Shown here: positions 1-64,000 of the stretch, piece by piece
How positions within the stretch are numbered: the first letter of the stretch is position 1
Layout: every line of letters begins with the position of its first letter
Virus record (IMG/VR): IMGVR_UViG_3300007623_000006
Coordinates: 47,097 to 111,096 of that record
Strand: one strand, 5' to 3'
From: a virus
DNA length: 64,000 bases
Position numbers and translations under genes: made by a program
Notes under the pieces: model-generated
Databases searched by the model: none
What the model saw: only the letters and a program-made list of their open reading frames with translations
What the model was told of the DNA's origin: nothing

Positions 1-141
1 CATTTTGATTATTTAAACCTAACAAAGAAAACTTATAAACAAAAGAAAAAAGAAGAAGAACCTGAGTTAGAAGACATTGAAGAATTAATTAAGACTGATA
101 TTGATGATTGGTCGGATGACCCATTTGACTTAGAGGTATAA
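1..141 (+). CDS. C-terminal end of an unidentified phage protein (partial)
   Basis: The frame is open from the first base to a TAA at 139-141, giving the last 46 residues of a protein that starts outside the window. The tail has a lysine-rich stretch followed by a very acidic end with several Glu and Asp runs and the final residues DDPFDLEV. Acidic C termini are common in phage replication proteins such as single-strand binding proteins, but nothing here identifies the family. The stop lies one base before the start of the gp47-like gene, so it is probably the upstream member of the same operon. Confidence 0.7.
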   Translation, partial: HFDYLNLTKKTYKQKKKEEEPELEDIEELIKTDIDDWSDDPFDLEV

Positions 142-142
142 T

Positions 143-1267
143 ATGACTATAATCAACCCAGATAAAATTATTTTACTAGGTGATTTACACTTTGGTAAAA
201 ATAAGTTTTCACACCAAACACTTGACTCACAGATGAGATTTTTTGATGAGCAATTGTTTCCTTATATGGAAAATGAAGGGTGTGACACTATTATTCAAGT
301 AGGTGATGTATTTGACAATAGAATTGTAATAGATATAGAATACTTACAATTAATACTTAAGAGATTTTTTGATAAACTTAAAGAAAAAAATATAACATTT
401 ATTTGTATTGTTGGTAACCATGATATATATCATAAAACTAGTAGAGAGTACACTATATTAAGTGTAATTGATAGATTATATGATAATGTTACTGTTATAA
501 ATGATAGAAAAGAAATTCTTATAAATGATAAAAGATGTTATTTTGTTCCTTGGATATTACCAGATGAAACCTTAACTAGTGATGAGTTAACAGGAATGAA
601 TTATGTATTTGGCCACTTTGAGATTAGAAACTTTGAAATGACTAAAGGTCATATAGATGAGCATTCTATGTTAAGTCCTGAATTTTTTAAGAAAAAAAGA
701 AACTTAAAAAAAGTATACAGTGGACACTATCATATTAAAAGTGATAAAGAAAAAATCACATACCTAGGTACACCTTATTGGTTAGATTGGGGTGACTATG
801 CTACTACTAGAGGATTTTATGTATTAGATAAAGATTTTAATGAGTCATATGTTGAAAATGAAAAAAGTACTAGATTTATTAAACTTAAGTACAGTGATAG
901 TCAAGAGAAGCCATTAGATATAACAGGTCTTTATTATAAAAAAACTGTGACTATAGACAGTGATGATATTGAAACGGTTGCACCTGCTTTAAAAGGACAT
1001 AAACTTAAATTGTTTATTAATGAGAGTTCTGATAATAAACATGAAGAGTATATCTATATGTTAAAACAGCAAGGACTAGACTTTGAAATTACAAATAATG
1101 TAGAGATAAGTAATATTATTGGTGAAAGTTATATTGAAGATATTGAGGATAGTACAATGACTATACCATCAACATCTAAAGGTCTTATCACTGAAACAAT
1201 TAAAAAGAAACATCCAACATTAGTACCATTAGTGGAAGAGTTGTTTAGAGAGATTGAGGAAGTTTAA
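143..1267 (+). CDS. 47: gp47-like recombination endonuclease subunit (Mre11/SbcD family)
   Basis: Nuclease subunit of the T4-type Mre11/Rad50 complex, which trims double-strand ends for recombination-dependent replication. The 374-aa protein shows the metallophosphoesterase motifs in order: GDLHFGKN near residue 13, GDVFDNR near 53, GNHD near 91, a GH near 156 and SGHYH near 192. These supply the two-metal ligands. T4 gp47 is 339 aa, so the length fits. The C-terminal 150 residues would be the capping and Rad50-binding part. Its stop overlaps the start of the gp46-like gene by one base (TAATG), the usual coupling for the two subunits. Family assignment is firm; the complex is inferred from the neighbour. 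Confidence 0.95.
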   Translation: MTIINPDKIILLGDLHFGKNKFSHQTLDSQMRFFDEQLFPYMENEGCDTIIQVGDVFDNRIVIDIEYLQLILKRFFDKLKEKNITFICIVGNHDIYHKTSREYTILSVIDRLYDNVTVINDRKEILINDKRCYFVPWILPDETLTSDELTGMNYVFGHFEIRNFEMTKGHIDEHSMLSPEFFKKKRNLKKVYSGHYHIKSDKEKITYLGTPYWLDWGDYATTRGFYVLDKDFNESYVENEKSTRFIKLKYSDSQEKPLDITGLYYKKTVTIDSDDIETVAPALKGHKLKLFINESSDNKHEEYIYMLKQQGLDFEITNNVEISNIIGESYIEDIEDSTMTIPSTSKGLITETIKKKHPTLVPLVEELFREIEEV

Positions 1268-3021
1268 TGAAAATAGATTTTTTAACTATTGAGTTTAAGA
1301 ATGTTTTAAGTTATGGAAATACACCTACAACATTTGAGTTTAAAGATGGTATTGATTTAATTAATGCTAAAAATGGTGCTGGTAAGAGTTCTTTTATTGA
1401 TGCTCTTACTTATGGGTTGTATGGTAAGGCTTTTAGAAAAATTAAGTTAGGTTCACTTATTAACCACCATAATAATAAAGAAATGTTAGTTAAAGTGACA
1501 TTTCAAGTAGAAAATATGGGATACTTTCAAGTAGTAAGAGGAATGAAACCTGCAGTATTTAAAGTGTTTCATAATAAAAAGAATTGTGATTTTGAGGATA
1601 AACATCTTTTACCTGAAAAGGCAACAACTAGTGAATATCAGAGTATGTTAGAAGATGAAATTCTACATATGAGTGAAAATGTATATAGACAGTTAATTGT
1701 ATTAGGTGCAAATATTTCAACTAGTAAGAATTTTATGGACTTAAGTGCTAAAGAAAAAGAAGAAGTTTTCCAAATTATTACTGATACAAGTATATTTAAT
1801 GATTTAAGAAGTATACTAAAGAAAAAAATATCTGTTGTTAATACCTATATATATGAACATGAATACAAAGTAAGTATTCTTAATAATACTTTAGAAACTG
1901 AAGAAAGAAATATTGCATCACTTGAGCAACAAAATGAAGTTATAAAACACGATAAAAATAGAATACTAACTGAATTGGAGACTGAACTAGAAGATAGAAG
2001 GTCAAAGGTACCTGAGTATGAAAGAGCAGTTGAAAAGTTAAAAGAGTTAAAAGAACTTTACGAACAAGAAAAACTTGAGTTACAAGAAAAAGAAAAATGT
2101 TACAGTGATTTATTAACACAACAAAGAGCTTTAAGCGATGAAATACATCATATTGAAAGAGCAAAAGCAGGTGTAGTTGTATGTGATGAATGTGATAATC
2201 ACATTAATTTAACAGAAATTGACATATCACCGGAAAGAGAGTCAAAAGTTAATGAAGATTATGTTATAATTACTCAAAGAATAAAAGAAAAAGAGCAATA
2301 TATTTCGGAGATAAAAGAATCAAGTTCAGTAAAATATGAAAAGTTATTAAATTCTAAAAGAATAATTCAAAACCAAAAAGAAAATTTGGACAGAATAGAT
2401 GCTATTATATCTGATATTGAAACTAAAAAGCAATGGAAAGAGTTGGATATTGACTATTCATCAATTAATAAACTAAAAGATGAATTAGAAGAAGAAAAAC
2501 AAGAGATATTATCTCTTAAAGAAAAAGTAAATCAATACAACACACTTTCTACTATTGTTGGTGATGATGAATTAAAGGGTTATACTTTAAATCAACAAAT
2601 ACCAGTATTAAACAGATATATAAATCAATTTATTGAAAGATTTAATGCGTTTGATTATAACTTTGTTATTGATACTAACTTCAAAGAAAGAATTATATCA
2701 AGAAATGAAGAAAAGGAATTTAATGCTATGAGTAATGGACAGAAACAAAGATTTACATTCTCTATATTATTTGCATTCTTAAAATTAGTTGAGGAAAAAA
2801 ATGGTATTACTACAAACTTGTTAATACTAGATGAGGTATTAGACAGTTCGAGTGATACTGAGGGTAAATTTGAGTTGATTAAAATTTTAACTGATGATTT
2901 TTCTAAGTCAAAAAATGTTATAATTATATCACATAACCCTGATATTGTTCAAAATGTAGAAGAGTTTAACAGAATAATTCAAGTTGAGCATGATAATTAT
3001 TCAAAAATGATAGTGGAGTAG
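1267..3021 (+). CDS. 46: gp46-like recombination ATPase subunit (Rad50/SbcC family)
   Basis: ATPase subunit of the gp46/gp47 end-processing complex. The 584-aa protein has an N-terminal Walker A (NAKNGAGKSS near residue 34), a long charged coiled coil interrupted by a zinc-hook CxxC (Cys306 and Cys309), and a C-terminal lobe with the ABC signature region (MSNGQKQRF), Walker B (LLILDEVLDSS) and a switch histidine in ISHNPD. The order of domains and the length match T4 gp46 (560 aa). It starts within the stop of the gp47-like gene. All catalytic motifs look intact. Confidence 0.95.
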   Translation: MKIDFLTIEFKNVLSYGNTPTTFEFKDGIDLINAKNGAGKSSFIDALTYGLYGKAFRKIKLGSLINHHNNKEMLVKVTFQVENMGYFQVVRGMKPAVFKVFHNKKNCDFEDKHLLPEKATTSEYQSMLEDEILHMSENVYRQLIVLGANISTSKNFMDLSAKEKEEVFQIITDTSIFNDLRSILKKKISVVNTYIYEHEYKVSILNNTLETEERNIASLEQQNEVIKHDKNRILTELETELEDRRSKVPEYERAVEKLKELKELYEQEKLELQEKEKCYSDLLTQQRALSDEIHHIERAKAGVVVCDECDNHINLTEIDISPERESKVNEDYVIITQRIKEKEQYISEIKESSSVKYEKLLNSKRIIQNQKENLDRIDAIISDIETKKQWKELDIDYSSINKLKDELEEEKQEILSLKEKVNQYNTLSTIVGDDELKGYTLNQQIPVLNRYINQFIERFNAFDYNFVIDTNFKERIISRNEEKEFNAMSNGQKQRFTFSILFAFLKLVEEKNGITTNLLILDEVLDSSSDTEGKFELIKILTDDFSKSKNVIIISHNPDIVQNVEEFNRIIQVEHDNYSKMIVE

Positions 3022-3024
3022 ATA

Positions 3025-3279
3025 ATGGCGGAAAGAGCACCTGATGATTTTAATGAGGTTTTAGATGGTATACATAGACTTAAGCAACATAAAGACATGA
3101 CTTGGATGGACTCTATTTTAGAGTTCTGTGAGTTGAATGATTATAGAGTTGAGGATGTTGGTTTTATGTTAAAAGAAAATAAAAATTTTTTAAAAATTTT
3201 AGAAGATGATTTTAAAAGAAATAAACATATCAGAGGGTATGTTGAAGAAAAAATATCATTTTTAGAAGATTGGATTTAA
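3025..3279 (+). CDS. small protein, possible gp33-like late transcription coactivator
   Basis: An 84-aa, mostly helical acidic protein. The central segment (MTWMDSILEFCELNDYRVED, then a lysine-rich helix) recalls the short gp33-type coactivators of T4-like cyanophages, in which a helix of the form 'MDAVIEFCE' is followed by a basic helix. In T4, gp33 bridges RNA polymerase and the sliding clamp at late promoters. T4-style late promoter motifs elsewhere in this window make such a protein expected. The resemblance is by eye and short; a different small replication-operon protein is possible. It begins three bases after the gp46-like stop and is followed immediately by the next gene. Confidence 0.45.
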   Translation: MAERAPDDFNEVLDGIHRLKQHKDMTWMDSILEFCELNDYRVEDVGFMLKENKNFLKILEDDFKRNKHIRGYVEEKISFLEDWI

Positions 3280-3280
3280 T

Positions 3281-3865
3281 ATGTTACAGTTTAATGAGCA
3301 ATATAATGTCTTGCACGGTATTTATATAACATTTACTAATAATTCTAATCATAGAATCTTAGTATCTAAACACAAAGCAGCAGCAAGAGATAAAGTGAAG
3401 TCTATATATCCTTATAGAAGATATGAGTCATGGACAAAGGAAAACTTAATACTTTTAGGTCTTAGTATTATGTTAGAACAAAAACCTAGTTCTTTTCAAG
3501 GAATGTTACAAGAACTTATATCTGAAGATACCGATGAAAAAGTTAAGCGTTTTAAGGATATAATTATGAACTATAAAAGTTATATCACAGAAGATGTTAA
3601 CATGATTATTGAAAACTATGGTGAAAAGCCGTCATTTGATGATATGTTTAAACTTTATACAGACAAAAAGATTAAATTTTATACACTTTGGTGGTATTTA
3701 AAGTTTACAGGTGCTGACATAGACAAAATTTGTACTATGAGAGTTAAAGGTAATATTATAAAAAGAATAAAACAAATGTCGTTATTTTTGACATTTAAAG
3801 AAAGTAATTTAATAAAAATAAAAGAAATGTTAAATGAAAAGTTAGATTTAAGTACAGATTTATAG
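3281..3865 (+). CDS. unknown replication-operon protein, 194 aa
   Basis: Not recognised. It is a basic, mostly helical protein with no signal peptide, cysteine cluster or nucleotide-binding motif. An aromatic-rich stretch sits near residue 135 (FYTLWWYLKF), followed by lysine-rich helices. Its place just before the gp44-like gene and its length (T4 gp62 is 187 aa) suggest a clamp loader small subunit, but a better gp62 candidate lies at 6038-6514. It starts one base after the preceding stop and ends ten bases before the gp44-like gene, so it is in the same operon. Confidence 0.75.
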   Translation: MLQFNEQYNVLHGIYITFTNNSNHRILVSKHKAAARDKVKSIYPYRRYESWTKENLILLGLSIMLEQKPSSFQGMLQELISEDTDEKVKRFKDIIMNYKSYITEDVNMIIENYGEKPSFDDMFKLYTDKKIKFYTLWWYLKFTGADIDKICTMRVKGNIIKRIKQMSLFLTFKESNLIKIKEMLNEKLDLSTDL

Positions 3866-3875
3866 GAGAAAGATA

Positions 3876-4838
3876 GTGAAAATTGTAGATAATAAACATT
3901 ATATTTGGGCAGAGAAATATAGACCACAGTGTATTGAGGATTTAATTATCCCTGATAGTATGAAAAAGCAACTGTTAGACTGGATTAAAGATGGTGAAAT
4001 ACCTAACTTAGGTATTTGGGGTAACACACCAGGACTAGGTAAAACATCACTAACTACTGCGTTAACTAAAGAAATAGGTGCTTCTGTACTTTGGAAAAAT
4101 GCATCAGGTGAAGGTGGAATTGAAATGATGAGAGAAGAGATTCCTCCATTTGCATCGACTGTATCTATGGACGGTAGACCTAAAATTGTTGTACTTGATG
4201 AAGCAGATAACTTAACTGCTGTACAAAATGGTGCACAATATAACTTAAGAGGTTCAATTGAAAAGTATGCTAAAAACTGTAGATTTATTCTTACAGGTAA
4301 CTATAAAGAAAAAGTTATTAAACCTATTTTAAATAGATTAAGTAATTTTGACTTTGATGAAATTTTCGCTAATCATAAAAAAGAGTTAGGTGCTTCTATT
4401 TACCAAAGACTATCTTGGATTTTAGATAATGAAAACATTGAGTATGAAAAGGGTGATGTACAAAAAGTACTAAAAAACTTCTACCCTTCAATTAGAGAAA
4501 TGACTATGTTTATGCAAAAGTCTGTAGTTGATGGTAAACTTGTTATTGATAGTAAGTATATTGAAATTGATAAGTTAAAAGAAGAAGTTATGGCTACAAT
4601 TAAAGCAAAAGATTTTAAAGCGATGATGAAAGCGACTAATGACTTAACAGACCCTAGTTCTTTACTTACATATATTCATAAACATATGGAAGATTATTTT
4701 CCAGATGAAAGTGTACCAAGAGTAATATTACTATTATCTGATTATATGGATTTAGCAAGTAGATGTAGAGATGAGCATATTAATATCGCTGCATTTTGTA
4801 CAAAAATGATGATGGATATGAACATTAAATTTAAATAA
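3876..4838 (+). CDS. 44: gp44-like clamp loader ATPase
   Basis: Large subunit of the clamp loader, which opens the sliding clamp and places it on primed DNA. The 320-aa protein is the same size as T4 gp44 (319 aa). An N-terminal WAEKYRP motif typical of clamp loaders is followed by Walker A GNTPGLGKTS (49-58), Walker B with DEAD at 108-111, sensor 1 in LTGN, and NRLSNF, which would carry the arginine finger (the usual SRC is replaced by RLS). The start is GTG, chosen because AGGAG lies at 3864-3868 and no ATG is nearby. Downstream helices form the collar domain. Confidence 0.93.
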   Translation: MKIVDNKHYIWAEKYRPQCIEDLIIPDSMKKQLLDWIKDGEIPNLGIWGNTPGLGKTSLTTALTKEIGASVLWKNASGEGGIEMMREEIPPFASTVSMDGRPKIVVLDEADNLTAVQNGAQYNLRGSIEKYAKNCRFILTGNYKEKVIKPILNRLSNFDFDEIFANHKKELGASIYQRLSWILDNENIEYEKGDVQKVLKNFYPSIREMTMFMQKSVVDGKLVIDSKYIEIDKLKEEVMATIKAKDFKAMMKATNDLTDPSSLLTYIHKHMEDYFPDESVPRVILLLSDYMDLASRCRDEHINIAAFCTKMMMDMNIKFK

Positions 4839-4848
4839 AAGGTTGATT

Positions 4849-6036
4849 ATGGGTAATTCAAAAATTAATATGGTTTGTGACAGTTATGTATCTCTTGAAG
4901 ATGCAATGTTACAAAACTATATCGCAGATAGTTATTCTTTTCCGATTGTTAATGTAGCAATTAAAGATGAAAAGTTTGACGATTTTGTATCTGATTTAAA
5001 ACAAAAGTTTTCAGATATTGTTGTTAGTGCTATAGATATAAGTACAACATCTAAGTTTGTATATGTTGAAAACAAAGAAAAGTTTTTTATGGAACTTGTA
5101 TGGGATTATAAGAATAAATCTTATAGTGTTAATATTTATGGTAAAACATACGATTACTCAAATGATGTGTGGCAAATCGTTAAACAATATGAGCCAGGTG
5201 GAAGTGGTATATTTTTAGAAGTTGATAACTACACAATGTCTGATAATGGTGCTTTAAATATAAGAAAAGATTTTAAAGAACTTGGTGATATATATGATGC
5301 GTCAGATGATTATTACCCTTACTTAGATACTGATATGTTATTTAAAAAGTTTGCACTAAGTTCTGAAAATATACTATTACTTGTTGGGCAACCTGGTGTA
5401 GGTAAAACTAAGTTAGTTGCATTGTATGAAAAATATATGTTTAAATACCCTGAATTATTTAATGTAAATAAAGATTTAATGTCAGAAGAGTCTTATTTTA
5501 AAATTGCTTATGTTAAAAATGAAGATATTTTAGCAAAAGATTCATTTTGGGAAGATTTAAATAAAAATAATTATAATCTTATTTTCTTAGATGATGCAGA
5601 TAATTGCCTATTACCAAGAGATAGTGAAGTGTATACAACTGAAGATGCAAACAGAAAGAAATTTATTTCACAACTATTATCTTTTACTGATGGGATTTCA
5701 GAGAGTAGTACAAAACTTATAATTACTACAAACAGAAGTGTTGATAATATTGATGTTGCTGTATTAAGAAGAGGAAGAACATTTGATATTTTAGAGTTAC
5801 AACCTTTATCACACGATGAAGCATTACTTATTTGGGAAAAGGCTGAGTTAGAATCTGATGAATTTAACGAGTTATTTAAGGATAAACATGATATAATACC
5901 AAGTGAATTAGGTGCAGAAATTTCAATTAGAAAGAAAATGAGTGAAAATGGTGATGAAATTGGTGAATACTTAAAAAGAGATGGTATATCATTAATACAT
6001 TCATTTAGAAACAGAAAAAGAAGTATAGGATTATAA
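4849..6036 (+). CDS. AAA+ ATPase of unknown role
   Basis: A 395-aa protein with about 170 unrecognised N-terminal residues followed by an AAA+ module: Walker A GQPGVGKT at about 180-187, Walker B LIFLDDADN, sensor 1 in IITTNRS, and a likely arginine finger in LRRGR. This pattern is that of Cdc48/FtsH-like or moxR-like AAA proteins rather than a clamp loader. An in-frame TTG six bases upstream could also be read, but AAGG at 4839-4842 is better spaced for the ATG used here. It lies between the gp44-like and gp62-like genes, where T4 has nothing, so a role in remodelling replication or transcription complexes is a guess. Confidence 0.85.
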   Translation: MGNSKINMVCDSYVSLEDAMLQNYIADSYSFPIVNVAIKDEKFDDFVSDLKQKFSDIVVSAIDISTTSKFVYVENKEKFFMELVWDYKNKSYSVNIYGKTYDYSNDVWQIVKQYEPGGSGIFLEVDNYTMSDNGALNIRKDFKELGDIYDASDDYYPYLDTDMLFKKFALSSENILLLVGQPGVGKTKLVALYEKYMFKYPELFNVNKDLMSEESYFKIAYVKNEDILAKDSFWEDLNKNNYNLIFLDDADNCLLPRDSEVYTTEDANRKKFISQLLSFTDGISESSTKLIITTNRSVDNIDVAVLRRGRTFDILELQPLSHDEALLIWEKAELESDEFNELFKDKHDIIPSELGAEISIRKKMSENGDEIGEYLKRDGISLIHSFRNRKRSIGL

Positions 6037-6037
6037 A

Positions 6038-6514
6038 ATGATGGACGATTGGGGATTGGGTGTTAAACAGACAACAGTCGAAGAAAAAGTAAAATTAGAA
6101 GCAGAGGAAATTAAAGTAGAGAAAAAATCTCAAGAGCATAATGTGTTTCACATTATTTCCTCTGCTGTAGATAGAAAGTTTGTTCCTAGAGAGGAAGAAT
6201 ATGATAAGATTCCACCTTATTTATTTTTAAGATACTTTGCCAATGACCCAAACGGACTTATTATTGTAAGTGAGTTAAATGTAAGAAAAAACATACCTAA
6301 AAAATGGGAATATTGGTTTATGAGACTTATGATGCCAAAGAGTACTAGATTTATTAGATTTAATAAAAAAGAAAAGTTTGACGATGAACAGTTTTTAGAA
6401 AATCTTAAACATTACTACAAATGCAATGAAAGACAAGCATTAGAATACTTAAAACTTTTACCTGAAAGTGAAGTTAACCGAATAAAAAATATTTATAAGC
6501 ACGGTTCTATGTAA
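6038..6514 (+). CDS. 62: gp62-like clamp loader small subunit
   Basis: A 158-aa protein. After an acidic, low-complexity N-terminal 40 residues, it shows the pattern of phage clamp loader A subunits: a PPYLFLRYFAND segment, a basic MMPKSTRFIRFNKK segment comparable to PRGKRYGKWAKL of T4 gp62, then YYKCNERQALEYLKLL and a short basic end as in cyanophage gp62. In T4 one gp62 joins four gp44 subunits. It begins one base after the AAA+ gene. A second ATG follows directly at 6041. The match is by motif pattern only. Confidence 0.7.
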   Translation: MMDDWGLGVKQTTVEEKVKLEAEEIKVEKKSQEHNVFHIISSAVDRKFVPREEEYDKIPPYLFLRYFANDPNGLIIVSELNVRKNIPKKWEYWFMRLMMPKSTRFIRFNKKEKFDDEQFLENLKHYYKCNERQALEYLKLLPESEVNRIKNIYKHGSM

Positions 6515-6524
6515 ACTCAGTCTC

Positions 6525-6532
6525 TATAAATA
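6525..6532 (+). promoter_or_regulatory. T4-type late promoter motif TATAAATA
   Basis: Exact TATAAATA, 25 bases before the ATG of the DHH phosphoesterase gene and directly after the stop of the gp62-like gene. In T4 this octamer is the only sequence needed by the gp55 late sigma factor. The spacing to the start codon matches other copies in the window. Confidence 0.6.
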
Positions 6533-6557
6533 CATTAAATTATTACAAAGAAGATTT

Positions 6558-7496
6558 ATGGAGACTTTCAAACCTATCATATCAATAACTCACAACGACC
6601 TAGATGGGTTAGGTTGTCAACTAGTTTTAAAGTGGGTTCACCAAGATGTACACTATCATTCTACATCATATAATACATTATTAAACACACTTATAGAACT
6701 TGAAGATTTATTAAAATACGATAGAAGTAAAACACTTATAGTAATAAGTGATTTGTCAGTAAAAGATGACGAAGCAAAAGTATTAAAACGGATTGTTACT
6801 GATAATCCTGAAGTAAAGTTTATATATGCTGACCATCACTTAAGAACAACTGAAATGACAATTTTTTTAAAAAAATTACCAAAAAACTTTATAGATTTAT
6901 ATAACACAAAAATGTGTTCCGCTAGTATACTGTATTATTATTATAATATACAAATGCCAAAATTAAAAGAGAATATTGATAAAATTAATGCATATGATAT
7001 GTGGTTAACAGAATCTAGATTTTTTAAAGATGGTTTAGTGTTAAACGAAATATATGAGTCTTTAGGACACAATAATTTTTTTAATTCTATATCAAACTAC
7101 GGTAACTTAACAGAAACAATTACAAGAAAAATTAATAAAACAAATACCAAGATAGAGAATTTTATTAATCAAATAGATTCAAACTCATTCATTTATTATG
7201 ATGATTTAATAGTAGTTGCGCAGATAGATAAGTATAAGTCAATATTACAATATTATTTAAGTCGACCTATAAGTATAATTATAAGTTCAAATTTTAATTT
7301 TAGTATTAGACTATCAAATGAACTCAAAGACATTGAAGTAGAAAAATATACTCAATTATTTTTTGAATACTTTAAAGAAAATAATATAGAGTATTATTAT
7401 GCTCATAGGCAAGTTTTCGGGTTTAATTCAACTAACTACAATATATTAGAGGATTTTGATACATTTTTATCATTTATTTCATCAAAAATTAACTAA
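6558..7496 (+). CDS. DHH-family phosphoesterase
   Basis: A 312-aa protein with the N-terminal motifs of DHH phosphoesterases: HNDLDGLG (12-19) with two metal-binding aspartates, SDLS with Asp65, and ADHH (91-94). Family members include RecJ, nano-RNases and cyclic-dinucleotide phosphodiesterases. There is no clear C-terminal DHHA1 GGGH motif, so the substrate cannot be read from sequence. T4-like relatives often carry a DHH protein near their helicase. It might degrade short oligonucleotides or signalling nucleotides; this is not shown. It has its own late-type promoter motif and ends shortly before the helicase gene. Confidence 0.85.
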   Translation: METFKPIISITHNDLDGLGCQLVLKWVHQDVHYHSTSYNTLLNTLIELEDLLKYDRSKTLIVISDLSVKDDEAKVLKRIVTDNPEVKFIYADHHLRTTEMTIFLKKLPKNFIDLYNTKMCSASILYYYYNIQMPKLKENIDKINAYDMWLTESRFFKDGLVLNEIYESLGHNNFFNSISNYGNLTETITRKINKTNTKIENFINQIDSNSFIYYDDLIVVAQIDKYKSILQYYLSRPISIIISSNFNFSIRLSNELKDIEVEKYTQLFFEYFKENNIEYYYAHRQVFGFNSTNYNILEDFDTFLSFISSKIN

Positions 7497-7510
7497 AAAA
7501 TCGTTATAAT
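7488..7510 (+). promoter_or_regulatory. middle-type promoter before the helicase gene
   Basis: TATAAT at 7505-7510 is preceded by the conserved CGT and, 11 bases further upstream, by ATTAAC, a degenerate copy of the TTTAAG box seen at other sites. The stretch CGTTATAATACTAT is identical to the promoter before the ligase gene. It lies between the DHH stop and the gp41-like start. Confidence 0.6.
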
Positions 7511-7538
7511 ACTATTACTACTCAACAAAAGGATATAA

Positions 7539-8942
7539 ATGCAAGATATAATTCTTAGGAATTTATTAGATGATAACGACTACTACAGAAAAGTTTTTCC
7601 ATATTTAACAAGAAAACATTTCCAAAGTATTGAAGCACAAGAGTTGTTTGAACTAATTAAATCTTATTCTACTGAATTTAGCCAGAAACCTAATAAAAAA
7701 GAGTTAGGTTTATTGATTAAAAATAACTCTAAACTTGGGGACAAAGTAAAGGAAGGTGTACTAACATTTTATAAACAAGTGTTAACAGACGATAAAGTAG
7801 ATAATAAAGAATTTCTTATCCAAGAAACTGAAAAATATATTCAGAAAGTTGAAATGACAGATGCAGTGTTAAAATCTGCTTATATGATTCAAAAAGGTGA
7901 TGGTGAATTTGAAAAAGTTTTAGGGTTTGTTAGTGATGCACTAAAAGTTAGATTTGATACTGACATTGGTATGAATTATAATGAATCGTTAGAACATAGA
8001 CTTGAGTATTATCACAAGAAAAACTTTGGTCTTACAAGTGGTATGGAAAGTATTGATAAAATATTAGGTGGTGGATTTAAACCTAAAACGCTTAATGTAC
8101 TAGGTGCTCCATCTCATGTTGGTAAGTCAATGGGTCTTATATCGGTTGCTGCTGCACTTGCATTAAAGAAAAAGAAAGTACTGTTTATTCCACTTGAGAT
8201 GAGTGAAGAAGAGATAGGTAAAAGAATGGATAGTAATATTCTTGATGTTAACTCAAATGAGATTAAGGATTTATCACTAGAAGTTTTTAGAGAAAAATTT
8301 AATTCAATTAAAGAATACTTAGGTGATACTATTATTAAAGAGTTTCCTGCTGGTGTACTAAACTCGTTCAAAATTGAAGGTTTACTTGACGATTTGGCAA
8401 TGAATGAATCTTTTATACCTGATATTATTGTTATTGACTACTTAACACTTATGAGTTCAAGTAGAGTAACAATGGCACAGGCAGGTGGTGGGTATGCTTT
8501 CTACAAAGCAATTGCTGAAGAGTTACACGCCTTATCAAAAAAATACAATGTACCTGTTTTAACAGCTGCACAGTTAAATAGAAGTGCTTATGGAAATAAG
8601 GAAGCAGGTTTAGAAACTATTGCTGATTCGCTTGGTATTGTACAAACAGCAGATGTGTTTGTTGCTATGATTACAGATGATGTGTTAAAAGAAAATGGTA
8701 GAATGTATTGGAAGTTCCTAAAGAACAGAAATACTGGTATGTTAAAAAGTCAACTGGTTGGTATTGATTATACTAGAGCAAGATTTTATGATGTGGAAGA
8801 GGATACTGAGGCTGCCGCTAATATCACAAGTAGTTTTACAAATCCAACAGAAACAAATGTAGGGTTAGACACATTAAGTAATAAAGGTCAAGAAAATAGT
8901 CTAGACTTTAGTGTATTAAATTTTGGAGGTTCAAATGGTTGA
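7539..8942 (+). CDS. 41: gp41-like replicative DNA helicase (DnaB family)
   Basis: Hexameric 5'-3' helicase that unwinds DNA ahead of the polymerase and works with the primase. The 467-aa length is close to T4 gp41 (475 aa). The N-terminal 140 residues are helical as in DnaB-type collar domains. The RecA core begins with Walker A GAPSHVGKS (189-197), followed by the catalytic glutamate region IPLEMSEE, Walker B IIVIDYLTLM, the Q-rich motif AAQLNRSAYG and a basic RNTG loop. The glycine/serine-rich C-terminal 40 residues could be the primase or loader contact. AAGGA precedes the ATG. Confidence 0.94.
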   Translation: MQDIILRNLLDDNDYYRKVFPYLTRKHFQSIEAQELFELIKSYSTEFSQKPNKKELGLLIKNNSKLGDKVKEGVLTFYKQVLTDDKVDNKEFLIQETEKYIQKVEMTDAVLKSAYMIQKGDGEFEKVLGFVSDALKVRFDTDIGMNYNESLEHRLEYYHKKNFGLTSGMESIDKILGGGFKPKTLNVLGAPSHVGKSMGLISVAAALALKKKKVLFIPLEMSEEEIGKRMDSNILDVNSNEIKDLSLEVFREKFNSIKEYLGDTIIKEFPAGVLNSFKIEGLLDDLAMNESFIPDIIVIDYLTLMSSSRVTMAQAGGGYAFYKAIAEELHALSKKYNVPVLTAAQLNRSAYGNKEAGLETIADSLGIVQTADVFVAMITDDVLKENGRMYWKFLKNRNTGMLKSQLVGIDYTRARFYDVEEDTEAAANITSSFTNPTETNVGLDTLSNKGQENSLDFSVLNFGGSNG

Positions 8943-9369
8943 TTTTGATGTAGAGTTTGACGAGCAGTGTCTTTTGTGTTTATATGATAATGATAGAATT
9001 TATTATACAATTGTTCAGAGGGAACCTGAGTTAAGACATACTGGAGTGAGTGTTATCAGAAGAATTTTAAATAATAAACATAAGTTTATAGGAGACTTTT
9101 ATGCAACTCAAGGTCATTTTAGTATTGTTTACATTGATGATGAAAATATTAAGATGAATAAAGAATTTGCAGGTGCAGACAGAAACGAACTTACATTAAA
9201 TGAGTTAGACGAATATTTAACTGAAGATATATTTAATTACATATATGTATATGATGTTGCTAGAGACTGTATAATTATTAAAGAACCAAATCAAGATTTA
9301 TATACTTTAGATTTCCACAATAGAGAAGATGTTGAAAAATTTATTAACGAAATAACTAATTATAAATAA
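8935..9369 (+). CDS. unknown protein, 144 aa
   Basis: Not recognised. An acidic protein with alternating beta-type segments and a helix near the C terminus; two cysteines sit in CLLCL near residue 13, but no metal site is evident. The ATG at 8935 is chosen over a TTG 12 bases upstream because GGAGGT at 8925-8930 is spaced correctly for it. The start overlaps the end of the helicase gene by eight bases, so translation is probably coupled to the helicase. Confidence 0.75.
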   Translation: MVDFDVEFDEQCLLCLYDNDRIYYTIVQREPELRHTGVSVIRRILNNKHKFIGDFYATQGHFSIVYIDDENIKMNKEFAGADRNELTLNELDEYLTEDIFNYIYVYDVARDCIIIKEPNQDLYTLDFHNREDVEKFINEITNYK

Positions 9370-9396
9370 TACAGTAAGAAAAATTAGGAGTAGTTA

Positions 9397-9960
9397 ATGG
9401 ACGCTATACCAGTATCACAAATTGATTTAAAAGGACTTGACATAGATGCTTATAGAACATCTGTTTCAGGTAACGCTTATATATCAGGTGGTGCTTTACT
9501 TGACTTAACAACAGGTAGAGCATATGTAGTTAAAGAGCAGGTAGTAGATTTACCTAACTTAGGTTTAAACTACATATATTATGACATTTCACAAGAAAAA
9601 TATGAAGTATCTGATATGTTATTAAAGAATCTTGGAAACAGAAAACTATTGTTTATTATTAATAAAAGAGAAAATGGTTCATTAGATTCTATAATCAACG
9701 CAACTGATATTAAAAATAGAGACCTTACACTTCCTAATATTTCAGACCAAGTTTATTCAACTGATACAGAATATAAACTAACAATTGTTGGTGATACTGT
9801 AACTGTTAACAACCACGACATTAAGAGAGTTGAAGAGTTTTATATTCATGGAGTAGGGGTAGTTTTATCAAAGTCTATTTTAGCAGTTCAAGGAAAGCAA
9901 ATTATATTAGACGGTGACGAAATGGATGGTAAACTTTGTGATGTATCTTATTTTTGGTAA
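9397..9960 (+). CDS. unknown, probably virion appendage protein, 187 aa
   Basis: Not recognised. A predicted all-beta protein: a start with VSQIDLKGLDI resembling the short N-terminal adaptor segments of other appendage proteins in this window, then a glycine-rich segment (SGNAYISGGALLDLTTGRAYVV) and a C-terminal half with regular beta strands ending in SYFW. It stands at the boundary between replication and structural genes and is followed directly by a late-type promoter variant. A tail fibre or baseplate accessory role is inferred only from position and composition. Confidence 0.65.
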   Translation: MDAIPVSQIDLKGLDIDAYRTSVSGNAYISGGALLDLTTGRAYVVKEQVVDLPNLGLNYIYYDISQEKYEVSDMLLKNLGNRKLLFIINKRENGSLDSIINATDIKNRDLTLPNISDQVYSTDTEYKLTIVGDTVTVNNHDIKRVEEFYIHGVGVVLSKSILAVQGKQIILDGDEMDGKLCDVSYFW

Positions 9961-9962
9961 TT

Positions 9963-9970
9963 AATAAATA
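9963..9970 (+). promoter_or_regulatory. late promoter variant AATAAATA
   Basis: AATAAATA, 36 bases before the ATG of the 250-aa structural gene. The same variant recurs upstream of the 713-aa fibre, the first A-family gene and the minus-strand fibre, each time in the short gap before a structural gene. Confidence 0.45.
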
Positions 9971-10006
9971 TAATAAACTTAATAAAAAATTATAGAGGAA
10001 AAAGAT

Positions 10007-10759
10007 ATGGCTATAGAAACACAACAAATATCAGCTGACAATGTCGTAGAAACCGACCTTAGGGTATTTGCACACCCTGACGACTTAGGTAAGTTAGATT
10101 TATTACAAATCACTGCACCTACAGATATAGATTATTTACTAAACAAGGTAGATAGTATTCAAAACCCAATACAAGATATGGGAGAATTTGACCCGACAAT
10201 TGATGGTATGTTCCCTGAAGGTGCTATGTCAGGTTGGTTGTACAGAGTTGCAAATGATGGTGATATAGGTTCTATGTCTCTATCAGCAGGTGACACAATT
10301 TTCGCTATTGCAGATGTAGTAGATAGAACTGACCCTAGCCTATGGGTAAAAATTGATAATACAGAAGGTAACGATATCCTTAGAACTAATGATATTGATA
10401 CTGACCCAACAATGCTTAATGCAACAGATGAAACAATTGGTTCTGCTTTAGCTGTTAAGTCATATGTTGACACTATGGTTATGGACTTAAACACTACTTT
10501 AATGACAGAAATTGAAGCAGCTGGACAGTCTAGTACATCTGCAATCAAAGTAACTGATTGGGTGGATATAGTTGAAGATGGAACAGACTCACTTATGGTG
10601 ATGATTGAGCCACCTGCAGGTATTGTAAGAATTTACATTGAAGCATGGGGAGATATAGTTGACGGATGGACAATTACACCAGGTATTCCAGAAGTTAGAT
10701 TTACTGATGATGTTGAGCACATTGGTAAAAGAGTAAAAATCACTTATCTAGTAAACTAA
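10007..10759 (+). CDS. probable tail fibre or appendage protein, 250 aa
   Basis: An acidic protein rich in Asp, Thr and Val with beta-type pattern. The middle carries SALAVKSYVDTMVMDLNTTL, a helix of the kind that trimerises phage fibres, followed by a C-terminal beta domain ending in IGKRVKITYLV. A similar IGK-V-I ending occurs in the 167-aa gene at 14912. The gene has a strong ribosome binding site (AGAGGAAA) and a late promoter variant upstream; its stop codon lies inside a hairpin. Function as a fibre is an inference. Confidence 0.65.
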   Translation: MAIETQQISADNVVETDLRVFAHPDDLGKLDLLQITAPTDIDYLLNKVDSIQNPIQDMGEFDPTIDGMFPEGAMSGWLYRVANDGDIGSMSLSAGDTIFAIADVVDRTDPSLWVKIDNTEGNDILRTNDIDTDPTMLNATDETIGSALAVKSYVDTMVMDLNTTLMTEIEAAGQSSTSAIKVTDWVDIVEDGTDSLMVMIEPPAGIVRIYIEAWGDIVDGWTITPGIPEVRFTDDVEHIGKRVKITYLVN

Positions 10760-10775
10760 TTAATTTTAGTTTACT
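10750..10775 (+). terminator. hairpin at the end of the 250-aa gene
   Basis: A perfect 10-bp stem (10750-10759 with 10766-10775) and a six-base loop, overlapping the stop codon. No clear T run follows, so it may be a weak or RNA-protecting terminator rather than a complete intrinsic one. Confidence 0.4.
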
Positions 10776-10780
10776 GATAT

Positions 10781-10849
10781 AACCTTTACCCTACTTTATG
10801 TAGGAGATATTTTTAATTTACCCTCTTAATGAGGAGTCCTTAGAAGGTT
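10781..10849 (+). ncRNA. structured leader RNA that can mask the RBS of the PLMP-domain gene
   Basis: An outer stem AACCTT (10781-10786) with AAGGTT (10844-10849) encloses two similar hairpins: CCTAC/GTAGG with loop TTTAT (10790-10804) and CCTC/GAGG with loop TTAAT (10822-10834). Both are embedded in a repeated context, TTTACCCT before and GGAG after. The right half of the outer stem contains the AAGG that is the only well-spaced Shine-Dalgarno for the ATG at 10854. The fold is therefore a three-way junction that can hide the start, as translational riboswitches or autoregulatory leaders do. Pairing is directly visible; regulation is inferred. Confidence 0.4.
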
Positions 10850-10853
10850 AATA

Positions 10854-11036
10854 ATGGTATTAGTATACAATAAAAATGGAGAGACTACAGAACCATGTAG
10901 CAACAAAATTGCTAGGCTACTGTTAAAAGAAGATAAAGCAACTGTAAAGTCTTACAGACCATTTACTATACAACTTAAATTCAACTTAGATGAATTGTAT
11001 AAAAAATTTATTGAAGATAAAGCAGGTGACAAATAA
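10854..11036 (+). CDS. stand-alone RRXRR/PLMP-domain protein, 60 aa
   Basis: The whole protein corresponds to the N-terminal RRXRR (PLMP) domain known from IscB-type RNA-guided nucleases and some HNH proteins: a hydrophobic strand with N-K-N-G (VLVYNKNGETTEPC), then IARLLLKEDKATV and PFTIQLKF, matching the family pattern 'V.nk.gkplmPcspakAr.LLk.gkA.V....PFtIqL'. No RuvC, HNH or bridge helix follows; the frame ends after 60 residues and the next frame is a fibre gene. It is preceded by a folded leader RNA and overlaps the next start by one base. RNA binding is a reasonable guess, nuclease activity is not. Confidence 0.75.
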   Translation: MVLVYNKNGETTEPCSNKIARLLLKEDKATVKSYRPFTIQLKFNLDELYKKFIEDKAGDK

Positions 11037-11710
11037 TGGCACTATTATTCAATGAAATACAATCATCATACATTTTACTTAAAAATACCTTTAATAATGT
11101 TCTAAAGGACAGTAAAAATGCACAAGAAGCATTTGAAAGATTAGACTCATTACTTGTACCTGCTACACAAGAAAAAGATGGTTTATTTGCTGCAAGTGAT
11201 AAATTAAAACTTGACACATTACAAGACACTGTAGAAGATGGTGGTATTGGTCATATTTCACTTACAAGTGGGTACGGAACATACTCATTTGAGTCTAACA
11301 CTATAGAGGACACATATACAATACACCACAACCTAAATTCTTTCAATTTGACTGTGACAGTTATGTTTATGAATGATGAAGGTTATTGGGAAAATGCAGT
11401 ATTCCCTATGAAATACCTAGACGAGAACACTATTTTTATAGAACTTATAGAACCAAGAGAAGTTATTGTACATATAAATGCAGTTGAGTATTTTTTCTCA
11501 TTCTCATATGAAAATAATAATTCACAATTAGTACACGAAATAACTCACAATTTAAATTCGTTTAATTTACTGTATAACATTATGATTTATGACATTGAAG
11601 AAGCAGTTTGGAAAAACGACCTTGCTAAATTTGTTTATAAAGATGAAAATAACTGCATTTTAACTTTAACTGATGCTTCACCATGTAGAGTGAACTTTAT
11701 TAGACTTTAG
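11036..11710 (+). CDS. virion appendage protein with two HNLNS-type domains, 224 aa
   Basis: An N-terminal helical region (about 70 residues) is followed by two copies of a roughly 65-residue beta domain. Each starts with an I-x-HNLNSFNL motif (about residues 98 and 175), continues with a strand containing W and N, and ends with L-x-E/D-x-R-x-V. The same domain closes the 713-aa fibre at 11793 and appears in the 167-aa protein at 14912. Such repeats suggest a fibre tip or attachment module. It starts one base inside the stop of the PLMP gene, so the two are translationally coupled. Confidence 0.65.
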   Translation: MALLFNEIQSSYILLKNTFNNVLKDSKNAQEAFERLDSLLVPATQEKDGLFAASDKLKLDTLQDTVEDGGIGHISLTSGYGTYSFESNTIEDTYTIHHNLNSFNLTVTVMFMNDEGYWENAVFPMKYLDENTIFIELIEPREVIVHINAVEYFFSFSYENNNSQLVHEITHNLNSFNLLYNIMIYDIEEAVWKNDLAKFVYKDENNCILTLTDASPCRVNFIRL

Positions 11711-11721
11711 AATTTCGTTTA

Positions 11722-11729
11722 AATAAATA
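11722..11729 (+). promoter_or_regulatory. late promoter variant AATAAATA
   Basis: AATAAATA in the 82-base gap before the 713-aa fibre gene. A weak A/T-rich hairpin followed by five T (around 11741-11760) lies between this motif and the ATG. Confidence 0.45.
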
Positions 11730-11792
11730 TATATGAAATTAAGAAGACTAAAATCTTTTTAATATGCATATTAAATAAAAACGGAGAAAAAA

Positions 11793-13934
11793 ATGGCAAA
11801 TTTTATTAAAGCACACGGATTATCTATCGCTAATGGTGGATATGTTGAGAATGCTATAATTGAAACATTAACTACTGCACCAGCATCATTAGAAGTTGGT
11901 AGATTGTATTACGATTCAACTGCTTCAGAATTAAAGTATGTTAAAGCTGATGGTGGTGTTGCTACTGTTAAGACTTTCGCTACAAAAGAAGATGCTGATG
12001 CATTTAAAGCGTTATTAGATTCAACTGATGGAGCTGCAGAAGTTGGTGTTACTGGTGTTACTGGTGTTAATGGTGAGTTTAGTATTACTGACGGTGATGT
12101 TCAAGTTTCTGTAGATGCAATTGTTGCTGCTATTGATGCTGAAATTAAAGCAAGAAAAAATGCTATCACAACTGAAGCAAATGCTAGAACTGCAGCTGAT
12201 ACTGCAATTACAACTGCTTATGAAGCGGCTGATACTGCAATTACAACTGCTTATGAAGCGGCTGATACTGCAATTAATGCAACAATTACTGCATTAAAAG
12301 ATGGTTCTGAATCAACAATCGCTGACTTAGATGGAGCTGATGCTGCACAAGTTGCAAGATTAGTTGCGTTAGAAGATTTAGTTGATGGTGATATGGGTGA
12401 CATGACAACATTAACTACAGACCATAAGGACACATTAGTTGGAGCAATTAACGAAGTTGATGCAAACGCTGATGCTACTGCTGCTGATTTAGCACAAGAA
12501 ATCTCTGATAGAGAAACTGCTATTACTGATTTAACTACTTACACTGATACAAACTTTGTAAACAAAACTACTTCATCATTACAATCAATTGTTGCTGATG
12601 TTAATATGGGTGGTTCTTTAACAGTTACTGGTGACTTAACAGTTAACGGTGGTAACTTTGTTACTGAAGCTGAAGTTGTTACTTTTGCTGACAATGTTTT
12701 AACATTAAACTCTAATGTTACAACTGGTGCACCAACTGAAAACGCTGGTTTAGAAGTTTCAAGAGGTGATGAGGGTACATTATCTATCTTCACATTCAAT
12801 GAGTTAAATGATTATGTTACTATTCCTGTATGGGATGCTACTGCAAATGAAGGTGCTGGTGCGTTTGTTCAAGACGAAATCGCTGGTAAAACATGGGCTG
12901 GTGCTGAATTCTTAAGAATTGAAGATGCTACTGCTGCATTAGGTGCTGATTTACAAGCTGAATTAGACCTTAGTCAAGCTAGTGCTGGATTAACTGTAGA
13001 CGGTGAGTATGTTGTTGCAACATCTGCTAACTACATCGCTACTGCTACAACTTTACACAATGCTACAGTATTATTAGATACACAAGCTAAAACAACTGCT
13101 GACGCTTTAGCACAAGAAATTTCTGACAGAGAATCTGCTGTAACAGCTGAAGAAACTGCAAGAATTGCTGCTGATACTGCTGAAGAAACTGCAAGAATTG
13201 CAGGTGATGACGCTTTAGACGCAAGAGTTACTACAGTTGAAGAACAAGTAAATGGTAAAATTGGTGAATTATCTACATTAACTAATACTGATAATGACAC
13301 TGGTTTAGTTGCTGAAAATATTGTTGATGCTATCAATGATGTTGATGCTGATTTAAGTGCTGAAGTTTCTAGAGCAACTGGTGCTGAAGCTGCTATTTCA
13401 GGTGTAATTACTGCATTAAAAGATGGTTCAACTTCTACAATTAAAAATTTAGATGATGCAATCGCTTTAAATACAACTAACTTAAACCAAGAAATTTCTG
13501 ATAGACAAGCTGCAATCACTGCTGAGCAAACTGCTAGAGAAAATGCTGATTCTGCAATCAACTCTACTATCACTGCATTAAAAGACGGTTCTACTTCAAC
13601 TATTGCTGATTTAGATACTGCTATTGCTGATGAAGTAACTAGAGCAACTGGTGCTGAAGCGACTATCAATACTACAATTTCAACAATGAAAACTGATATT
13701 AATGCAATGTACTACACATTCACTGCAGATGTAGCTGGTTCTACATTCAATATTGCACATAACTTAAATTCTGAATTTGTTTCAGTACAAGTATGGGTAT
13801 ATGATGATGCTACTACTAAATGGAAAAATGACATTGTTGCTATCGAAATCGTAGATAACGCAAACTTAAACATTTACTTAACTGAATCTAGAAAAGTTAA
13901 AGTAATCGTTTCTAAAATCGCTAACTTAGCGTAA
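11793..13934 (+). CDS. 713-aa coiled-coil fibre protein
   Basis: An Ala/Thr/Asp-rich trimeric-fibre type protein. Long heptad-like segments with repeated words such as AITTEANARTAADTAI, ITALKDGSTSTIADLD and ISDRETAI run through most of its length; a beta-rich insert near residues 265-330 contains a G-x-L-x-V-x-G repeat typical of fibre shafts. It ends in one HNLNS-type domain shared with two neighbours. Codons are unusually uniform (GCT, ACT, TTA) and the gene lies between a late promoter motif and a strong hairpin, so it is probably highly expressed. It could be a whisker-like (fibritin) or tail fibre protein; sequence alone does not decide. Confidence 0.75.
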   Translation: MANFIKAHGLSIANGGYVENAIIETLTTAPASLEVGRLYYDSTASELKYVKADGGVATVKTFATKEDADAFKALLDSTDGAAEVGVTGVTGVNGEFSITDGDVQVSVDAIVAAIDAEIKARKNAITTEANARTAADTAITTAYEAADTAITTAYEAADTAINATITALKDGSESTIADLDGADAAQVARLVALEDLVDGDMGDMTTLTTDHKDTLVGAINEVDANADATAADLAQEISDRETAITDLTTYTDTNFVNKTTSSLQSIVADVNMGGSLTVTGDLTVNGGNFVTEAEVVTFADNVLTLNSNVTTGAPTENAGLEVSRGDEGTLSIFTFNELNDYVTIPVWDATANEGAGAFVQDEIAGKTWAGAEFLRIEDATAALGADLQAELDLSQASAGLTVDGEYVVATSANYIATATTLHNATVLLDTQAKTTADALAQEISDRESAVTAEETARIAADTAEETARIAGDDALDARVTTVEEQVNGKIGELSTLTNTDNDTGLVAENIVDAINDVDADLSAEVSRATGAEAAISGVITALKDGSTSTIKNLDDAIALNTTNLNQEISDRQAAITAEQTARENADSAINSTITALKDGSTSTIADLDTAIADEVTRATGAEATINTTISTMKTDINAMYYTFTADVAGSTFNIAHNLNSEFVSVQVWVYDDATTKWKNDIVAIEIVDNANLNIYLTESRKVKVIVSKIANLA

Positions 13935-13947
13935 GTTTTAGAATTTA

Positions 13948-13970
13948 TATAGAGGTCACTGACCTCTATA
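13948..13970 (+). terminator. terminator-like hairpin after the 713-aa fibre
   Basis: An 11-base inverted repeat (TATAGAGGTCA and its complement) with one central base, 13 bases after the stop. It is followed by an A/T-rich stretch but no clean T run. It probably ends or stabilises the fibre transcript. Confidence 0.65.
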
Positions 13971-14002
13971 TTCTAATAAAAATATTATAATAAAGGATTA
14001 TT

Positions 14003-14230
14003 GTGGAAACACAAAAAACACCTGAAGAATTTCAGACCGAAATACTAACAAAACTTAAAAATCTAACCAATTATGTTAATAGACTTGATAATGTCATTTC
14101 CGAAATGGATTTAATGAAACCTAAAGAAAATATAGAATCACTTGAAAATCACATATTAATGATACAAGCACAGAAAGAGTTTGTTAAAATGGCACTACAA
14201 GAGATGAAGGACACATATGGAAACAGTTGA
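14003..14230 (+). CDS. small helical protein, 75 aa
   Basis: Not recognised. A highly helical acidic protein, probably coiled coil, with GTG start supported by AAAGG at 13992-13996. Its middle (YVNRLDNVISEMDLMKPKEN) and the next helix have the same layout as the following 77-aa protein, so the two may be paralogues or partner subunits. The end overlaps the next gene by 14 bases. Confidence 0.7.
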   Translation: METQKTPEEFQTEILTKLKNLTNYVNRLDNVISEMDLMKPKENIESLENHILMIQAQKEFVKMALQEMKDTYGNS

Positions 14231-14450
14231 AATGAAAAAACAACTTCTTGAAAAATGGTTTAAGAGAGTGCATGAACAGATAAATTTATTAGAGTATAGA
14301 GTAAGACACTTAGACTTAAAAGACCCTGCTAACAATCATTATGATTTAATTATAAATGAAGTTGAAACTCAGTTTGAAAATATCAAAGTAATAAGGAAAG
14401 TCCTTAAAAATGACGCATTTATTAGAGGATTTGATTTCAAAGAATTATAA
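14217..14450 (+). CDS. small helical protein, 77 aa
   Basis: Not recognised. Two predicted helices separated by a short D-x-K-D/P loop, like the preceding 75-aa protein. AAGG at 14207-14210 supports the ATG at 14217; a second in-frame ATG at 14232 has no ribosome binding site. The stop codon is part of a late promoter motif. Confidence 0.7.
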   Translation: METVEMKKQLLEKWFKRVHEQINLLEYRVRHLDLKDPANNHYDLIINEVETQFENIKVIRKVLKNDAFIRGFDFKEL

Positions 14451-14453
14451 ATA
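14446..14453 (+). promoter_or_regulatory. T4-type late promoter motif TATAAATA
   Basis: Exact TATAAATA overlapping the stop of the preceding gene, 93 bases before the zinc-ribbon gene. The expected transcript would start near 14460 and carry an unusually long, foldable leader. Confidence 0.6.
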
Positions 14454-14467
14454 CAGTAGATTAATAA

Positions 14468-14517
14468 GTTGTTAATCGATAGTCATAAAAAAGAGAGGGA
14501 TGACTACCCTCGGCAAC
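14468..14517 (+). ncRNA. structured leader with two exclusive hairpins before the zinc-ribbon gene
   Basis: GTTG at 14468-14471 can pair with CAAC at 14514-14517. Inside, AGTCAT (14481-14486) pairs with ATGACT (14500-14505), while GAGGG (14495-14499) pairs with CCCTC (14507-14511). The two inner stems overlap in position and cannot both form fully, as in a switching leader. The Shine-Dalgarno GAGGT (14535-14539) is outside both. Regulation is inferred from the pairing alone. Confidence 0.3.
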
Positions 14518-14546
14518 CCTATAAAAATAAAAAAGAGGTAATAACA

Positions 14547-14750
14547 ATGGCAAAAATAGACGGATTTTCAGTAGAAAAAAACGGTAAAATAGTAAGAATG
14601 GTAAAATTACAATGCGATGAGTGTGGTTTTGAATGTGTAGCAGCTGAAGCTGGTATGAAAAAATTAGAAAACATTTATGCTGGGCATGTATGTAATAACT
14701 GTATTGCTAAGAAAAATGTAGCTGTAGGTTCTAAGTGGAAAAAAGCATAA
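14547..14750 (+). CDS. zinc-ribbon-like small protein, 67 aa
   Basis: A small basic protein with two cysteine pairs, CDEC near residue 23 and CNNC near residue 49, spaced as in a zinc ribbon, and a lysine-rich end (SKWKKA). An in-frame TTG 78 bases upstream exists, but GAGGT at 14535-14539 places the start at this ATG. Zinc ribbons of this size often bind nucleic acid or stabilise protein contacts. It sits between appendage genes behind its own late promoter and structured leader, so it may be virion-related or a late regulator; not decided. Confidence 0.75.
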   Translation: MAKIDGFSVEKNGKIVRMVKLQCDECGFECVAAEAGMKKLENIYAGHVCNNCIAKKNVAVGSKWKKA

Positions 14751-14770
14751 TCTTATTTTAGGAGATTAAC

Positions 14771-14890
14771 ATGACACTTTATGAAAAAGGCAGAGAAAGA
14801 AAATTAGCATTAAAAACAAGAGTTGAGCTAATCAAGTCTAAACAAAGAGAAAAGACTGCTAGACTAAATCTTAAAAGAATTGGTTTATAA
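14771..14890 (+). CDS. tiny basic protein, 39 aa
   Basis: A short frame with a good ribosome binding site (AGGAGA at 14760-14765) between two well-supported genes. The product is one strongly basic helix with about 14 Lys/Arg residues (ERKLALKTR, KSKQREK, NLKR), no cysteines and no hydrophobic segment. It could bind nucleic acid or a structural protein. The intact spacing on both sides supports a real gene. Confidence 0.65.
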   Translation: MTLYEKGRERKLALKTRVELIKSKQREKTARLNLKRIGL

Positions 14891-14911
14891 AGTCTGATAA
14901 CAGGAGATAAT

Positions 14912-15415
14912 ATGGCAGATATTAATGTATTTAGTGACCTTAATATGAAGAGTTCAGCTTTTAGGCTGCATTCTTATGCTGGTTTCCCTACTAACCCAAC
15001 ACCAGGAGAGTTAACTGTCGCAGATGGTGCGCTTTTCTGTTACACTGAGTTAGAAGGTCAACTGCAATGGTTACCATTAACAAATAAAAGAGAGTTTCAT
15101 ACACACAAACAAGAGACTGCATCAAGTACATGGTTAGTTGAACACAATTTAGGTACAACTGATTTTATTTTTGCAGTATATGATGTGAATAATATGTTAC
15201 AATTAGCAAATGCAACACCAATTACTGTTGATTCTATACAAGTTGAATTAACACACGAAATGATAGGTAAATGTGTTGTAATAGGTGCGAGTAATAAATT
15301 CGCCGGGTATCAATCATGTTCGGATACACAGTCTTTGACTGAAACTATTACATATGGTACTGAAGAACCAACAGGTGAAGAGGATAGTGTCCTTTATTTT
15401 CAAGTAGGAGTTTAA
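14912..15415 (+). CDS. virion appendage protein with HNLN/G-type domain, 167 aa
   Basis: An N-terminal segment of the type seen in phage fibre adaptors (GELTVADGALFCYTELEGQL) leads into a beta domain with VEHNLGTTDF, a variant of the HNLNS motif found in the 224-aa and 713-aa proteins, and ends with IGKCVVIGAS and an acidic tail. It is followed one base later by the 1110-aa gene, so the two products may assemble together. Confidence 0.65.
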   Translation: MADINVFSDLNMKSSAFRLHSYAGFPTNPTPGELTVADGALFCYTELEGQLQWLPLTNKREFHTHKQETASSTWLVEHNLGTTDFIFAVYDVNNMLQLANATPITVDSIQVELTHEMIGKCVVIGASNKFAGYQSCSDTQSLTETITYGTEEPTGEEDSVLYFQVGV

Positions 15416-15416
15416 T

Positions 15417-18400
15417 ATGTTAAACATAAAGACCTCTCAAGGCTTTACACCTCCACAAAACATATTTTATAAAAATGGAGAAGACTTTTTACAAGTTAAA
15501 AAGGTTTTCTCTAACCCGGTGATTTTAGAAAGAAATGTACTATGTTCTTGTGAAACTGGAACATCTGTTCTTGTTAAGCAACTTGTAGGTTATATGAATA
15601 CTCTTTTAGAATTACAAAAGTATGAAACACCAGAAGAACAAGCAGCTCTACAAACAGAAATTGCTTCATTATCAAATGAAATTGAATCATTAAAAATTGA
15701 ACAAATTATATTAAATCAGCAAATTGAAATAATAGATAATAATAGACATCTTATTAACAATGTCAATACTACTGCTGACGCATTAGAAAAAATTACAAAA
15801 TATGTTTTACAAGACGATTCTGACCCTCAGATAGCTATTAAAATTGTTACTGGTTCTGGAACAAAAAATCCAGATGTACAATTTAGCCCTTTACCAGATG
15901 ATATGTTTAAATATGAAGGTAACTATTATTATATAGCAAGTCAAAGTAATCAAACAACTGCATTACAATATTTAACTGATATATTTGGTGAAGGAAAAGT
16001 ATCTCTAGAAGTGTTTTCGTCAAACCAGATAACTACAAAAATTAGAGAAAGTCTGAAACAATATGTTGATATAAATCTTGGTTCTTTAGAAAAGATTAAA
16101 AATCAACAAATTATTATAGATAAAAAAATAGAGGCAAGAAAACAAATAATTTCTATTGACCCGTCATTAGAAACAGAACATACAGATACATTTATTAAAG
16201 AATTTTATGAAGTTTCATCTTTATTAGAAATAGACTCAACATATTCTAGTAATCTTTTACAAAATACAAGTTTAAGAGCGGACAATTTATATAATTATTC
16301 AAGAATAGATACTAAAAGCCCTTTATTTCCATATGTTTATGAAAGTTTAAATAATAATGCTAGCGATATTCAATCTAGTATTAATACAGTTAAATCTATT
16401 AATATAAGTAATAAAATTTCACCTTTAAGCCCTGTACAAGAATATACAAGTTCAGATATACATGAATTTAAATTTAACAAATTAGGGGCATATACAACTG
16501 GTGTTGATTCTATCTATATAGATGGTGTTACTACATTAGAAGAAACTAACGAACATACAAGAATTATTTCTGAAACAGATGATACTGTTCATAATATAAG
16601 TACTCTGAATATTAATGCAACAACTGACAATCATGTAAATATTGTTACACCAGTTGATACATATAGTTACTATGATTTAGGTGAAAATGTTACTGTTACT
16701 TCAGGTTTAGTTGATATAATTTCTGAGAATGGTGACACACTATATCCAATTGAAGCTGTTAATACAATAGCATATTCAGGTGTTGAGGAAAGTGGTAATT
16801 TAGAGATTGATGTTAAAAGTTTAGGTAGTGTTGGTACAACAATGCCAATACCATCAGAATGGGGAAATGAATTTTATGTATCATACACAATTCCGTCTTC
16901 TGGTATAGATACAACATCTACAAACTATTTAAGATTAATTGACCGAAGTACTAATTATCATATAAAACTTGCACCTGTAAGAAATGTTGAAGGTACTTAT
17001 CATATAGTAAGTGCAATTTTATCAGATTCACAAGTATCATTATTTGGGCAAGGATATGTTTTAAATCCAGGTGATGTAGTTACTTATAAACTTGTAAATG
17101 TTCGTAATACATACAATTCTGCGTTATACAGTACTCGTACATATGTATATATTAATGGGGAGTATGTTACTGCTTTATATGGACAACCTGATACAAATTT
17201 CTCAAATGTTATATTAAGTCATGAAATTAATACGACTGATAGAAGTGTAATTTACGCTAATGGAAAATATATAAATTTTGCTGATTCGGAAAATATATTA
17301 TCTGACTTTAGAATATTTAATAAGCTAGAAATTGGTTTGGCTGAAACGAATTCTATGTCATATATTATTAGTGAATATGGAAACGAAGTTTCAAATGTTA
17401 TTAGTAATGTAGATGTATCAAGTGAAACTGAATGGATAATAGCTGAAGTAAAAGATTATGTTACAACGACAGATTTACCACAAGTTACTTCAATTCAAAG
17501 TAAACTTGGAGAATATATAATTTCATCATATTCTGGTAATGTTATAGAACTTATTGAAAGTAATGTAATAAGTGGAACTCCACATGATAAAATTATTTCT
17601 CAAATGGGAAGTAGTGTAGTTGATTTATCTGGTGATATTAAAACAGAAGTTAATCACCCAGAATTAATTGCTAATATCGAAAGTGAAATAATTGAATTAC
17701 AAGAGAATGTAAAAGTTACTATTGATATACCAAAAGTTATAAGTGAATTTGATGATAGTGTTCAAAATTTACAAGAAAATGTTAATATTGTAAATGACCC
17801 AATTCCATTTACTGTTTATCAAGAATCAGTAAAATTAAATAGATTAACTAAACCAAGTGTTATTCCTGAAGGAATTCAAATACATGGTAGAGTAGTTAAA
17901 AATGTTGGTGAATTGAATAGAATACCAGCTATAACAGTAATACCAAGTAAAATTCCAAATTATATTTCAACACAAACAAATATGGATTATATTTTTGAAA
18001 TTGATAATAATACAACAACAAATGAGACAAAAAATGCTAATATAGTTTCTCAAATAAATGAGGCTTCTACTGTTAGACTAGTTTCTCCTTCTATGATTTT
18101 AAATAGTGTTGAAAAATTTATTGCTGTTGGTAAATCAGTTAATACTGTAAATATGGTTGAAAATCTGGTTGATGTTGAACAAGATAATAATGTAATCAAC
18201 AACATAGAAACTAAAAATATAGATATAACAGTAAATGCTAGAACTTTACCTTCTGATAAGGATGTTGCAACATTTGCAATTAGTGGAAGTAGTAGTAATG
18301 TAGTTGATATTGACTCAAGTGCCTTTATGACACCTAGCATAAACACAAATAAAATAGTTGTACAAACTAATGATAATATATCTGATATCAACAACGATAA

Positions 18401-18749
18401 AAATATCGGTATAAGTTCATTCTCTAATGTTATTGTAAGTCAAACAAATAATGAGATTTCAGAATTAAATTTATCTAAATATTTATCGACAAGTGTTTCA
18501 AATGTAGGTGAACCGTTTAAAATAGACAATGGTATTGTAATCAGTACAATAGGAACTTCTGTACCTGTTATTATTTCTGATTCAATTAATAGTAATAATT
18601 ATAGAGTTTTCCGAACATCAGAAGGAACTGTTTATTCAGAAGTTACAACTGAACCTGTAACGACGAATAATTACTTCTATGATTATGTACAAGATAAGAT
18701 GTATAGGTTAGTGTCTTCTGATGGATACCTTGACCTTATACAAATGTAA
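15417..18749 (+). CDS. large multi-domain structural protein, 1110 aa
   Basis: Residues 55-110 form a coiled coil. Residues about 460-620 look like a LamG/concanavalin-type lectin fold, with strands rich in Y/T and the segment TYVYINGEYVTALYG. Residues about 640-800 carry a loose repeat in which an I-I-S-x(6,8)-V block is followed by a run of N/D-V residues. The C terminus is beta and Asn/Ser-rich. No enzyme motif is seen. A long fibre or receptor-binding structural protein is likely; the lectin-like part could bind surface sugars. It follows the 167-aa gene by one base and is transcribed with the next gene. Confidence 0.65.
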   Translation: MLNIKTSQGFTPPQNIFYKNGEDFLQVKKVFSNPVILERNVLCSCETGTSVLVKQLVGYMNTLLELQKYETPEEQAALQTEIASLSNEIESLKIEQIILNQQIEIIDNNRHLINNVNTTADALEKITKYVLQDDSDPQIAIKIVTGSGTKNPDVQFSPLPDDMFKYEGNYYYIASQSNQTTALQYLTDIFGEGKVSLEVFSSNQITTKIRESLKQYVDINLGSLEKIKNQQIIIDKKIEARKQIISIDPSLETEHTDTFIKEFYEVSSLLEIDSTYSSNLLQNTSLRADNLYNYSRIDTKSPLFPYVYESLNNNASDIQSSINTVKSINISNKISPLSPVQEYTSSDIHEFKFNKLGAYTTGVDSIYIDGVTTLEETNEHTRIISETDDTVHNISTLNINATTDNHVNIVTPVDTYSYYDLGENVTVTSGLVDIISENGDTLYPIEAVNTIAYSGVEESGNLEIDVKSLGSVGTTMPIPSEWGNEFYVSYTIPSSGIDTTSTNYLRLIDRSTNYHIKLAPVRNVEGTYHIVSAILSDSQVSLFGQGYVLNPGDVVTYKLVNVRNTYNSALYSTRTYVYINGEYVTALYGQPDTNFSNVILSHEINTTDRSVIYANGKYINFADSENILSDFRIFNKLEIGLAETNSMSYIISEYGNEVSNVISNVDVSSETEWIIAEVKDYVTTTDLPQVTSIQSKLGEYIISSYSGNVIELIESNVISGTPHDKIISQMGSSVVDLSGDIKTEVNHPELIANIESEIIELQENVKVTIDIPKVISEFDDSVQNLQENVNIVNDPIPFTVYQESVKLNRLTKPSVIPEGIQIHGRVVKNVGELNRIPAITVIPSKIPNYISTQTNMDYIFEIDNNTTTNETKNANIVSQINEASTVRLVSPSMILNSVEKFIAVGKSVNTVNMVENLVDVEQDNNVINNIETKNIDITVNARTLPSDKDVATFAISGSSSNVVDIDSSAFMTPSINTNKIVVQTNDNISDINNDKNIGISSFSNVIVSQTNNEISELNLSKYLSTSVSNVGEPFKIDNGIVISTIGTSVPVIISDSINSNNYRVFRTSEGTVYSEVTTEPVTTNNYFYDYVQDKMYRLVSSDGYLDLIQM

Positions 18750-18760
18750 GGAGCTAAATA

Positions 18761-20086
18761 ATGGCATTTCAAGCAGATGTGTTGGTAGCAAATAAAGTGA
18801 TTTATAAATCAAATGATATATTATCAGGAACTAGAGAAGTATCTCAAATGGTTTCTGATAATCTTGTTATTATTGATAGTGACTCACTTACAGGTACTAA
18901 TGACACTAATACAATAACAAATATTTCTGATGAGATTTTATCAGGAACTTTGTATATCGATGTTACATTAGATATAAATGCTTCATCCGCAGATTACACA
19001 AATGTGATAAAAGTTAATGGATTTAATCCTTCATTTATTGAAAGTAATGATAATACTATTAAATTCATTTCAAATAACACTAATATTAATGCGTTTGAAA
19101 TTATTTCAACTGGTGCTTATACAATAACAGAAGTTAATGTTTCAAGAAATTATAATAATATTAAATTAACTTCTGATTATGTTAGTTTACCATATACATA
19201 TAATAAAGTTAAACAAGAAAACTGGAAAATTATAAGGTCTAGTGCAAAAATAGATTATGACAATTCTTTTACAGAATTATTAAATGTCTCTTTAAATGAA
19301 AATTTATTAACAAATGATGTAACTCTTTTAAAAGGTGATGTCATATCTATTGATAAAGAAACATTTACTTATGTTTCATATATAAATTCATTAGGTGAAG
19401 CAGTATTAGATAATATTAGTAATATTCATGATGGTGTAACTGAAAGTGAATTTACAAAACAAGATGTATATAAAATTAATTTTTTAAAAGATTATAGAGA
19501 TGATACATATGAGTATGGTTTAAAAAGTGCTTTACTTAATCAAGAAGTAAGTGGTAATATAATATATGGTGCTATGGGTGATGAGATTATAGTTGAAGCA
19601 AATGAAGGTGGTCAAATCGTTTTAGGTGAAATGTACACTACTGGTAATTATGGTAGTATAGATGCAACTGACCCATTTGAGATTCATGTAAGTGACGATG
19701 GTACTAATTGGAATAAGGTTTATGAAAATATAGCATTATTACAAACACCTAAAACACATTTTATGTCTGGTAGTGGAAGATATGTTAAGATAGTGTTTAC
19801 AAATGAAACTAACGGTTGGGGAAGAATACAAACAAATTCAGTTAACGGTAAGTTTTGGAATTTAAGTATAGTTCATCCAGAAAGTAAATTATATAAGTTT
19901 TTACCGTCTTTAAGTGTTAATGGGACAAAAGTAATACCGGATTATGTAGATTATTTTAATGATTATTCTATTAAAACTGTAAAGTATCCAATGACAATTA
20001 TTGATGATTTTGAGATTACAATAGATTCAAATCTAATCACTAATATAGAAAATGAACTTTGGTATGAAATTGTGGGGGTAGTATAA
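18761..20086 (+). CDS. structural protein with discoidin-like C-terminal region, 441 aa
   Basis: An adaptor-type N terminus is followed by beta domains. The segment around residues 265-370 (FEIHVSDDGTNWNKVYEN, then YVKIVFTNETNGWGRI) follows the pattern of F5/8-type C (discoidin) carbohydrate-binding modules. A short C-terminal domain ends in WYEIVGVV. It overlaps the next gene by one base. Carbohydrate binding is inferred from the pattern; no catalytic motif is visible. Confidence 0.65.
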   Translation: MAFQADVLVANKVIYKSNDILSGTREVSQMVSDNLVIIDSDSLTGTNDTNTITNISDEILSGTLYIDVTLDINASSADYTNVIKVNGFNPSFIESNDNTIKFISNNTNINAFEIISTGAYTITEVNVSRNYNNIKLTSDYVSLPYTYNKVKQENWKIIRSSAKIDYDNSFTELLNVSLNENLLTNDVTLLKGDVISIDKETFTYVSYINSLGEAVLDNISNIHDGVTESEFTKQDVYKINFLKDYRDDTYEYGLKSALLNQEVSGNIIYGAMGDEIIVEANEGGQIVLGEMYTTGNYGSIDATDPFEIHVSDDGTNWNKVYENIALLQTPKTHFMSGSGRYVKIVFTNETNGWGRIQTNSVNGKFWNLSIVHPESKLYKFLPSLSVNGTKVIPDYVDYFNDYSIKTVKYPMTIIDDFEITIDSNLITNIENELWYEIVGVV

Positions 20087-21063
20087 TGACAAGTGAATTA
20101 ACTAATAGATTATTTAGAGTTGATGAAATTGACCTAAATAGTCTATTATACAACGGAGTTGAAATATCTAATTATAGAATTTCATCTGAAATAGAAAGTG
20201 AGTCATATAGTGATATCGTAGGTGACTATAGAGTAGAAATAACACCAAGTATGTTTGATGAAAATGGTGTTTGTGAGTTTAAAAGAAGTGCATTATTACC
20301 TGATATAAAAGGATATCAGTTTGTGTCTAAAGATACATATGTAACAGCTGATTTAGAAGCTGATATTGACTATTATGTAGCTCCAAATGGTAGTGATACA
20401 AATCATGGTAGGTCAAGAGATTACCCAAAGAGAAGTATAAATACAATTCCAACAGGTTCAAAAATAATGTTACTTAATGGTTCATATAGTGCTACTACAC
20501 TTATGAAAAGAGATACTAATGGTGTAACAGAAACAGAAAGATACTGTACATACACATTAATAGGTGAAACTAAAAATGGTGTTACTGTAAATTGCACTCA
20601 GTATTTTTATGACTCATATTATAATGGTTCTCTTGAAACTACATACAGAGATATGTACAGATTAAATTTATATAACTTTACTATTAGGTTCACTGCTAGT
20701 ACAGGTTATATCAGTTACCCGTATTATTATAATACTGGGGTTTACAGATATATATATTCATATAATATGAGATACATAGCTACTAGTTCTATTAGTATGT
20801 TTACCAGACAAACATCTAGATGGAGAAGTTATGAATATAATTCAACATATGTAAACACTTCTAGAGTATCTTATGGTTACTGGTATAATTATACAGATTC
20901 ACAATATGATTATTCTCCAATTTCTACAAATTATACTCAACCGTTGTTTACTATAAATGGGAATTCAGAAAATGATAATTATTATGATATTAAAGACAAT
21001 AAACTCACTATAAATACAACAAACACAGATTTTAAAAAAATAACTATAGATTTATGGGTATAG
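20086..21063 (+). CDS. tyrosine-rich beta-helix-like structural protein, 325 aa
   Basis: The first 100 residues resemble the N-terminal adaptor of neighbouring proteins. From about residue 95, YYVAPNGSDTNHGRS followed by YPKRSINTI matches the entry of right-handed beta-helix (pectate lyase-like) proteins. The rest is extremely rich in Tyr, Ser and Asn. Polysaccharide-binding or -cleaving tailspikes often have this fold, but no catalytic residues can be assigned. Its start overlaps the preceding stop (TAATG). Confidence 0.65.
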   Translation: MTSELTNRLFRVDEIDLNSLLYNGVEISNYRISSEIESESYSDIVGDYRVEITPSMFDENGVCEFKRSALLPDIKGYQFVSKDTYVTADLEADIDYYVAPNGSDTNHGRSRDYPKRSINTIPTGSKIMLLNGSYSATTLMKRDTNGVTETERYCTYTLIGETKNGVTVNCTQYFYDSYYNGSLETTYRDMYRLNLYNFTIRFTASTGYISYPYYYNTGVYRYIYSYNMRYIATSSISMFTRQTSRWRSYEYNSTYVNTSRVSYGYWYNYTDSQYDYSPISTNYTQPLFTINGNSENDNYYDIKDNKLTINTTNTDFKKITIDLWV

Positions 21064-21072
21064 GAGAATAAA

Positions 21073-21336
21073 ATGAAAATTTCTAAAGTAGGAAAAGAGA
21101 TAAAACCAGGGTTTTACAAATCAACATTTAGGAGTACACCAATAGAAGGTGATACACCTAAAATGAAAATTAGGTATGAAATTGAACAGAAAATATCAGA
21201 TGAAGATTATGACATTTATGATATTGTTGCTGACCTTGCTAATGCATTCAATGAATTAAAAGATGGTGTAACTGATGGTCCTGCTATGGTTAAGTGGAAT
21301 GAAAGACAGTCAGCTATAAAAGAAATCATAAAATAA
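21073..21336 (+). CDS. small module partner protein, 87 aa (paralogue of the gene at 35828)
   Basis: A conserved core of the form F-K/R-S/A-x-G-T-P-K-M-K-I/V-R-Y-x-I-x-Q-x(6)-D and a helical half starting with IVADLANAFNELKDG match the 94-aa protein at 35828-36112, which also sits between two fibre-like genes. The family probably links or chaperones the large appendage proteins beside it. The function is not known. Confidence 0.7.
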   Translation: MKISKVGKEIKPGFYKSTFRSTPIEGDTPKMKIRYEIEQKISDEDYDIYDIVADLANAFNELKDGVTDGPAMVKWNERQSAIKEIIK

Positions 21337-21346
21337 GGTTGTTAAA

Positions 21347-22093
21347 ATGTCAACTTTAAAAGTAAACCAGATAAATTTAAAAAAACTTATTATTTCTGGT
21401 AAAGAATATAGACCAATTTCAAATGATACAATTACATCTGATACATTTTTAAGCGACTATAAAATTATTAAAACTGATTATGATTTATTTGAGAATGGAA
21501 TATATACATATAATATAGACAGAGGTTCAGAAGATTTAGATATATTAAGATATATTATCAAGACCACAAATTATATACAAGAGTATGATGTTACATATAT
21601 AGATGACTATACATTTAGTTTTGATAATACATATATGGTATTAGAAAAAGATATGTATTTGTATGCTGACTATGGATTGAATAGAATTAAAGAAATTGAT
21701 GTAGATGGTAATATAAGTACGGTTACTCTATATGAAAAAGTTAACCAAAAATATAATATAATAGAGCCTGTATTTGAACCTTTAGTTGATGGTAAAAGAC
21801 AATCTGTTGTAAACATTTACAGAGATACTGATTACATATATGTTATGTATGATTTTTCTTATTCTACTATAACCAACAGTTTTAGTGTAACAACTACAGA
21901 AAATTTTTATAGATTTGAGTTAGATTTATATTCAGTTATAGATGAAACTAGATTAACTGTTCAATGGAACGATATTATAAATAATGATAATATAGATATA
22001 ACATCTTCTATTCTTGTTGGGAATGAATATGTTATATTACAAAACGGACAAAAATTAACACTGGATGAAACATCTAAGTGGTTAGTAAATTAA
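21347..22093 (+). CDS. structural protein, 248 aa
   Basis: An all-beta acidic protein whose opening (a Q-I-N-L-K-K-L-I-I-x-G segment) resembles the adaptor starts of the 325-aa and 441-aa proteins upstream. It is rich in Tyr and Asp, with no cysteine or enzyme motif. It follows the 87-aa partner by ten bases. Tail or baseplate appendage is the best guess. Confidence 0.6.
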   Translation: MSTLKVNQINLKKLIISGKEYRPISNDTITSDTFLSDYKIIKTDYDLFENGIYTYNIDRGSEDLDILRYIIKTTNYIQEYDVTYIDDYTFSFDNTYMVLEKDMYLYADYGLNRIKEIDVDGNISTVTLYEKVNQKYNIIEPVFEPLVDGKRQSVVNIYRDTDYIYVMYDFSYSTITNSFSVTTTENFYRFELDLYSVIDETRLTVQWNDIINNDNIDITSSILVGNEYVILQNGQKLTLDETSKWLVN

Positions 22094-22103
22094 GGGGTAG
22101 AAT

Positions 22104-22355
22104 ATGAAGAATTTTGCAGTAGATACACAACTTGAAACTATTGAATTGGGTAATGATTCGTTACAATTTCATGAAATGGTTAAAATGGTTGACGGTAAAC
22201 TGATGACAGTTAATGGTAATACAATAATTATAAACAGTTTAATTCAGGACAGACTTAGTGTAAGTGATGATGGTACAACATTACTTTTTGATGGTGCACC
22301 TATAAAAGCAGAATTAAGTGCTGCTGAAATACTTGCAGATTTACCACAAGCCTAG
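22104..22355 (+). CDS. small unknown structural-region protein, 83 aa
   Basis: Not recognised. Short beta-type protein with a repeated hydrophobic-polar pattern and a C-terminal helix ending in ILADLPQA. It has a good ribosome binding site (GGGG at 22094-22097) and sits 11 bases after the previous stop, so it is co-transcribed. Confidence 0.65.
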   Translation: MKNFAVDTQLETIELGNDSLQFHEMVKMVDGKLMTVNGNTIIINSLIQDRLSVSDDGTTLLFDGAPIKAELSAAEILADLPQA

Positions 22356-22366
22356 GAGGATTATAA

Positions 22367-22624
22367 ATGTCAATTGATAGAAAATCTGAAGTTGTTTTCA
22401 ATGAGAATGGTGTTAAATTTGTAAAAAACACATTTGTTGATGCACCGAAGAATTACACAAGAAAAGAAGCTAGAAAGAGAAAGGGTATGTTAGATACATA
22501 TTCTATCGAACAACAGCTTAATGTTATGAGAAAGGCAATTTTAACGATTGCTGAAAACGAAAATATAGATTTACCTGAACTTGAAGCAATTGAAAATCTT
22601 GCTACAGAACTTGGTATTAAATAA
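22367..22624 (+). CDS. small helical protein, 85 aa
   Basis: Not recognised. The N-terminal third is beta-like and basic (NYTRKEARKRKG); the remainder is a leucine-rich helix pair (IEQQLNVMRKAILTIAE, then acidic). The stop overlaps the late promoter variant that precedes the A/B array, so it closes the preceding operon. AGGAGG precedes the ATG. Confidence 0.65.
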   Translation: MSIDRKSEVVFNENGVKFVKNTFVDAPKNYTRKEARKRKGMLDTYSIEQQLNVMRKAILTIAENENIDLPELEAIENLATELGIK

Positions 22625-22627
22625 ATA
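22620..22627 (+). promoter_or_regulatory. late promoter variant AATAAATA before the A/B array
   Basis: AATAAATA overlapping the stop of the 85-aa gene, 27 bases before the first A-family gene. It is the only such motif in the first seven kilobases of the array, so it may drive all ten genes up to 29.9 kb. Confidence 0.5.
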
Positions 22628-22654
22628 TAATAGATTAAATAGGAGAAAATAAAA

Positions 22655-23170
22655 ATGAAAATTTCTAACTTTTTTGGAATTAGTTATCACTTTACACCTA
22701 GAGTGTTAAGTAATATTAACGAAACTACTGCAAGTCTTGTAGAGACTGTTACACAAGAGGGTAATAAGATTTTATTCTTTGACGGTGATATGCCAGCTGA
22801 TGATGATTTATATGGTATTTTAAATGAAATTCAATTAAGAGAAGCATACACACCAATAATGGAAGTGACTGATTTACAGTTTACATATACATATACAAAA
22901 TCAACAAAGAAAAAACTGATTAAAAAATTACCAGTTGATGCATTAGATTTAGTATTTACAGGTGATGGTACAATTGGTTGGGCTGCAGTTATTTTAACAG
23001 GTGATGGAAGTGTATCTGACGATATTATTTTATTTACTGATTCAATTGGTCAATGGGGTGATGATAATATGCCTATTATTATCGACAAATACACTGGTGT
23101 AACTGGTGATAAAAATGTATTTAAAGATTTCTCATTAATCTTAAGAGATACATCAAATAACGAAGCATAA
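22655..23170 (+). CDS. A-family array protein A1, 171 aa
   Basis: First of five paralogues (22655, 24000, 25458, 26598, 31885). Shared features are an N-terminal F-x-G-x(3)-F-x-P segment, a strand F-F-x-G-x(2)-P followed by L-Y-x-I, a central DGTIGWAAVIL-type strand, a F/Y-T/S-DSIG motif and an end of the form LKDF-x-L-x-L-x-D. The fold looks like one compact beta domain. No known family was recognised. Each of the first three copies and the last is followed directly by a B-family gene. Probably a virion component; the role is unknown. Confidence 0.75.
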   Translation: MKISNFFGISYHFTPRVLSNINETTASLVETVTQEGNKILFFDGDMPADDDLYGILNEIQLREAYTPIMEVTDLQFTYTYTKSTKKKLIKKLPVDALDLVFTGDGTIGWAAVILTGDGSVSDDIILFTDSIGQWGDDNMPIIIDKYTGVTGDKNVFKDFSLILRDTSNNEA

Positions 23171-23181
23171 GGAGTCACAAA

Positions 23182-23970
23182 ATGAAAGTATTAGTAAACA
23201 AGACATTTAACACTGAATATTTTTCAGAGTATTTAAATACAACATTAAAACCAAATTCAAAGGTATTTTCTTCAGGTGAGTTTAAAATATATGATAACGC
23301 AACTACAGGAACAACAGTTGTAGACGGAGTTTTTCCTCAAGTATTATTCGCACCTCAATCTTATTTAGATATTATTGATGCATTAAATACAGCTTCATAT
23401 AATAATACATTAGACCTAGCAGGTTTATCATTTGATTTAGTTATAAACACATTATACGCAACAGACAGAACATCAAGAAATTATATGATTGATTACTTAT
23501 TAGGTTTAGGTTTATGTAGTGCAACACAAGCATCACAAGCAAAAAACTTAGTTTCTGTTTTAGGTTCTTTTGACCCTGCAAATATTTTAGTAGAATACAA
23601 CTCAGTTGATGATGTATATTCTTATTCATTTAATACACCAGTTGAATTATTACAGCCGTATGATGTTTCTAACAATGTTGGTGAAAGTGGATTATCAGAA
23701 AAATTATATTTAGTGATGTTAACTCAAATATCTACTGCATATGGTGATGTTCTTAATGTTAATGGTGGAACTGGTTCATATTCTCCTGTTCATAAATTCT
23801 ATAACCCAGTTTTAGACACAACTGTATTACAGTCATCTTATATTGCAACAGAATTAGGTGATATTAATGACACTGAATCAAACCCAGATTTAAAATATGA
23901 CCATATGGATAAAATTGATTATATAGATAGTTTTAGAATGAGATTCAAACTTCCAAGAGTTATCGCATAA
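23182..23970 (+). CDS. B-family array protein B1, 262 aa
   Basis: First of seven B-family paralogues. All begin with a short strand of the form x-V/I-N-K-x-F-N-x-x-Y/F-L, have a helical middle with a L-x-x-G-x-x-T/S-x-x-E/Q-A motif, and end with Y-I/V-A-x-x-(8-15)-D-Y-I-D-x-F-x-(5)-L-P-R/K-x-I. B1 shows the ending DYIDSFRMRFKLPRVIA. No catalytic pattern or signal peptide is visible. It starts 11 bases after A1, so the A and B products may act as a pair. Confidence 0.75.
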   Translation: MKVLVNKTFNTEYFSEYLNTTLKPNSKVFSSGEFKIYDNATTGTTVVDGVFPQVLFAPQSYLDIIDALNTASYNNTLDLAGLSFDLVINTLYATDRTSRNYMIDYLLGLGLCSATQASQAKNLVSVLGSFDPANILVEYNSVDDVYSYSFNTPVELLQPYDVSNNVGESGLSEKLYLVMLTQISTAYGDVLNVNGGTGSYSPVHKFYNPVLDTTVLQSSYIATELGDINDTESNPDLKYDHMDKIDYIDSFRMRFKLPRVIA

Positions 23971-23999
23971 TAGCGACAAACTCTTAGGAGGGTTTAATT

Positions 24000-24500
24000 A
24001 TGGAAATAATAAACGGATATAATGGTGGCTTAAGAGTTACTCCACAAGATTGTTATGTTAGTTCAAATAATTTTGAAACATATAATGTATCTGGTGGTAG
24101 TAATAAGATTTATTTTTTTACTGATAAAAGTATAATTGATAATAATGTATTATACAATATAAACGATGAAGCTGATTTATTAAGTACATTCTCTGAAAAT
24201 TATGTTGGTTCTATTACAGGTTTTGGTTTAGATTTTTTATATAATACTAGTTTAAAGAAGAGAATAATTAAACAAAATCCTATTGATGCATTAAGATTTA
24301 CAAACGAAATAAATGGAACAATAGAATGGTGTGCTATAAGAGTAGCTACTGGTAAGTTTATTTTTTCTGATGAAATTGGTACATTTGATGTACCGTCATC
24401 TGTTAATTTAAATCAAACAAATGTAACTGCCGGTGATGAAAGTATAATGAATAGTCTAAAGTTTGAAATAAGAGATTTATCTGATGGAGAGTTGGTATGA
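24000..24500 (+). CDS. A-family array protein A2, 166 aa
   Basis: The most diverged A copy. It keeps the central strand (IDALRFTNEINGTIEWCAI) and the SDEIG variant of the DSIG motif, and ends with LKFEIRDLSDGELV. The N-terminal F-x-G-x-x-F-x-P segment is altered to YNGGLRVTP. AGGAGG precedes the ATG. The stop overlaps the B2 start (ATGA), so pairing is tight. Confidence 0.7.
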   Translation: MEIINGYNGGLRVTPQDCYVSSNNFETYNVSGGSNKIYFFTDKSIIDNNVLYNINDEADLLSTFSENYVGSITGFGLDFLYNTSLKKRIIKQNPIDALRFTNEINGTIEWCAIRVATGKFIFSDEIGTFDVPSSVNLNQTNVTAGDESIMNSLKFEIRDLSDGELV

Positions 24501-25447
24501 TTAGTATTAATAAAAATTTAGATTTACTTAACTCTGAATATGTATTTCAAAAGAACTCTATTGGAATGGATTATTATGATTATCCTAATAATATAAAGTT
24601 TACAACATTTAAAGAGTTTAGATTTAGAGGGTATTATATTGGAGGTTCGTCTTCATCTTCAATGGCAGGTTCAAGTGTATCAATGACAGTTAGTGGCTTA
24701 AATGTACATACCAATGAATGGGAATCAATTGCTGCTTGTGTATATGTTTACACTCTAGTTTCAAACGCGTGGGGAGTATATTTTTATTTAAATGGTTCTA
24801 GACAAGGAACTAACACTGTTAAAAATGAAAATGGTAGAATTATGTGTGGGACTGTAGACTTGGGTAGTGTTGAGGATTATTCTGAATATAAAGCATCTAT
24901 ATCTTCTTCTAAGGGATATGTAGGTTTAAGTTATTTTGACGCTATTGCTGGTAATGTATCATCATTTATTTGCAATCAATCTACATTGAGTATGTTAGAA
25001 TCACTTAATACTAAATTATACCAAGGAAATGTTGAAAATTATAGTACAAAATTCATACAAGATAATGATATTATAAAAGAATCTATGTTACAGAATGGTG
25101 ATTTGTCTGAAGAAGATAATAATTCTATAAAAATTTATAAAAAGAATGTTAATTTAATACATGAATTTGACTCGGACAATTGTTCTAATAAATTGATACT
25201 ACCTACCCCTCTTTTGCTTGACGTTACATATATTGAATCTGATGGACCATTTTATTTAATTTATTTAGTTCCAAAAACTATAATTAGAGAAGATAATAGT
25301 GAGAGTATAACTCACTTAAGTTATATGAAATTTAAAATTGGTTCAATTGATGACGATACGGCCGATATAAAATTAGATTATATAAATATAATAGATATGA
25401 TAGATAAACTTTCAATGAATGTTAAACTATCAAACATAATAAATTAG
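24497..25447 (+). CDS. B-family array protein B2, 316 aa
   Basis: Diverged and longer B copy. The N-terminal strand is ISINKNLDLLNSEYVF; residues 45-140 hold an extra Ser/Gly-rich beta segment not seen in B1. The C-terminal end (YMKFKIGSIDDD, then DYINIIDMIDKLSMNVKLSNII) keeps the family pattern. It overlaps A2 by four bases. Confidence 0.7.
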   Translation: MISINKNLDLLNSEYVFQKNSIGMDYYDYPNNIKFTTFKEFRFRGYYIGGSSSSSMAGSSVSMTVSGLNVHTNEWESIAACVYVYTLVSNAWGVYFYLNGSRQGTNTVKNENGRIMCGTVDLGSVEDYSEYKASISSSKGYVGLSYFDAIAGNVSSFICNQSTLSMLESLNTKLYQGNVENYSTKFIQDNDIIKESMLQNGDLSEEDNNSIKIYKKNVNLIHEFDSDNCSNKLILPTPLLLDVTYIESDGPFYLIYLVPKTIIREDNSESITHLSYMKFKIGSIDDDTADIKLDYINIIDMIDKLSMNVKLSNIIN

Positions 25448-25457
25448 GAGAGAATTT

Positions 25458-25967
25458 ATGAGAGTATTAAACTTTTATGGTACAACATCGTGTTTTGTAC
25501 CACAGAAAAATTCTTCTCTGCCGTTAGTAGAAGTAAACGCTACATATACAGGGAACAAAATGGTATTCTTTAAGGGTACTATTCCTTCGGTAGATGAATT
25601 GTATGAAATAATGTCAGAGGATGAACTAAGAATTACATATGGAGCAGATATAGTTGCAGATATTGATGGTCTTGAGTTTTCATACACACAAGATAATACA
25701 AATTTAAGAAGAACTATTGCTAAAAAAGCAGATGTTAAAGATTTACCTTACTTACAAGACGGTACAATCACATGGTGTGCAATTATTTTAAGAGAAGATG
25801 TTGCTACTACAGGAAAAAGTGCTATAATATATACTGACAGTATAGGTCTTAGAGAACAAGATGATAAATTTATTACACTTGAATCTATTACAGGTTTAGC
25901 AAATGGTACAAACTTATTAAGAGACTTTTCTATGATATTAACTGAAAAGTCAACTATGGAGTCATAA
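25458..25967 (+). CDS. A-family array protein A3, 169 aa
   Basis: A typical A copy with NFYGTTSCFVPQ at the start, FFKGTIPSVDELYEI, DGTITWCAIIL, YTDSIGL and LLRDFSMILTEKS in the family order. One base separates its stop from B3. No additional domain is present. Confidence 0.75.
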   Translation: MRVLNFYGTTSCFVPQKNSSLPLVEVNATYTGNKMVFFKGTIPSVDELYEIMSEDELRITYGADIVADIDGLEFSYTQDNTNLRRTIAKKADVKDLPYLQDGTITWCAIILREDVATTGKSAIIYTDSIGLREQDDKFITLESITGLANGTNLLRDFSMILTEKSTMES

Positions 25968-25968
25968 T

Positions 25969-26583
25969 ATGTTAGCAGTAAATAAATTTTTTAATAATAA
26001 TTATAATAAAGTTTTATTAACACATTTTGTTGATAATAATGTGTCTGATGGTATGTATCTAGTTACAGGTGAATTTCTTGACATGATAGATTTGTTAAAT
26101 TCTACTGAATATAATACTGGATTTACAAGTGAGCATGGTACTCTTGTTCAAGTAATTGAAGGTTTATTTAGAGGAAATATAACAGCTCAACAAATGTTAG
26201 ATGAAGGTCATATAACAGATACTGATGGAATTCAAAGAAGACAATTTGCTGGTTACAGTAGTTCTTATAAAACTACATTATATGACGACAATGACGGTGT
26301 TATGAAAATAGTATACACACAGCCATTATCAATCACACCAGGTTTTTATAGAAACGAAGTTGACGGAACTGTTAATAGTGATTTATATATTGTATTCTTT
26401 AATAATACTACTTGTAGTTACTATAAACCAAGTGATAATTCAAACAGAATTATGACATCATATGTTGCATTTAGTGTTACAGAACAAGGTATGGGTGGTG
26501 ATATTGAACTAGACCATACAGATTTAATTGATTATTTGGATGCATTTGAAATTCAAGTTGCATTACCAAAAGAAATAGTATAA
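25969..26583 (+). CDS. B-family array protein B3, 204 aa
   Basis: The shortest B copy; it lacks much of the N-terminal half found in B4-B6. It has the AVNKFFNNNYNKVLL start, the helical middle, a segment with SDLYIVFF and the ending YVAFSVTEQGMGGDIELD then DYLDAFEIQVALPKEIV. The compact size shows which parts are core to the family. Confidence 0.75.
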   Translation: MLAVNKFFNNNYNKVLLTHFVDNNVSDGMYLVTGEFLDMIDLLNSTEYNTGFTSEHGTLVQVIEGLFRGNITAQQMLDEGHITDTDGIQRRQFAGYSSSYKTTLYDDNDGVMKIVYTQPLSITPGFYRNEVDGTVNSDLYIVFFNNTTCSYYKPSDNSNRIMTSYVAFSVTEQGMGGDIELDHTDLIDYLDAFEIQVALPKEIV

Positions 26584-26597
26584 GAGGAGTTTTATAA

Positions 26598-27149
26598 ATG
26601 AAAGCAAGTAATATTTTTGGAATGGCGTTTCACTTTATGCCAAGAGATTTGAGTGCAAGAAGTTCAGATACTGAAATTAGAAGAGGTGAAAATATAGTTA
26701 CACAAAATAATGTAATTTATCTTATGACAGGTGTTATGCCAGATACTGATACTTTATATGATATTAATAATATGGATGAGTTTGAGGCTGCATATGGTTC
26801 ACAACAAATTTCTAAATTTGAAGATAATGAGTTCACTTATTATTATGATAGATTAAAAAAGATTAGAACTATTCAAAAAACAGTTGACGCATTAAATTTT
26901 ACACACGATGTAGATGGTGCTGTTACATGGTTTGCAGTTAAGATGACAGATGTAGATGGTGTTCAGTACGCTGAAGATGGTGTGACTGAAGAACAAACAT
27001 TTATATTTAGTGACAGTGTTGGTACATGGTTAGATACTGATAGAGCAATGGTGCTTTCAAATAAAGAATCACAAGTTGCTGGTTCTGAAAATATTTTAAA
27101 AGATTTCGTATTAGTTATTCAGGATAAATTAACTGACGAAACTGTATAA
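26598..27149 (+). CDS. A-family array protein A4, 183 aa
   Basis: A longer A copy with NIFGMAFHFMPRDLS, MTGVMPDTDTLYDI, DGAVTWFAVKM, FSDSVGTW and LKDFVLVIQDKLTDE in order. The extra 12 or so residues lie between the central strand and the DSVG motif. It is followed by three consecutive B genes rather than one. Confidence 0.75.
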   Translation: MKASNIFGMAFHFMPRDLSARSSDTEIRRGENIVTQNNVIYLMTGVMPDTDTLYDINNMDEFEAAYGSQQISKFEDNEFTYYYDRLKKIRTIQKTVDALNFTHDVDGAVTWFAVKMTDVDGVQYAEDGVTEEQTFIFSDSVGTWLDTDRAMVLSNKESQVAGSENILKDFVLVIQDKLTDETV

Positions 27150-27161
27150 TAGGAGTTAATT

Positions 27162-28352
27162 ATGTCAAGGTTAGTTATTAATAAGAATTTTCAAAAGAAA
27201 TATCTTAGTACTGCTTATAAAACACTAGTTGCTCCTGATGTTCCTATGCACATTTATGGGTATGAACACCCAAATGCTGGGTATAGAGGTTATTTTTATT
27301 TTGCATATACTAATGTACATGAGTTTTTGGATAGGTTGGATTATATACATAATTCTTCATACATTGAATATAACAATTATAGTTCTCCTAATGCATACTA
27401 TAGACTATTAGACGCGTTTAATGGTTCATATTGGTATGGGATTACTGGTTCGGCGGTAAGACAAGATACAGGCCTCCCAAGTAATTTATTTTTAGTAAAT
27501 GAAAGTGTGCTAAAAGTTATAGATAAAATTAATATAAAGTTAAGAGAAGGTTTAGATACATTACCAAAGGTAACAGATTATTATGCAAATTATTCTATAT
27601 CATCTTTAAGTGAAGAAGACCAAAATATATTTATGTCAAAAGAAATAAATCCGTATTGGTTAGGTCAGACATTTTTATCAAATGATAAGTCTATAAGACA
27701 TAGTGCATTTCAAGCATTTGCATATATTGGTGTAATAACAGAAGAAGAAGCAGACTTAATGAATAATATGTTTATTAGAATAAAAAAATATAGTTCTGTT
27801 GAAGATAGAAGTACTTTACTTTTTGGTGAATCTTTTATGAGGTCAGACGAGTACAACTTAGAATACAATGCTGAATCTAACACAATTGATTATGAATTAC
27901 AATCTACTGAATCTGTATATAAAGTTTGTGTTGAGAATGAGTACGATAATCTAGTTAATAATGGTTATGTTCAAAGTGTTAACAACCCTCTAAATGAACA
28001 ATTATATATAATAGATTTTGCTTATAATGACCATAAGTTTGATAGAACTAACCATGACTTTGGTACTACAGATTATTATTATGTATATAATAATAGTATT
28101 TCGTCTACTACAAGACTTGTATATAGTCATGGTGGAAGTGCTGTTGTTGATTTATATTCTGCAGCGTATTTAAAGACACCAATTAGAAAATTTTATAATG
28201 AACAAAATGGAAAAGTAGTTCCGCAGTTATCTTATATAGCATTGTCTGTTTCGGAAACTGGTCAAGGTGCTGATATTGAATTTGATAAAATAGATGAGAT
28301 TGAGTATATTGACAATCTTAAATTTAGATTTAGAATACCAAAAGAATACTAG
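27162..28352 (+). CDS. B-family array protein B4, 396 aa
   Basis: The largest B copy. It starts with RLVINKNFQKKYLSTAY and keeps the family ending (YIALSVSETGQGADIEFD, then EYIDNLKFRFRIPKEY), but has about 130 extra residues in the middle, rich in Tyr, Asn and Ser. Two internal segments resemble the helical middle of the family, so it may contain a partial internal duplication. Confidence 0.75.
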   Translation: MSRLVINKNFQKKYLSTAYKTLVAPDVPMHIYGYEHPNAGYRGYFYFAYTNVHEFLDRLDYIHNSSYIEYNNYSSPNAYYRLLDAFNGSYWYGITGSAVRQDTGLPSNLFLVNESVLKVIDKINIKLREGLDTLPKVTDYYANYSISSLSEEDQNIFMSKEINPYWLGQTFLSNDKSIRHSAFQAFAYIGVITEEEADLMNNMFIRIKKYSSVEDRSTLLFGESFMRSDEYNLEYNAESNTIDYELQSTESVYKVCVENEYDNLVNNGYVQSVNNPLNEQLYIIDFAYNDHKFDRTNHDFGTTDYYYVYNNSISSTTRLVYSHGGSAVVDLYSAAYLKTPIRKFYNEQNGKVVPQLSYIALSVSETGQGADIEFDKIDEIEYIDNLKFRFRIPKEY

Positions 28353-28361
28353 GAGATTAAA

Positions 28362-29090
28362 ATGGCAAACATAGTAATAAATAAGAATTTTAATAAGAAG
28401 TATCTTTGGAGATATGTCGACCAAACATTTAAAATAAAAACAACATACAGTAGATGGATTATAACTAATGATACATTAGATGCAACAGGAATAAACAGTT
28501 CATATAGAACTGTATTCTTGACAAATCAGACTACATTATCATTATTTGATAAAATATCTTCTCACTATAAAAACATTGATATGGGAGATTTACAAGCATA
28601 TGATTTTTTAAGTACAATAATCAATACAATGTTACAAACAGATGACGATACATATTACATTAGAGCAATGGACAAACTTGTAGCAGACGGCGCATTGACA
28701 CAAGAAGAAGCTAATTCAATATATGTTAATAAATTAACAGATGTTGTTTCTATTAATGCATCTGTTAATATTGACGGTGTTATATCATTTAGTATAATTG
28801 AACCTAACAAACTGTATAGAAGATACGAGCAAACTGTTGATAACCCTACTAATGAACAAATGTATTTATGCTTTATTCCAGAAGAGAGTGGGTATTTTAT
28901 AGGGTCTAACTATTATTCAACTCTATATCATACTGCAGTTGAAAATGAAAATGTTAAACAAAGTTTAAGATATGCTGCTATGTCTATTGGTGACACTGGT
29001 ACTGAAGATATCGTGTTTGATTATACTGGTATAATTGATTATTTAGATACATTTGAATTTAATATTAATCTTCCAAGAGTAATCTCTTAG
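28362..29090 (+). CDS. B-family array protein B5, 242 aa
   Basis: It starts with IVINKNFNKKYLWRYVD, very close to B6 (TVNKNFNKKYLYRYTE) and B4. The helical middle holds DGALTQEEANS, and the end is DYLDTFEFNINLPRVIS. No A gene separates it from B4 or B6. The close N-terminal similarity of B4-B6 points to recent tandem duplication. Confidence 0.75.
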   Translation: MANIVINKNFNKKYLWRYVDQTFKIKTTYSRWIITNDTLDATGINSSYRTVFLTNQTTLSLFDKISSHYKNIDMGDLQAYDFLSTIINTMLQTDDDTYYIRAMDKLVADGALTQEEANSIYVNKLTDVVSINASVNIDGVISFSIIEPNKLYRRYEQTVDNPTNEQMYLCFIPEESGYFIGSNYYSTLYHTAVENENVKQSLRYAAMSIGDTGTEDIVFDYTGIIDYLDTFEFNINLPRVIS

Positions 29091-29100
29091 GAGGGTTGAT

Positions 29101-29871
29101 ATGAGACTAACAGTTAATAAAAATTTTAATAAAAAATATCTTTATAGATATACAGAATTGTTTTTTAACCAGCCAGAATTAATAACATATCATACAGGTT
29201 CATCATCTATGATATTTAGACATCCATCTATAATTTTTTCAGATTATAAAAATGACACTACAACTACAGAATGGGCATATTACAGATTTATTTGTAATCA
29301 AGATTTTATAGATGTTATGGATATAGTTAATAATATGGACAATCCAAAAAGTTATATAATTAATCAAACGCTTGTTTCTGGTAGTGATATATATAGAGAC
29401 GCAATGCTTCAGCAATTATTTGATGATAATATTATAACACAATCACAAAGAGAAAATAGTAAATTTTATCCGATTTACGGTGCACATGATTATTTATCTT
29501 CATTTAAATATAATGAAGAAAAAAATGATATTTATGTTAATTATTCACATAATACGATTTTTTCACTTGATTATAAAATAGATAATAACATCGAAGAAAA
29601 TTTATTTTTTGTATATCTTTCTAGAACAACTCCTATGTTTAGTGAAAATAAAGATTACAGTTTTCAAGTAGCTGCATATGGTGCACCTTATCATGATGTT
29701 GTTGTTCAAAGAGGTGTTGGGTTTGAGAAAAATGACGGTTCTACTAAAACTGTCGTTCCATATATAGCATTAGATATGAAATCAGACCTTGGGTTTGATT
29801 ATATTGATAAGATTACACATATAGATAATTTTTCATTTAACATTAATTTTATAAAAGAGTACACTCTTTAA
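29101..29871 (+). CDS. B-family array protein B6, 256 aa
   Basis: Last B copy before the oxygenase. The N-terminal 16 residues nearly match B5; the C terminus (YIALDMKSDLGFDYIDKI, then HIDNFSFNINFIKEYTL) is a diverged version of the family ending in which LP is replaced. After its stop there is a middle-type promoter, so the long array transcription unit may end here. Confidence 0.75.
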   Translation: MRLTVNKNFNKKYLYRYTELFFNQPELITYHTGSSSMIFRHPSIIFSDYKNDTTTTEWAYYRFICNQDFIDVMDIVNNMDNPKSYIINQTLVSGSDIYRDAMLQQLFDDNIITQSQRENSKFYPIYGAHDYLSSFKYNEEKNDIYVNYSHNTIFSLDYKIDNNIEENLFFVYLSRTTPMFSENKDYSFQVAAYGAPYHDVVVQRGVGFEKNDGSTKTVVPYIALDMKSDLGFDYIDKITHIDNFSFNINFIKEYTL

Positions 29872-29884
29872 TTACTTTTTAAAA

Positions 29885-29907
29885 TTTAAGTGAACTTATG
29901 TTATACT
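29885..29907 (+). promoter_or_regulatory. middle-type promoter TTTAAG-N11-TATACT for the oxygenase operon
   Basis: TTTAAG at 29885-29890, 11 bases, then TATACT at 29902-29907, preceded by TG one base upstream. The start codon of the oxygenase is 27 bases downstream. It is the only promoter of this class inside the late structural region, which suggests that the oxygenase and its partner are made earlier than the surrounding virion proteins. Confidence 0.6.
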
Positions 29908-29934
29908 AAACATATTTTCACTTAAAGGCTCATA

Positions 29935-30747
29935 ATGTCAAACACAAACGACATAAAACTATACAACACAGATGAAATTTTCGCATTAAATCCTGATATG
30001 AATATTAATATTGTTAGTGCTGACGGTAAGCCAATACTTATTATAGATGATTTTTATAAAAATCCTGATTTAGTTAGAGATTTAGCAATAAACACCCCAA
30101 TACCTTCAACTAACCGGTCATATGCGTCTGGATATCCTGGTAAAAGAGGGTTATTAGGCGGTTTTATTGATAATAAACAATTTTATGAAAAAGTCAGTGA
30201 TATACTTTTAAAAAGCTTAGATATACACCATTTTGTTAAGGAAGGTACTATTTTAGACAATGGTGGTGACTTTATTGTAAATGTATTTGATAGTGAAGAG
30301 AATATATCAAATGAGAATAGATTTACCTTACCACATACTGACCCTAGTTTAGTTGCATCAGTTATATATTTAAACAAAGAGGATGAAGACCCGGTAGGAA
30401 CTGGTATATATAAACATAAATCTGGATATTCTTTCAAACCAAACAATGACGCACACTTATTTTGGATATGTAAACAAGAAGATGATTTACCACACAATTA
30501 TATGGAAGGTTTACAAACAGTAATAAAATCAATTGACTTAGCTGAAAAACAAGGTAACCATGTATTAGATGGTAACGATGAATGGGAATGTATTGCTCGT
30601 TCAACTGGTGCTTATAATCAATTTATAGGGTATGTTGCAGGTATGTTTCATTCACCATTAATAGACTACAATATATTTAAAGACAAAAATTATAAGAGAA
30701 TTAACCAAGTTATTTTTTGGGACCCAAGCAGGAGATATAATAAATGA
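29935..30747 (+). CDS. 2OG-Fe(II) oxygenase-like protein (DUF6445-like)
   Basis: A 270-aa protein whose layout follows DUF6445 proteins of the 2-oxoglutarate/Fe(II) oxygenase superfamily: DDFYKNPDLVR (about 38-48), SGYPGKRG, iron ligands in LPHTDPS (His134, Asp136) followed by VIYLN, GTGIYKHKSG, and a distal FHSPLID (His239) with Arg255 as the likely 2OG-binding residue in RINQVIFWDP. Relatives hydroxylate amino acid side chains or halogenate; the substrate here is unknown. Its stop overlaps the next start (ATGA), a strong sign of joint expression with the U32-like protein. Good ribosome binding site (AAAGG). Confidence 0.75.
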   Translation: MSNTNDIKLYNTDEIFALNPDMNINIVSADGKPILIIDDFYKNPDLVRDLAINTPIPSTNRSYASGYPGKRGLLGGFIDNKQFYEKVSDILLKSLDIHHFVKEGTILDNGGDFIVNVFDSEENISNENRFTLPHTDPSLVASVIYLNKEDEDPVGTGIYKHKSGYSFKPNNDAHLFWICKQEDDLPHNYMEGLQTVIKSIDLAEKQGNHVLDGNDEWECIARSTGAYNQFIGYVAGMFHSPLIDYNIFKDKNYKRINQVIFWDPSRRYNK

Positions 30748-31856
30748 TAACAGATATCAAAGAAATTGAAACATATTCGTGGACAACACCATATCACAAG
30801 GAAAAGGGTGCTTTTAGTATACCATATTATTCAGGTATAACACACCCTGAAATGAATTTTGACCATAATTTTGAAAGTTTTTTAGATGAATACAGTGATT
30901 GGATTCATGACATATATTTTACACCACCAACAGTTCTACCATTTGAGAATGATTCAATGGGAATGGGTAAACAAATGACTGACGATGAAAAAGATGCAGT
31001 ACTTGATAAATTGTTAGGTTACCAAGAAAAATATGGTATTCCAATTTCAGCAACATTTAATGATACAAGTATTTTAAAAACTGAAAAGCAACTGAAACAG
31101 TTTATTGAAAACTTCCGACCACTATACGAAAAAGGGGTTAGAAACATTACACTTGCTCCAGTTATATGGATGTTAACTGGTGAGATTAAAAAAGCATATC
31201 CAGACTTATATATTAAGAATACTGTATTAACAAGAGTTAGAGACGGACAAATGTTTTGGGACCACGCTGAAGCAGGGTTTGATTATATTAACATTGATAG
31301 AGAGTTAATGAGAAATGAAGATGGATTAAAAAGTGTTAAAAAAGCACAATTAAAATTTTATGAAGAAACTGGTAAATATATTCCAATTGCTTTACTAGCA
31401 AATGAGAGTTGTAGAGGTAAATGTCCGGTAATGGATGAACATTATCATTATAACCAAAACAGTCATAAAAATGATAATGTACCTTATTTTGGTACACCAA
31501 TATCACAATTCACTTGCCCTCATTGGCAAAAAACGGTACCTGGATATGTATTAAAGCAAGCAAACTTTGTACCACTAAATAGTCAAATAGACTGGGTTAT
31601 GCAATATATCGATGTATTTAAGATGCATGGTAGAGCAACACCAGACTTAATGATGAATAGTTTAGGATTTATTAATGAATTTATTAGAGATGATGGTATC
31701 GAAATTCCATTTGAACCTGAATTATACACAAAATGGTTAAAAGTTATTAAAAACTGTAAATTTCAATGTTATGATTGTAATTTATGTGGTCAGGTCGAGG
31801 ATTCAATAGAAAAAACAAACCAAAAATACTTAATTAATCCTACATTATTTCATTAA
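30744..31856 (+). CDS. U32-peptidase-like Fe-S protein, possible O2-independent hydroxylase
   Basis: A 370-aa protein with TIM-barrel-like rhythm. Residues 160-240 resemble the U32 core: a strand KNTVLTRVRDG, then GFDYINIDREL, and ALLANESCRGKCPVMDEH. Seven cysteines (223, 227, 258, 338, 342, 345, 348) form clusters CxxxC, a lone Cys in FTCPHW, and CxxxCxxCxxC, well able to hold a 4Fe-4S cluster. U32 relatives such as UbiU/UbiV, TrhP and RlhA carry out hydroxylation without oxygen; others are called peptidases. The spacing is not identical to theirs. Four-base overlap with the oxygenase suggests a shared substrate. Confidence 0.6.
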   Translation: MITDIKEIETYSWTTPYHKEKGAFSIPYYSGITHPEMNFDHNFESFLDEYSDWIHDIYFTPPTVLPFENDSMGMGKQMTDDEKDAVLDKLLGYQEKYGIPISATFNDTSILKTEKQLKQFIENFRPLYEKGVRNITLAPVIWMLTGEIKKAYPDLYIKNTVLTRVRDGQMFWDHAEAGFDYINIDRELMRNEDGLKSVKKAQLKFYEETGKYIPIALLANESCRGKCPVMDEHYHYNQNSHKNDNVPYFGTPISQFTCPHWQKTVPGYVLKQANFVPLNSQIDWVMQYIDVFKMHGRATPDLMMNSLGFINEFIRDDGIEIPFEPELYTKWLKVIKNCKFQCYDCNLCGQVEDSIEKTNQKYLINPTLFH

Positions 31857-31859
31857 AAG

Positions 31860-31867
31860 TATAAATA
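31860..31867 (+). promoter_or_regulatory. T4-type late promoter motif TATAAATA
   Basis: Exact TATAAATA directly after the U32-like gene and 17 bases before the A5 start. It restarts late transcription for the last A/B pair and the genes beyond it. Confidence 0.6.
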
Positions 31868-31884
31868 TCGTAAAAAGGGTTGTG

Positions 31885-32397
31885 ATGTTCACTTCAAATT
31901 TTTACGGTATTCCTTATTACTTAATGCCAACACAAAACCCAATTATCAATACAGGTACTCAACCTAGTACAATCGCAGAAGATAATGTTTGGTTGTATTT
32001 TTTTAGTGGTGTTATGCCTGAATCATATGTATTATCTGACATCACCAACTTAGGGGAACTTATAGCATTTTACAACCCAGTATCTGTTGTACCCGACTTA
32101 ACTATGGAGTATCGATATGATACAGATGTTAAGCAAAAGCAAATGTCAATCTTATTAGAAGAACCTTTAACTGCATCATTTAGAAAAAATGGAGTAGTTT
32201 CATGGATGGCAGTTGTAGGAAGACTTGATGAAACAGATGACACTAGATTTATGTTTTTTAGTGATGGAATTGGAAGTGTAGATGAAAAATACAAACCTGT
32301 TATAATAGATAACTTTAATGGTGTTATTGGTGAAGAGTACAATATATTAAAAGTTGACTTTATTATAAGAGATTTACCTAGTAGTGAGATTATATGA
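31885..32397 (+). CDS. A-family array protein A5, 170 aa
   Basis: Last A copy, separated from the others by the hydroxylase genes. It retains NFYGIPYYLMP, FFSGVMPESYVLSDI, KNGVVSWMAVV, FFSDGIG (Gly replaces Ser of DSIG) and LKVDFIIRDL. A GTG three bases upstream could also start translation; AAGGG at 31875-31879 fits this ATG better. Its stop overlaps the B7 start. Confidence 0.75.
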   Translation: MFTSNFYGIPYYLMPTQNPIINTGTQPSTIAEDNVWLYFFSGVMPESYVLSDITNLGELIAFYNPVSVVPDLTMEYRYDTDVKQKQMSILLEEPLTASFRKNGVVSWMAVVGRLDETDDTRFMFFSDGIGSVDEKYKPVIIDNFNGVIGEEYNILKVDFIIRDLPSSEII

Positions 32398-33149
32398 GAT
32401 TAGTAGTTAACAAAAAAACAAAAAAAGAATTATTCACACATTTAACTGACATTATATTTCCTACAGACGACTACTGGTTATCTGATACTATATCGGTTTA
32501 TACTGACTTAAGCACAAGCACCTCAACTGAAAATGTACCATATCAACTATTCTTATGGGTACCTGAAACTTTTATTGAAACACTTGAAATTATTAATACT
32601 ACAGTAAGAGAAAACAAGATAAACATAGGTGTTGATTTAGGTTTATTTTTTAATACACTTTACTTTGGTGGTGATACTAGTAGAATAGGTGCATTAAACT
32701 TATTAGTGGAAAAATATATAATAACAGAACAGAACCGTAATACAATTATAAGTCTTTTTTCACATTTTACTAATTTTGACCCTAATTTCTTTTATAGGGA
32801 ATTTGATAAATCAATAGATAGATACAAGTATTATTATAGTGGAACTATGGGCTTAAAAAACACATATAAAATTGCAAATAACTTGACATTAGATAAAATG
32901 TATGTTATAATACCTGTATTAACACCAATTAGTTTTAGTGAAACTGGGCCAATACCAGGTACTAATGGTTTATATAGTTCAATTATACCACTTTATTCTC
33001 CTAAACTAGGAAGATTAGTTAGTCATTGCTCATATATGGGTCTAGAAGTAACAGAGATAGACGAGAACTTCTTTTACTCTGAAACTGAAACTTACACGCA
33101 ACTTAAACCTTTTGAGTGGTATATGACAATTCCTGATACGGTTGTATAA
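32394..33149 (+). CDS. B-family array protein B7, 251 aa
   Basis: It starts with RLVVNKKTKKELFTHLTD and carries the helical middle (LVEKYIITEQNRN). The C-terminal region (CSYMGLEVTEIDE, then WYMTIPDTVV) is the most diverged of the family. It overlaps A5 by four bases and the next gene by one, so the A5-B7 pair leads straight into the RCC1-propeller module. Confidence 0.75.
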   Translation: MRLVVNKKTKKELFTHLTDIIFPTDDYWLSDTISVYTDLSTSTSTENVPYQLFLWVPETFIETLEIINTTVRENKINIGVDLGLFFNTLYFGGDTSRIGALNLLVEKYIITEQNRNTIISLFSHFTNFDPNFFYREFDKSIDRYKYYYSGTMGLKNTYKIANNLTLDKMYVIIPVLTPISFSETGPIPGTNGLYSSIIPLYSPKLGRLVSHCSYMGLEVTEIDENFFYSETETYTQLKPFEWYMTIPDTVV

Positions 33150-33976
33150 TGGAAGAAATATTAGATAAAATAACATCTTTAATAAGTGAAGATGAAGATA
33201 AATTTTATACAAATCTAGCAGCTCATAAAAGTGGGTTTGATACAGATTACAAAGAAATTATATCAAAATACCTATTACATAAAGATATAGTAAAAGAACA
33301 CATATTTAAACAAAAACCACACTTAGCAAAGGGGTTTGTTAAAAGCGAAGGTAAGTTAGATAAGTTTATTAATCACATACCTGTAGTACATAATTTAGAC
33401 TTATATGATGATAGTGTTATAAGGGCAGATTTAAATAGTAATAACTTACACTTATATGCTCAAAAGTTTAATATTTTAAGTGATTTAACAAAAGAAAAAT
33501 TTTACTTATTAATTGAGTTGAGTAATATAAGTGTTGTTATTAATAACGATTTAAGAATACCTGTTAAATACCTAAAACCTAACTGTACTATATTGTATAT
33601 TAATTATATGGCAAATAAACCAGACTTTGAAGATTTCTTAAGCCAATTTGATAACTCAAAATATATACTTCAAAATTATCATCACTTAAAACACCCTAAC
33701 ATAACATCATATGTTATGAGATATGTAACAATGATAACAAAAGAAAGTTTAGAAAATCTTATAAATGTAGGATTCACATTAAGAGATATATTAACACATA
33801 GACCACAATTTTTACCATTATCATTGGATTATATAAATACAATAGATGATTTAAAAATTGTTTTAAAATGTGTCGACACAACAACATCTGTAGAAGTAAT
33901 AAACCATTTATATACCAAACTACCACATTTTAAAACAATTATTGATGAAAGAATAAAAAGGTTGATGAATGGCTAG
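33149..33976 (+). CDS. unknown protein, 275 aa
   Basis: Not recognised. A mostly helical basic-acidic protein, unlike the beta-rich neighbours, with regularly spaced helices in its second half (LENLINVGFTLRDILTH, then IDDLKIVLKCVD) that could be a helical-repeat scaffold. No enzyme motif is visible. It overlaps both neighbours by one and eight bases. An assembly chaperone for the following propeller protein is possible but unsupported beyond position. Confidence 0.7.
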   Translation: MEEILDKITSLISEDEDKFYTNLAAHKSGFDTDYKEIISKYLLHKDIVKEHIFKQKPHLAKGFVKSEGKLDKFINHIPVVHNLDLYDDSVIRADLNSNNLHLYAQKFNILSDLTKEKFYLLIELSNISVVINNDLRIPVKYLKPNCTILYINYMANKPDFEDFLSQFDNSKYILQNYHHLKHPNITSYVMRYVTMITKESLENLINVGFTLRDILTHRPQFLPLSLDYINTIDDLKIVLKCVDTTTSVEVINHLYTKLPHFKTIIDERIKRLMNG

Positions 33977-35831
33977 TATATATGATTTTTATGATGTTAC
34001 TGATAATGTGTTTGTAATAAACTCAGACGAATATGACACAATTGTATTTAGAAGCCTATTAGATGATGAATTATCTTTAGATAGTAGTAGGCCTGATTTA
34101 ATATTTGACGATATAAGAAACGACGATATATACGATTATTTTTATAAACTAAACACTTTTATTGATTCTAGACAAGACAACTTTACAACTTTACCATTAG
34201 ATAAAATTGAGAGAACAGGTAGTAGCTATTCTGTACTAATGACAAATGATGGTGATGTTCAGTGGCAAAAGTTAGCAAAACCAATCACAGGTACAATCCG
34301 ATTAAGTGACACAGTTGACCAAAGTCTTATATTTTTTGATAATACTTTAGTTGAAGGTTCATTCTCGTTGTTAGAAAACTTAACAATTGACGCACACACA
34401 TTTTTGGGTAACTTTACTAGAGCAAGAGCATATACACCGACATATTATCAAGACTATGGTGAAACAAATTGGAATTCAGCAGAAATTAAGATTAATGGTA
34501 AATTTGAGGATGTATGCGATACTTTACCTGACAAGTCAGACTATGCAAATGGTCAATTAACATTTATATCAAAAAATAGCACAATAGACGAAATGTTAGA
34601 TTTAACAGTTATAGATGTAGATGGAAATGATGTTAAAGTAAGTGGCGTTAATAGTAAGTTAGAAATCGCTAAAATAAACAATGTTAGAAAAACAATTTGT
34701 GCTTCTAGATACGACATTTCGGCAATTGACAGTGATGGTAACATTTTAATATGGGGTAGTTATACATCATCATATTATCAACCACCTATTAATGCTAGTG
34801 CTTTTACAAGCATAAATGCAGGTTACTATGGTTTTACTGGAGTAACTGATGAGAACAAAGTGTATGTATGGGGTAAAAATAACCTTTTTGTTAAGTATTT
34901 AATTGACACCATTCCAACTGGTAATGATTATATTGATAGTGATATGGGATTAAACTTTTGTGTCGCTTTAAAAGAAGATGGGACTTTACAGCATTGGGGG
35001 TATACAACATATTTATCACAAAGTATGATACCAGATAAAATATTCACAAAGCATGTATGTGCATATAAAATATTATTTGCTCTTGATAGTGATGGTTATT
35101 TAGGTGCGTATGGAAAGTATGATTTTTATAAACTTATGGCAAACTTACCAAAAGAAAAAATAATAGATTTTGATGTTAGATACTCTACTGGAGTATATTT
35201 AAGAGATGACGGTACTGTAGGTCAATGGGGTAATGTTACAGGGTTCACTATACCAGATTTTGGTGGTAAAACGATTGTTAAAGTATTTGCTGGTAAAGTT
35301 ACTTTACACGCATTAGCAGATGACGGTACACTTTTTTCATGGGGTGATTGGTACACATATAACAATACACCTGAAAACATATCATGGGGTGATGTATGTG
35401 GTCATAATTATGTTAGTGCTGGAATTGATACAAGTGGTAACATTTATACTTGGGGTAGAGACAGTTTATCTACATACGATAGTTATATGGTAAATAAAAA
35501 ACCTGACACAGATGGTATTATAAGTGGAAAAGTAGTTTCAGGGTATGAATACGACATCACATTAGAAAGTGGTATATCAGTAGGTGACATATATCTTGTA
35601 TCATCGAACTTATATTATACTGAAACTGAAGATACTACAAACATTGAAGACTACATACTTTTACCAAAAAAAGAAGTTACAATGGATGGTACTGAATTTG
35701 TTATTACTTATGATAAATTAGATATAAATACAAATGCTATAGGTCTATTATATGAATTTAATAACAGATTAGAAAGAGTGTATAAAATACAAGTAGACCT
35801 AACTAAGTCTGCTTTAGGAGAAGATGTATGA
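33969..35831 (+). CDS. RCC1-type beta-propeller virion protein, 620 aa
   Basis: After an adaptor-type N terminus (about 110 residues) and a linker domain, residues about 235-515 hold seven repeats with the RCC1 signature, an alpha/beta turn ending in a W/Y-G: IWGSYTSS, VYVWGKNN, LQHWGYTT, LGAYGKYD, VGQWGNVT, LFSWGDWY and IYTWGRDS. That predicts a seven-bladed propeller. A beta-rich domain follows. Propellers on phage tails can mediate binding. The gene overlaps the preceding one by eight bases and the next by four. The sister protein is at 37044. Confidence 0.75.
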   Translation: MASIYDFYDVTDNVFVINSDEYDTIVFRSLLDDELSLDSSRPDLIFDDIRNDDIYDYFYKLNTFIDSRQDNFTTLPLDKIERTGSSYSVLMTNDGDVQWQKLAKPITGTIRLSDTVDQSLIFFDNTLVEGSFSLLENLTIDAHTFLGNFTRARAYTPTYYQDYGETNWNSAEIKINGKFEDVCDTLPDKSDYANGQLTFISKNSTIDEMLDLTVIDVDGNDVKVSGVNSKLEIAKINNVRKTICASRYDISAIDSDGNILIWGSYTSSYYQPPINASAFTSINAGYYGFTGVTDENKVYVWGKNNLFVKYLIDTIPTGNDYIDSDMGLNFCVALKEDGTLQHWGYTTYLSQSMIPDKIFTKHVCAYKILFALDSDGYLGAYGKYDFYKLMANLPKEKIIDFDVRYSTGVYLRDDGTVGQWGNVTGFTIPDFGGKTIVKVFAGKVTLHALADDGTLFSWGDWYTYNNTPENISWGDVCGHNYVSAGIDTSGNIYTWGRDSLSTYDSYMVNKKPDTDGIISGKVVSGYEYDITLESGISVGDIYLVSSNLYYTETEDTTNIEDYILLPKKEVTMDGTEFVITYDKLDINTNAIGLLYEFNNRLERVYKIQVDLTKSALGEDV

Positions 35832-36112
35832 TAAGAGTAGAAGAAACAACAGTACAAAATGGACCATTATTTACAAAAGGGTTTAAAGCAAAGTTAGATG
35901 AAGGTACAACTGACAAATTCAAAGTAAGATACCACATTGACCAAGAAGTTGGAGATGTTTTTGATTTGATTGCTGATATGTCTAAAATGATATGGTTATT
36001 AAATAGAAAAATAGATGGTACTACGGTTGAGGGTGATGTTGAACTTGAAGCCAAACTTAAAGATAGAATGGGTCAAATTGATAATATTCTAGCTACATAT
36101 TACAGTAAGTAA
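35828..36112 (+). CDS. small module partner protein, 94 aa (paralogue of the gene at 21073)
   Basis: It shares the G-F-K-A-K-L-D-E-G-T-T-D-K-F pattern, an R-Y-H/E-I-D/E-Q core and a helix starting with LIADMSKMIWLLN with the 87-aa gene. It sits between a propeller gene and the next fibre-like gene, as the other copy does between fibre-like genes. It overlaps the propeller gene by four bases (ATGA). Confidence 0.7.
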   Translation: MIRVEETTVQNGPLFTKGFKAKLDEGTTDKFKVRYHIDQEVGDVFDLIADMSKMIWLLNRKIDGTTVEGDVELEAKLKDRMGQIDNILATYYSK

Positions 36113-36123
36113 AGGATTAATTT

Positions 36124-37044
36124 ATGGATTTATCACAATATTTTTCAAGTAGTGATAAAGTATATGTAGTAAGAGATGGTCAAATTGAACCTATTGAAAG
36201 CTCAGGTAATTTGTTACAAACAGACCTCATATTAAACGATAATACATTAGATAGAGCAAAAGCATTTGATAGAAATGTTAATATGTTATATCAAAAAATT
36301 CAAACTAAAATGGATAAATCTGTTATTTTTAGTGAAGGTCAAATAGAGTGTGATGCTCCTCACGGGCATATATTAATGAGTGAAGGAGTTGGTCAGAACC
36401 CTATTTGGGTAAGTCCTGATAGTTTTATGAGTTCACTTTCAGAATTAGAGTTAATATATAACGAAGGTCTACTTTATGATAATACAACAATAAATGCTGA
36501 TTTATTTAGTTCAGTTATTGGTGGTACAGTTGAAGGTAATATCACATTAAGAGATACAAGTAATGAAATAGTATTTAACTCAATTGATTTACCATTAGTT
36601 GTTGATTATACAATAAAAGCAACCGTTACACCACTAGTTAGAACAGTACTAGGATATGGTCAAGGTAAAATTGTGATTGAAGGAACAGATTTTGATGATA
36701 CATATCAACTTTATATCAGTTCAGATGTAGGACTTGTTAAAATAGATATAACTGATACAGGTATAGAAGGGTCAAACACAACAGTTTACACTGATAGTAG
36801 TTATACTGGTGCATATAAGGCATACTTATTTAAACTTGACATTTATAGTGATATATCTAGTAGCGAGACATTCGACTTAAAAAGACAAAACGAAGAACAC
36901 TTAGAACCTAATGGAAATGACTTGATTATATCATATTATAGAAAAGAGTGTAATGGTACAATTTTTAATAGCAAACTATCAGGTTCGGTTGGTTTAATTA
37001 TAAAATCGATAGAGTATAACTTTAATAAGAATGAGGAAGAGTGA
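36124..37044 (+). CDS. fibre or baseplate protein, 306 aa
   Basis: The first 110 residues share a layout with the propeller protein at 37044: a short strand set, a KAFDRNVNMLYQKI helix and a G-x-I-L-M/V-S-x-G-x-G-x-x-P-V/I-W motif (GHILMSEGVGQNPIW). The remainder is beta-rich and acidic, without propeller repeats. It may be a short relative that has lost, or never had, the propeller. Its stop overlaps the next start. Confidence 0.65.
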   Translation: MDLSQYFSSSDKVYVVRDGQIEPIESSGNLLQTDLILNDNTLDRAKAFDRNVNMLYQKIQTKMDKSVIFSEGQIECDAPHGHILMSEGVGQNPIWVSPDSFMSSLSELELIYNEGLLYDNTTINADLFSSVIGGTVEGNITLRDTSNEIVFNSIDLPLVVDYTIKATVTPLVRTVLGYGQGKIVIEGTDFDDTYQLYISSDVGLVKIDITDTGIEGSNTTVYTDSSYTGAYKAYLFKLDIYSDISSSETFDLKRQNEEHLEPNGNDLIISYYRKECNGTIFNSKLSGSVGLIIKSIEYNFNKNEEE

Positions 37045-38813
37045 TGAGAAATGGATATAACTTAGTAGATACTAATGGTACAGTTATAAACTTAAATTCT
37101 AGTGATTATTATAGTTATAATGAAAATGATACTATTGTTGGTAGTGATATTGTTGACTTACAAACAGAAGATGTAATATTTAGTACATATGATGCAAGAA
37201 GAGGTTCATATTCTGCACTAAGAAATATTAATGTATTATTTAACAAAGCAATTAACAAAGCACCAAAAAATATGATATCATTAAACAGAATAACACCAGG
37301 AAATAATGGTGACATTTTAGTTTCACAAGGACCAGGAGTATCACCTGTATGGAAAGCATATAGTACAATATTTCCAGATTTAGTGTATCATATTGACGGT
37401 GACGAAAGTATAATATTAAGCAGTAATACATTTATTCAAGAAGAGTTTAAAAAAGGTACAATAGTTGATAATACATATACATCATATACAGATGACATTT
37501 TAGAAACAAACAAGTTTGAAAATGTGCAAAGTTGGTTTAGTCATAAAGTAGAATTGACTACAAAACCAAAAGAATTTGAAATTATTGATGAAGATAGTGA
37601 CATGATTACTGCAGCACCAACAGCAGGTATGGTATATAACAAACCAACTAGATATATTGTTGTTGATAAGTTTGGTAATGTACATGATGGTGTAGTTGCA
37701 CCTTATAAAAATATATCAAATAATGGTTTTAATATAAAAAAAGACGATATAAATTATACATTAGATTGTATTAAATGTTATTTAGCAGACTATACAGTAT
37801 TTACAAGTATAACAGAAAATAATGTAGATAATTATGTTGAAAACGACATAAACTCGTTAAAGTTATTAAATAAATACAATATAGATATTTGGGGTGAGAG
37901 TAATAATTTTAGTGCAAGTTTAACAGTTACCTCAGATGTGAAGCAAGTTAGTGTAGGTGACAATTTTGGTGCTATTATAGGCAGTGATAATTTTGTTAAA
38001 GTATTTGGTGACAATAATTTTAATCAAATAACTAATAAACCAACAGATGAAGTTTCACAGGTATCTTGTGGTAAAAGGCACTTATGTGCTGTAAGAGTTG
38101 ATGGAACTCTTATATCTTGGGGTGATAACACTTATAATCAAATAAGTGAAACACCACAAGGGACATTTAAAAAAGTAGTATGTACAGATTATGGTACTGC
38201 TGGTATAACAACAAATAATGAGTTGATTATTTGGGGTGAAACATTTATAAAATATGATGATATTTCATATAGTACACTTGAAGTTATAGATATTGCTTGG
38301 GGTGAAAAGTTCTTTATTGTTAAAACACCAGATTTAAAATTATTAGGTTTTGGTGACGATTCATACAATCAATTATCAAATATACCAGATATGGAGTTTG
38401 AAAGTTTTGATTGTGGTAAGTATCACGCGGCAGGTGTATCAAGTACTGGTATCTTACAGGTATGGGGAAGTAATAATAATTTACAAACTGATTTACCTGA
38501 AGATACAAGTATTTTAGGATATAAAAAAGTTGAATGTTGTGAGTATAGTACAGTTGCTATGAAAAATGACGGAACTCTTATATCTTGGGGAAACGATTCT
38601 ATAGGTATAGTTTCTAATACACCTACCACCGTTGTATATGATGAAGTTGTGTCAAAATACAATAATGTTATAGGTCTTAAAGACGGTGAAATATATATAA
38701 CTGAAAAGTACAACAAAAGAAATGTTTCAGGTTCATTTTTCTCTACTAAGATAGAGTTTATAAATGATGGTACTGTAGTAACAGATTTAAAAATACATTT
38801 AGAAAAACAATAA
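37044..38813 (+). CDS. RCC1-type beta-propeller virion protein, 589 aa
   Basis: Second propeller protein. The N-terminal adaptor contains a GDILVSQGPGVSPVWK motif matching the 306-aa neighbour. From about residue 265 there are seven RCC1-like turns: IDIWGESN, VKVFGDNN, LISWGDNTYNQI, LIIWGETF, LLGFGDDSYNQL, LQVWGSNN and LISWGNDS. A GTG three bases upstream is possible, but ATG overlapping the previous stop with GAGGAAG upstream is favoured. The blades are more regular than in the 620-aa paralogue. Binding partner is unknown. Confidence 0.75.
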   Translation: MRNGYNLVDTNGTVINLNSSDYYSYNENDTIVGSDIVDLQTEDVIFSTYDARRGSYSALRNINVLFNKAINKAPKNMISLNRITPGNNGDILVSQGPGVSPVWKAYSTIFPDLVYHIDGDESIILSSNTFIQEEFKKGTIVDNTYTSYTDDILETNKFENVQSWFSHKVELTTKPKEFEIIDEDSDMITAAPTAGMVYNKPTRYIVVDKFGNVHDGVVAPYKNISNNGFNIKKDDINYTLDCIKCYLADYTVFTSITENNVDNYVENDINSLKLLNKYNIDIWGESNNFSASLTVTSDVKQVSVGDNFGAIIGSDNFVKVFGDNNFNQITNKPTDEVSQVSCGKRHLCAVRVDGTLISWGDNTYNQISETPQGTFKKVVCTDYGTAGITTNNELIIWGETFIKYDDISYSTLEVIDIAWGEKFFIVKTPDLKLLGFGDDSYNQLSNIPDMEFESFDCGKYHAAGVSSTGILQVWGSNNNLQTDLPEDTSILGYKKVECCEYSTVAMKNDGTLISWGNDSIGIVSNTPTTVVYDEVVSKYNNVIGLKDGEIYITEKYNKRNVSGSFFSTKIEFINDGTVVTDLKIHLEKQ

Positions 38814-38826
38814 GGAATAAAACAAG

Positions 38827-39276
38827 ATGGCAGAAAGTTTTAAAACATTTGACATAACAATTGAACAAGGGTCAACATTCTTTTTATCTATTTCATTAGA
38901 AAATGAGGAAGGATATGTACTTAATATTAAAGATTGTGTTGCAGTGATGCAGATTAGAGATATTAAAGAAGATGTATCAAAAATATTAATGGATGTTACA
39001 CCATATTTACAATTTACTTATGACAATAGAATTCTTATAGAAATACCTAGTGCAGTAACAAGTAATATTAAATGGTCTAAAGGTCTGTATGACTTAAAAA
39101 TTAGAGAAAATACAACTGGTAGAGTATATAGATTGTTACAAGGTACTGCTGAAATAGATAAACAAGTAACTGAAAGTGTATGGGATAACGCTGCTTGTTA
39201 TACAGGTGACGAATTATGTACACAACTAGACGAAGTAACAGAAACTCCTACAGATACAGGAACTGTAGATATATAA
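38827..39276 (+). CDS. baseplate-type Ig-like protein, 149 aa
   Basis: The layout resembles small baseplate proteins of marine T4-like phages and the N-terminal domain of BppU: a start with FDITIEQGSTFFLSI, a central region with VAVMQIRDIK, then GLYDLKIRENTTGRVYRLLQG. It is acidic at the C terminus with two cysteines. A ribosome binding site (AAGGA) precedes it. A structural linker in the baseplate or fibre attachment is likely. Confidence 0.65.
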   Translation: MAESFKTFDITIEQGSTFFLSISLENEEGYVLNIKDCVAVMQIRDIKEDVSKILMDVTPYLQFTYDNRILIEIPSAVTSNIKWSKGLYDLKIRENTTGRVYRLLQGTAEIDKQVTESVWDNAACYTGDELCTQLDEVTETPTDTGTVDI

Positions 39277-39285
39277 GGATAAACT

Positions 39286-41007
39286 ATGGTTTTAGGTACA
39301 TATGTATATAGCAACTTAAACAAGGCACACCTTTACACTGCTGTAAAGCAAGTTATTAATGACGAATCTATAAAAGACCAAGTACAAGCAGGACTCGACT
39401 CAGTACAAATTGGAACAGTTGAAAGACAAGACATAGTTGATGTTGTAGATTACATTGCTAGACATACATTTGTACCTGCAGATACAGATTTAACACCAAT
39501 TGTAGACGCAATAGAAGAAATATTGTACGGTTGGAATGAGCAGATTAACAAAGATAATATTATACAAGTATTCAAAGACCAAATTGAAGAAACTATAATA
39601 TATGATAATTTAGATACATCAGTTCCTTCACTTGAATTAGAGCAACAAAAAGCAGACTTAAAAAATGAATATTATACTCAAATAGAAACTATTGTTAATT
39701 CAGAAGACTATAGTAATACTTCACAAGAAAATGCTGAAAAAATAATAAATGCAATTAATTTACAAACTGGATTAAATTATAGTGTAGCTGATGTGCTTAT
39801 GGAATTTAATAGTGACACAGGTGAAAGAATAAATTCAAGTAATCTTAGACTTGCTATTATAGAAATTATTGGTATTGATTATGGATATGTAAATGAAGAT
39901 ACTGGTGACATTTTATATTTAGATGAGCTTGACCAAGCAATAACAGAAATAGGAGTATACACATTATCAGATGAAGAAATCACATCTGTTGTTGCTCGTT
40001 ATATAGAACTTATAACAGTTAGTGCACCTGATGTAGACTATGATACTATGGTAACTAAGATTAAAGATAAACTTTTATTCTTAGATTTAGGACCTGTACA
40101 AGTAGGAAACGATATGGTTATCGATTTAACGCCTACAGACTACAATAAAGGTAACACTAACATTGAAACTAGAGATGTTTATTTAACAGTTGACAAAGAT
40201 AAACAAAATTATATAACAAAAATTGACGACAATTCAATATCAGTTAATACAAAAACTGTTATGCAACAAATTGATGTTAAAGATGTTAATATCAAAGCAC
40301 AGTTAAAACAACCAAAGTTCAAAGTATCAGTATTTGGTGGTGCAACTATAAACTTTGAAGATGATGATGCTTGGAAAGTACTTACAAATGACGGAAGTGA
40401 GTACAGATGGGAGCATATAGAAACATTTTTTGAGCAAGGTATAGGTTTATTAAAAAGTGTTGACAAATTATCTGACTTAGATGCACTTCCAGACAAATTC
40501 TTAAGCAATGGTATGGTAGTATATGTCAAGAGTACAGGAGTGTATTACACTCTCATTGACAAAGAGACTCGTACTTGGGATGTGTTTCACAAAAATGATT
40601 TAACTATAGGTAGACCGGTAACTAGAGAAGTAGTTTACAAAAATATTAAGTTAGGTCATGGTGATACAGGTTCAGACTTAAAAATGTCAAGATTTACAAC
40701 AACTGTAGTAGATAGTGAAGGTGAGTATGTTAACTTAGAAGATTATATGGATTATACTCAACCAAATTTAGTATCATTTAAAAATGTAGGAGTTAAGCCT
40801 GCTAGATTAAATATAGATGAAGGTACCATAGTAGTAAATCCAAATAGTGTATTTGAAACTCCATTTGATAAAGCAATGGTTATTATGCTTAATGGTGTTT
40901 TTAATGTTGTTGGTGCATACATTGAGTTTGAAACATATTCAGAAGATATGTGCACCAAAACAGGTCTCGAAGACTTACCTAAATCTTTAGTTAACCCTTA
41001 TTTTTAA
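39286..41007 (+). CDS. structural protein, 573 aa
   Basis: Not recognised. The N-terminal 250 residues are helical and acidic with several short repeats of Ile/Glu-rich helices; the C-terminal 300 residues are beta-type and include GMVVYVKSTGVYYTLIDK, a pattern common in phage fibre knobs, and a 65-residue end with VIMLNGVFNVVGAYIEFE. It closes the transcription unit, with a late promoter directly after its stop. Confidence 0.6.
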   Translation: MVLGTYVYSNLNKAHLYTAVKQVINDESIKDQVQAGLDSVQIGTVERQDIVDVVDYIARHTFVPADTDLTPIVDAIEEILYGWNEQINKDNIIQVFKDQIEETIIYDNLDTSVPSLELEQQKADLKNEYYTQIETIVNSEDYSNTSQENAEKIINAINLQTGLNYSVADVLMEFNSDTGERINSSNLRLAIIEIIGIDYGYVNEDTGDILYLDELDQAITEIGVYTLSDEEITSVVARYIELITVSAPDVDYDTMVTKIKDKLLFLDLGPVQVGNDMVIDLTPTDYNKGNTNIETRDVYLTVDKDKQNYITKIDDNSISVNTKTVMQQIDVKDVNIKAQLKQPKFKVSVFGGATINFEDDDAWKVLTNDGSEYRWEHIETFFEQGIGLLKSVDKLSDLDALPDKFLSNGMVVYVKSTGVYYTLIDKETRTWDVFHKNDLTIGRPVTREVVYKNIKLGHGDTGSDLKMSRFTTTVVDSEGEYVNLEDYMDYTQPNLVSFKNVGVKPARLNIDEGTIVVNPNSVFETPFDKAMVIMLNGVFNVVGAYIEFETYSEDMCTKTGLEDLPKSLVNPYF

Positions 41008-41011
41008 CTTT

Positions 41012-41019
41012 TATAAATA
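41012..41019 (+). promoter_or_regulatory. T4-type late promoter motif TATAAATA
   Basis: Exact TATAAATA in the 54-base gap before the 985-aa gene, 42 bases from its ATG. With the hairpin after that gene it forms a single-gene transcription unit. Confidence 0.65.
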
Positions 41020-41061
41020 CTATTGTTAAAAAACACACAAATTTAAAAAGGAATAATAAAA

Positions 41062-44019
41062 ATGGCTTTAATAAGAAAATTTAATAAATTTAAGTATGAA
41101 AATACAGGTCTTAAATATATTGCCTTCAATGCTGATAATGGAGGAATTACTCCAAAAGCTTTCAGCCAAAGTATTGAAATATTACATGAATCTGGGGAAT
41201 TAATACCAGTTAGTGCTAAAGTAGCAGTTTATTTAAAACAAGATAAAATTGAGGATGCAGACTCTGAACAAGGTTGTATCACTGAAGGTCAAATTACATC
41301 TATTACTAAGATTGATGACTATAGATTTACATATACAATTAGTATAGAAAACGATGCAGCAGCATTAGGATTAAACGGACAACCTGTAACAGAAGTTGCT
41401 TTACTTGACTACGACCACTATATCTTACCAGTTGAGAAAAATGGTACTACATCATTTATTACATATTATTTTGATAACTTAGCTTTAGACGAAGCAATAG
41501 CTCAAGAAAAAGATTACTATGCAGGTTCTGCTAGTACACCATTCGCTGGAGCACAATACAAAGACCCTAAATACCCAATCGTTGATTTCTTTGATAGAAA
41601 GTTTACACAAACTTTAGAAAATGATGCAATCGTATGGGTTAGAGCTAAAGGTAATGGTGGTGCTGATACTATTACTTATAAAGATAGTTCAACTAACAAG
41701 TTTACAATTGGTTCAGACGCTAACTTTACAGGTAACCCTGAATATCCAGATGCTTACTATATTCAAGTAGCAGAATCAAGAACATCATATGATGCAACTG
41801 GAGATATGACTCCATCAATTCCAAAAGATGTACAATTAGGTTCAACTACTGCTAAGTTTATTGGTTGGCCATCAGCTTCTGACAACGAGGCAACTGATGA
41901 GTTAGTTATTGAAAATGCAAGTCCATTCTACTTCTTAAAACCTGAAGGTGTTGTAGGTGTTGATGGTTCTGCGTGGGATGATGATGGTGCTTCAGCAACA
42001 TTTGTTATTAATGGTGCTCACCAAGTTTCTCCAGAGTCATTAAATGGTATGGTATCAGTTTCAGATGGTGGAGACTATGATGACGACTATTGGACAAATG
42101 GTCACATGATTGTTAGTGGTAATAACCAAGGACAATTAGTTAAAACTACTTATACAGGTTCAGTTGATGCTACAGATTATTCGTCACAAAGAGTTATGTC
42201 TGTTGGTGGTGCATTTATTCCAGGTGATGGTAATGAATTCTATAACATTGAGTTCTATAGAAATGATGGTGTTGCTACAGAAGGTGTTGTAAAAGTTGAA
42301 ACTAGACAAGGTATTATTTTTGATAACTGTAAGTTCACTTCTGAGTGGGATGGTTACAAAGGTAAAGCAACTGGTGATGTTGTTGACACAAATGTTCCAT
42401 ATATTGGTACATCACAATTAGGTTCATGTATTAAAGTATCTGATGCGTTTGACATTACATTCAAAGGTTGTGAATTTAATAGAAAATCAGCATATGTACT
42501 AGGTGCAATTGATTGGCCAACAGGTCAAGTTCCACAATTAGATTCAATTGTTGTAGGACAAGAAGCATCATATGGTAAAGTTCCAGCAGTAGATGCAAAA
42601 AAATCAGGTAACTTAACATTTGACGGTTGTTCAGGTATCAACTCACACGGACAAACTGTATTCCAATTTGACGATGTTGATAACTTAGATATGGAAAACT
42701 GTATCTCTGAAACATACTACCAAGGAACTCCAAAAGGTTCAAGAGAAGTTATTGATAAACCAATCGGATACTTAGTAAACAACAACTCAACTTCTATGTG
42801 GTTAAAAGGTTGTTCATTCTACGGTGAAGGTATCGGTTTCTATGTTGAAAACTTAAAAGAAATGGTTTATCCATTAATTGAAGATTGTTCAGCAATTGCT
42901 AATGGTGAAGAAGCATTCTACTTTAGAGAAGTTAAATATCCTAAGTTAAGAAACTGTAAAGGTGAAACAATTTCTAAAAATGTATTCTTATTCGAAGGTT
43001 GTGAAGACCCTATCTTATTCAACTGTACTGCTGAATCTGATACAGGTTATGGTTTTGCGTTCAAAACTATTGAGTTCAGTGATTATATCACTAAACCATC
43101 AACATACTGGAGAACAAATGACTGTCACATTTTAAGTGGTTCAGGTTTAACATTTGATGAAACTTCATTACCAGGTAAAATTGATTTTGGTACATTTATT
43201 CAAACTGCAAACATTTATAAAGAAATTTATGGTGATGTTGTTGTTAGTGACAGGTCTTTAGTTGGTTTAAAATTATGGGATGCCCCATACAAAACTACTA
43301 TTAGAAATATGTACTTCAAAAACATTGTAAATGATGTTGATATTGACAAAGGTCCAAATGTTGAGTTATACTTAGAAAATACTCACTTTGCAGGTATTAA
43401 AGAAATTGAAGGTGAGTACAACTCTCCAGCATACTTTATCCACAAAGGGTTCTCAGGTGTTTGGGAATATAGAGATATTGGTGGTTCAATTACAACTTCT
43501 GCAGTTAAGTTAATTCCAACAACTGAAGAAACTACAGCAGGTTATGTACCAGGTGAGTTTTCATTATCATTTAAATCAAGTGTAAACAATGAGTTAGGTA
43601 GACCATCTATCACATTAGGTAACTCTAATGAAGAAACTCAGTACTTAGATTTAACTAAAGGTACAAACAAAATTACAATTTATGTAATGACAAGATTACT
43701 AGATGTTGAAAATCCATTAACTGATTTAGGTTTATGGGCAGAAGTTAAGTACAAAGATAGAAGTCCAGGTGACCCACATATTGCTACTGCTACAACTAGA
43801 GGTAGATTTGACGACTACGCTAAGTTAACAGAAGATACTGAACACATTTCAAGTTGGATGATTTCTAACACTATGGTTCCAGATAGTAAAGCATACAAAA
43901 TTGAATTTGAAGTTGTTGCAGGTCAAGACTGTTCAGCCCCATTAACAATTTGTTATGAGCACTATACAACTGTAGGTGAAGTGTATGTTGCACCATACGC
44001 AAAAGTAGAAACAGTATAA
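41062..44019 (+). CDS. large beta-helix structural protein, 985 aa
   Basis: Residues about 395-690 show a right-handed beta-helix rhythm: repeated turns of the form F/L-x-G/N-C-x(3,20) with IIFDNCKF, ITFKGCEF, LTFDGCSG, LDMENCIS, MWLKGCSF, LIEDCSA, KLRNCKG and LFEGCED. Such folds are typical of phage tailspikes, which often bind or cut surface polysaccharide. The N- and C-terminal regions are beta-sandwich-like. Codon use is more uniform and richer in C-ending codons than in neighbours, so it is probably abundant. AAAGGA precedes the ATG. A receptor-binding or decoration role is inferred. Confidence 0.75.
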   Translation: MALIRKFNKFKYENTGLKYIAFNADNGGITPKAFSQSIEILHESGELIPVSAKVAVYLKQDKIEDADSEQGCITEGQITSITKIDDYRFTYTISIENDAAALGLNGQPVTEVALLDYDHYILPVEKNGTTSFITYYFDNLALDEAIAQEKDYYAGSASTPFAGAQYKDPKYPIVDFFDRKFTQTLENDAIVWVRAKGNGGADTITYKDSSTNKFTIGSDANFTGNPEYPDAYYIQVAESRTSYDATGDMTPSIPKDVQLGSTTAKFIGWPSASDNEATDELVIENASPFYFLKPEGVVGVDGSAWDDDGASATFVINGAHQVSPESLNGMVSVSDGGDYDDDYWTNGHMIVSGNNQGQLVKTTYTGSVDATDYSSQRVMSVGGAFIPGDGNEFYNIEFYRNDGVATEGVVKVETRQGIIFDNCKFTSEWDGYKGKATGDVVDTNVPYIGTSQLGSCIKVSDAFDITFKGCEFNRKSAYVLGAIDWPTGQVPQLDSIVVGQEASYGKVPAVDAKKSGNLTFDGCSGINSHGQTVFQFDDVDNLDMENCISETYYQGTPKGSREVIDKPIGYLVNNNSTSMWLKGCSFYGEGIGFYVENLKEMVYPLIEDCSAIANGEEAFYFREVKYPKLRNCKGETISKNVFLFEGCEDPILFNCTAESDTGYGFAFKTIEFSDYITKPSTYWRTNDCHILSGSGLTFDETSLPGKIDFGTFIQTANIYKEIYGDVVVSDRSLVGLKLWDAPYKTTIRNMYFKNIVNDVDIDKGPNVELYLENTHFAGIKEIEGEYNSPAYFIHKGFSGVWEYRDIGGSITTSAVKLIPTTEETTAGYVPGEFSLSFKSSVNNELGRPSITLGNSNEETQYLDLTKGTNKITIYVMTRLLDVENPLTDLGLWAEVKYKDRSPGDPHIATATTRGRFDDYAKLTEDTEHISSWMISNTMVPDSKAYKIEFEVVAGQDCSAPLTICYEHYTTVGEVYVAPYAKVETV

Positions 44020-44027
44020 TTTCTACA

Positions 44028-44054
44028 TTAAGAGAGAGTTTAACTCTCTCTTAA
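44028..44054 (+). terminator. strong hairpin after the 985-aa gene
   Basis: A perfect 13-base inverted repeat (TTAAGAGAGAGTT and its complement) separated by one base, eight bases after the stop. It is followed by an A/T-rich stretch without a T run. Confidence 0.7.
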
Positions 44055-44104
44055 ACTTAAACGAAACTTAAACTAAATCAACTAACTAAACTTTTATAAA
44101 CTCT

Positions 44105-44112
44105 TATAAATA
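44105..44112 (+). promoter_or_regulatory. T4-type late promoter motif TATAAATA
   Basis: Exact TATAAATA between the hairpin and the giant repeat gene, 27 bases before its TTG start. Confidence 0.65.
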
Positions 44113-44139
44113 CTCTAAATTAAATTAGGGTGTATTCTA

Positions 44140-47100
44140 TTGAAACTTTTTGATACTTACTTATATAAAGTTAACAATCATTACAATGCTAACAGAGATG
44201 TGTATGTACATACTCCTGTATATTCTTTCGATGGTCAAGAACCACAAAAACAATCTGCTGATTCACTATATAGAAATGAAATAGAAACTAAACCTAACGG
44301 TGTTAAATACAAATATGAAGATGGTCCATTAGACAGATTTGATATTAACACAAAAACTCCTATTGTAGATACACTTTACAAAAAATCATATGTATTTGAT
44401 AATAACACATTCGGTCTGATTGAAGAATTTGTAAGTCAAAAACCTGATGTAAGACAAAACGGATATATGAAAGAAGTGTCTAGTGGAAAATCAATTCAAT
44501 TAGACCAACACTTATTTGTACCTTACTTAATTGGTTGTTACACTAGAGAATTTATCGAAATTAATAAAACTAAATATGTATCAAATTATGTTGATGATAT
44601 TGAAATTCCAAACTTAGACAGTATCAATGATGAACTGATAATTATTAGTAACTGTAACCTTAGAAAAGGTCAGTTACCTATTAGATACGATATTCAGATA
44701 CCTAGACCAAAAGCAGATTATGGTAGAGAAGTAATCACATTTGTAACTACTGATGGAATTGAAGGTGAAGTTCCTTATAGAGTAGTAGATGGCAACTCAA
44801 CAATCAATCCACCAATAAACTACTTAATTGATAATAATATTAAACATATTATAAATGATAAAATAAGACCTACAATAGTAGATAAGTTTAACCTTAGTAT
44901 AAGTGATATAGATTTAACAGTTTCAACAGGTAATAATTTTTACAGTGGGTATAGATTTAACCGAAACTATAAACATAAGAATAATACAACAATTAGTAGT
45001 GAACAATTATCTTACCATAATGCAATAATTAAAGAAAGTGTTACTGATATATTATCTGTAAAAACTGATAATATATTATCTTATTCAAAAGAGTTATTCT
45101 TTGATACTTATAGAAATCCTATTAATAGTAAATCAACTGAAACTATTTCTTACAATACACAACCATATAAAGGGTTTGACAGTTTATACAATGATGTTAG
45201 AGCATCTGAAATTGAAAAAGTATATAAACCTGAATATAAGTTAAATGAATATGACTATAGAGATGTAACACACTCAGTTACACAAACTCCTGATTATACT
45301 ACATCTATATTTAGTAAATTAAATCACAATCCTACTGCTAAATATGTGTTTAGTGATGAAATTAAAATATACGATAATTTTAGAAGTATTTTAGAAGCTA
45401 CTACACACAATCAGTCACTTAGAACTGATACATATGAACAAAATAAAGTTCCATATGTATTTGATAAGTTAAGTGGAACTAATTATGACTTATATGTAAG
45501 AGAATTACCTACATATATCGAAAAACCATATAGATTTACATTTAACAGATTAGTAGATTACAAGCACTATTCTAACATTGAATCGATAAGTAATATTCTA
45601 TATAGTAATAAACCATATAGATTTGACAATATAACAGAAGTATTCTCAGAGTTAGATTTAAGTAGCAAAGATTATCAATTAAGTTATAACCATAGCAAAT
45701 TAAGTTCAATTGAAAATACTAATTCTTATACTTATTTTGTATCTGACTCACCTGAGTACTTATATAACCCATATGTATTTGCTGAGCACAAATTATTTGA
45801 TGTAAGTGGTTCAAATAATGTAGTTGATAGAACTATATACAAAGCACCAAACAAACCTTACAAAGAGTTTGAACCAAGACTTTCTGATTTTAATGGTGAA
45901 AAAACAAGATACGAGCAATACACACCTTATTTTAAATTTAACCATAAAGGGTCATTATACATAGACAATGGTTATGTATTACCAAAAGTTGGTGAATACC
46001 TAAGAGAAGAAAAATACACTGGTTTATTATATAATGATAATGGATATGTATTACCAAAAGTTGGCGAATACCTAAGAGAAGAAAAATACACTGGCAATCT
46101 TTATAGAGGTACAGATTTAGTCCTATATACTCATAGATTAGACAAATACAGTAAAGACCTTATCAAATCTACTGAAACATTAAGATACAATAACCCACTT
46201 GACGACAAGGCAGTTAGAGAATTACCATTAGGAACATATGAATTAAGATATGAAAATCCACTTGATGATAAATCAGTTAGAGAATTACCATTAGGAACAT
46301 ATGAATTAAGATACGATAGTCCACTTGATGATAAAGCAGTTAGAGAATTACCATTAGGTACTGAAACATTAAGTTACCCTAAAGTTTCAAAGATACACCC
46401 ACCTTTAGAGATTAACTATACTATTGAGCATATATATAATAATTATCTGACATCATATGATATAACACCTGAAATTAAACTTGATAGTGTATACAAACAT
46501 ATCAATTTAACAAGTAATAGAAGTGACTTAGACCCTTCATATAAACTAAGAACTAATAGTACTTATGAAACTGGTAGGTATATATTTGACACAGAATTAA
46601 AATATCAGTCACATATAACTAGATTACACGAGCCTAAAAGAAATTACTTTCCAGACTTAAATATAGATAAATCTTTACCTAAAAGAGATACATCATCATA
46701 TGTAGCAGGGAAGTACCTAGGACCTGTATATAAACATACCAACACACTTTTAGGTAGTGATGTTTATACAAATAATAATCTGTACAAATCAGTATATATT
46801 GATTATGCTCCAGTAGAAGTAGATTTAACAACACTTAGATACAATAAAAAAGCACCAACAGTTAGTGAAAATTTACCTGAAAGAACAGCTGCTTTATATG
46901 TATCAACTGCATATTTAGACTTAGCATACAAACATAGTTTAGAATTAGACACATCTACTCAATTTAGAGTTGATAATTTATACAAAAACATATACAAACA
47001 TCCTCTAAATGATATTTTAGGAATAGATGAGTTTAGATATAACCCTGAAAGTAAAAAATACTATTTAAAAGATATAGTTAGTAGAACATCACTACCTGTA

Positions 47101-47868
47101 GAATTAGATGTATATTTAAAACAACCTGCAGTATATTTTCCACAATATATGCAAGGTTCAACAGAATACAGAGCATACAATCTTTATAAAAATGTTGACT
47201 TAGATAGTACAGTATCATCGATTGCAGATTTAAGTGTATTAAGATATAGTAAAGGTTTAACACTAGTAAACAAAGATTTATTTGATAGACATAGTGAACC
47301 ATACTTTATATCAAATTACTTAAAGAGTGCTTATAAACACTCAACATTCTTACCAGCAGAAAAAAAGGTATTCAATCAAGCATACAAAAACTTACCAGTT
47401 GAGTTAACACAATACGCAGTTAAGAGTGAGTTTAGATACCCATCACCTGTTATTGTAAACAAATCATTACCTGAGTTACATAGTAGCGAATACACAGTAA
47501 ACAACTACTTAGCACAAACAGATAAACATCCTTTAAGTATAGTTTCAGATAAAAAATTATATAATACCCCATATCAAAATATCACATTAAGCAGTGGTTT
47601 AGACTTTAGTAGTGATGTATATGTAAGATACAGTAATAAAGAAATTATTGTAAACAAAGAATTACCATTATTATTCAGTGGTGAGTACAGTGTAGATAAT
47701 TATTTAGCACAAATTAGTAAACATCCATTATCTGTTGAATCTAAAGAAAAGATATTACCAACACCATATAAAAATATTACATTTGAAACAGGTCTTGATG
47801 TTACTCAATTAGGTACATTTAGATATAACCAAGTAGTAGAATTATCAATGATAGTTTACCACAGTTAA
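44140..47868 (+). CDS. giant repeat structural protein, N-terminal part (frame broken at its end)
   Basis: First 1242 codons of a very long Tyr/Asn/Leu-rich repeat protein. The start is TTG with AGGG at 44127-44130; no ATG is close. Repeats include two 24-aa copies around 45965-46110, three 21-aa copies around 46180-46370 (unit with PLDDKxVRELPLGT), and then units of about 62-65 aa built on F-R-Y ... LP ... Y-x-V-x-NYL ... KHPL ... Y-K-N-I. Around 47826 one C present in sister repeats is missing, so the last 14 residues and the stop are out of frame. The true gene continues from 47829 to 53453. Probably a fibre or tail-length scaffold. Confidence 0.75.
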   Translation: MKLFDTYLYKVNNHYNANRDVYVHTPVYSFDGQEPQKQSADSLYRNEIETKPNGVKYKYEDGPLDRFDINTKTPIVDTLYKKSYVFDNNTFGLIEEFVSQKPDVRQNGYMKEVSSGKSIQLDQHLFVPYLIGCYTREFIEINKTKYVSNYVDDIEIPNLDSINDELIIISNCNLRKGQLPIRYDIQIPRPKADYGREVITFVTTDGIEGEVPYRVVDGNSTINPPINYLIDNNIKHIINDKIRPTIVDKFNLSISDIDLTVSTGNNFYSGYRFNRNYKHKNNTTISSEQLSYHNAIIKESVTDILSVKTDNILSYSKELFFDTYRNPINSKSTETISYNTQPYKGFDSLYNDVRASEIEKVYKPEYKLNEYDYRDVTHSVTQTPDYTTSIFSKLNHNPTAKYVFSDEIKIYDNFRSILEATTHNQSLRTDTYEQNKVPYVFDKLSGTNYDLYVRELPTYIEKPYRFTFNRLVDYKHYSNIESISNILYSNKPYRFDNITEVFSELDLSSKDYQLSYNHSKLSSIENTNSYTYFVSDSPEYLYNPYVFAEHKLFDVSGSNNVVDRTIYKAPNKPYKEFEPRLSDFNGEKTRYEQYTPYFKFNHKGSLYIDNGYVLPKVGEYLREEKYTGLLYNDNGYVLPKVGEYLREEKYTGNLYRGTDLVLYTHRLDKYSKDLIKSTETLRYNNPLDDKAVRELPLGTYELRYENPLDDKSVRELPLGTYELRYDSPLDDKAVRELPLGTETLSYPKVSKIHPPLEINYTIEHIYNNYLTSYDITPEIKLDSVYKHINLTSNRSDLDPSYKLRTNSTYETGRYIFDTELKYQSHITRLHEPKRNYFPDLNIDKSLPKRDTSSYVAGKYLGPVYKHTNTLLGSDVYTNNNLYKSVYIDYAPVEVDLTTLRYNKKAPTVSENLPERTAALYVSTAYLDLAYKHSLELDTSTQFRVDNLYKNIYKHPLNDILGIDEFRYNPESKKYYLKDIVSRTSLPVELDVYLKQPAVYFPQYMQGSTEYRAYNLYKNVDLDSTVSSIADLSVLRYSKGLTLVNKDLFDRHSEPYFISNYLKSAYKHSTFLPAEKKVFNQAYKNLPVELTQYAVKSEFRYPSPVIVNKSLPELHSSEYTVNNYLAQTDKHPLSIVSDKKLYNTPYQNITLSSGLDFSSDVYVRYSNKEIIVNKELPLLFSGEYSVDNYLAQISKHPLSVESKEKILPTPYKNITFETGLDVTQLGTFRYNQVVELSMIVYHS

Positions 47869-48884
47869 GTACAAATGTATATGAAGTTAACAATTACTTA
47901 AAACAAACTAGTAAACACCCATTATCAGTTAGTGATGATAAAAGAGTATACAATACACCATACAAAAAAATCACTGTAGAGAGTGGTTTAGAGTTATATA
48001 CAGGTACATTTAGATACCAACCAAGTAGTAGAATTATCAATGATAGTTTACCACAGTTAAGTACAAATGTATATGAAGTTAACAATTATTTAAGTAGAGT
48101 TTCAGAACATCCGATTGTATTATCTGGTGAACAAAAGATATTCAATACACCATACAGAAAAATTACTGTAGATAGTGGATTACAATTAACAAGTGATAAA
48201 ACACTAAGATATCAACCAAGTAAAAGAATTATTAATGATAGTTTACCACAACTACATAGTACAGAATATACAGTTGATAATTATTTAGCACAAGCAATTA
48301 AACACCCATTATCAGTTAATGTTGACAAGAAAATATTCAACAAACCTTATTTAAAAGTTGATATATCTGCAGTAGATTTATCACAATTAGGTACATTTAG
48401 ATATCAACCAAGTAAAAGAATTATTAATAATAGTTTACCACAATTACATAGTACAGAATACACGGTTAACAATTACTTAAAACAAACTATTAACCACCCA
48501 TTATCAGTTAATGTTGATAAGAAAATATTCAACAAACCTTATTTAAAAGTTGAAACTGAATTAGATTTAAGCTTTGTTACTGAATTTAGATACCAACCAA
48601 GTACTAAAATTGTAAACAAAGGTTTACCAAGATTACATAGTAAAGAGTACACAGTTGATAATTATTTAGCAAGTGCATTTAAACATCCAGCTAATATATC
48701 AATTGAAAAACCAAGTAGTTATACTAGATTATATAAAAATATCACAGTTGAAACAGAACTAGTATCAAATATCGGAGAGTTTAGATACGGTAAAGGTTTA
48801 ACTTTAGTAAACAAAGACTTATTTGAAAGACATAGCGAACCATACTTTATATCAAATTATTTAGCAAGTGCATACAAACATGAT
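47829..48884 (+). other. open continuation of the giant gene without a start codon
   Basis: This stretch is in frame with the downstream 1522-codon part, has no stop codon and contains no ATG, GTG or TTG in that frame. It encodes five to six further copies of the 62-65-aa repeat, for example units with RYQPSKRIINDSLPQL and NKPYLKV. It is therefore coding sequence that can only be reached from the upstream part, which shows that the two long frames are one gene. Confidence 0.85.
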
Positions 48885-51800
48885 ATGTCTGTATCAGTTG
48901 AGGCTGATAAAGAATTCTTTAAACCATATAGAAAAATTGATTCACTATCATTAGTTTCATATGATTTAGGTGAATTTAGATATAGTGCTAGAAAAATACC
49001 AGTTGAACAATCACTATTCACACATACAAGCAGCATATACACACCTAATAACTACTTAAAACAACCAATTGGATTTGATTTACCATATACAGGTAGTGAA
49101 TTTAGATACACTAACAATTATAGTAAAATTCGTACTAGTACTGAACTTGAAAAATACACAGGTGAATTTAGATATAAAAAATTATTCCCACCAGTAGGAC
49201 AAGAACTTTTTGATAGAGCAAGTCAGGAATATATTAGTAATAGTTATTTAAAGCAAATATTCACACACTTCCCATTATCACAAAAAGGTTACCAAGAAAC
49301 TTTATATACTGACATATACAACAAAATTAATAGACACGAAACACCTAACTTAAGTGTTGGTGAAATTAATTATAAAAACTACACTAAATCATTTGAATTA
49401 TATGACAATTATGGTATAGAGTTAGACACTGAATATGTAGTTAACTATACAAACTATACAAAAACATTAGATGTAAATTCTGCACTATTTAATAGACATT
49501 CAGATTCACCTAATTATAATAGATACTTAAAAAGAATATCAGAACACCCTTATACTGTTGCTTTAAGTGAACCAACATTAAAATATAAGTATGGTATTGC
49601 TTTTGTATATGAAACATCAAGCACAGATGTTGAGTTTACAATTGATATATCAAAAGTTTATAACAATTACTTAAATGTTGCTAAAAGAAATATTGGTACA
49701 GTATCAAATGTTGATTTAGATACACCACTATATAACAATAAAACATTACTTAGAAATGACTTAAACAAAACTGAAGTTTTTGATTCTAATGTAGCAGATA
49801 AGTTATTACCTGAATTTAGATACACTGATAAGCACAATAAATTATACACAGGTGCGTTTAGAAACAGACCAGATGATATAGTAGAACATAATAATGATAC
49901 TTACTTATCAAGTGAAAAAGATAATCTATTCCATTCATACAACACTTTAGATTTAGTAGTAAAAGATAGAATACAACTATCTCCTTACACATTTGAGTTT
50001 AAAAAACACAATATAAGTGTACCACAGCTAGTTACTGATAAAATAAATGTACCAAGATACTTAACGGATGTATTATCTGATAATATATCAACATCATATG
50101 GAATTGACAGACAGATTCACTCTAAAAATTACTTTAGAGAAAATTTAAATGTAAACATAGATGTATTATCTGATAATGTATTAAGTTATGTAACACCTAC
50201 ATATAGAGATGTAAATCCACAGTTTAAATCATTAAATTTAATATCAATAGACAAACATATACAGGTACCATCATACTTCCATGATAGTGTAACTCCTGAA
50301 TTAACAACATCATACAGAATTGATAGAGAAATACAGTCTAAAGCATACTTCAATAATATTGTAAGTCCTAAAATAGCAACATCATACAGTATTGATAAAC
50401 ATATTCACATAAACAATTACTTAGGTGAAAACTATAAATTACAGTTAACTAGCAAAGATACAACTGTATTAAAATATGTTACTCCATTATATAAAGACAT
50501 TAGTGTACAGTCACAAACACATGAGTACACTCCTAGAATTGAGTCACCTTTATATAGTCACAATAGATTTGATAATCTTACAAGATACAATATTGATACA
50601 TATGGTAGAACATCAGAATTTAAAATGGCAAGACCAAGCTGGTCTAGAACTGATGTTAAACAACCATACAATGATTTCTTATTAAAAGACCAATACAGAG
50701 AGACATTTAGAACATACCATAGTTTAGAAAGTGTAGATTTTAGACAAAAATTAGAGCAAGACCATCAAGTTGTTATATATGACAAACCTTGGTACTTAGT
50801 TAAACCTGAACACAAATCATACTACTCTGATGTATTCAATACTCCTGGTGTTTATAACTTAGATGGGTACAACAAAAGATACACTGATACAAATGAGTAC
50901 GATAACTTAAATATTGCTGAAAGTGGTATCAGATATGAAAGCAATACATCTAAATATTTCTTAGGACTTACTGAACAAGAAGAAGTATTTAAACCTTTCA
51001 GATATAAGAATGACCTTAACAAGTTTAGTAAATCTGGGTTTAACCTTGGAACTAAACAAAAAGGTTACGAAAAAGAAGTATACTTAGTTAAAGCAAGAGC
51101 ACTGTTCTTATCTGACATTTATGTTGATGAAAATATACTTGCTAAATTTAGATATGATAATTATTCATTTGGTACTAAAACAAGAGATGAAATTAAACTT
51201 GACTACAAAAGAGGTCAAAATTATTTAACAAGACTTGATGTTGATACTTATATTGATGAGTATAGTACAAGAGTTGTTTACAATAATAACTTAGAAAAAT
51301 ATTCTAGTTTAGATATTGATAGTGGTACATTAAGTACACCTAGATATGATAATTACCTAAATGACTTAAGTGTACCATTTACAAGTATATCATTTGTTTC
51401 ACCTAGATATGATAATAACTTAGAGAAATATAGTACAAATATAAATGGTCTTACATTAAGTACACCTAGATATGATAATTACTTAATTAAACCTGAAGTA
51501 GCTGATATTGAAATATCTACAAGTGGTATTAGATACAATAATACATTAGAAAAATATTCTAGAAACATAAATGGTTTAACATTATCTACTCCAAGATACA
51601 ACAATTACTTAAATGACTTAAGTGTAACTTTAGATACTATATCTACAAGCGGAATTAGATACAATAATACATTAGAAAAATATAGTACAAATATCAATGG
51701 TTTAACTTTATCTATTCCTAGATATAATAATTACTTAATTAAACCTGAAGTAGCTGATATTGAAATATCTACAAGTGGAATTAGATACAATAATAACTTA

Positions 51801-53453
51801 GAAAAATATAGTACAAATATCAATGGTCTTACATTAAGTACACCTAGATATGATAATTACTTAAATGACTTAAGTGTACCTTTAGATACTATATCTACAA
51901 GTGAAATTAGATATAATAATAACTTAGAAAAATATAGTACAAATATCAATGGTTTAACTTTATCTGCTCCTAGATATAATAATTACTTAAATGACTTAAG
52001 TGTACCTTTAGATACTGTATCTGTAAGTGGAATTAGATACAATAATACATTAGAAAAATATGTTAGTTTAGATATCGACACAAAAGTTGTGTCGGATAGA
52101 ATTTACAACTATTTACCAACATTAAATGAGTTCTATGTACCTGAAACACCTGTATATGAATTTAGATATGACAGTAAAAGAATAGAAAATAGTTTAGCGC
52201 AACTAGATATTAAAGTTACTGCTGAATTTACACATAGATATTTACCAAATGTTGAATATGAAATTGCTGAAACAATTAAAGAGTTTAAATATGTATCAGA
52301 TTTATCTAAATACAATGCTCATGGGTATAGTGTTAATACAACACACAAACAAACATTTAACTATAACAATAACTTAGAAAAATATGCAGTTGAACCAATT
52401 ATTAATGTTGCTACAAGTGATGATATTAGATACAACAATACATTAGACAAATACATTGTCAATGATACATCATACAAAACAACATCTAATAGTGGATTCA
52501 AATACAATAATAATATATCAAGTTATGTACCTGAAGTAGAAATTACTGAACAATCAAGTGAAGAAGTTTCAACATTTAGATATAATAATTCAGTTGCTAA
52601 GTATAATAGTAGAGATATAAGTACTCAAGTTACATTAAACTCAAAAATATATACACCACAATTAGAAAAATATCTAGATAAAACACCAGATACAAGATAC
52701 TTATTAGAGAAAAAAATATACGAAACTGATGTATTTAAAATTAGGGATATAGAACACTACAATATTGATGAAATTATTAGTACTTCTACTTTTAACAGTA
52801 GTTATAATAAACCATCAATAAGTTCAGCAGAATTCCATAGATATGACATCGTAACACACTCTGAGTCTATAAAATATAACAATAGAATACAAACAACTAA
52901 GAAAAAAGACTTTAGAGTTTATATATTACAAGATGAGCATAGATTTACAGATATTGAATTTAGATTTGAACAAAGAGGTCCAATTAACCACAATCCATAT
53001 GGTAAAGAAGTTAAAGTATACTATGCTGAAAACACAAGACAAGAAGTTGCTTGGGAAAGAGATTTATATGAGCAACCAGAATTAACAAAAAGTAGAGAAA
53101 CTGATTATGGGTTCTATCCACATTATAGACAAAATAATCCAAGAGAAACTATTGTAGAAAAAGATGTACCTGCAGCAACATTACAAAACCAAATTGATTA
53201 TCACTTTGGTAACAAAGGATTATTAAAATATGAGCAACTTGAAGCAACATATGAGATAGATGGAAGAACATACCCAACTGCTGCTCCTAAAAATATGAGT
53301 GTTAAAGGTCCAATGAGATATGCTACTAGAGCAACATTAAGAAATATAATTGAAACTGACCCTAATAAAATCGACTGGACTACAACAGCACCAGTATACC
53401 CTCAAAATGGGGATAGAACATCATTATTCTCGGATAGATTCTTCTTACAATAA
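48885..53453 (+). CDS. giant repeat structural protein, C-terminal part
   Basis: 1522 codons from the first ATG in the downstream frame, although the frame is open from 47829 and this ATG has no good ribosome binding site; it is probably internal. It continues the long repeats, then from about 51250 to 52080 has a tandem array of about 41-aa units (NINGLTLS, PRY-N/D-NYL, NNxLEKY). The last 180 residues are non-repetitive, charged and probably a capsid/tail-binding end. With one base restored upstream, the whole protein would be about 3104 aa. The stop lies in a bidirectional hairpin. Confidence 0.75.
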   Translation: MSVSVEADKEFFKPYRKIDSLSLVSYDLGEFRYSARKIPVEQSLFTHTSSIYTPNNYLKQPIGFDLPYTGSEFRYTNNYSKIRTSTELEKYTGEFRYKKLFPPVGQELFDRASQEYISNSYLKQIFTHFPLSQKGYQETLYTDIYNKINRHETPNLSVGEINYKNYTKSFELYDNYGIELDTEYVVNYTNYTKTLDVNSALFNRHSDSPNYNRYLKRISEHPYTVALSEPTLKYKYGIAFVYETSSTDVEFTIDISKVYNNYLNVAKRNIGTVSNVDLDTPLYNNKTLLRNDLNKTEVFDSNVADKLLPEFRYTDKHNKLYTGAFRNRPDDIVEHNNDTYLSSEKDNLFHSYNTLDLVVKDRIQLSPYTFEFKKHNISVPQLVTDKINVPRYLTDVLSDNISTSYGIDRQIHSKNYFRENLNVNIDVLSDNVLSYVTPTYRDVNPQFKSLNLISIDKHIQVPSYFHDSVTPELTTSYRIDREIQSKAYFNNIVSPKIATSYSIDKHIHINNYLGENYKLQLTSKDTTVLKYVTPLYKDISVQSQTHEYTPRIESPLYSHNRFDNLTRYNIDTYGRTSEFKMARPSWSRTDVKQPYNDFLLKDQYRETFRTYHSLESVDFRQKLEQDHQVVIYDKPWYLVKPEHKSYYSDVFNTPGVYNLDGYNKRYTDTNEYDNLNIAESGIRYESNTSKYFLGLTEQEEVFKPFRYKNDLNKFSKSGFNLGTKQKGYEKEVYLVKARALFLSDIYVDENILAKFRYDNYSFGTKTRDEIKLDYKRGQNYLTRLDVDTYIDEYSTRVVYNNNLEKYSSLDIDSGTLSTPRYDNYLNDLSVPFTSISFVSPRYDNNLEKYSTNINGLTLSTPRYDNYLIKPEVADIEISTSGIRYNNTLEKYSRNINGLTLSTPRYNNYLNDLSVTLDTISTSGIRYNNTLEKYSTNINGLTLSIPRYNNYLIKPEVADIEISTSGIRYNNNLEKYSTNINGLTLSTPRYDNYLNDLSVPLDTISTSEIRYNNNLEKYSTNINGLTLSAPRYNNYLNDLSVPLDTVSVSGIRYNNTLEKYVSLDIDTKVVSDRIYNYLPTLNEFYVPETPVYEFRYDSKRIENSLAQLDIKVTAEFTHRYLPNVEYEIAETIKEFKYVSDLSKYNAHGYSVNTTHKQTFNYNNNLEKYAVEPIINVATSDDIRYNNTLDKYIVNDTSYKTTSNSGFKYNNNISSYVPEVEITEQSSEEVSTFRYNNSVAKYNSRDISTQVTLNSKIYTPQLEKYLDKTPDTRYLLEKKIYETDVFKIRDIEHYNIDEIISTSTFNSSYNKPSISSAEFHRYDIVTHSESIKYNNRIQTTKKKDFRVYILQDEHRFTDIEFRFEQRGPINHNPYGKEVKVYYAENTRQEVAWERDLYEQPELTKSRETDYGFYPHYRQNNPRETIVEKDVPAATLQNQIDYHFGNKGLLKYEQLEATYEIDGRTYPTAAPKNMSVKGPMRYATRATLRNIIETDPNKIDWTTTAPVYPQNGDRTSLFSDRFFLQ
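51250..52080 (+). repeat. tandem repeats of about 123-126 bp inside the giant gene
   Basis: About six near-identical units encode alternating blocks with LEKYSTNINGLTLS, PRYDNYLNDLSVPLDT and STSGIRYNN, some with an IKPEVADIEI variant. Identity at DNA level is high, so unequal recombination could change copy number easily. Confidence 0.8.
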
Positions 53454-53459
53454 GAAGAA
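53439..53459. terminator. bidirectional terminator between convergent genes
   Basis: A perfect 9-bp stem (TTCTTCTTA with TAAGAAGAA) and a CAA loop, lying exactly between the plus-strand giant gene and the minus-strand fibre gene and including the plus stop codon. Only six bases separate the two coding regions. Confidence 0.7.
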
Positions 53460-55460
53460 CTATATGTATTGAGCAGTAAATATTTTTATTTTATCACCAG
53501 GTAATATATCAATAAGAAATGTTATACTAGTACCATCACTTGATACTGAATACTCATCTTCATAAAGAATATTTCTATTTAAATAAACTTGCGTAAATTT
53601 AGGTGCAAGTGCCAATCCTGATAGGACACTGCCTGATACATCATCACTAGTATAAAGTGGAAGTGGTGTTAATTGTAATCTATCAAGTGGGTTATAATCT
53701 TGTAATAATTGGTCAACTTCTGATTGAGTGTATGTTTCATTTTTATTATACTTACCTTCTAATAAAATATCAGTTTGTTCGATTGTATAATAATTTGTTA
53801 AGTCAACATCAACTGCTATAGGGTCTCCATTCTCATCAACTGGAACTGTACCACCTGTATTTTCAAGTGTCGTTACTCTATTCGTAAGATTACTTAAACT
53901 TCCTTGTAAACTGCTAATATCACTCTCATTTGTACCAATTCTTACATTAAAAGTATTAACAGTATTTGTAACATTTGTAATATTTCCTTCATTTGCACTG
54001 ATTCTACCACTATGATTTGATACATCATTTTGTAATGAAATTATATCACTACTATAACCATTTACAGTATTTGTTAAAGAAGTAATATTATCTGAAATTA
54101 CACTTACATCATTTGCTGCACTGTTAGCAGTATTAACAGCATTTGTTATATTTTCACTATATCCGTTAACATTACTTTCTAATGATAACACTGTACTTTG
54201 AAGTGTACTCATGCTACCATTTAATGTTGATACAGTACCCTCGACTGCTGATATTCTACTTGTATAGCCACCTACATTATTTTCTAAAGCAGTCATATCA
54301 TTTACAAGTGAATCTACCCTACCTTCAACAGAAGTGATTCTACTTGTATAACCACCTACAGTAGTTTGTAGACCTGTCATTTCATTTTGAAGAGTTCCTA
54401 TATCAGTTTGAACTGATGAAATTGAACTTTCAACAGAATTAATTCTAGTTGTATATGAACCAACATCACCTTGTAAATCACTCATGTCACTTCTAAGGGT
54501 AGACATTAATCCTTCGAGTGTATTCATATCAGAATTTAAGTTGTATATGCTAGTTGTATGTGAGTCTATTTTTGCTTTGTTTGATGCTATATCAGATTTG
54601 TTTATACCAATATTAGTAGCATTTGTATCTGCTAATGTTCTAGTATATTGAGCATAAGATGTAGTAGCAAACTTGTTATCTGACCAACTTTTAACATCGA
54701 TTATTTCACCATCTATATATGAGTATACATTATCAAATTTACCGTCAAATTTACCTTCTATTCTTACAGTTTCATCTGTTAACCATACATCCTTAGCATC
54801 AAGTTTATTAACTTCATTCATAATTTGAGTGGTTGTCATATAGTCACCACTTTTCATATATCTAGTGTCTGCTATAGGCATAGTAAGATAATTATTATTT
54901 TGTAAATATGCTATGTTAACATTACCTGCTTCAAGTGCAAATGTAGATAAACAAAAGTTTTTTAAATCAGTGTCACCTTGGTCTACATAATCAGTTGTAA
55001 CAATACCTGATGAAAGTGTTATGTTATCTATTAAATCGTTAACTTGCTTTTGAGTATAAAAGTCTAATTTATCTATGGCATCGATAATTTGTGAAGTACT
55101 CATAGTTTCTGCTCTTGAGTATACTTCTAATTTATTGTAAGTTTCACTTTTTAAATAACATTGTCCTTTATATAGAACAACATCTTTATCCGATTTCAAG
55201 TCTATATTTTGCTGTAATTGAGCAATCCTATCGTCTATATTATCGTTAATTGTTGTGATTTCAGATACAAATGTAGTATTATCTGGAACATCAATTCTAC
55301 TAATAATTTCATCTAAATCTAAATTATCTACACCAAAGTTAGTAAATAAATTATCAACTTCTGTTTTAGAATATACATTATCAAATCCAGGTAAGGTATC
55401 ACCGTCTTTTAAAGTGTGTAACTCGTTACCAATAAGCACTACAGGTTTTACAATTGCCAT
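53460..55460 (-). CDS. coiled-coil tail fibre protein, 666 aa (minus strand)
   Basis: The only minus-strand gene in the window. The N terminus (KPVVLIGNELHTLKDGDTLPG) and YSKTEVDNL-type segments are typical of phage fibre attachment regions. The middle 300 residues are heptad repeats with words such as TVGGYTSRITSVEGRVDSL and MTALENNVGGYTSR, a long trimeric coiled coil. A C-terminal domain of about 70 residues with VYLNRNILYEDEYSVS would be the tip. GAGG precedes the start. It may be the host-range fibre, turned against the rest of the module. Confidence 0.75.
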   Translation of the reverse strand: MAIVKPVVLIGNELHTLKDGDTLPGFDNVYSKTEVDNLFTNFGVDNLDLDEIISRIDVPDNTTFVSEITTINDNIDDRIAQLQQNIDLKSDKDVVLYKGQCYLKSETYNKLEVYSRAETMSTSQIIDAIDKLDFYTQKQVNDLIDNITLSSGIVTTDYVDQGDTDLKNFCLSTFALEAGNVNIAYLQNNNYLTMPIADTRYMKSGDYMTTTQIMNEVNKLDAKDVWLTDETVRIEGKFDGKFDNVYSYIDGEIIDVKSWSDNKFATTSYAQYTRTLADTNATNIGINKSDIASNKAKIDSHTTSIYNLNSDMNTLEGLMSTLRSDMSDLQGDVGSYTTRINSVESSISSVQTDIGTLQNEMTGLQTTVGGYTSRITSVEGRVDSLVNDMTALENNVGGYTSRISAVEGTVSTLNGSMSTLQSTVLSLESNVNGYSENITNAVNTANSAANDVSVISDNITSLTNTVNGYSSDIISLQNDVSNHSGRISANEGNITNVTNTVNTFNVRIGTNESDISSLQGSLSNLTNRVTTLENTGGTVPVDENGDPIAVDVDLTNYYTIEQTDILLEGKYNKNETYTQSEVDQLLQDYNPLDRLQLTPLPLYTSDDVSGSVLSGLALAPKFTQVYLNRNILYEDEYSVSSDGTSITFLIDILPGDKIKIFTAQYI

Positions 55461-55488
55461 ATTATTCCTCTTTTTACTCTTTCTATTG

Positions 55489-55496
55489 TATTTATT
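55489..55496 (-). promoter_or_regulatory. late promoter variant AATAAATA on the minus strand
   Basis: Reading on the minus strand, AATAAATA lies 28 bases before the ATG of the minus-strand fibre, inside the divergent gap shared with the ligase promoter. Orientation and spacing match the plus-strand late motifs, which supports this motif as a real promoter. Confidence 0.5.
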
Positions 55497-55505
55497 TAAA
55501 CTATA

Positions 55506-55528
55506 TTTAAGTATTTTTTCGTTATAAT
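55506..55528 (+). promoter_or_regulatory. middle-type promoter TTTAAG-N11-TATAAT for DNA ligase
   Basis: TTTAAG at 55506-55511, 11 bases, TATAAT at 55523-55528. The ligase start at 55557 is 28 bases downstream. This is the best match to the consensus in the window. Confidence 0.7.
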
Positions 55529-55556
55529 ACTATATTATAAATGACAAAGGAAACAA

Positions 55557-55652
55557 ATGAGTTCAGGAATATTAGATATTTTTAAAGAGTTAAGAGCAGA
55601 TAACAGTGCAACATATAAACTTAACACATTAAAAAAATACAAAGATAACTAA
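55557..55652 (+). pseudogene. 30: N-terminal fragment of DNA ligase ending at an in-frame TAA
   Basis: ATG with AAAGGA upstream (55546-55551), reading 31 codons in the same frame as the ligase below. The product (ILDIFKELRA, then KLNTLKKYKDN) aligns with the beginning of T4 gp30 (ILKILNEIAS, then KQAILEKNKDN). The next codon is TAA where T4 has Glu. The frame then continues (QLKEVLLATYTPFKQYYIKQ) into the ligase, matching T4 residues that include a QYYIKK stretch. A single substitution of GAA to TAA, or a sequencing error, explains it. Confidence 0.8.
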
Positions 55653-55724
55653 CAATTAAAAGAAGTTTTACTAGCAACATATACACCATTTAAACAATAC
55701 TACATCAAACAAATTCCAGAGTTT

Positions 55725-57053
55725 GTGAGTGGTATGAATGAAACTGGTACATTTATTACACTTGACCAAGCTATGCAGTTCCTTGAAAAATTATCAAAAA
55801 GAGAATTAACTGGTAACGCAGCAAGAGAACAATTATCATACACAATTGACCATATGGAGCAAGATGATGCAGAAGTATTAAGATTGATACTAGATAGAAG
55901 TGTGGACTGTGGTATTAGTCACAAAACAGTTAATAAAGTATGGAAAGGTCTTATAGGTGAAATTCCATATATGAGATGTGAAAAACTTACAGATAAAACT
56001 AAAAAAGGTATCAAATATCCTGCTCTAGTACAATTAAAAGCAGATGGAACATTTGTAAATGTAATCAAACATAACAAAGTAGTATCGTGTATGACTAGAA
56101 ATGGTACGGAATTTCATGTAGGTAAGATTACTGAATATTTTGAAAGAGTATTAAGTGATATAGATAATTTTGTTATCACTGGTGAAGTTGTATTATACAA
56201 AGATGGTAAAGTACTTGACAGAAAAACTGGTAATGGTAGAATCACATCATATGTTAAAAGAGAAACAACAAGAGCAAGTATACTAGAGAAACAGAAAAAA
56301 CTTGTAGATAATGGTAAACTAGAATCTGCAGCATTTAAAAAATTATCAAAAGACTTAACAGATAAAGAACTTGAGTGGATTGAAACTGAAGATATGTTAG
56401 TATTAGAGGGTTGGGATTTAATTGAATACAGTGATTGGGCAGCGGGTAAGTCTGATACACCATATACTGAAAGATTTGATAAATTTAAGGAAATATCAAA
56501 AGATTGTCCTTTTTTAGATATTATTCCAACACAAACAATAAATAACTTTGAAGAAGCACAATCATTTGCTAATCAAATGATGAGTGAAGGACTTGAGGGT
56601 GGTGTATTAAAAAATATCAATGGTCATTGGGAAAATAAAACATCTAAAAACCAAATCAAACTAAAAGCAGAAAGAGATGCTGACTTACTATGTATTGGTT
56701 ATACTCCAGGTACAGGTGACAATGAGGGTGGTATTGGTTCATTAGTTTGTGTTACAGATGACCGTTTACTTGAAGTATCTATTGGAACAGGACTTAGTAG
56801 AGATGACAGAGGACTACAAAGAGTAGATGAAAATGATATGTCGCAAGGTCTTAAGTTAAGAGATGATATAATATCAATTGATAAGTTTTTTGATGACACA
56901 TACAAAGATAAAATAATTCAAGCAGTGTATAATGAAGTAATCAATTCAAATGGTAAAGACACACATTCTTTATTTTTACCAGTATATCAAGGTGTTAGAT
57001 TTGATAAAGATACAGCAGATACACTGCCAAGACTTTTAGAAGGACAAAAATGA
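55725..57053 (+). CDS. 30: T4-type ATP-dependent DNA ligase (N terminus interrupted)
   Basis: 442 codons from the first GTG after the in-frame TAA. The nucleotidyltransferase site KADG lies at residues 105-108; counted from the natural start at 55557 the lysine is residue 161, next to Lys159 of T4 ligase. Other motifs follow in order: GEVVLYKDGK, EGLEGGVLKN and IKLKAERD, then an OB-fold with GIGSLVCV. Intact, the protein would be 498 aa (T4: 487). As read here it lacks about 56 N-terminal residues of the DNA-binding domain, and the GTG has no good ribosome binding site. Activity is uncertain. Confidence 0.88.
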   Translation: MSGMNETGTFITLDQAMQFLEKLSKRELTGNAAREQLSYTIDHMEQDDAEVLRLILDRSVDCGISHKTVNKVWKGLIGEIPYMRCEKLTDKTKKGIKYPALVQLKADGTFVNVIKHNKVVSCMTRNGTEFHVGKITEYFERVLSDIDNFVITGEVVLYKDGKVLDRKTGNGRITSYVKRETTRASILEKQKKLVDNGKLESAAFKKLSKDLTDKELEWIETEDMLVLEGWDLIEYSDWAAGKSDTPYTERFDKFKEISKDCPFLDIIPTQTINNFEEAQSFANQMMSEGLEGGVLKNINGHWENKTSKNQIKLKAERDADLLCIGYTPGTGDNEGGIGSLVCVTDDRLLEVSIGTGLSRDDRGLQRVDENDMSQGLKLRDDIISIDKFFDDTYKDKIIQAVYNEVINSNGKDTHSLFLPVYQGVRFDKDTADTLPRLLEGQK

Positions 57054-57316
57054 GAAATGTAGATATTGTTATTGATGAAATTAACAATTTAGGTAAAAAA
57101 GCAGTAGAACAAAAAGAAGTAACTGACGACTTAAAAAATTATATGTTCTACACAGGTGATTACAAAGAAGCAGCAAGTCAAATAGCAAAGAATTTTAATA
57201 AAGTTGGAATTTATTCTGCTTCATTGATTGACATCCAAGACAATGGTAAAGTTTTAAAAAGAGTAAACATTAGACTTAGGAACTTAGAAAATAATTTAAG
57301 AAAAAAGGAACTGTAG
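57050..57316 (+). CDS. unknown small protein, 88 aa
   Basis: Not recognised. A helical basic protein with a short beta segment (SASLIDIQDNGKVLKRVNIRL). The start overlaps the ligase stop (ATGA) and its own stop overlaps the next start, so it belongs to the ligase operon. Translational coupling suggests a partner role in DNA metabolism, without direct evidence. Confidence 0.7.
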   Translation: MRNVDIVIDEINNLGKKAVEQKEVTDDLKNYMFYTGDYKEAASQIAKNFNKVGIYSASLIDIQDNGKVLKRVNIRLRNLENNLRKKEL

Positions 57317-57765
57317 TGGAAATTTCTAAAGAAGAATTACAAAAAATGTCATTTGAAGTACTAAACAATATCAAAACAACATTAGCAAACAAAGTTATTA
57401 ATGTAAACACAAATAAAAAATATAGTGATATGTTTAAACAGTCACTTATCACAAGTGTATACGATGAAATGATTGAATATGTAGATGAAAATGGTAGACC
57501 AGATATTAGAACCTTAAACGAAACTGAAATGGAACTATTAGGATTTGGAAAATGGGACGAGGACACTGGTTTAAGACTAATTCCACTATGGGCAAAACCA
57601 TTTATTAAAAACATTGAAGTAACAGCAATTGACGGTGAAAAAATTATGTTAGACCAAGCAGACAATGATATTAGGTTTGGTTGTATTGCTTATGGTATTA
57701 TTCCAGATGGATATGTTAAAGATGAAACAAAAGGTCAATTTGTACCTAAAGGTATAGAGTCTTAA
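57316..57765 (+). CDS. unknown protein, 149 aa
   Basis: Not recognised. GTG start overlapping the previous stop (TAGTG). A helical N-terminal half and a compact beta-rich C-terminal half with GLRLIPLWAKPF and DNDIRFGCIAYGIIPDGY. No motif for an enzyme is clear. It closes the ligase operon before a promoter and hairpin. Confidence 0.7.
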   Translation: MEISKEELQKMSFEVLNNIKTTLANKVINVNTNKKYSDMFKQSLITSVYDEMIEYVDENGRPDIRTLNETEMELLGFGKWDEDTGLRLIPLWAKPFIKNIEVTAIDGEKIMLDQADNDIRFGCIAYGIIPDGYVKDETKGQFVPKGIES

Positions 57766-57771
57766 GTTGTA

Positions 57772-57794
57772 TTTAAGGTAAAATATAATATACT
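57772..57794 (+). promoter_or_regulatory. middle-type promoter TTTAAG-N11-TATACT
   Basis: TTTAAG at 57772-57777, 11 bases, TATACT at 57789-57794. A hairpin begins only nine bases downstream (57803), so transcripts would start with or just before that stem. Confidence 0.5.
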
Positions 57795-57802
57795 ATAAAA
57801 AT

Positions 57803-57824
57803 GTTAGGGTATACTAACCCTAAC
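57803..57824 (+). terminator. hairpin between the ligase operon and the capsid-targeted pair
   Basis: An 8-bp stem GTTAGGGT / ACCCTAAC with a six-base loop, 37 bases after the 149-aa gene. It can end the ligase operon or act as a 5' stem of the next transcript. No T run follows. Confidence 0.55.
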
Positions 57825-57835
57825 AAAAACACTTA

Positions 57836-57843
57836 CATAAATA
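57836..57843 (+). promoter_or_regulatory. late promoter variant CATAAATA
   Basis: One mismatch to TATAAATA, 28 bases before the ATG of the 108-aa gene, the same distance as at other late starts. It would give late expression to the two proteins with capsid-targeting-like N termini. Confidence 0.4.
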
Positions 57844-57871
57844 TACTTATAAACATAAAAGGAATACCACT

Positions 57872-58198
57872 ATGATTAAATTCAAAGAACATTTAAAAGA
57901 AGCAAAAAGTGATTATGTGATTTATCATAACTCTTATTCTTCAGCAGTACAAGAAATTGAAGACTATGCTAAGAAAAATGGTTATACACTTGACGACGAA
58001 ACTGACACTGAAAACATTGGTGACCAAATGGCAACTAAAATTGGTTTAGGTCCAAAAAAACCAAGAGAAGGTGAAACTAATAAATTTCACTTAGAACTGT
58101 ATAAAAATAATAAACTTATTAAAAAAATGTTACACGCACAAGTATACAATAGAGGTACTAATGGTAACGAGTACGAGTTAAATTGTTACATTGGATAA
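57872..58198 (+). CDS. small protein with capsid-targeting-like N terminus, 108 aa
   Basis: It begins MIKFKEHLKEAKSD, resembling the capsid targeting sequence of T4 internal proteins (MKTYQEFI-x-EA), with LKE-A fitting the T4 gp21 prohead protease site (L/I-x-E before Ala). After cleavage a basic, beta-rich protein of about 97 residues remains. It lies immediately before the SprT-like gene, which has a comparable N terminus. It may be packaged in the head and injected with DNA. Function is unknown. Confidence 0.6.
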   Translation: MIKFKEHLKEAKSDYVIYHNSYSSAVQEIEDYAKKNGYTLDDETDTENIGDQMATKIGLGPKKPREGETNKFHLELYKNNKLIKKMLHAQVYNRGTNGNEYELNCYIG

Positions 58199-58202
58199 TA
58201 AT

Positions 58203-59135
58203 ATGAAACTTTTTAGTGAACACTTAAATAATGAATTTTCTGTTGAACCTTTAAATGAAGCACAACAAAAATATGATATAAAATCTAAATATGACTATTA
58301 TAACAAAACCTTATTCAATGGTGAACTACCGGATAATTTTAAGATGAGATTCAGTAGAACAAAAAAAGCAGGTGGTCATGTTAGAACAATGTATTGGACT
58401 AAAGGTAGAGGTAGATACCAAACTGTTACGAGATGGGAAATAGAAGAATTAATGTTAAGTACATTTTTCTTAAGAACAGAAGAACAGTTAGATTCTATCC
58501 TAGTACACGAAATGATTCATGTGTGGTTAACTGCTAATGAAATGCATGAAGGTTATAATGTAAAATTACACGGACCAGAATTTGTACAAAAAATGGGTGA
58601 GTTACAATCTAAAGTACCATTCCAAATTTCACTTTATGACACACCAGACCAAAGAGGTGATTTATCTACAAGAAGTAAAAGTCTTGAAGTTGGAGTACTT
58701 GTAACACTAGTAAATGGTAAAGCAGATTCTATAGCAGTATTCACTAAAAAAACATTAGAAGATAATTTGGAAAGACTTAAAGAAATTATGAATAAAAATG
58801 CCGAACCAGGATTAGAAATTATATTTGGTTTAAGTTCACACCCAACACTAGAAACATTTAAAATTAAAAGAAGTGTATCAAGATTTTCACTATATCACTA
58901 CAACGATGAACAATGGGACAATTTACAAAAAGATTTCACAGAACTTGAAAGAATATCTGCAAGTGGAGAAGTGTCACCTGCTAAAATACAAAAAAGACTG
59001 AACGATGAACTTTTCTCTGCTACTATGAAACTGATGGCAAGTAAACCTGGGTCTAAAAAACAAGAAGAATTAAAAGTTCAAGTAAACACTCTAAGAAAAA
59101 AACTTAATATGGAACCTATGGAGTTCTCTAAGTAA
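58203..59135 (+). CDS. SprT-like zinc metalloprotease with capsid-targeting-like N terminus, 310 aa
   Basis: SprT/Spartan-type domain: YYNKTLFNGELPDNFKMRFS near residue 32, zinc ligands HEMIH (102-106) and a distal HG at His123 in KLHGPEF. The family includes DNA-protein crosslink proteases. The N terminus KLFSEHL and PLNE-A (cleavage after Glu19) resemble a prohead targeting and processing signal. The rest is basic and helical, with no C-terminal zinc finger seen. ATG 58203 is chosen over a TTG 12 bases upstream because the targeting-like segment begins there. If packaged, it would enter the new host with the genome. Confidence 0.75.
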   Translation: MKLFSEHLNNEFSVEPLNEAQQKYDIKSKYDYYNKTLFNGELPDNFKMRFSRTKKAGGHVRTMYWTKGRGRYQTVTRWEIEELMLSTFFLRTEEQLDSILVHEMIHVWLTANEMHEGYNVKLHGPEFVQKMGELQSKVPFQISLYDTPDQRGDLSTRSKSLEVGVLVTLVNGKADSIAVFTKKTLEDNLERLKEIMNKNAEPGLEIIFGLSSHPTLETFKIKRSVSRFSLYHYNDEQWDNLQKDFTELERISASGEVSPAKIQKRLNDELFSATMKLMASKPGSKKQEELKVQVNTLRKKLNMEPMEFSK

Positions 59136-59137
59136 AT

Positions 59138-59160
59138 TTTAAGTACAATTCCAGTATAAT
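59138..59160 (+). promoter_or_regulatory. middle-type promoter TTTAAG-N11-TATAAT
   Basis: TTTAAG at 59138-59143, 11 bases, TATAAT at 59155-59160, 32 bases before the ATG of the 138-aa gene. Confidence 0.65.
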
Positions 59161-59192
59161 ATTATTATAAAACAAAATACAGGAATTGTAAG

Positions 59193-59609
59193 ATGAAAGA
59201 ACTTTTTAAACTCAATGTAGGTGATATAGTAGAACTTAACAAAAAAGATTTAGAAAACTCAGTAGAAATATCAGATAAAGAATTAGATAGTTTAATAGAT
59301 GATGACTCAGCTATGTACCAGTTTATTAACTTAGGTAAAGTAGACTTTGCTGGTGAAACAATGTTTATGATTTTTCCAATTGAAGGTGATTGGGAATCTA
59401 CATTTTACTACTGCTACCACACTGAAGTGTATCACACAGGAACATCATCAACAGAACAAATTATAGAATGCTTTAAAACAAGACTAATGTATGCTTTGAC
59501 TTGTTACTTAGAACACCCAGACGATTACCTAGATAAAGAAATCGAAATCGCTAGAGCAGCACTCCAAACATTAAAAACTGTTAAGGAACTTGATGAAGTA
59601 TCTAGATAA
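59193..59609 (+). CDS. unknown protein, 138 aa
   Basis: Not recognised. An acidic protein with a mixed N-terminal half (VGDIVELNKKDLE) and helices at the C terminus (EIARAALQTLKTVKE). The centre has an aromatic/His-rich stretch (TFYYCYHTEVYHTG) that could bind a metal. It has its own middle promoter, and its end overlaps the membrane-protein gene by 17 bases. Confidence 0.7.
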   Translation: MKELFKLNVGDIVELNKKDLENSVEISDKELDSLIDDDSAMYQFINLGKVDFAGETMFMIFPIEGDWESTFYYCYHTEVYHTGTSSTEQIIECFKTRLMYALTCYLEHPDDYLDKEIEIARAALQTLKTVKELDEVSR

Positions 59610-60186
59610 CTTTACAAGTTTTGACCCAATTACTAACTTTCGTATGATTAATAGATTTTTGGTTACACTGGGTCTATCAATCCTACTTCCAGTTATAATG
59701 GACTTGAAAGGTGAATTACTTGCCCCTTATGTAATTTCAATGCTACTAATTGCTGAAACACTTGCTGTTAAAACTCACAAGAGACTAGTAAGATTAAAAC
59801 TTTCAACTCTTTATAAGTTAGGTACTGGTGTACACATCGTTCTACTAGCGGTTATAACACTTTACTTTTATAGCCCTTTAACATTTATAGTACTGGTGTC
59901 TATTTTTGCTATTATTGAAATTGCTATTTTTGGTGCTTTTTCTATAGAACTAGATGTTTACCAAAGCAAACATCACCACGAAGATGTACAGAGATTTAAA
60001 GTTGTGAGAAATTCTGTTGTTGCTGATGTTACACTCTTAGGACTAATGATATCTACGGGATTAACTCTACTAAACCCAACTTACGCTGTAATAGCATCAT
60101 TGGCGGTACACACGATTTTTTCTTGGTACTTCCTAAGAAATTGGAATTATATTGAAAGGAACTCATTAGATGAAAGATTATCTTAA
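59593..60186 (+). CDS. integral membrane protein, 197 aa
   Basis: Five to six predicted transmembrane helices: around residues 20-37, 43-60, 73-92, 95-117, 142-160 and 165-182, with a basic segment (KTHKRLVRLKL) and a His-rich loop (KHHHED) between them. No cleavable signal peptide and no transporter motif are visible. Phage membrane proteins of this kind act in superinfection exclusion, host envelope control or lysis; nothing here selects one. The ATG fits AAGG at 59583-59586 better than a TTG three bases upstream. It overlaps both neighbours (17 bases each). Confidence 0.7.
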   Translation: MKYLDNFTSFDPITNFRMINRFLVTLGLSILLPVIMDLKGELLAPYVISMLLIAETLAVKTHKRLVRLKLSTLYKLGTGVHIVLLAVITLYFYSPLTFIVLVSIFAIIEIAIFGAFSIELDVYQSKHHHEDVQRFKVVRNSVVADVTLLGLMISTGLTLLNPTYAVIASLAVHTIFSWYFLRNWNYIERNSLDERLS

Positions 60187-60478
60187 AACCCTAGAATCTA
60201 TTATAAAAGATTACTCGATAGATAAGGTTAAACTTGCTATAGAATTAAATGCTAAACCTGATATGTCCCTCCCTGACTTGGAATACTCATCAGAAAGAGC
60301 AATACTCAGATATAAACCTAAAGATAAAGCATTCCAAATTACTTACGACTTGTCTTGGGTTGCTGAAATTCTTGATGATGACTTTTACACTCTCCTCTCC
60401 TCAGGTGATAGAGAATCTAAACTGGAAGCACTCCTTCTACTACTGATTAAATTGAAACCTGACCTGAAATTTCATTGA
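60170..60478 (+). CDS. unknown protein, 102 aa
   Basis: Not recognised. A short, mixed alpha/beta protein: an N-terminal helix (YLKTLESIIKDY), a beta hairpin with ILRYKPKDKAFQIT and a leucine-rich C-terminal helix. It overlaps the membrane-protein gene by 17 bases in a different frame, which suggests translational coupling. It ends the operon that begins at 59193. Confidence 0.65.
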   Translation: MKDYLKTLESIIKDYSIDKVKLAIELNAKPDMSLPDLEYSSERAILRYKPKDKAFQITYDLSWVAEILDDDFYTLLSSGDRESKLEALLLLLIKLKPDLKFH

Positions 60479-60512
60479 ATAGTTGCTTATCTGTATGTAC
60501 AAATAAAATGGT

Positions 60513-60520
60513 ATAAATAT
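60513..60520 (+). promoter_or_regulatory. T4-type late promoter motif TATAAATA
   Basis: Exact TATAAATA in the 237-base gap before the ribbon-helix-helix gene. Downstream there is only a 21-codon frame and non-coding sequence, then a middle-type promoter at 60621. Confidence 0.5.
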
Positions 60521-60538
60521 ACTGGTAAAAGGTAACAT

Positions 60539-60604
60539 TTGAATACAAGATATATAATAAATGATATTAACGATTCTTTAGGATTCGACAGTAAAATAAT
60601 ATAA
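60539..60604 (+). CDS. possible 21-aa peptide
   Basis: TTG start with AAAAGG at 60528-60533, six bases upstream, and a TAA at 60602-60604. The peptide is NTRYIINDINDSLGFDSKII after the first Met. Position behind a late promoter and a good ribosome binding site make it possible; length and rare start make it doubtful. Confidence 0.25.
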   Translation: MNTRYIINDINDSLGFDSKII

Positions 60605-60620
60605 AGACGCTTAAGGTCCT

Positions 60621-60642
60621 TTTAAGTATAATTTTATATAAT
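60621..60642 (+). promoter_or_regulatory. middle-type promoter TTTAAG-N10-TATAAT
   Basis: TTTAAG at 60621-60626 and TATAAT at 60637-60642, spacer ten instead of eleven. The box lies in a small inverted repeat CTTAA/TTAAG. The ribbon-helix-helix gene starts 73 bases downstream. Confidence 0.45.
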
Positions 60643-60715
60643 ACATTTATTTATGTGCCCTACAAATGTTACTTGAATGAAGTAAAATTTAAATAAGAGT
60701 GGAGGAAACCTTGCT

Positions 60716-61081
60716 ATGACGAAGAAAAAAAAGAAGCGTAACAAACCATCACATTTAAAACATAAACTTATGGTAAGAATGACTGATAAAGAGTATGCGT
60801 TCTTACAGTCGATAAAGAATCAAGGTATGAGTATGTCAGAGTTCCTTAGAACTTCTATGAAGATGACAGAGAGATACAGAAAGTTTATCAAACTAGTGGA
60901 TGGTGGTATTACACCAGAAGAGATATCAGAGTTACAACGAATCAAGGATGAGCGTGAGCAGGCAGAACGACAACGACTTGCTGAATTGGGTGAACTTGAT
61001 ACGGGTGACGGTGTGGATGGTGTGGATGGTACTAAACCAAAACAACCAAAAGAAACAGACCTGAGTGGGTTTGGATTTTAA
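60716..61081 (+). CDS. ribbon-helix-helix protein, 121 aa
   Basis: A very basic N terminus (TKKKKKRNKPSHLKHK) leads into a ribbon-helix-helix pattern: LMVRMTDKEYAFLQSIK and MSMSEFLRTSM, as in CopG/MobC-type DNA-binding proteins. A helical linker and an acidic Gly/Asp-rich segment (GDGVDGVDG) follow. Likely a dimeric repressor or DNA-binding accessory protein. Base composition is less AT-rich than the neighbours and it uses CGA/CGT arginine codons, which are rare elsewhere in the window; possible transfer. GGAGG at 60701-60705 precedes the ATG. Confidence 0.7.
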   Translation: MTKKKKKRNKPSHLKHKLMVRMTDKEYAFLQSIKNQGMSMSEFLRTSMKMTERYRKFIKLVDGGITPEEISELQRIKDEREQAERQRLAELGELDTGDGVDGVDGTKPKQPKETDLSGFGF

Positions 61082-61095
61082 TTGAGGAGATGGAT

Positions 61096-61464
61096 ATGAT
61101 AAGAAGTATGGCAATAGAAGCATTACAACGAAAAATTAGTGAAAAACACGGACAGAAGGCACATCCTGCTACTGTGACTGATGTTATGAATGGTGAGGGT
61201 ATCAGTGAGGTGGATGCACTAGTATATCTGTTAGAGAACGGATTAGGGTATGAAGCACCAGTTGCACCTGTAGCAGACACAAATGACTTACTAGTTAACA
61301 GTCCTACTGAGGTAGAGTACGAGGATGACTTGATGACAGAGGACTTACCTGTAGCAGAGCCACAACCTGACTTAGACTCTACTGAAGAGGTCGAAGCAGT
61401 CGAAGAAGTTCCAGCTGAGGTAAAACCACCTAAAAAACGAGCAAAAGTAAGAAAGCGGAAGTAA
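61096..61464 (+). CDS. unknown protein with acidic middle and basic tail, 122 aa
   Basis: Not recognised. A helical N-terminal domain (AIEALQRKISEKHGQK, then ISEVDALVYLLENGLG) that could be DNA- or protein-binding, a long Glu/Pro/Val-rich disordered middle and a strongly basic end (KKRAKVRKRK) like a nuclear-type or nucleic-acid-binding tail. ATG 61096 is favoured because GGAG at 61086-61089 is too close to the ATG at 61090. It shares unusual codon use with the preceding gene and is followed by a strong hairpin. Confidence 0.65.
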   Translation: MIRSMAIEALQRKISEKHGQKAHPATVTDVMNGEGISEVDALVYLLENGLGYEAPVAPVADTNDLLVNSPTEVEYEDDLMTEDLPVAEPQPDLDSTEEVEAVEEVPAEVKPPKKRAKVRKRK

Positions 61465-61480
61465 TCTTAACTCAACTCCT

Positions 61481-61513
61481 AGGAGAAGTGTATAACGGAT
61501 ACACAATTCTCCT
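61481..61513 (+). terminator. terminator-like hairpin after the ribbon-helix-helix operon
   Basis: AGGAGAA-GTGTA pairs with TACAC-TTCTCCT through a two-base bulge; loop of about seven bases. It starts 17 bases after the stop at 61464. Confidence 0.55.
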
Positions 61514-61637
61514 TAAACTACTTAAACTCTACAAAACACACTATACTATAGCAATCTAAAGAAAAAATTAAAAATCCTAACATAATGTAACCTAATAATA
61601 CCTAAGGTATAATAGAGTTTCTTTAGTTTCAGGAGGA

Positions 61638-61660
61638 ATAAAGGCAATATATGGTATAAT
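61638..61660 (+). promoter_or_regulatory. middle-type promoter in the intergenic region
   Basis: TATAAT at 61655-61660 with a TGG extension and ATAAAG 11 bases upstream (two mismatches to TTTAAG). TTTCAGGA lies at 61627-61634. The transcript would run into a region without a clear gene. Confidence 0.4.
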
Positions 61661-62241
61661 CTATATAAAGTGTCAACTAAAAATGAAAAAATGTCCTTAT
61701 GGTGTGTTTTTTATTAAATAGAGAATAAAATATTCTTGACTTTTACAGAATCCCACGATAAGGTAGGTTTCACTTGCCTATGTCAAAAGAGCAAACTTGT
61801 AATCACTAATATTTTAATACCCGTGAAGAGAATTGGTACTAGCTTAGCGTTATCAACCAACGGTTCTACATTTAAACTTACCTTAGAACTAGGTCTTAGA
61901 TATATAAAGTATATCAGTCTAATATGGATGCATAATTTCAGTTCTTTTATGCTATGAACAAAAAATGCTTTTTAAAGTTGTTAACCTCAACATGAATGAA
62001 TGATTAATGTCATTTTCTTTGACTGGAATTATGTTAGACACGATAGTTGATGCAGCAAGGTCTCAAATCAAATATTCTGAAAAAACTTTCTTAGTCAGCG
62101 GTATTCCCCGAAGGTCGTGAATGAGGGTTTAAACATTGTTGAATACTGAATTTTACCCAAGGTTCAGGTCTGTAATACAGTGAATTCTTACAGTTATTTA
62201 TAAATGTTAATATTTTTTATTTTCAGGTAGGTTCAGTAGTA

Positions 62242-62264
62242 TTTAAGCAAAATTTGTATATAAT
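62242..62264 (+). promoter_or_regulatory. middle-type promoter TTTAAG-N11-TATAAT
   Basis: TTTAAG at 62242-62247, 11 bases, TATAAT at 62259-62264, 26 bases before the ATG of the 203-aa gene. TTTCAGGT at 62221-62228 lies just upstream, as before the promoter at 63123. Confidence 0.65.
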
Positions 62265-62290
62265 ATAATATAAAAAAAGAAGGAAATGTT

Positions 62291-62902
62291 ATGAATAAAG
62301 AAAAAATGTATGAAATATTATATAGAAAGGGTCTATATAATGTAAAGAACGGTACAAAAAAATGGAAATGGGCAATAGTAGACACTGAACTAAACATATA
62401 TGAAAGGGCTGGTGCTTCAGCAGTATATATGATTAAGTGTTTATTAGGAAATCCTAATATTGACGGGAACAAGATACCATCAGCAATAAAAAGTAGTCTT
62501 AGATATTATTTAAATACAAGGATAGATATAAAAGGGAAAAAAGCTAGGTTTTCATATAAAAAAGTAAGTTCAACAATATATAATAGTTTACAAAGTGGAA
62601 AATCAGTATCAGATATATTAAATATAATAGGTGGTGGTACTAGGTCTGGACTTAATTCGTATATTAAGAAAAATTTCAACAAAATCCCTATAACAAAGCC
62701 GGTTATAAAAAATACATCAATAGATGAATTTACAAAATTTCAATCTAACAATAACTTTACAGTTGCACAGTATGAGGATACTATATCACAATTAAAAGAT
62801 GAAAATAAAAGTCTTAAAGATACTATAGATTCTATTACTGAAGCATTAAATTATTATACAAGAATACATATTGTATCAAATAATTCAGTAAATTTTAAAT
62901 AA
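62291..62902 (+). CDS. unknown protein with C-terminal coiled coil, 203 aa
   Basis: Not recognised. The basic N-terminal 130 residues contain a GTKKWKWAIVDTE stretch and a helix-rich middle (SVSDILNIIGGGTRSGLNS) that could be a DNA-binding helix pair. Residues 160-195 form a coiled coil (QLKDENKSLKDTIDSITEAL), suggesting a dimer. It has its own middle promoter and a hairpin after the stop, so it is a single-gene unit. A transcription or replication regulator is plausible but not supported by a motif. Confidence 0.65.
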   Translation: MNKEKMYEILYRKGLYNVKNGTKKWKWAIVDTELNIYERAGASAVYMIKCLLGNPNIDGNKIPSAIKSSLRYYLNTRIDIKGKKARFSYKKVSSTIYNSLQSGKSVSDILNIIGGGTRSGLNSYIKKNFNKIPITKPVIKNTSIDEFTKFQSNNNFTVAQYEDTISQLKDENKSLKDTIDSITEALNYYTRIHIVSNNSVNFK

Positions 62903-62912
62903 TTTTATATAG

Positions 62913-62947
62913 AACTACCGTATAATGGTAGTTTCTTGGATTTTTTT
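62913..62947 (+). terminator. terminator hairpin with T run after the 203-aa gene
   Basis: AACTACC/GGTAGTT stem with a seven-base loop, then TCTTGGATTTTTTT. The loop happens to spell GTATAAT, which looks like a promoter -10 but is more simply the loop of the terminator. Confidence 0.65.
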
Positions 62948-62953
62948 GATTAA

Positions 62954-63145
62954 TTTCAGGTTAGCGGGAATTTGTTGTGTATCTCCGTGAAAATAACCGA
63001 AAATACCTTAATAATCACTGAAATCCATTAAATCTTGTGGTTTTTTAGTCACTTTCAGATTGGATTATTCAATAAAATTTTAACATTCCAAAAGGTTCCA
63101 AAAGGTTCCAATTTCAGGTATCTCTAAGCCGACTTCGTATATAAT
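62954..63145 (+). promoter_or_regulatory. regulatory region before the 63.2-kb ATPase gene
   Basis: It contains TTTCAGGT at 62954-62961 and 63112-63119, an imperfect inverted repeat at about 63021-63065 (AATCCA/TGGATT arms), a direct repeat AAAGGTTCCA twice at 63091-63110 with TTCCA recurring every ten bases, and a promoter TCTAAG (63123-63128) -N11- TATAAT (63140-63145). Repeats in helical phase next to a promoter look like an operator. Confidence 0.5.
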
Positions 63146-63173
63146 AATGGTATATAAAAAGAAGGAAAGATAA

Positions 63174-64000
63174 ATGAGATTAGTTACTAGATATTCGGAC
63201 AAGGTTAGATTAAAAGATGAAAGTGGTAAGTATATGGTTAGAACATTAAAAAGTGACAATAAGTTTACTATCGGTGAAAATACATACCACATTAACTCTA
63301 ATGATGAGATTACTTTATTATCTGGTAATGAAGTTAATGTTGCTACTGAAGCACCTGTACAACAATTTGATATTAATGAACGGTTTTCACTTTTGAGTAC
63401 ATTCGTAGATTTAACGCTAGAAGGTCACAATGCAAGTACAATCATCTGTGGTAGCCCAGGTCTTGGGAAGTCTCATACTGTATTAGAGAGATTAGATGCT
63501 CATGGACTAGTAGAGGGTGATGATTATACAATTCATAAAGGTTATACTACACCAAAAGGTTTATACTCATTATTGTATGAGAACCGAAATGGAACTGTGG
63601 TCATTGATGATATGGATAGCGTATTTAAAGATGCTACAAGCCTCAACCTATTAAAAGCTGCCTTAGATTCTTACTCAAAAAGAATTGTATCTTGGAATTC
63701 AATGGGGTTTATAGACGATGGACTTCCTTCTCAATTTCTTTTCACTGGAAGGGTGATATTTATAACTAACAAGTCTTTATCAACATTAGATGATGCAGTT
63801 CGTTCAAGAAGTTTGGTAGCTGATGTTACAATGTCTACTGTAGAAAAAATTGAGAGAATGAGAAGTGTTGCTGCTGATATCTTACCTGAAATTAAACTTA
63901 GTACAAAAATGGAAGTAATTAATTTCATTGAAGAGAAAGCAGATTCAGTGAAAGAGCTAAACTTTAGAACACTTATTAAAGGTGCAAAAATTTTAGAAGC
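63174..64000 (+). CDS. AAA+ ATPase (partial, runs off the window)
   Basis: Open from an ATG with GAAGGA upstream to the window end, 275 codons so far. An unrecognised N-terminal region of about 80 residues precedes Walker A (GSPGLGKS at 93-100), Walker B (TVVIDDMDSVF), sensor 1 (VIFITNKS) and a likely arginine finger (AVRSRSL). It resembles AAA+ proteins found on phages and plasmids whose roles are not established. It is not close to the AAA+ gene at 4849 outside the motifs. It has its own promoter and upstream repeats. Confidence 0.85.
   Translation, partial: MRLVTRYSDKVRLKDESGKYMVRTLKSDNKFTIGENTYHINSNDEITLLSGNEVNVATEAPVQQFDINERFSLLSTFVDLTLEGHNASTIICGSPGLGKSHTVLERLDAHGLVEGDDYTIHKGYTTPKGLYSLLYENRNGTVVIDDMDSVFKDATSLNLLKAALDSYSKRIVSWNSMGFIDDGLPSQFLFTGRVIFITNKSLSTLDDAVRSRSLVADVTMSTVEKIERMRSVAADILPEIKLSTKMEVINFIEEKADSVKELNFRTLIKGAKILE

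Follow-up and report, generated by a model that had tools for sequence, protein, structure and literature searches.

An array of alternating paralogous gene pairs in the tail-fibre region of a T4-like phage and its putative relation to phage garland proteins

A fragment of a T4-like phage was found to carry an array in which five genes of one family (A) alternate with seven genes of a second family (B). The A proteins appear to be remote relatives of phage garland proteins, a relation newly proposed here and supported by several results, each of them modest. On balance, we think it probable that the array specifies late proteins that become part of the distal tail of the virion, with A forming a collar or sleeve around fibres or adhesins and B bound in or on this collar.

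The DNA analysed, referred to as the window, is a stretch of 64,000 nt corresponding to positions 47097 to 111096 of the 111,096-base IMG/VR record IMGVR_UViG_3300007623_000006. Positions are given in window numbering unless the record or another locus is named. The window belongs to a 111-kb T4-like phage fragment, with T4-like structural genes in the remainder of the record. The gp23-like capsid protein encoded there shows 51% identity to its counterparts in the Va1 group of Vibrio phages and 46% to those in Campylobacter phages CP220/CP21.

Reading of the ORFs in the window gave the order A1-B1-A2-B2-A3-B3-A4-B4-B5-B6, two other genes, and A5-B7, all on the plus strand and all 12 intact, as described in the initial annotation. 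The array starts with A1 (22655-23170, 171 aa) and B1 (23182-23970, 262 aa), followed by A2 (24000-24500, 166 aa), which overlaps by four bases with the start of B2 (24497-25447, 316 aa), the most divergent B copy. A3 (25458-25967, 169 aa) precedes the shortest B, B3 (25969-26583, 204 aa), and A4 (26598-27149, 183 aa) is followed by three consecutive B genes, B4 (27162-28352, 396 aa), B5 (28362-29090, 242 aa) and B6 (29101-29871, 256 aa). The last pair consists of A5 (31882-32397, 171 aa), with a GTG start codon or an ATG immediately after it, and B7 (32394-33149, 251 aa), again with a four-base overlap.

Within each family the copies proved to be related. In leave-one-out searches against 32 proteins of the region, every copy was recovered by a profile of its siblings, with E-values of 6e-23 to 4e-49 for A and 1e-10 to 3e-28 for B, and the best non-member never fell under E 0.05. 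Pairwise BLASTP also linked the A copies, with E-values as low as 3e-25, and joined up the whole set of B copies, with values as low as 1e-18. Identity to A1 is 28-37% among the A copies, and identity to B1 is 21-26% among the B copies. Invariant positions in the alignments are G105, W109, A111, D129 and G132 in A and N6, K7 and Y220 in B. The B proteins have conserved ends (N-K-x-F-N-x-x-Y-L at the start, D-Y-I-D-x-F...L-P at the C-terminus) and a variable middle. The motifs proposed earlier are present in both families, but the DSIG motif of A reads DEIG, DSVG or DGIG in three of the five copies, and those of B, although common to the copies, are degenerate at the start in B2 and B7 and at the end in B7.

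The divergence of the two families is paired. The similarity matrix of A correlates with that of the neighbouring B proteins, with r values of 0.75, 0.84 and 0.74 when B4, B5 or B6, respectively, is taken as the partner of A4; only 2, 1 and 3 of 120 permutations were as good. In addition, A5 is nearest to A1 and its partner B7 is nearest to B1. Together these observations are moderate evidence, based on five pairs, that duplication occurred as A-B units, with the extra copies B5 and B6 probably arising later, and they support the tandem amplification of pairs suggested in the initial annotation.

Searches of Pfam, NCBIfam and PDB sequences returned nothing for A. Two A copies gave a weak match to phrog_17152 (E 0.009 and 0.065); the match of the PHROG profile itself is also weak (E 0.004). 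In Erwinia phage Y3, three phrog_17152 copies (gp79, gp81 and gp83) alternate with the larger gp80, gp82 and gp84, and some 10 kb upstream of them lies a homologue of the phrog_21918 gene that is found upstream of the array in the window (14912-15415, plus strand); homologues of this gene sit upstream of A-like arrays in the jumbo phages. Alexandra, Yoloswag, JA29, SNUABM_7 and fHe-Yen9-02 were seen to have similar arrays. In Y3 the array is part of a long block (15779-28472 of the Y3 locus, gp78-93), with equivalents in the five other phages, in which small and large members alternate and all are annotated as hypothetical or membrane proteins. A profile was built from the A-like proteins of these Erwinia, Dickeya and Yersinia jumbo phages alone, and it ranked the A copies as the top five of 32 window proteins, in the order A4, A3, A1 (E about 7e-6), A5, A2. 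With hhalign, the jumbo A-like and window A profiles aligned with P about 2e-6, and none of 200 column-shuffled or reversed decoys was as good. The jumbo proteins share with A the profile family, the occurrence in two to three copies alternating with larger genes and the position downstream of the 14912-15415 homologue, and they are likewise without assigned function. They differ in that the partner genes (phrog_22190 and phrog_30594) precede the A-like gene and have no detectable relation to the B family of the window.

Garland proteins were reached through a fold search as well as through profiles. An AlphaFold2 model of A1 was of moderate confidence (pLDDT 62, pTM 0.66), and its first fold match in the PDB was 9rkv_A (E 0.25, TM 0.34), a weak match, insignificant alone. 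Sequence comparison identified 9rkv_A as the product (141 aa) of orf103 in Agrobacterium phage 7-7-1. Judged by its size and its place beside the long fibre gene, it is the garland protein described by cryo-EM under the name gp014 (PMC12796354; PDB 9RKV). This protein encircles the distal tail fibres at their tips with 36 chains and has counterparts in phage Milano (PMC12796354, PMC10811340). Seven garland-type proteins, taken from 7-7-1, Milano, OLIVR4 and Rhizobium phage RHEph12, were combined into a profile, which aligned with the window A profile at P 6.7e-4 (0 of 200 decoys as good), with the likeness extending over the conserved C-terminal half, and with the jumbo A profile at P 2.2e-4 (0 of 100 decoys as good). 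The garland proteins belong to the public family phrog_3758, whose single match in the whole fHe-Yen9-02 genome is a jumbo A-like gene (E 1.2e-4). The same profile found no match in the 111-kb record of the window phage at E≤1; assignment of A to phrog_3758 was rejected, since the profile does not detect A directly.

The resemblance extends to motifs and gene order. Like A, the garland proteins of 7-7-1 (orf103, orf105) and Milano (gp125, gp127) are small and contain a G-x-x-x-W/F strand, then a D-G/S-x-V/I-G turn, and a C-terminal end of beta structure. In both phages the paralogous copies are separated by an unrelated gene and lie after or beside the long fibre gene, as the A copies are split by B genes in a fibre-gene region. 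In RHEph12, three adjacent garland relatives follow a fibre gene and directly precede WD40/YVTN proteins. The A proteins are longer (166-183 aa versus about 141), are present in five copies instead of one or two, and alternate with B. Milano garland proteins are reported to have the fold of T4 gp8 and A511 gp105 and to form similar bead-on-string dimers (PMC10811340); those two proteins connect the baseplate wedge to the fibre network and differ in being located near the baseplate.

The PHROGs category of phrog_3758 and of the phrog_1644 gene within the array is 'head and packaging', which would fit A and B being capsid decoration or head-fibre proteins on the virion surface. For phrog_3758 this category was assigned automatically and conflicts with cryo-EM, which places the garland protein at the fibre tips (PMC12796354), and the array itself is found among fibre and adhesin genes, remote from the record's T4-like capsid genes; a role on the head is therefore considered quite improbable.

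The array sits within a tail-fibre/adhesin region. The surrounding block encodes an F5/8 domain protein (18761), two proteins with propeller-like RCC1 repeats (33969-35831 and 37041-38813), a fibre-assembly-like protein (38827) and a beta-helix protein (41062). The neighbours are fibre- or adhesin-like, and no single long fibre was identified among them. Two small paralogous proteins of 87 and 94 aa (21073-21336 and 35828-36112; E 5e-7) were also observed, each after a gene of the putative adhesin block.

Chaperones are often encoded by small genes next to those for fibres, and the protein at 38827 is a candidate, matching phrog_3304 ('L-shaped tail fiber protein assembly', E 4e-10). The A and/or B proteins could similarly be tail-fibre assembly chaperones, one set per fibre, that are absent from the virion. 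We give this little credence, given that A and B alternate with each other and not with fibre genes, and that garland relatives of A are present in virions: purified 7-7-1 particles contain gp103 and a second protein of 14.2 kDa listed as gp106 (PMC3517404), probably the product of orf105.

The same neighbourhood could accommodate a reading in which each A-B pair is a separate receptor-binding adhesin, a tip or spike for a ligand of its own; the phage would then have several parallel receptor specificities and lack a garland. The copies are strongly divergent, the middle of B is variable, the array is placed among putative adhesins (RCC1, beta-helix and F5/8), and one of the large partner proteins in the jumbo phages has a weak match of the F5/8 type, a fold that often binds glycans. 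Against this, the A relatives of known location are structural collar proteins and not tips, and no lectin or enzyme domain was recognised in A or B, making independent adhesins unlikely in our view. Direct evidence was lacking for the receptor variety or antigen-like diversification suggested by the initial annotation. Neither switching nor diversity-generating elements were observed, and searches of viral contigs with A1, A3, B5 and the 1110-aa gene, or of GenBank phages with A3 and B5, yielded no sister genome with the array. Neither the A nor the B profile matched Va1, CP220, CC_R7 or cyanophage genomes, or any of the eight capsid-related IMG/VR fragments.

For B, no relatives were detected in Pfam, NCBIfam, PHROG and PDB sequence searches, nor with B5 in viral contigs and GenBank phages, and B is a new protein family. 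A model of B (pLDDT 60) gave no meaningful fold match and was too poor to use. Comparison of B with the large jumbo partners (phrog_22190, phrog_30594) was negative by hmmsearch and hhalign, with 9 of 99 decoys as good. The C-terminal stretch of B aligned with both the garland and the jumbo A profiles (P 0.05-0.14, just above 99 decoys), and the window A profile gave no alignment with that stretch; treating A and B as one family was unsupported by the profile comparison. In the jumbo phages, one protein per genome matches the profiles of both the small and the large family, which makes a shared history of B and A conceivable. The idea that B is related to A but has diverged strongly and gained insertions is a lead from these alignments and not a result.

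The statement of the initial annotation that no family was recognised holds for B and fails for A. Its suggestion of a virion-surface role gains support for A from the remote garland relation and the position in the tail-fibre region; B is without a detectable relative. Neither outcome that would have spoken against it occurred, be it a single known non-structural family holding both A and B or a lack of relationship among the copies.

The two genes between B6 and A5 encode a DUF6445/phrog_1644 protein (29935-30747, plus strand; Pfam E 1e-11, PHROG E 6e-28), 2OG-oxygenase-like by eye, and a phrog_1458 protein with conserved cysteines (30744-31856, plus strand; PHROG E 4e-71). The pair is bounded on one side by a strong hairpin in the gap after B6 (29885-29926, plus strand; -16.8 kcal/mol, z -6.3), resembling a terminator or processing site, and on the other by TATAAATA (31860-31867, plus strand), 22 bases 5' of A5. 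In the simplest reading, the two genes are probably a cassette inserted into a continuous array. By its sequence likeness, TATAAATA is a candidate T4-late-promoter-like site. Its occurrences in the window show no excess over chance; among the plus-strand sites upstream of 53453, 5 of 12 fall in the 6% that is intergenic, a placing which AT-rich spacers may explain.

The cysteine pattern of the phrog_1458 protein is reminiscent of U32-type Fe-S enzymes, and no convincing solved relative was found. Relatives occur in 123 cyanophage records with a best identity of 37-38%, and in S-H25 the gene lies downstream of tail-fibre genes. At the loci retrieved with this enzyme, no A or B was present at E<0.5. 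At the start of the record there is a divergent homologue (E 1e-4; record positions 2670-3626), which itself has a close paralogue at record positions 973-1974. There, between record positions 973 and 7671, the two phrog_1458 relatives are interleaved with two mutually similar genes (1967 and 3623), and after them come three radical-SAM-like genes carrying CxxxCxxC motifs. A putative role of the enzymes of the array in modifying surface proteins is possible.

In the favoured distal-tail reading, A chains would pair and polymerise into a collar or sleeve around the several fibre and adhesin proteins of the phage. Each B, whose gene directly follows that of its A, would be held in or on this collar as a linker, an anchor or an exposed binding domain, docking through its conserved ends with the variable middle as the exposed part; hetero-oligomerisation of A and B is plausible. 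Duplication of the A-B unit would have given the five A and seven B variants, and the collar could then be heteromeric. A more elaborate version has all five A and seven B chains in one ordered or variable collar round the fibre tips, each pair setting a position or a ligand and B being a new fold family, with unrelated groups (T4-like and jumbo enterobacterial phages) having amplified the same collar with different partners; this version we regard as rather doubtful.

Cryo-EM descriptions of garland proteins are so far limited to a few phages. If the proposed reading is true, the garland may be a widespread and expandable part of the host-contact machinery, encoded in T4-like and jumbo phages by alternating arrays of several copies that are now annotated as hypothetical, and B would be a new family of virion proteins. 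Specific gene pairs can now be named in culturable phages, for example gp79-84 of Y3.

What the first reader, a model, noticed from the sequence alone, without database searches (positions are those of the whole stretch)
29885..31856. O2-dependent oxygenase overlapping a U32-like Fe-S protein: possible dual hydroxylation system
A DUF6445-like 2OG-Fe(II) oxygenase (His134, Asp136, His239) overlaps by four bases a U32-like protein with seven clustered cysteines. Established: U32 relatives UbiU/UbiV, TrhP and RlhA hydroxylate without O2, and TrhP has an O2-using counterpart (TrhO) for the same product. Inference: the phage may carry both routes to one modification so that it works at any oxygen level. 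The pair has its own middle-type promoter inside a late structural region, so it may modify the A/B virion proteins around it.
Basis: partly seen in the sequence, partly recalled or inferred. Interest (0 to 1): 0.78.

Follow-up and report, generated by a model that had tools for sequence, protein, structure and literature searches.

The report
Phage Fe-S enzyme beside tail fibres
A viral gene pair codes for an iron-dependent oxygenase and a distant relative of bacterial iron-sulphur hydroxylases; the second belongs to a large family found mostly in phages, usually near tail-fibre-region genes and other tailoring enzymes, which hints that phages chemically decorate their own particles.

Summary
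The pair is real. A (29935-30747) is a DUF6445-family 2OG-Fe(II) oxygenase-like protein (H134, D136, H239 invariant in 41/41 rows). B (30744-31856, ATGA overlap) is a divergent U32-superfamily barrel: best fold match U32 protein MK0906; profile-profile E 1.1e-5 against 13 U32 proteins. It fails the Pfam U32 cut-off and the usual four-Cys spacing; instead seven cysteines are invariant in 38/38 rows and in two further paralogues of the same phage record. In 40 non-redundant loci it comes with a methyltransferase domain (38/40) and touches a redox enzyme (32/40: 2OG oxygenase, halogenase or radical SAM), mostly near a tail-fibre-region gene (36/40). 'Two routes to one modification' is not supported: partners are interchangeable, and 0/80 DUF6445 loci carry B. 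Most likely B is an Fe-S hydroxylase-like step in tailoring a late product, perhaps tail fibres, with A as one exchangeable oxygenase. Catalysis, metal and substrate are untested. The 'middle promoter' is not shown; a palindrome unique in the window lies there.

The parts
29935..30747 (+). Gene A, 270 aa, DUF6445-family 2OG-Fe(II) oxygenase-like protein
   Evidence: Pfam PF20043 E 1.3e-11; PHROG 1644 E 5.5e-28; 2OG oxygenases lead the Foldseek list, best E 8.9e-4
30334..30342 (+). H134-x-D136, probable iron ligands of A
   Evidence: invariant in 41/41
30649..30651 (+). H239, probable third iron ligand of A
   Evidence: invariant in 41/41
30697..30699 (+). R255, probable 2-oxoglutarate-binding arginine of A
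   Evidence: conserved in 90% or more of 41 rows; role recalled from the superfamily
30744..31856 (+). Gene B, 370 aa, U32-like TIM-barrel protein with seven invariant cysteines
   Evidence: Foldseek best match 5d88 E 4.9e-7; VIA Z 15.1; hhalign E 1.1e-5; seven Cys 38/38
30744..30747 (+). ATGA overlap of A stop and B start
   Evidence: sequence
31410..31424 (+). C223-x3-C227 of B (NExC-x3-C motif)
31515..31517 (+). C258 of B
31611..31634 (+). D290-VFKMHGR297 of B, aligned with the U32 KIEGR motif
   Evidence: D290, K293, H295, G296, R297 invariant in 38/38; aligned
31755..31787 (+). C338-x3-C342-x2-C345-x2-C348 of B
   Evidence: also invariant in two paralogues of the same record
29885..29926 (.). 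Palindrome (two 18-nt arms, 6-nt centre) upstream of A, covering an extended -10-like TGTTATACT
   Evidence: function inferred

Best explanation
B belongs to a phage-borne branch of the U32 superfamily. It most likely holds one or two Fe-S clusters on its seven cysteines and inserts an oxygen atom, as UbiU/UbiV, TrhP and RlhA are thought to do. In most relatives the product would then be O-methylated by a fused or adjacent Methyltransf_24 domain, in the way YrrN/YrrO (U32) and YrrM (TrmR) of one Bacillus subtilis operon hydroxylate and then methylate tRNA. Around this core each phage lineage has plugged in other C-H-modifying enzymes: 2OG oxygenases such as A, flavin halogenases, or radical-SAM proteins. 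The cassette lies on the same strand just behind tail-fibre-region genes, so the first candidate substrate is a tail-fibre or other late virion protein, decorated before assembly. In this phage A and B overlap and would act on the same late product in successive or neighbouring steps, not as O2-dependent and O2-independent copies of one step. Shown: homology, conserved residues, gene order, overlaps. Inferred: metal binding, hydroxylation, substrate, order of steps.
For: U32 protein as best match by two aligners (E 4.9e-7, next 1.9e-5; Z 15.1, next 13.4); profile match E 1.1e-5 over 298 columns, score 30.25 against at most 8.95 for five unrelated profiles and 4.32 for 30 column shuffles; E 2e-7 when the two paralogues are added. 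Seven Cys invariant in 38/38 and in paralogues 23% identical to B. Methyltransferase in 38 of 40 loci: 29 inside the B ORF, 9 as next gene; 15 of 16 sampled domains hit PF13578; best, though non-significant, PDB match YrrM, E 0.075. Redox gene touching B in 32 of 40, within six genes in 34; tail-fibre-region gene c0 within six genes in 36. A phrog_274 oxygenase-like gene overlaps B by 4 bases in 27 of 60 loci. Same record: a fibre-like C-terminus directly before paralogue B1.
Against: No catalysis, cluster or substrate has been tested. Cysteine loops have pLDDT under 50, so cluster geometry is unknown. Cysteine spacing differs from the U32 motifs in PMC6747719 (passages). Paralogue B2 alone does not match the U32 profile (E 0.23) and B1 only weakly (E 4e-4). 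In the window no c0, c1 or c2 relative is found, no Methyltransf_24 in the 111-kb record, and the neighbours are not proven virion proteins. Six of 40 loci show no recognised redox neighbour. In syn9, 18 proteins of the tail-fibre region that I scanned include halogenases and oxygenases but no B, so those enzymes do not need B.
Confidence: 0.45

Rival explanations
1. The cassette makes or decorates a small molecule or glycan (a halogenated, hydroxylated, methylated metabolite, or sugars on host or virion surfaces), as was proposed for a cyanophage halogenase/2OG cluster.
For: PMC7824862 (passage seen) proposes this for the S-SSM6a cluster; S-SSM7 carries oxygenase, halogenase, heptose and carbamoyltransferase genes together; 17 of 80 DUF6445 loci hold a halogenase. 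Sugar-gene-like clusters (read by eye) do occur on the other strand near B: c8 in 22, c16 in 10, c34 in 4 and c39 in 3 of 89 loci.
Against: Those sugar-like genes lie on the opposite strand, beyond the cassette; same-strand recurrent neighbours are tail-fibre-region genes and oxidative enzymes.
Confidence: 0.25
2. B modifies tRNA or rRNA during infection, as TrhP and RlhA do, with the methyltransferase acting like TrmR.
For: Characterised relatives act on RNA (PMC6599085 passages); the U32 plus O-methyltransferase pairing matches the yrrMNO operon; weak YrrM match.
Against: Halogenases and many 2OG oxygenases do not fit an RNA pathway; tail-fibre-region position; ARAGORN found no tRNA gene in the window or in the rest of the record.
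Confidence: 0.15
3. One reading: A and B are aerobic and anaerobic routes to the same hydroxylation.
For: Both are hydroxylase-like and touch each other; B-oxygenase adjacency recurs.
Against: Interchangeable partners, 0 of 80 DUF6445 loci with B, three B paralogues with one DUF6445 gene, records with B are cyanophages.
Confidence: 0.07
4. B has lost catalysis and is a structural or metal-storing barrel in the virion.
For: PHROG files A's family under head and packaging.
Against: Besides the cysteines, polar residues such as N159, R186, D290, K293 and R297 are invariant in 38/38; B is fused to a methyltransferase in 29 of 40 loci.
Confidence: 0.08

Closest known systems
UbiU/UbiV (O2-independent ubiquinone hydroxylation; peptidase U32 family)
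   Same: U32-type barrel by fold rank and profile; conserved cysteines; paralogues side by side (two more B-type genes lie near each other in this record)
   Different: UbiU CX6CX16CX38C and UbiV CXnCX12CX3C, four Cys each (PMC6747719 passages); B has seven: C-x3-C-x30-C and C-x3-C-x2-C-x2-C; no Pfam hit; phage-borne
TrhP1/TrhP2 with TrmR (Bacillus subtilis yrrO, yrrN, yrrM)
   Same: U32 protein(s) genetically joined to a SAM O-methyltransferase that methylates the new hydroxyl (PMC6599085 passages)
   Different: Methyltransferase similarity weak (E 0.075); no Methyltransf_24 found in the window's record; no RNA link seen
DUF6445 (PF20043); PHROG 1644, called 'minor coat protein'
   Same: A meets the Pfam cut-off and shares the invariant HxD...H
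   Different: A overlaps B; none of 80 other DUF6445 loci shows B
Cyanophage halogenase/2OG-oxygenase gene runs (syn9, S-SSM6a/S-SSM7)
   Same: Same kinds of tailoring enzymes, in syn9 directly behind tail-fibre genes
   Different: U32 is not mentioned in the main text of PMC3037559 or PMC7824862 (term counts 0); none of 18 syn9 proteins scanned is a B

Membership tests
Peptidase U32 superfamily (PF01136) | U32-type TIM barrel | tested here: met
   First among the Foldseek matches is U32 MK0906 (5d88): E 4.9e-7; VIA Z 15.1, 3.3 A over 213 residues; model pLDDT 75. Other TIM barrels follow at Z 13.4 and below, so the margin is modest.
Peptidase U32 superfamily (PF01136) | Sequence-profile similarity to known U32 proteins | tested here: met
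   hhalign E 1.1e-5 (single comparison), probability 61.5%, 298 columns, against 13 U32 proteins; controls and shuffles far lower; E 5.1e-4, probability 31%, with only four E. coli proteins
Peptidase U32 superfamily (PF01136) | Score above the Pfam cut-off | tested here: not met
   No hit for B; 1 of 38 relatives at E 0.019; none in the record
Peptidase U32 superfamily (PF01136) | Four-cysteine motif CX6CX15CX3/4C or the UbiU/UbiV variants | tested here: not met
   B spacing 3, 30, then 3, 2, 2; motif definitions from PMC6747719 passages
Peptidase U32 superfamily (PF01136) | [4Fe-4S] cluster and hydroxylation | not testable with these tools
   Cysteine loops under pLDDT 50
DUF6445 (PF20043) 2OG-Fe(II) oxygenases | Score above the Pfam cut-off | tested here: met
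   45.3 bits vs 24
DUF6445 (PF20043) 2OG-Fe(II) oxygenases | HxD...H triad and a C-terminal Arg | tested here: met
   H134, D136, H239 41/41; R255 90% or more
DUF6445 (PF20043) 2OG-Fe(II) oxygenases | Double-stranded beta-helix fold | tested here: inconclusive
   Leading Foldseek hits are mostly 2OG oxygenases (best E 8.9e-4, probability 0.95) but TM only about 0.2-0.5; pLDDT 76
Dual O2-dependent/O2-independent hydroxylation pair (TrhP/TrhO kind) | The two genes travel together | tested here: not met
   0 of 80 DUF6445 loci carry B; of 89 B loci, DUF6445 touches B in L005, L007, L008 and the window. Other oxygenase families do adjoin B.
Dual O2-dependent/O2-independent hydroxylation pair (TrhP/TrhO kind) | Same product from both enzymes | not testable with these tools
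   needs biochemistry
Moron (self-contained phage insert) | Own promoter, own terminator, foreign composition | tested here: inconclusive
   Largest gap and a unique palindrome upstream, but no plus-strand terminator-like site and GC 0.304 within the listed genes' 0.24-0.34

The most novel reading that the evidence does not exclude
Many tailed phages, common ocean cyanophages among them, encode a dedicated Fe-S hydroxylation machine (a seven-cysteine U32 branch) that, with exchangeable methyltransferase, halogenase, radical-SAM and 2OG-oxygenase modules, installs hydroxyl, methoxy or halogen groups on tail-fibre proteins: a post-translational layer of virion chemistry that could tune receptor binding and would explain why these phages carry halogenases and oxygenases at all.
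Probability: 0.3. Interest if true: 0.92.

Novelty: new variant of a known kind. Interest (0 to 1): 0.72.

Why it matters
The role of the many 2OG oxygenases and flavin halogenases in marine phages has been guessed at as DNA repair, 2-oxoglutarate signalling, antibiotic protection or metabolite and capsule decoration (passages of PMC3037559, PMC2984593 and PMC7824862). This work ties them to an unnamed, mostly viral U32-like Fe-S candidate enzyme and to tail-fibre-region genes, which turns the open question into a simple test: look for modified residues on fibre peptides of laboratory cyanophages. It would also add a new cysteine architecture to the U32 superfamily, whose oxygen donor is unsettled (PMC6747719 and PMC6599085 passages).

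Tried and rejected
Direct sequence routes to the PDB gave nothing: phmmer of A, none up to E 1; of B, only chance rows at E 0.05 or worse; a six-row profile of the B family, none at E up to 5. Pfam and NCBIfam scans of B and 38 rows gave only scattered weak hits. B as a radical-SAM protein was dropped: A4 against the radical-SAM neighbour profile scored -0.8. Defence role: PADLOC gave nothing for A, B and B1; a KwaB hit of B2 at E 0.001 covers 81 residues and is read as chance, and the pVip hits of two radical-SAM ORFs as generic radical-SAM similarity. A link of the window's flanking genes to c0, c1 or c2 was sought by HMM and hhalign and not found; relatives of flanking genes 32394 and 33149 were sought in viral contigs with short patterns and not found, so an empty site could not be examined. 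A fibrinogen-like fibre association was tested and is modest: 4 of 89 B loci, 0 of 80 DUF6445 loci, 0 of 60 phrog_274 loci, none in the window. Literature: DUF6445, 0 papers; the listings showed no title on the B family (open-licence PMC only; I did not open most of these papers).

Limits of the counts: the 80 viral loci kept are those most like the window protein, of at least 526; gene calls in loci are my own greedy ORF choice; the labels oxygenase, halogenase, radical SAM and methyltransferase were given to clusters from one representative each. Oxygenase clusters c20, c28, c29 and c35 lie under their Pfam cut-offs, and the phrog_274 member scanned had no Pfam hit at E 0.1, so that family is called oxygenase-like from residues and profile only; c30 (cupin or oxygenase) was left out of the oxygenase count. 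P-SSM3 (L001) has a frame break inside the methyltransferase; it counts as fused and as next gene. The 40-locus counts include the window. DUF6445 loci were found with 8-residue patterns of A, so their shared motif is biased. The genome-contig scan used two short patterns, so 'mostly viral' is a statement about that scan. Sugar-gene and fibre-like labels of unscanned proteins are by eye.
Full report
What is there. A (29935-30747) and B (30744-31856) are consecutive plus-strand genes sharing ATGA. They lie in a tight run of plus-strand genes; the 63-base gap before A is the largest among the 28 genes listed from 18.8 to 44 kb and holds a palindrome with 18-nt arms (16/18 paired), the only one of that quality in the 64-kb window. 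It covers an extended -10-like TGTTATACT, but promoter-like sites are no more frequent than chance and this motif does not recur above chance, so an own promoter is possible, not shown, and nothing marks it as 'middle-type'. The window is G000:C1:47097-111096 of a 111,096-base virus record with PHROG matches to SbcC/SbcD-like proteins, a clamp loader and a DnaB-like helicase. The flanking genes form two interleaved paralogous families without database names.

A. Pfam DUF6445 at 45.3 bits, PHROG 1644. In 41 aligned rows H134, D136 and H239 are invariant and R255 nearly so. The model (pLDDT 76) finds mostly 2OG-Fe(II) oxygenases at modest scores. The 'minor coat protein' label of PHROG 1644 is therefore doubtful: SSSM7_134, ACG-2014j gp097 and syn9 gp52, all so labelled, match the same family HMM (E 3e-59, 6e-31, 3e-27), though syn9 gp46, also so labelled, did not.

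B as a U32 relative. No Pfam or NCBIfam family reaches its cut-off. With an alignment of 38 rows from the window and viral or MAG loci, AlphaFold2 gave a barrel (pLDDT 75.1) whose first Foldseek match is the U32 protein MK0906 at E 4.9e-7, ahead of MTHFR at 1.9e-5; VIA ranks it first too (Z 15.1 vs 13.4). Independently, profile-profile comparison with 13 U32 proteins fetched from E. coli K-12 and plasmids gave score 30.25, E 1.1e-5, probability 61.5%, over 298 columns, with GIDVFKMHGR on the U32 GVxSxKIEGR motif; five unrelated profiles scored at most 8.95 and 30 column shuffles at most 4.32. These E-values are for single comparisons. So B is U32-like in fold and probably descent, but not a standard member: the pattern C223-x3-C227-x30-C258 plus C338-x3-C342-x2-C345-x2-C348 differs from CX6CX15CX3/4C and the UbiU/UbiV variants (PMC6747719 passages). 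The seven cysteines are invariant in 38 of 38 rows.

The family. tblastn finds B in 123 phage records, all with Synechococcus, Cyanophage or Prochlorococcus names and some of them duplicate GenBank/RefSeq entries, each over at least 80% of its length. In a tree of 40 rows, 29 methyltransferase-fused and 10 separate proteins each form one side of a well-supported branch, with the window's B on a very long branch between or outside them (root unknown, long-branch warning given). L005 and L007, which also adjoin DUF6445, lie deep in the fused group, so the B-DUF6445 pairing probably arose more than once.

The neighbourhood. In 40 non-redundant loci (window included) a methyltransferase domain lies inside the B ORF in 29 and is the next gene in 9; the exceptions are the window and L113, whose contig ends. 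The enzyme touching B is a 2OG oxygenase in 11, a halogenase in 13, a radical-SAM protein in 10, and at least one of these in 32; within six genes, in 34; six loci show none. Within six genes c0 occurs in 36, c1 in 34, c2 in 32. The Syn33 member of c0 is its 'sericin 1 precursor-like' gene, a few genes behind annotated tail fibres; P-HM2 and ACG-2014j have a gene of that name in the same place. The halogenase representative hits PF04820 at E 1e-100, the radical-SAM one PF04055 at 4.5e-9, the separate methyltransferase PF13578 at 3.1e-8.

A probably misnamed oxygenase. The gene overlapping the cyanophage B-methyltransferase by four bases is annotated DNA endonuclease V in Syn33 (the P-SSM3 member matches PHROG 274). 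The family's 28 aligned members keep H97-x-D99, H150 and R161 in 28 of 28, and its profile matches oxygenase-like cluster c20 at 99%; the P-SSM3 member has no Pfam hit at E 0.1. PMC2984593 says that no denV homologue is found in the cyanophage genomes it covers (passage), while PMC3037559 lists denV (passage). Starting from this gene, 27 of 60 loci have B ending three bases past its first base (in one more, L209, the contig end cuts off B) and the other 32 show no B in the stretch held. Starting from A's family, 0 of 80 loci show B, 17 a halogenase and 14 a c14-type oxygenase. Hence the oxygenases look like exchangeable parts, not fixed partners of B.

The rest of this phage. The other 47 kb holds two more B paralogues, G000:C1:973-1974 (333 aa, E 8e-17) and 2670-3626 (318 aa, E 1e-8), just behind a fibre-like C-terminus and before three radical-SAM genes. 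They are 23% identical to B yet keep all seven cysteines. Added to the B alignment they raise the U32 match to E 2e-7 over 110 columns; alone, B1 reaches E 4e-4 and B2 0.23. The fibre-like end resembles ACG-2014j gp098 (E 2.5e-4) and P-HM2_102 (E 3e-4), both annotated hypothetical, which lie just behind B or its DUF6445 gene in those phages; 'fibre-like' is my reading. No Methyltransf_24 or 2OG-FeII_Oxy_5 match was found in the record, a weak c18-type oxygenase hit lies at 14633-15421 (E 6e-4), and ARAGORN found no tRNA.

How it probably works. U32 relatives are needed for hydroxylation of tRNA, rRNA and ubiquinone precursors; TrhP depends on prephenate, and in B. subtilis two U32 genes share an operon with the methyltransferase that caps the new hydroxyl (PMC6599085 and PMC6747719 passages). 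The phage U32-like protein with its methyltransferase domain (D145, D173, D174, N176 invariant in 16 of 16; their likeness to metal ligands of O-methyltransferases is recalled) repeats this pairing, with a weak match to YrrM itself (E 0.075). The simplest reading is hydroxylation by B, methylation where the domain exists, and further oxidation or halogenation by the exchangeable partner, on a late product. Gene position makes a tail-fibre protein the first candidate; a small molecule or glycan, as proposed for the S-SSM6a cluster (PMC7824862 passage), is the main rival.

Observation good; 'U32' right in kind; 'dual route' not supported for the reasons; virion modification plausible and extended here. 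Papers: PMC6747719, PMC6599085, PMC3037559, PMC7824862, PMC2984593 and PMC10452541 were seen as passages only; all others as search listings.

Noticed in passing
L249:973-1974 and L249:2670-3626 (own record, outside the window): Two further B-type paralogues with all seven cysteines, behind a fibre-like C-terminus.
   Followed up: yes
L249:4308-7671 and 7671-8174 (own record, outside the window): Three radical-SAM genes in a row, followed by a 167-aa protein with a CCGTGTCGTG stretch that could be a modification substrate.
   Followed up: partly
L001:13697-14203, L002:13704-14201, L243:15415-15933: Cyanophage genes annotated DNA endonuclease V, or of that family (PHROG 274), have a 2OG oxygenase signature; several 'minor coat proteins' are DUF6445 proteins.
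   Followed up: yes
L243:7482-17661 (syn9): Behind the tail-fibre genes lies a near-continuous run of two halogenases and many oxygenase-like genes, most overlapping by a few bases.
   Followed up: partly
29885-29926: A palindrome unique in the window around a -10-like site upstream of A.
   Followed up: partly
22655-33149: Two interleaved paralogous gene families: 22655, 24000, 25458, 26598, 31882 and 23182, 25969, 27162, 28362, 29101, 32394 (24497 weakly).
   Followed up: partly
33969-35831 and 37041-38813: Two RCC1-repeat proteins, possible beta-propeller adhesins.
   Followed up: no
L001:11983-13700 (P-SSM3): The B-methyltransferase gene has a frame break in its methyltransferase part and carries no annotated gene in the record.
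   Followed up: no
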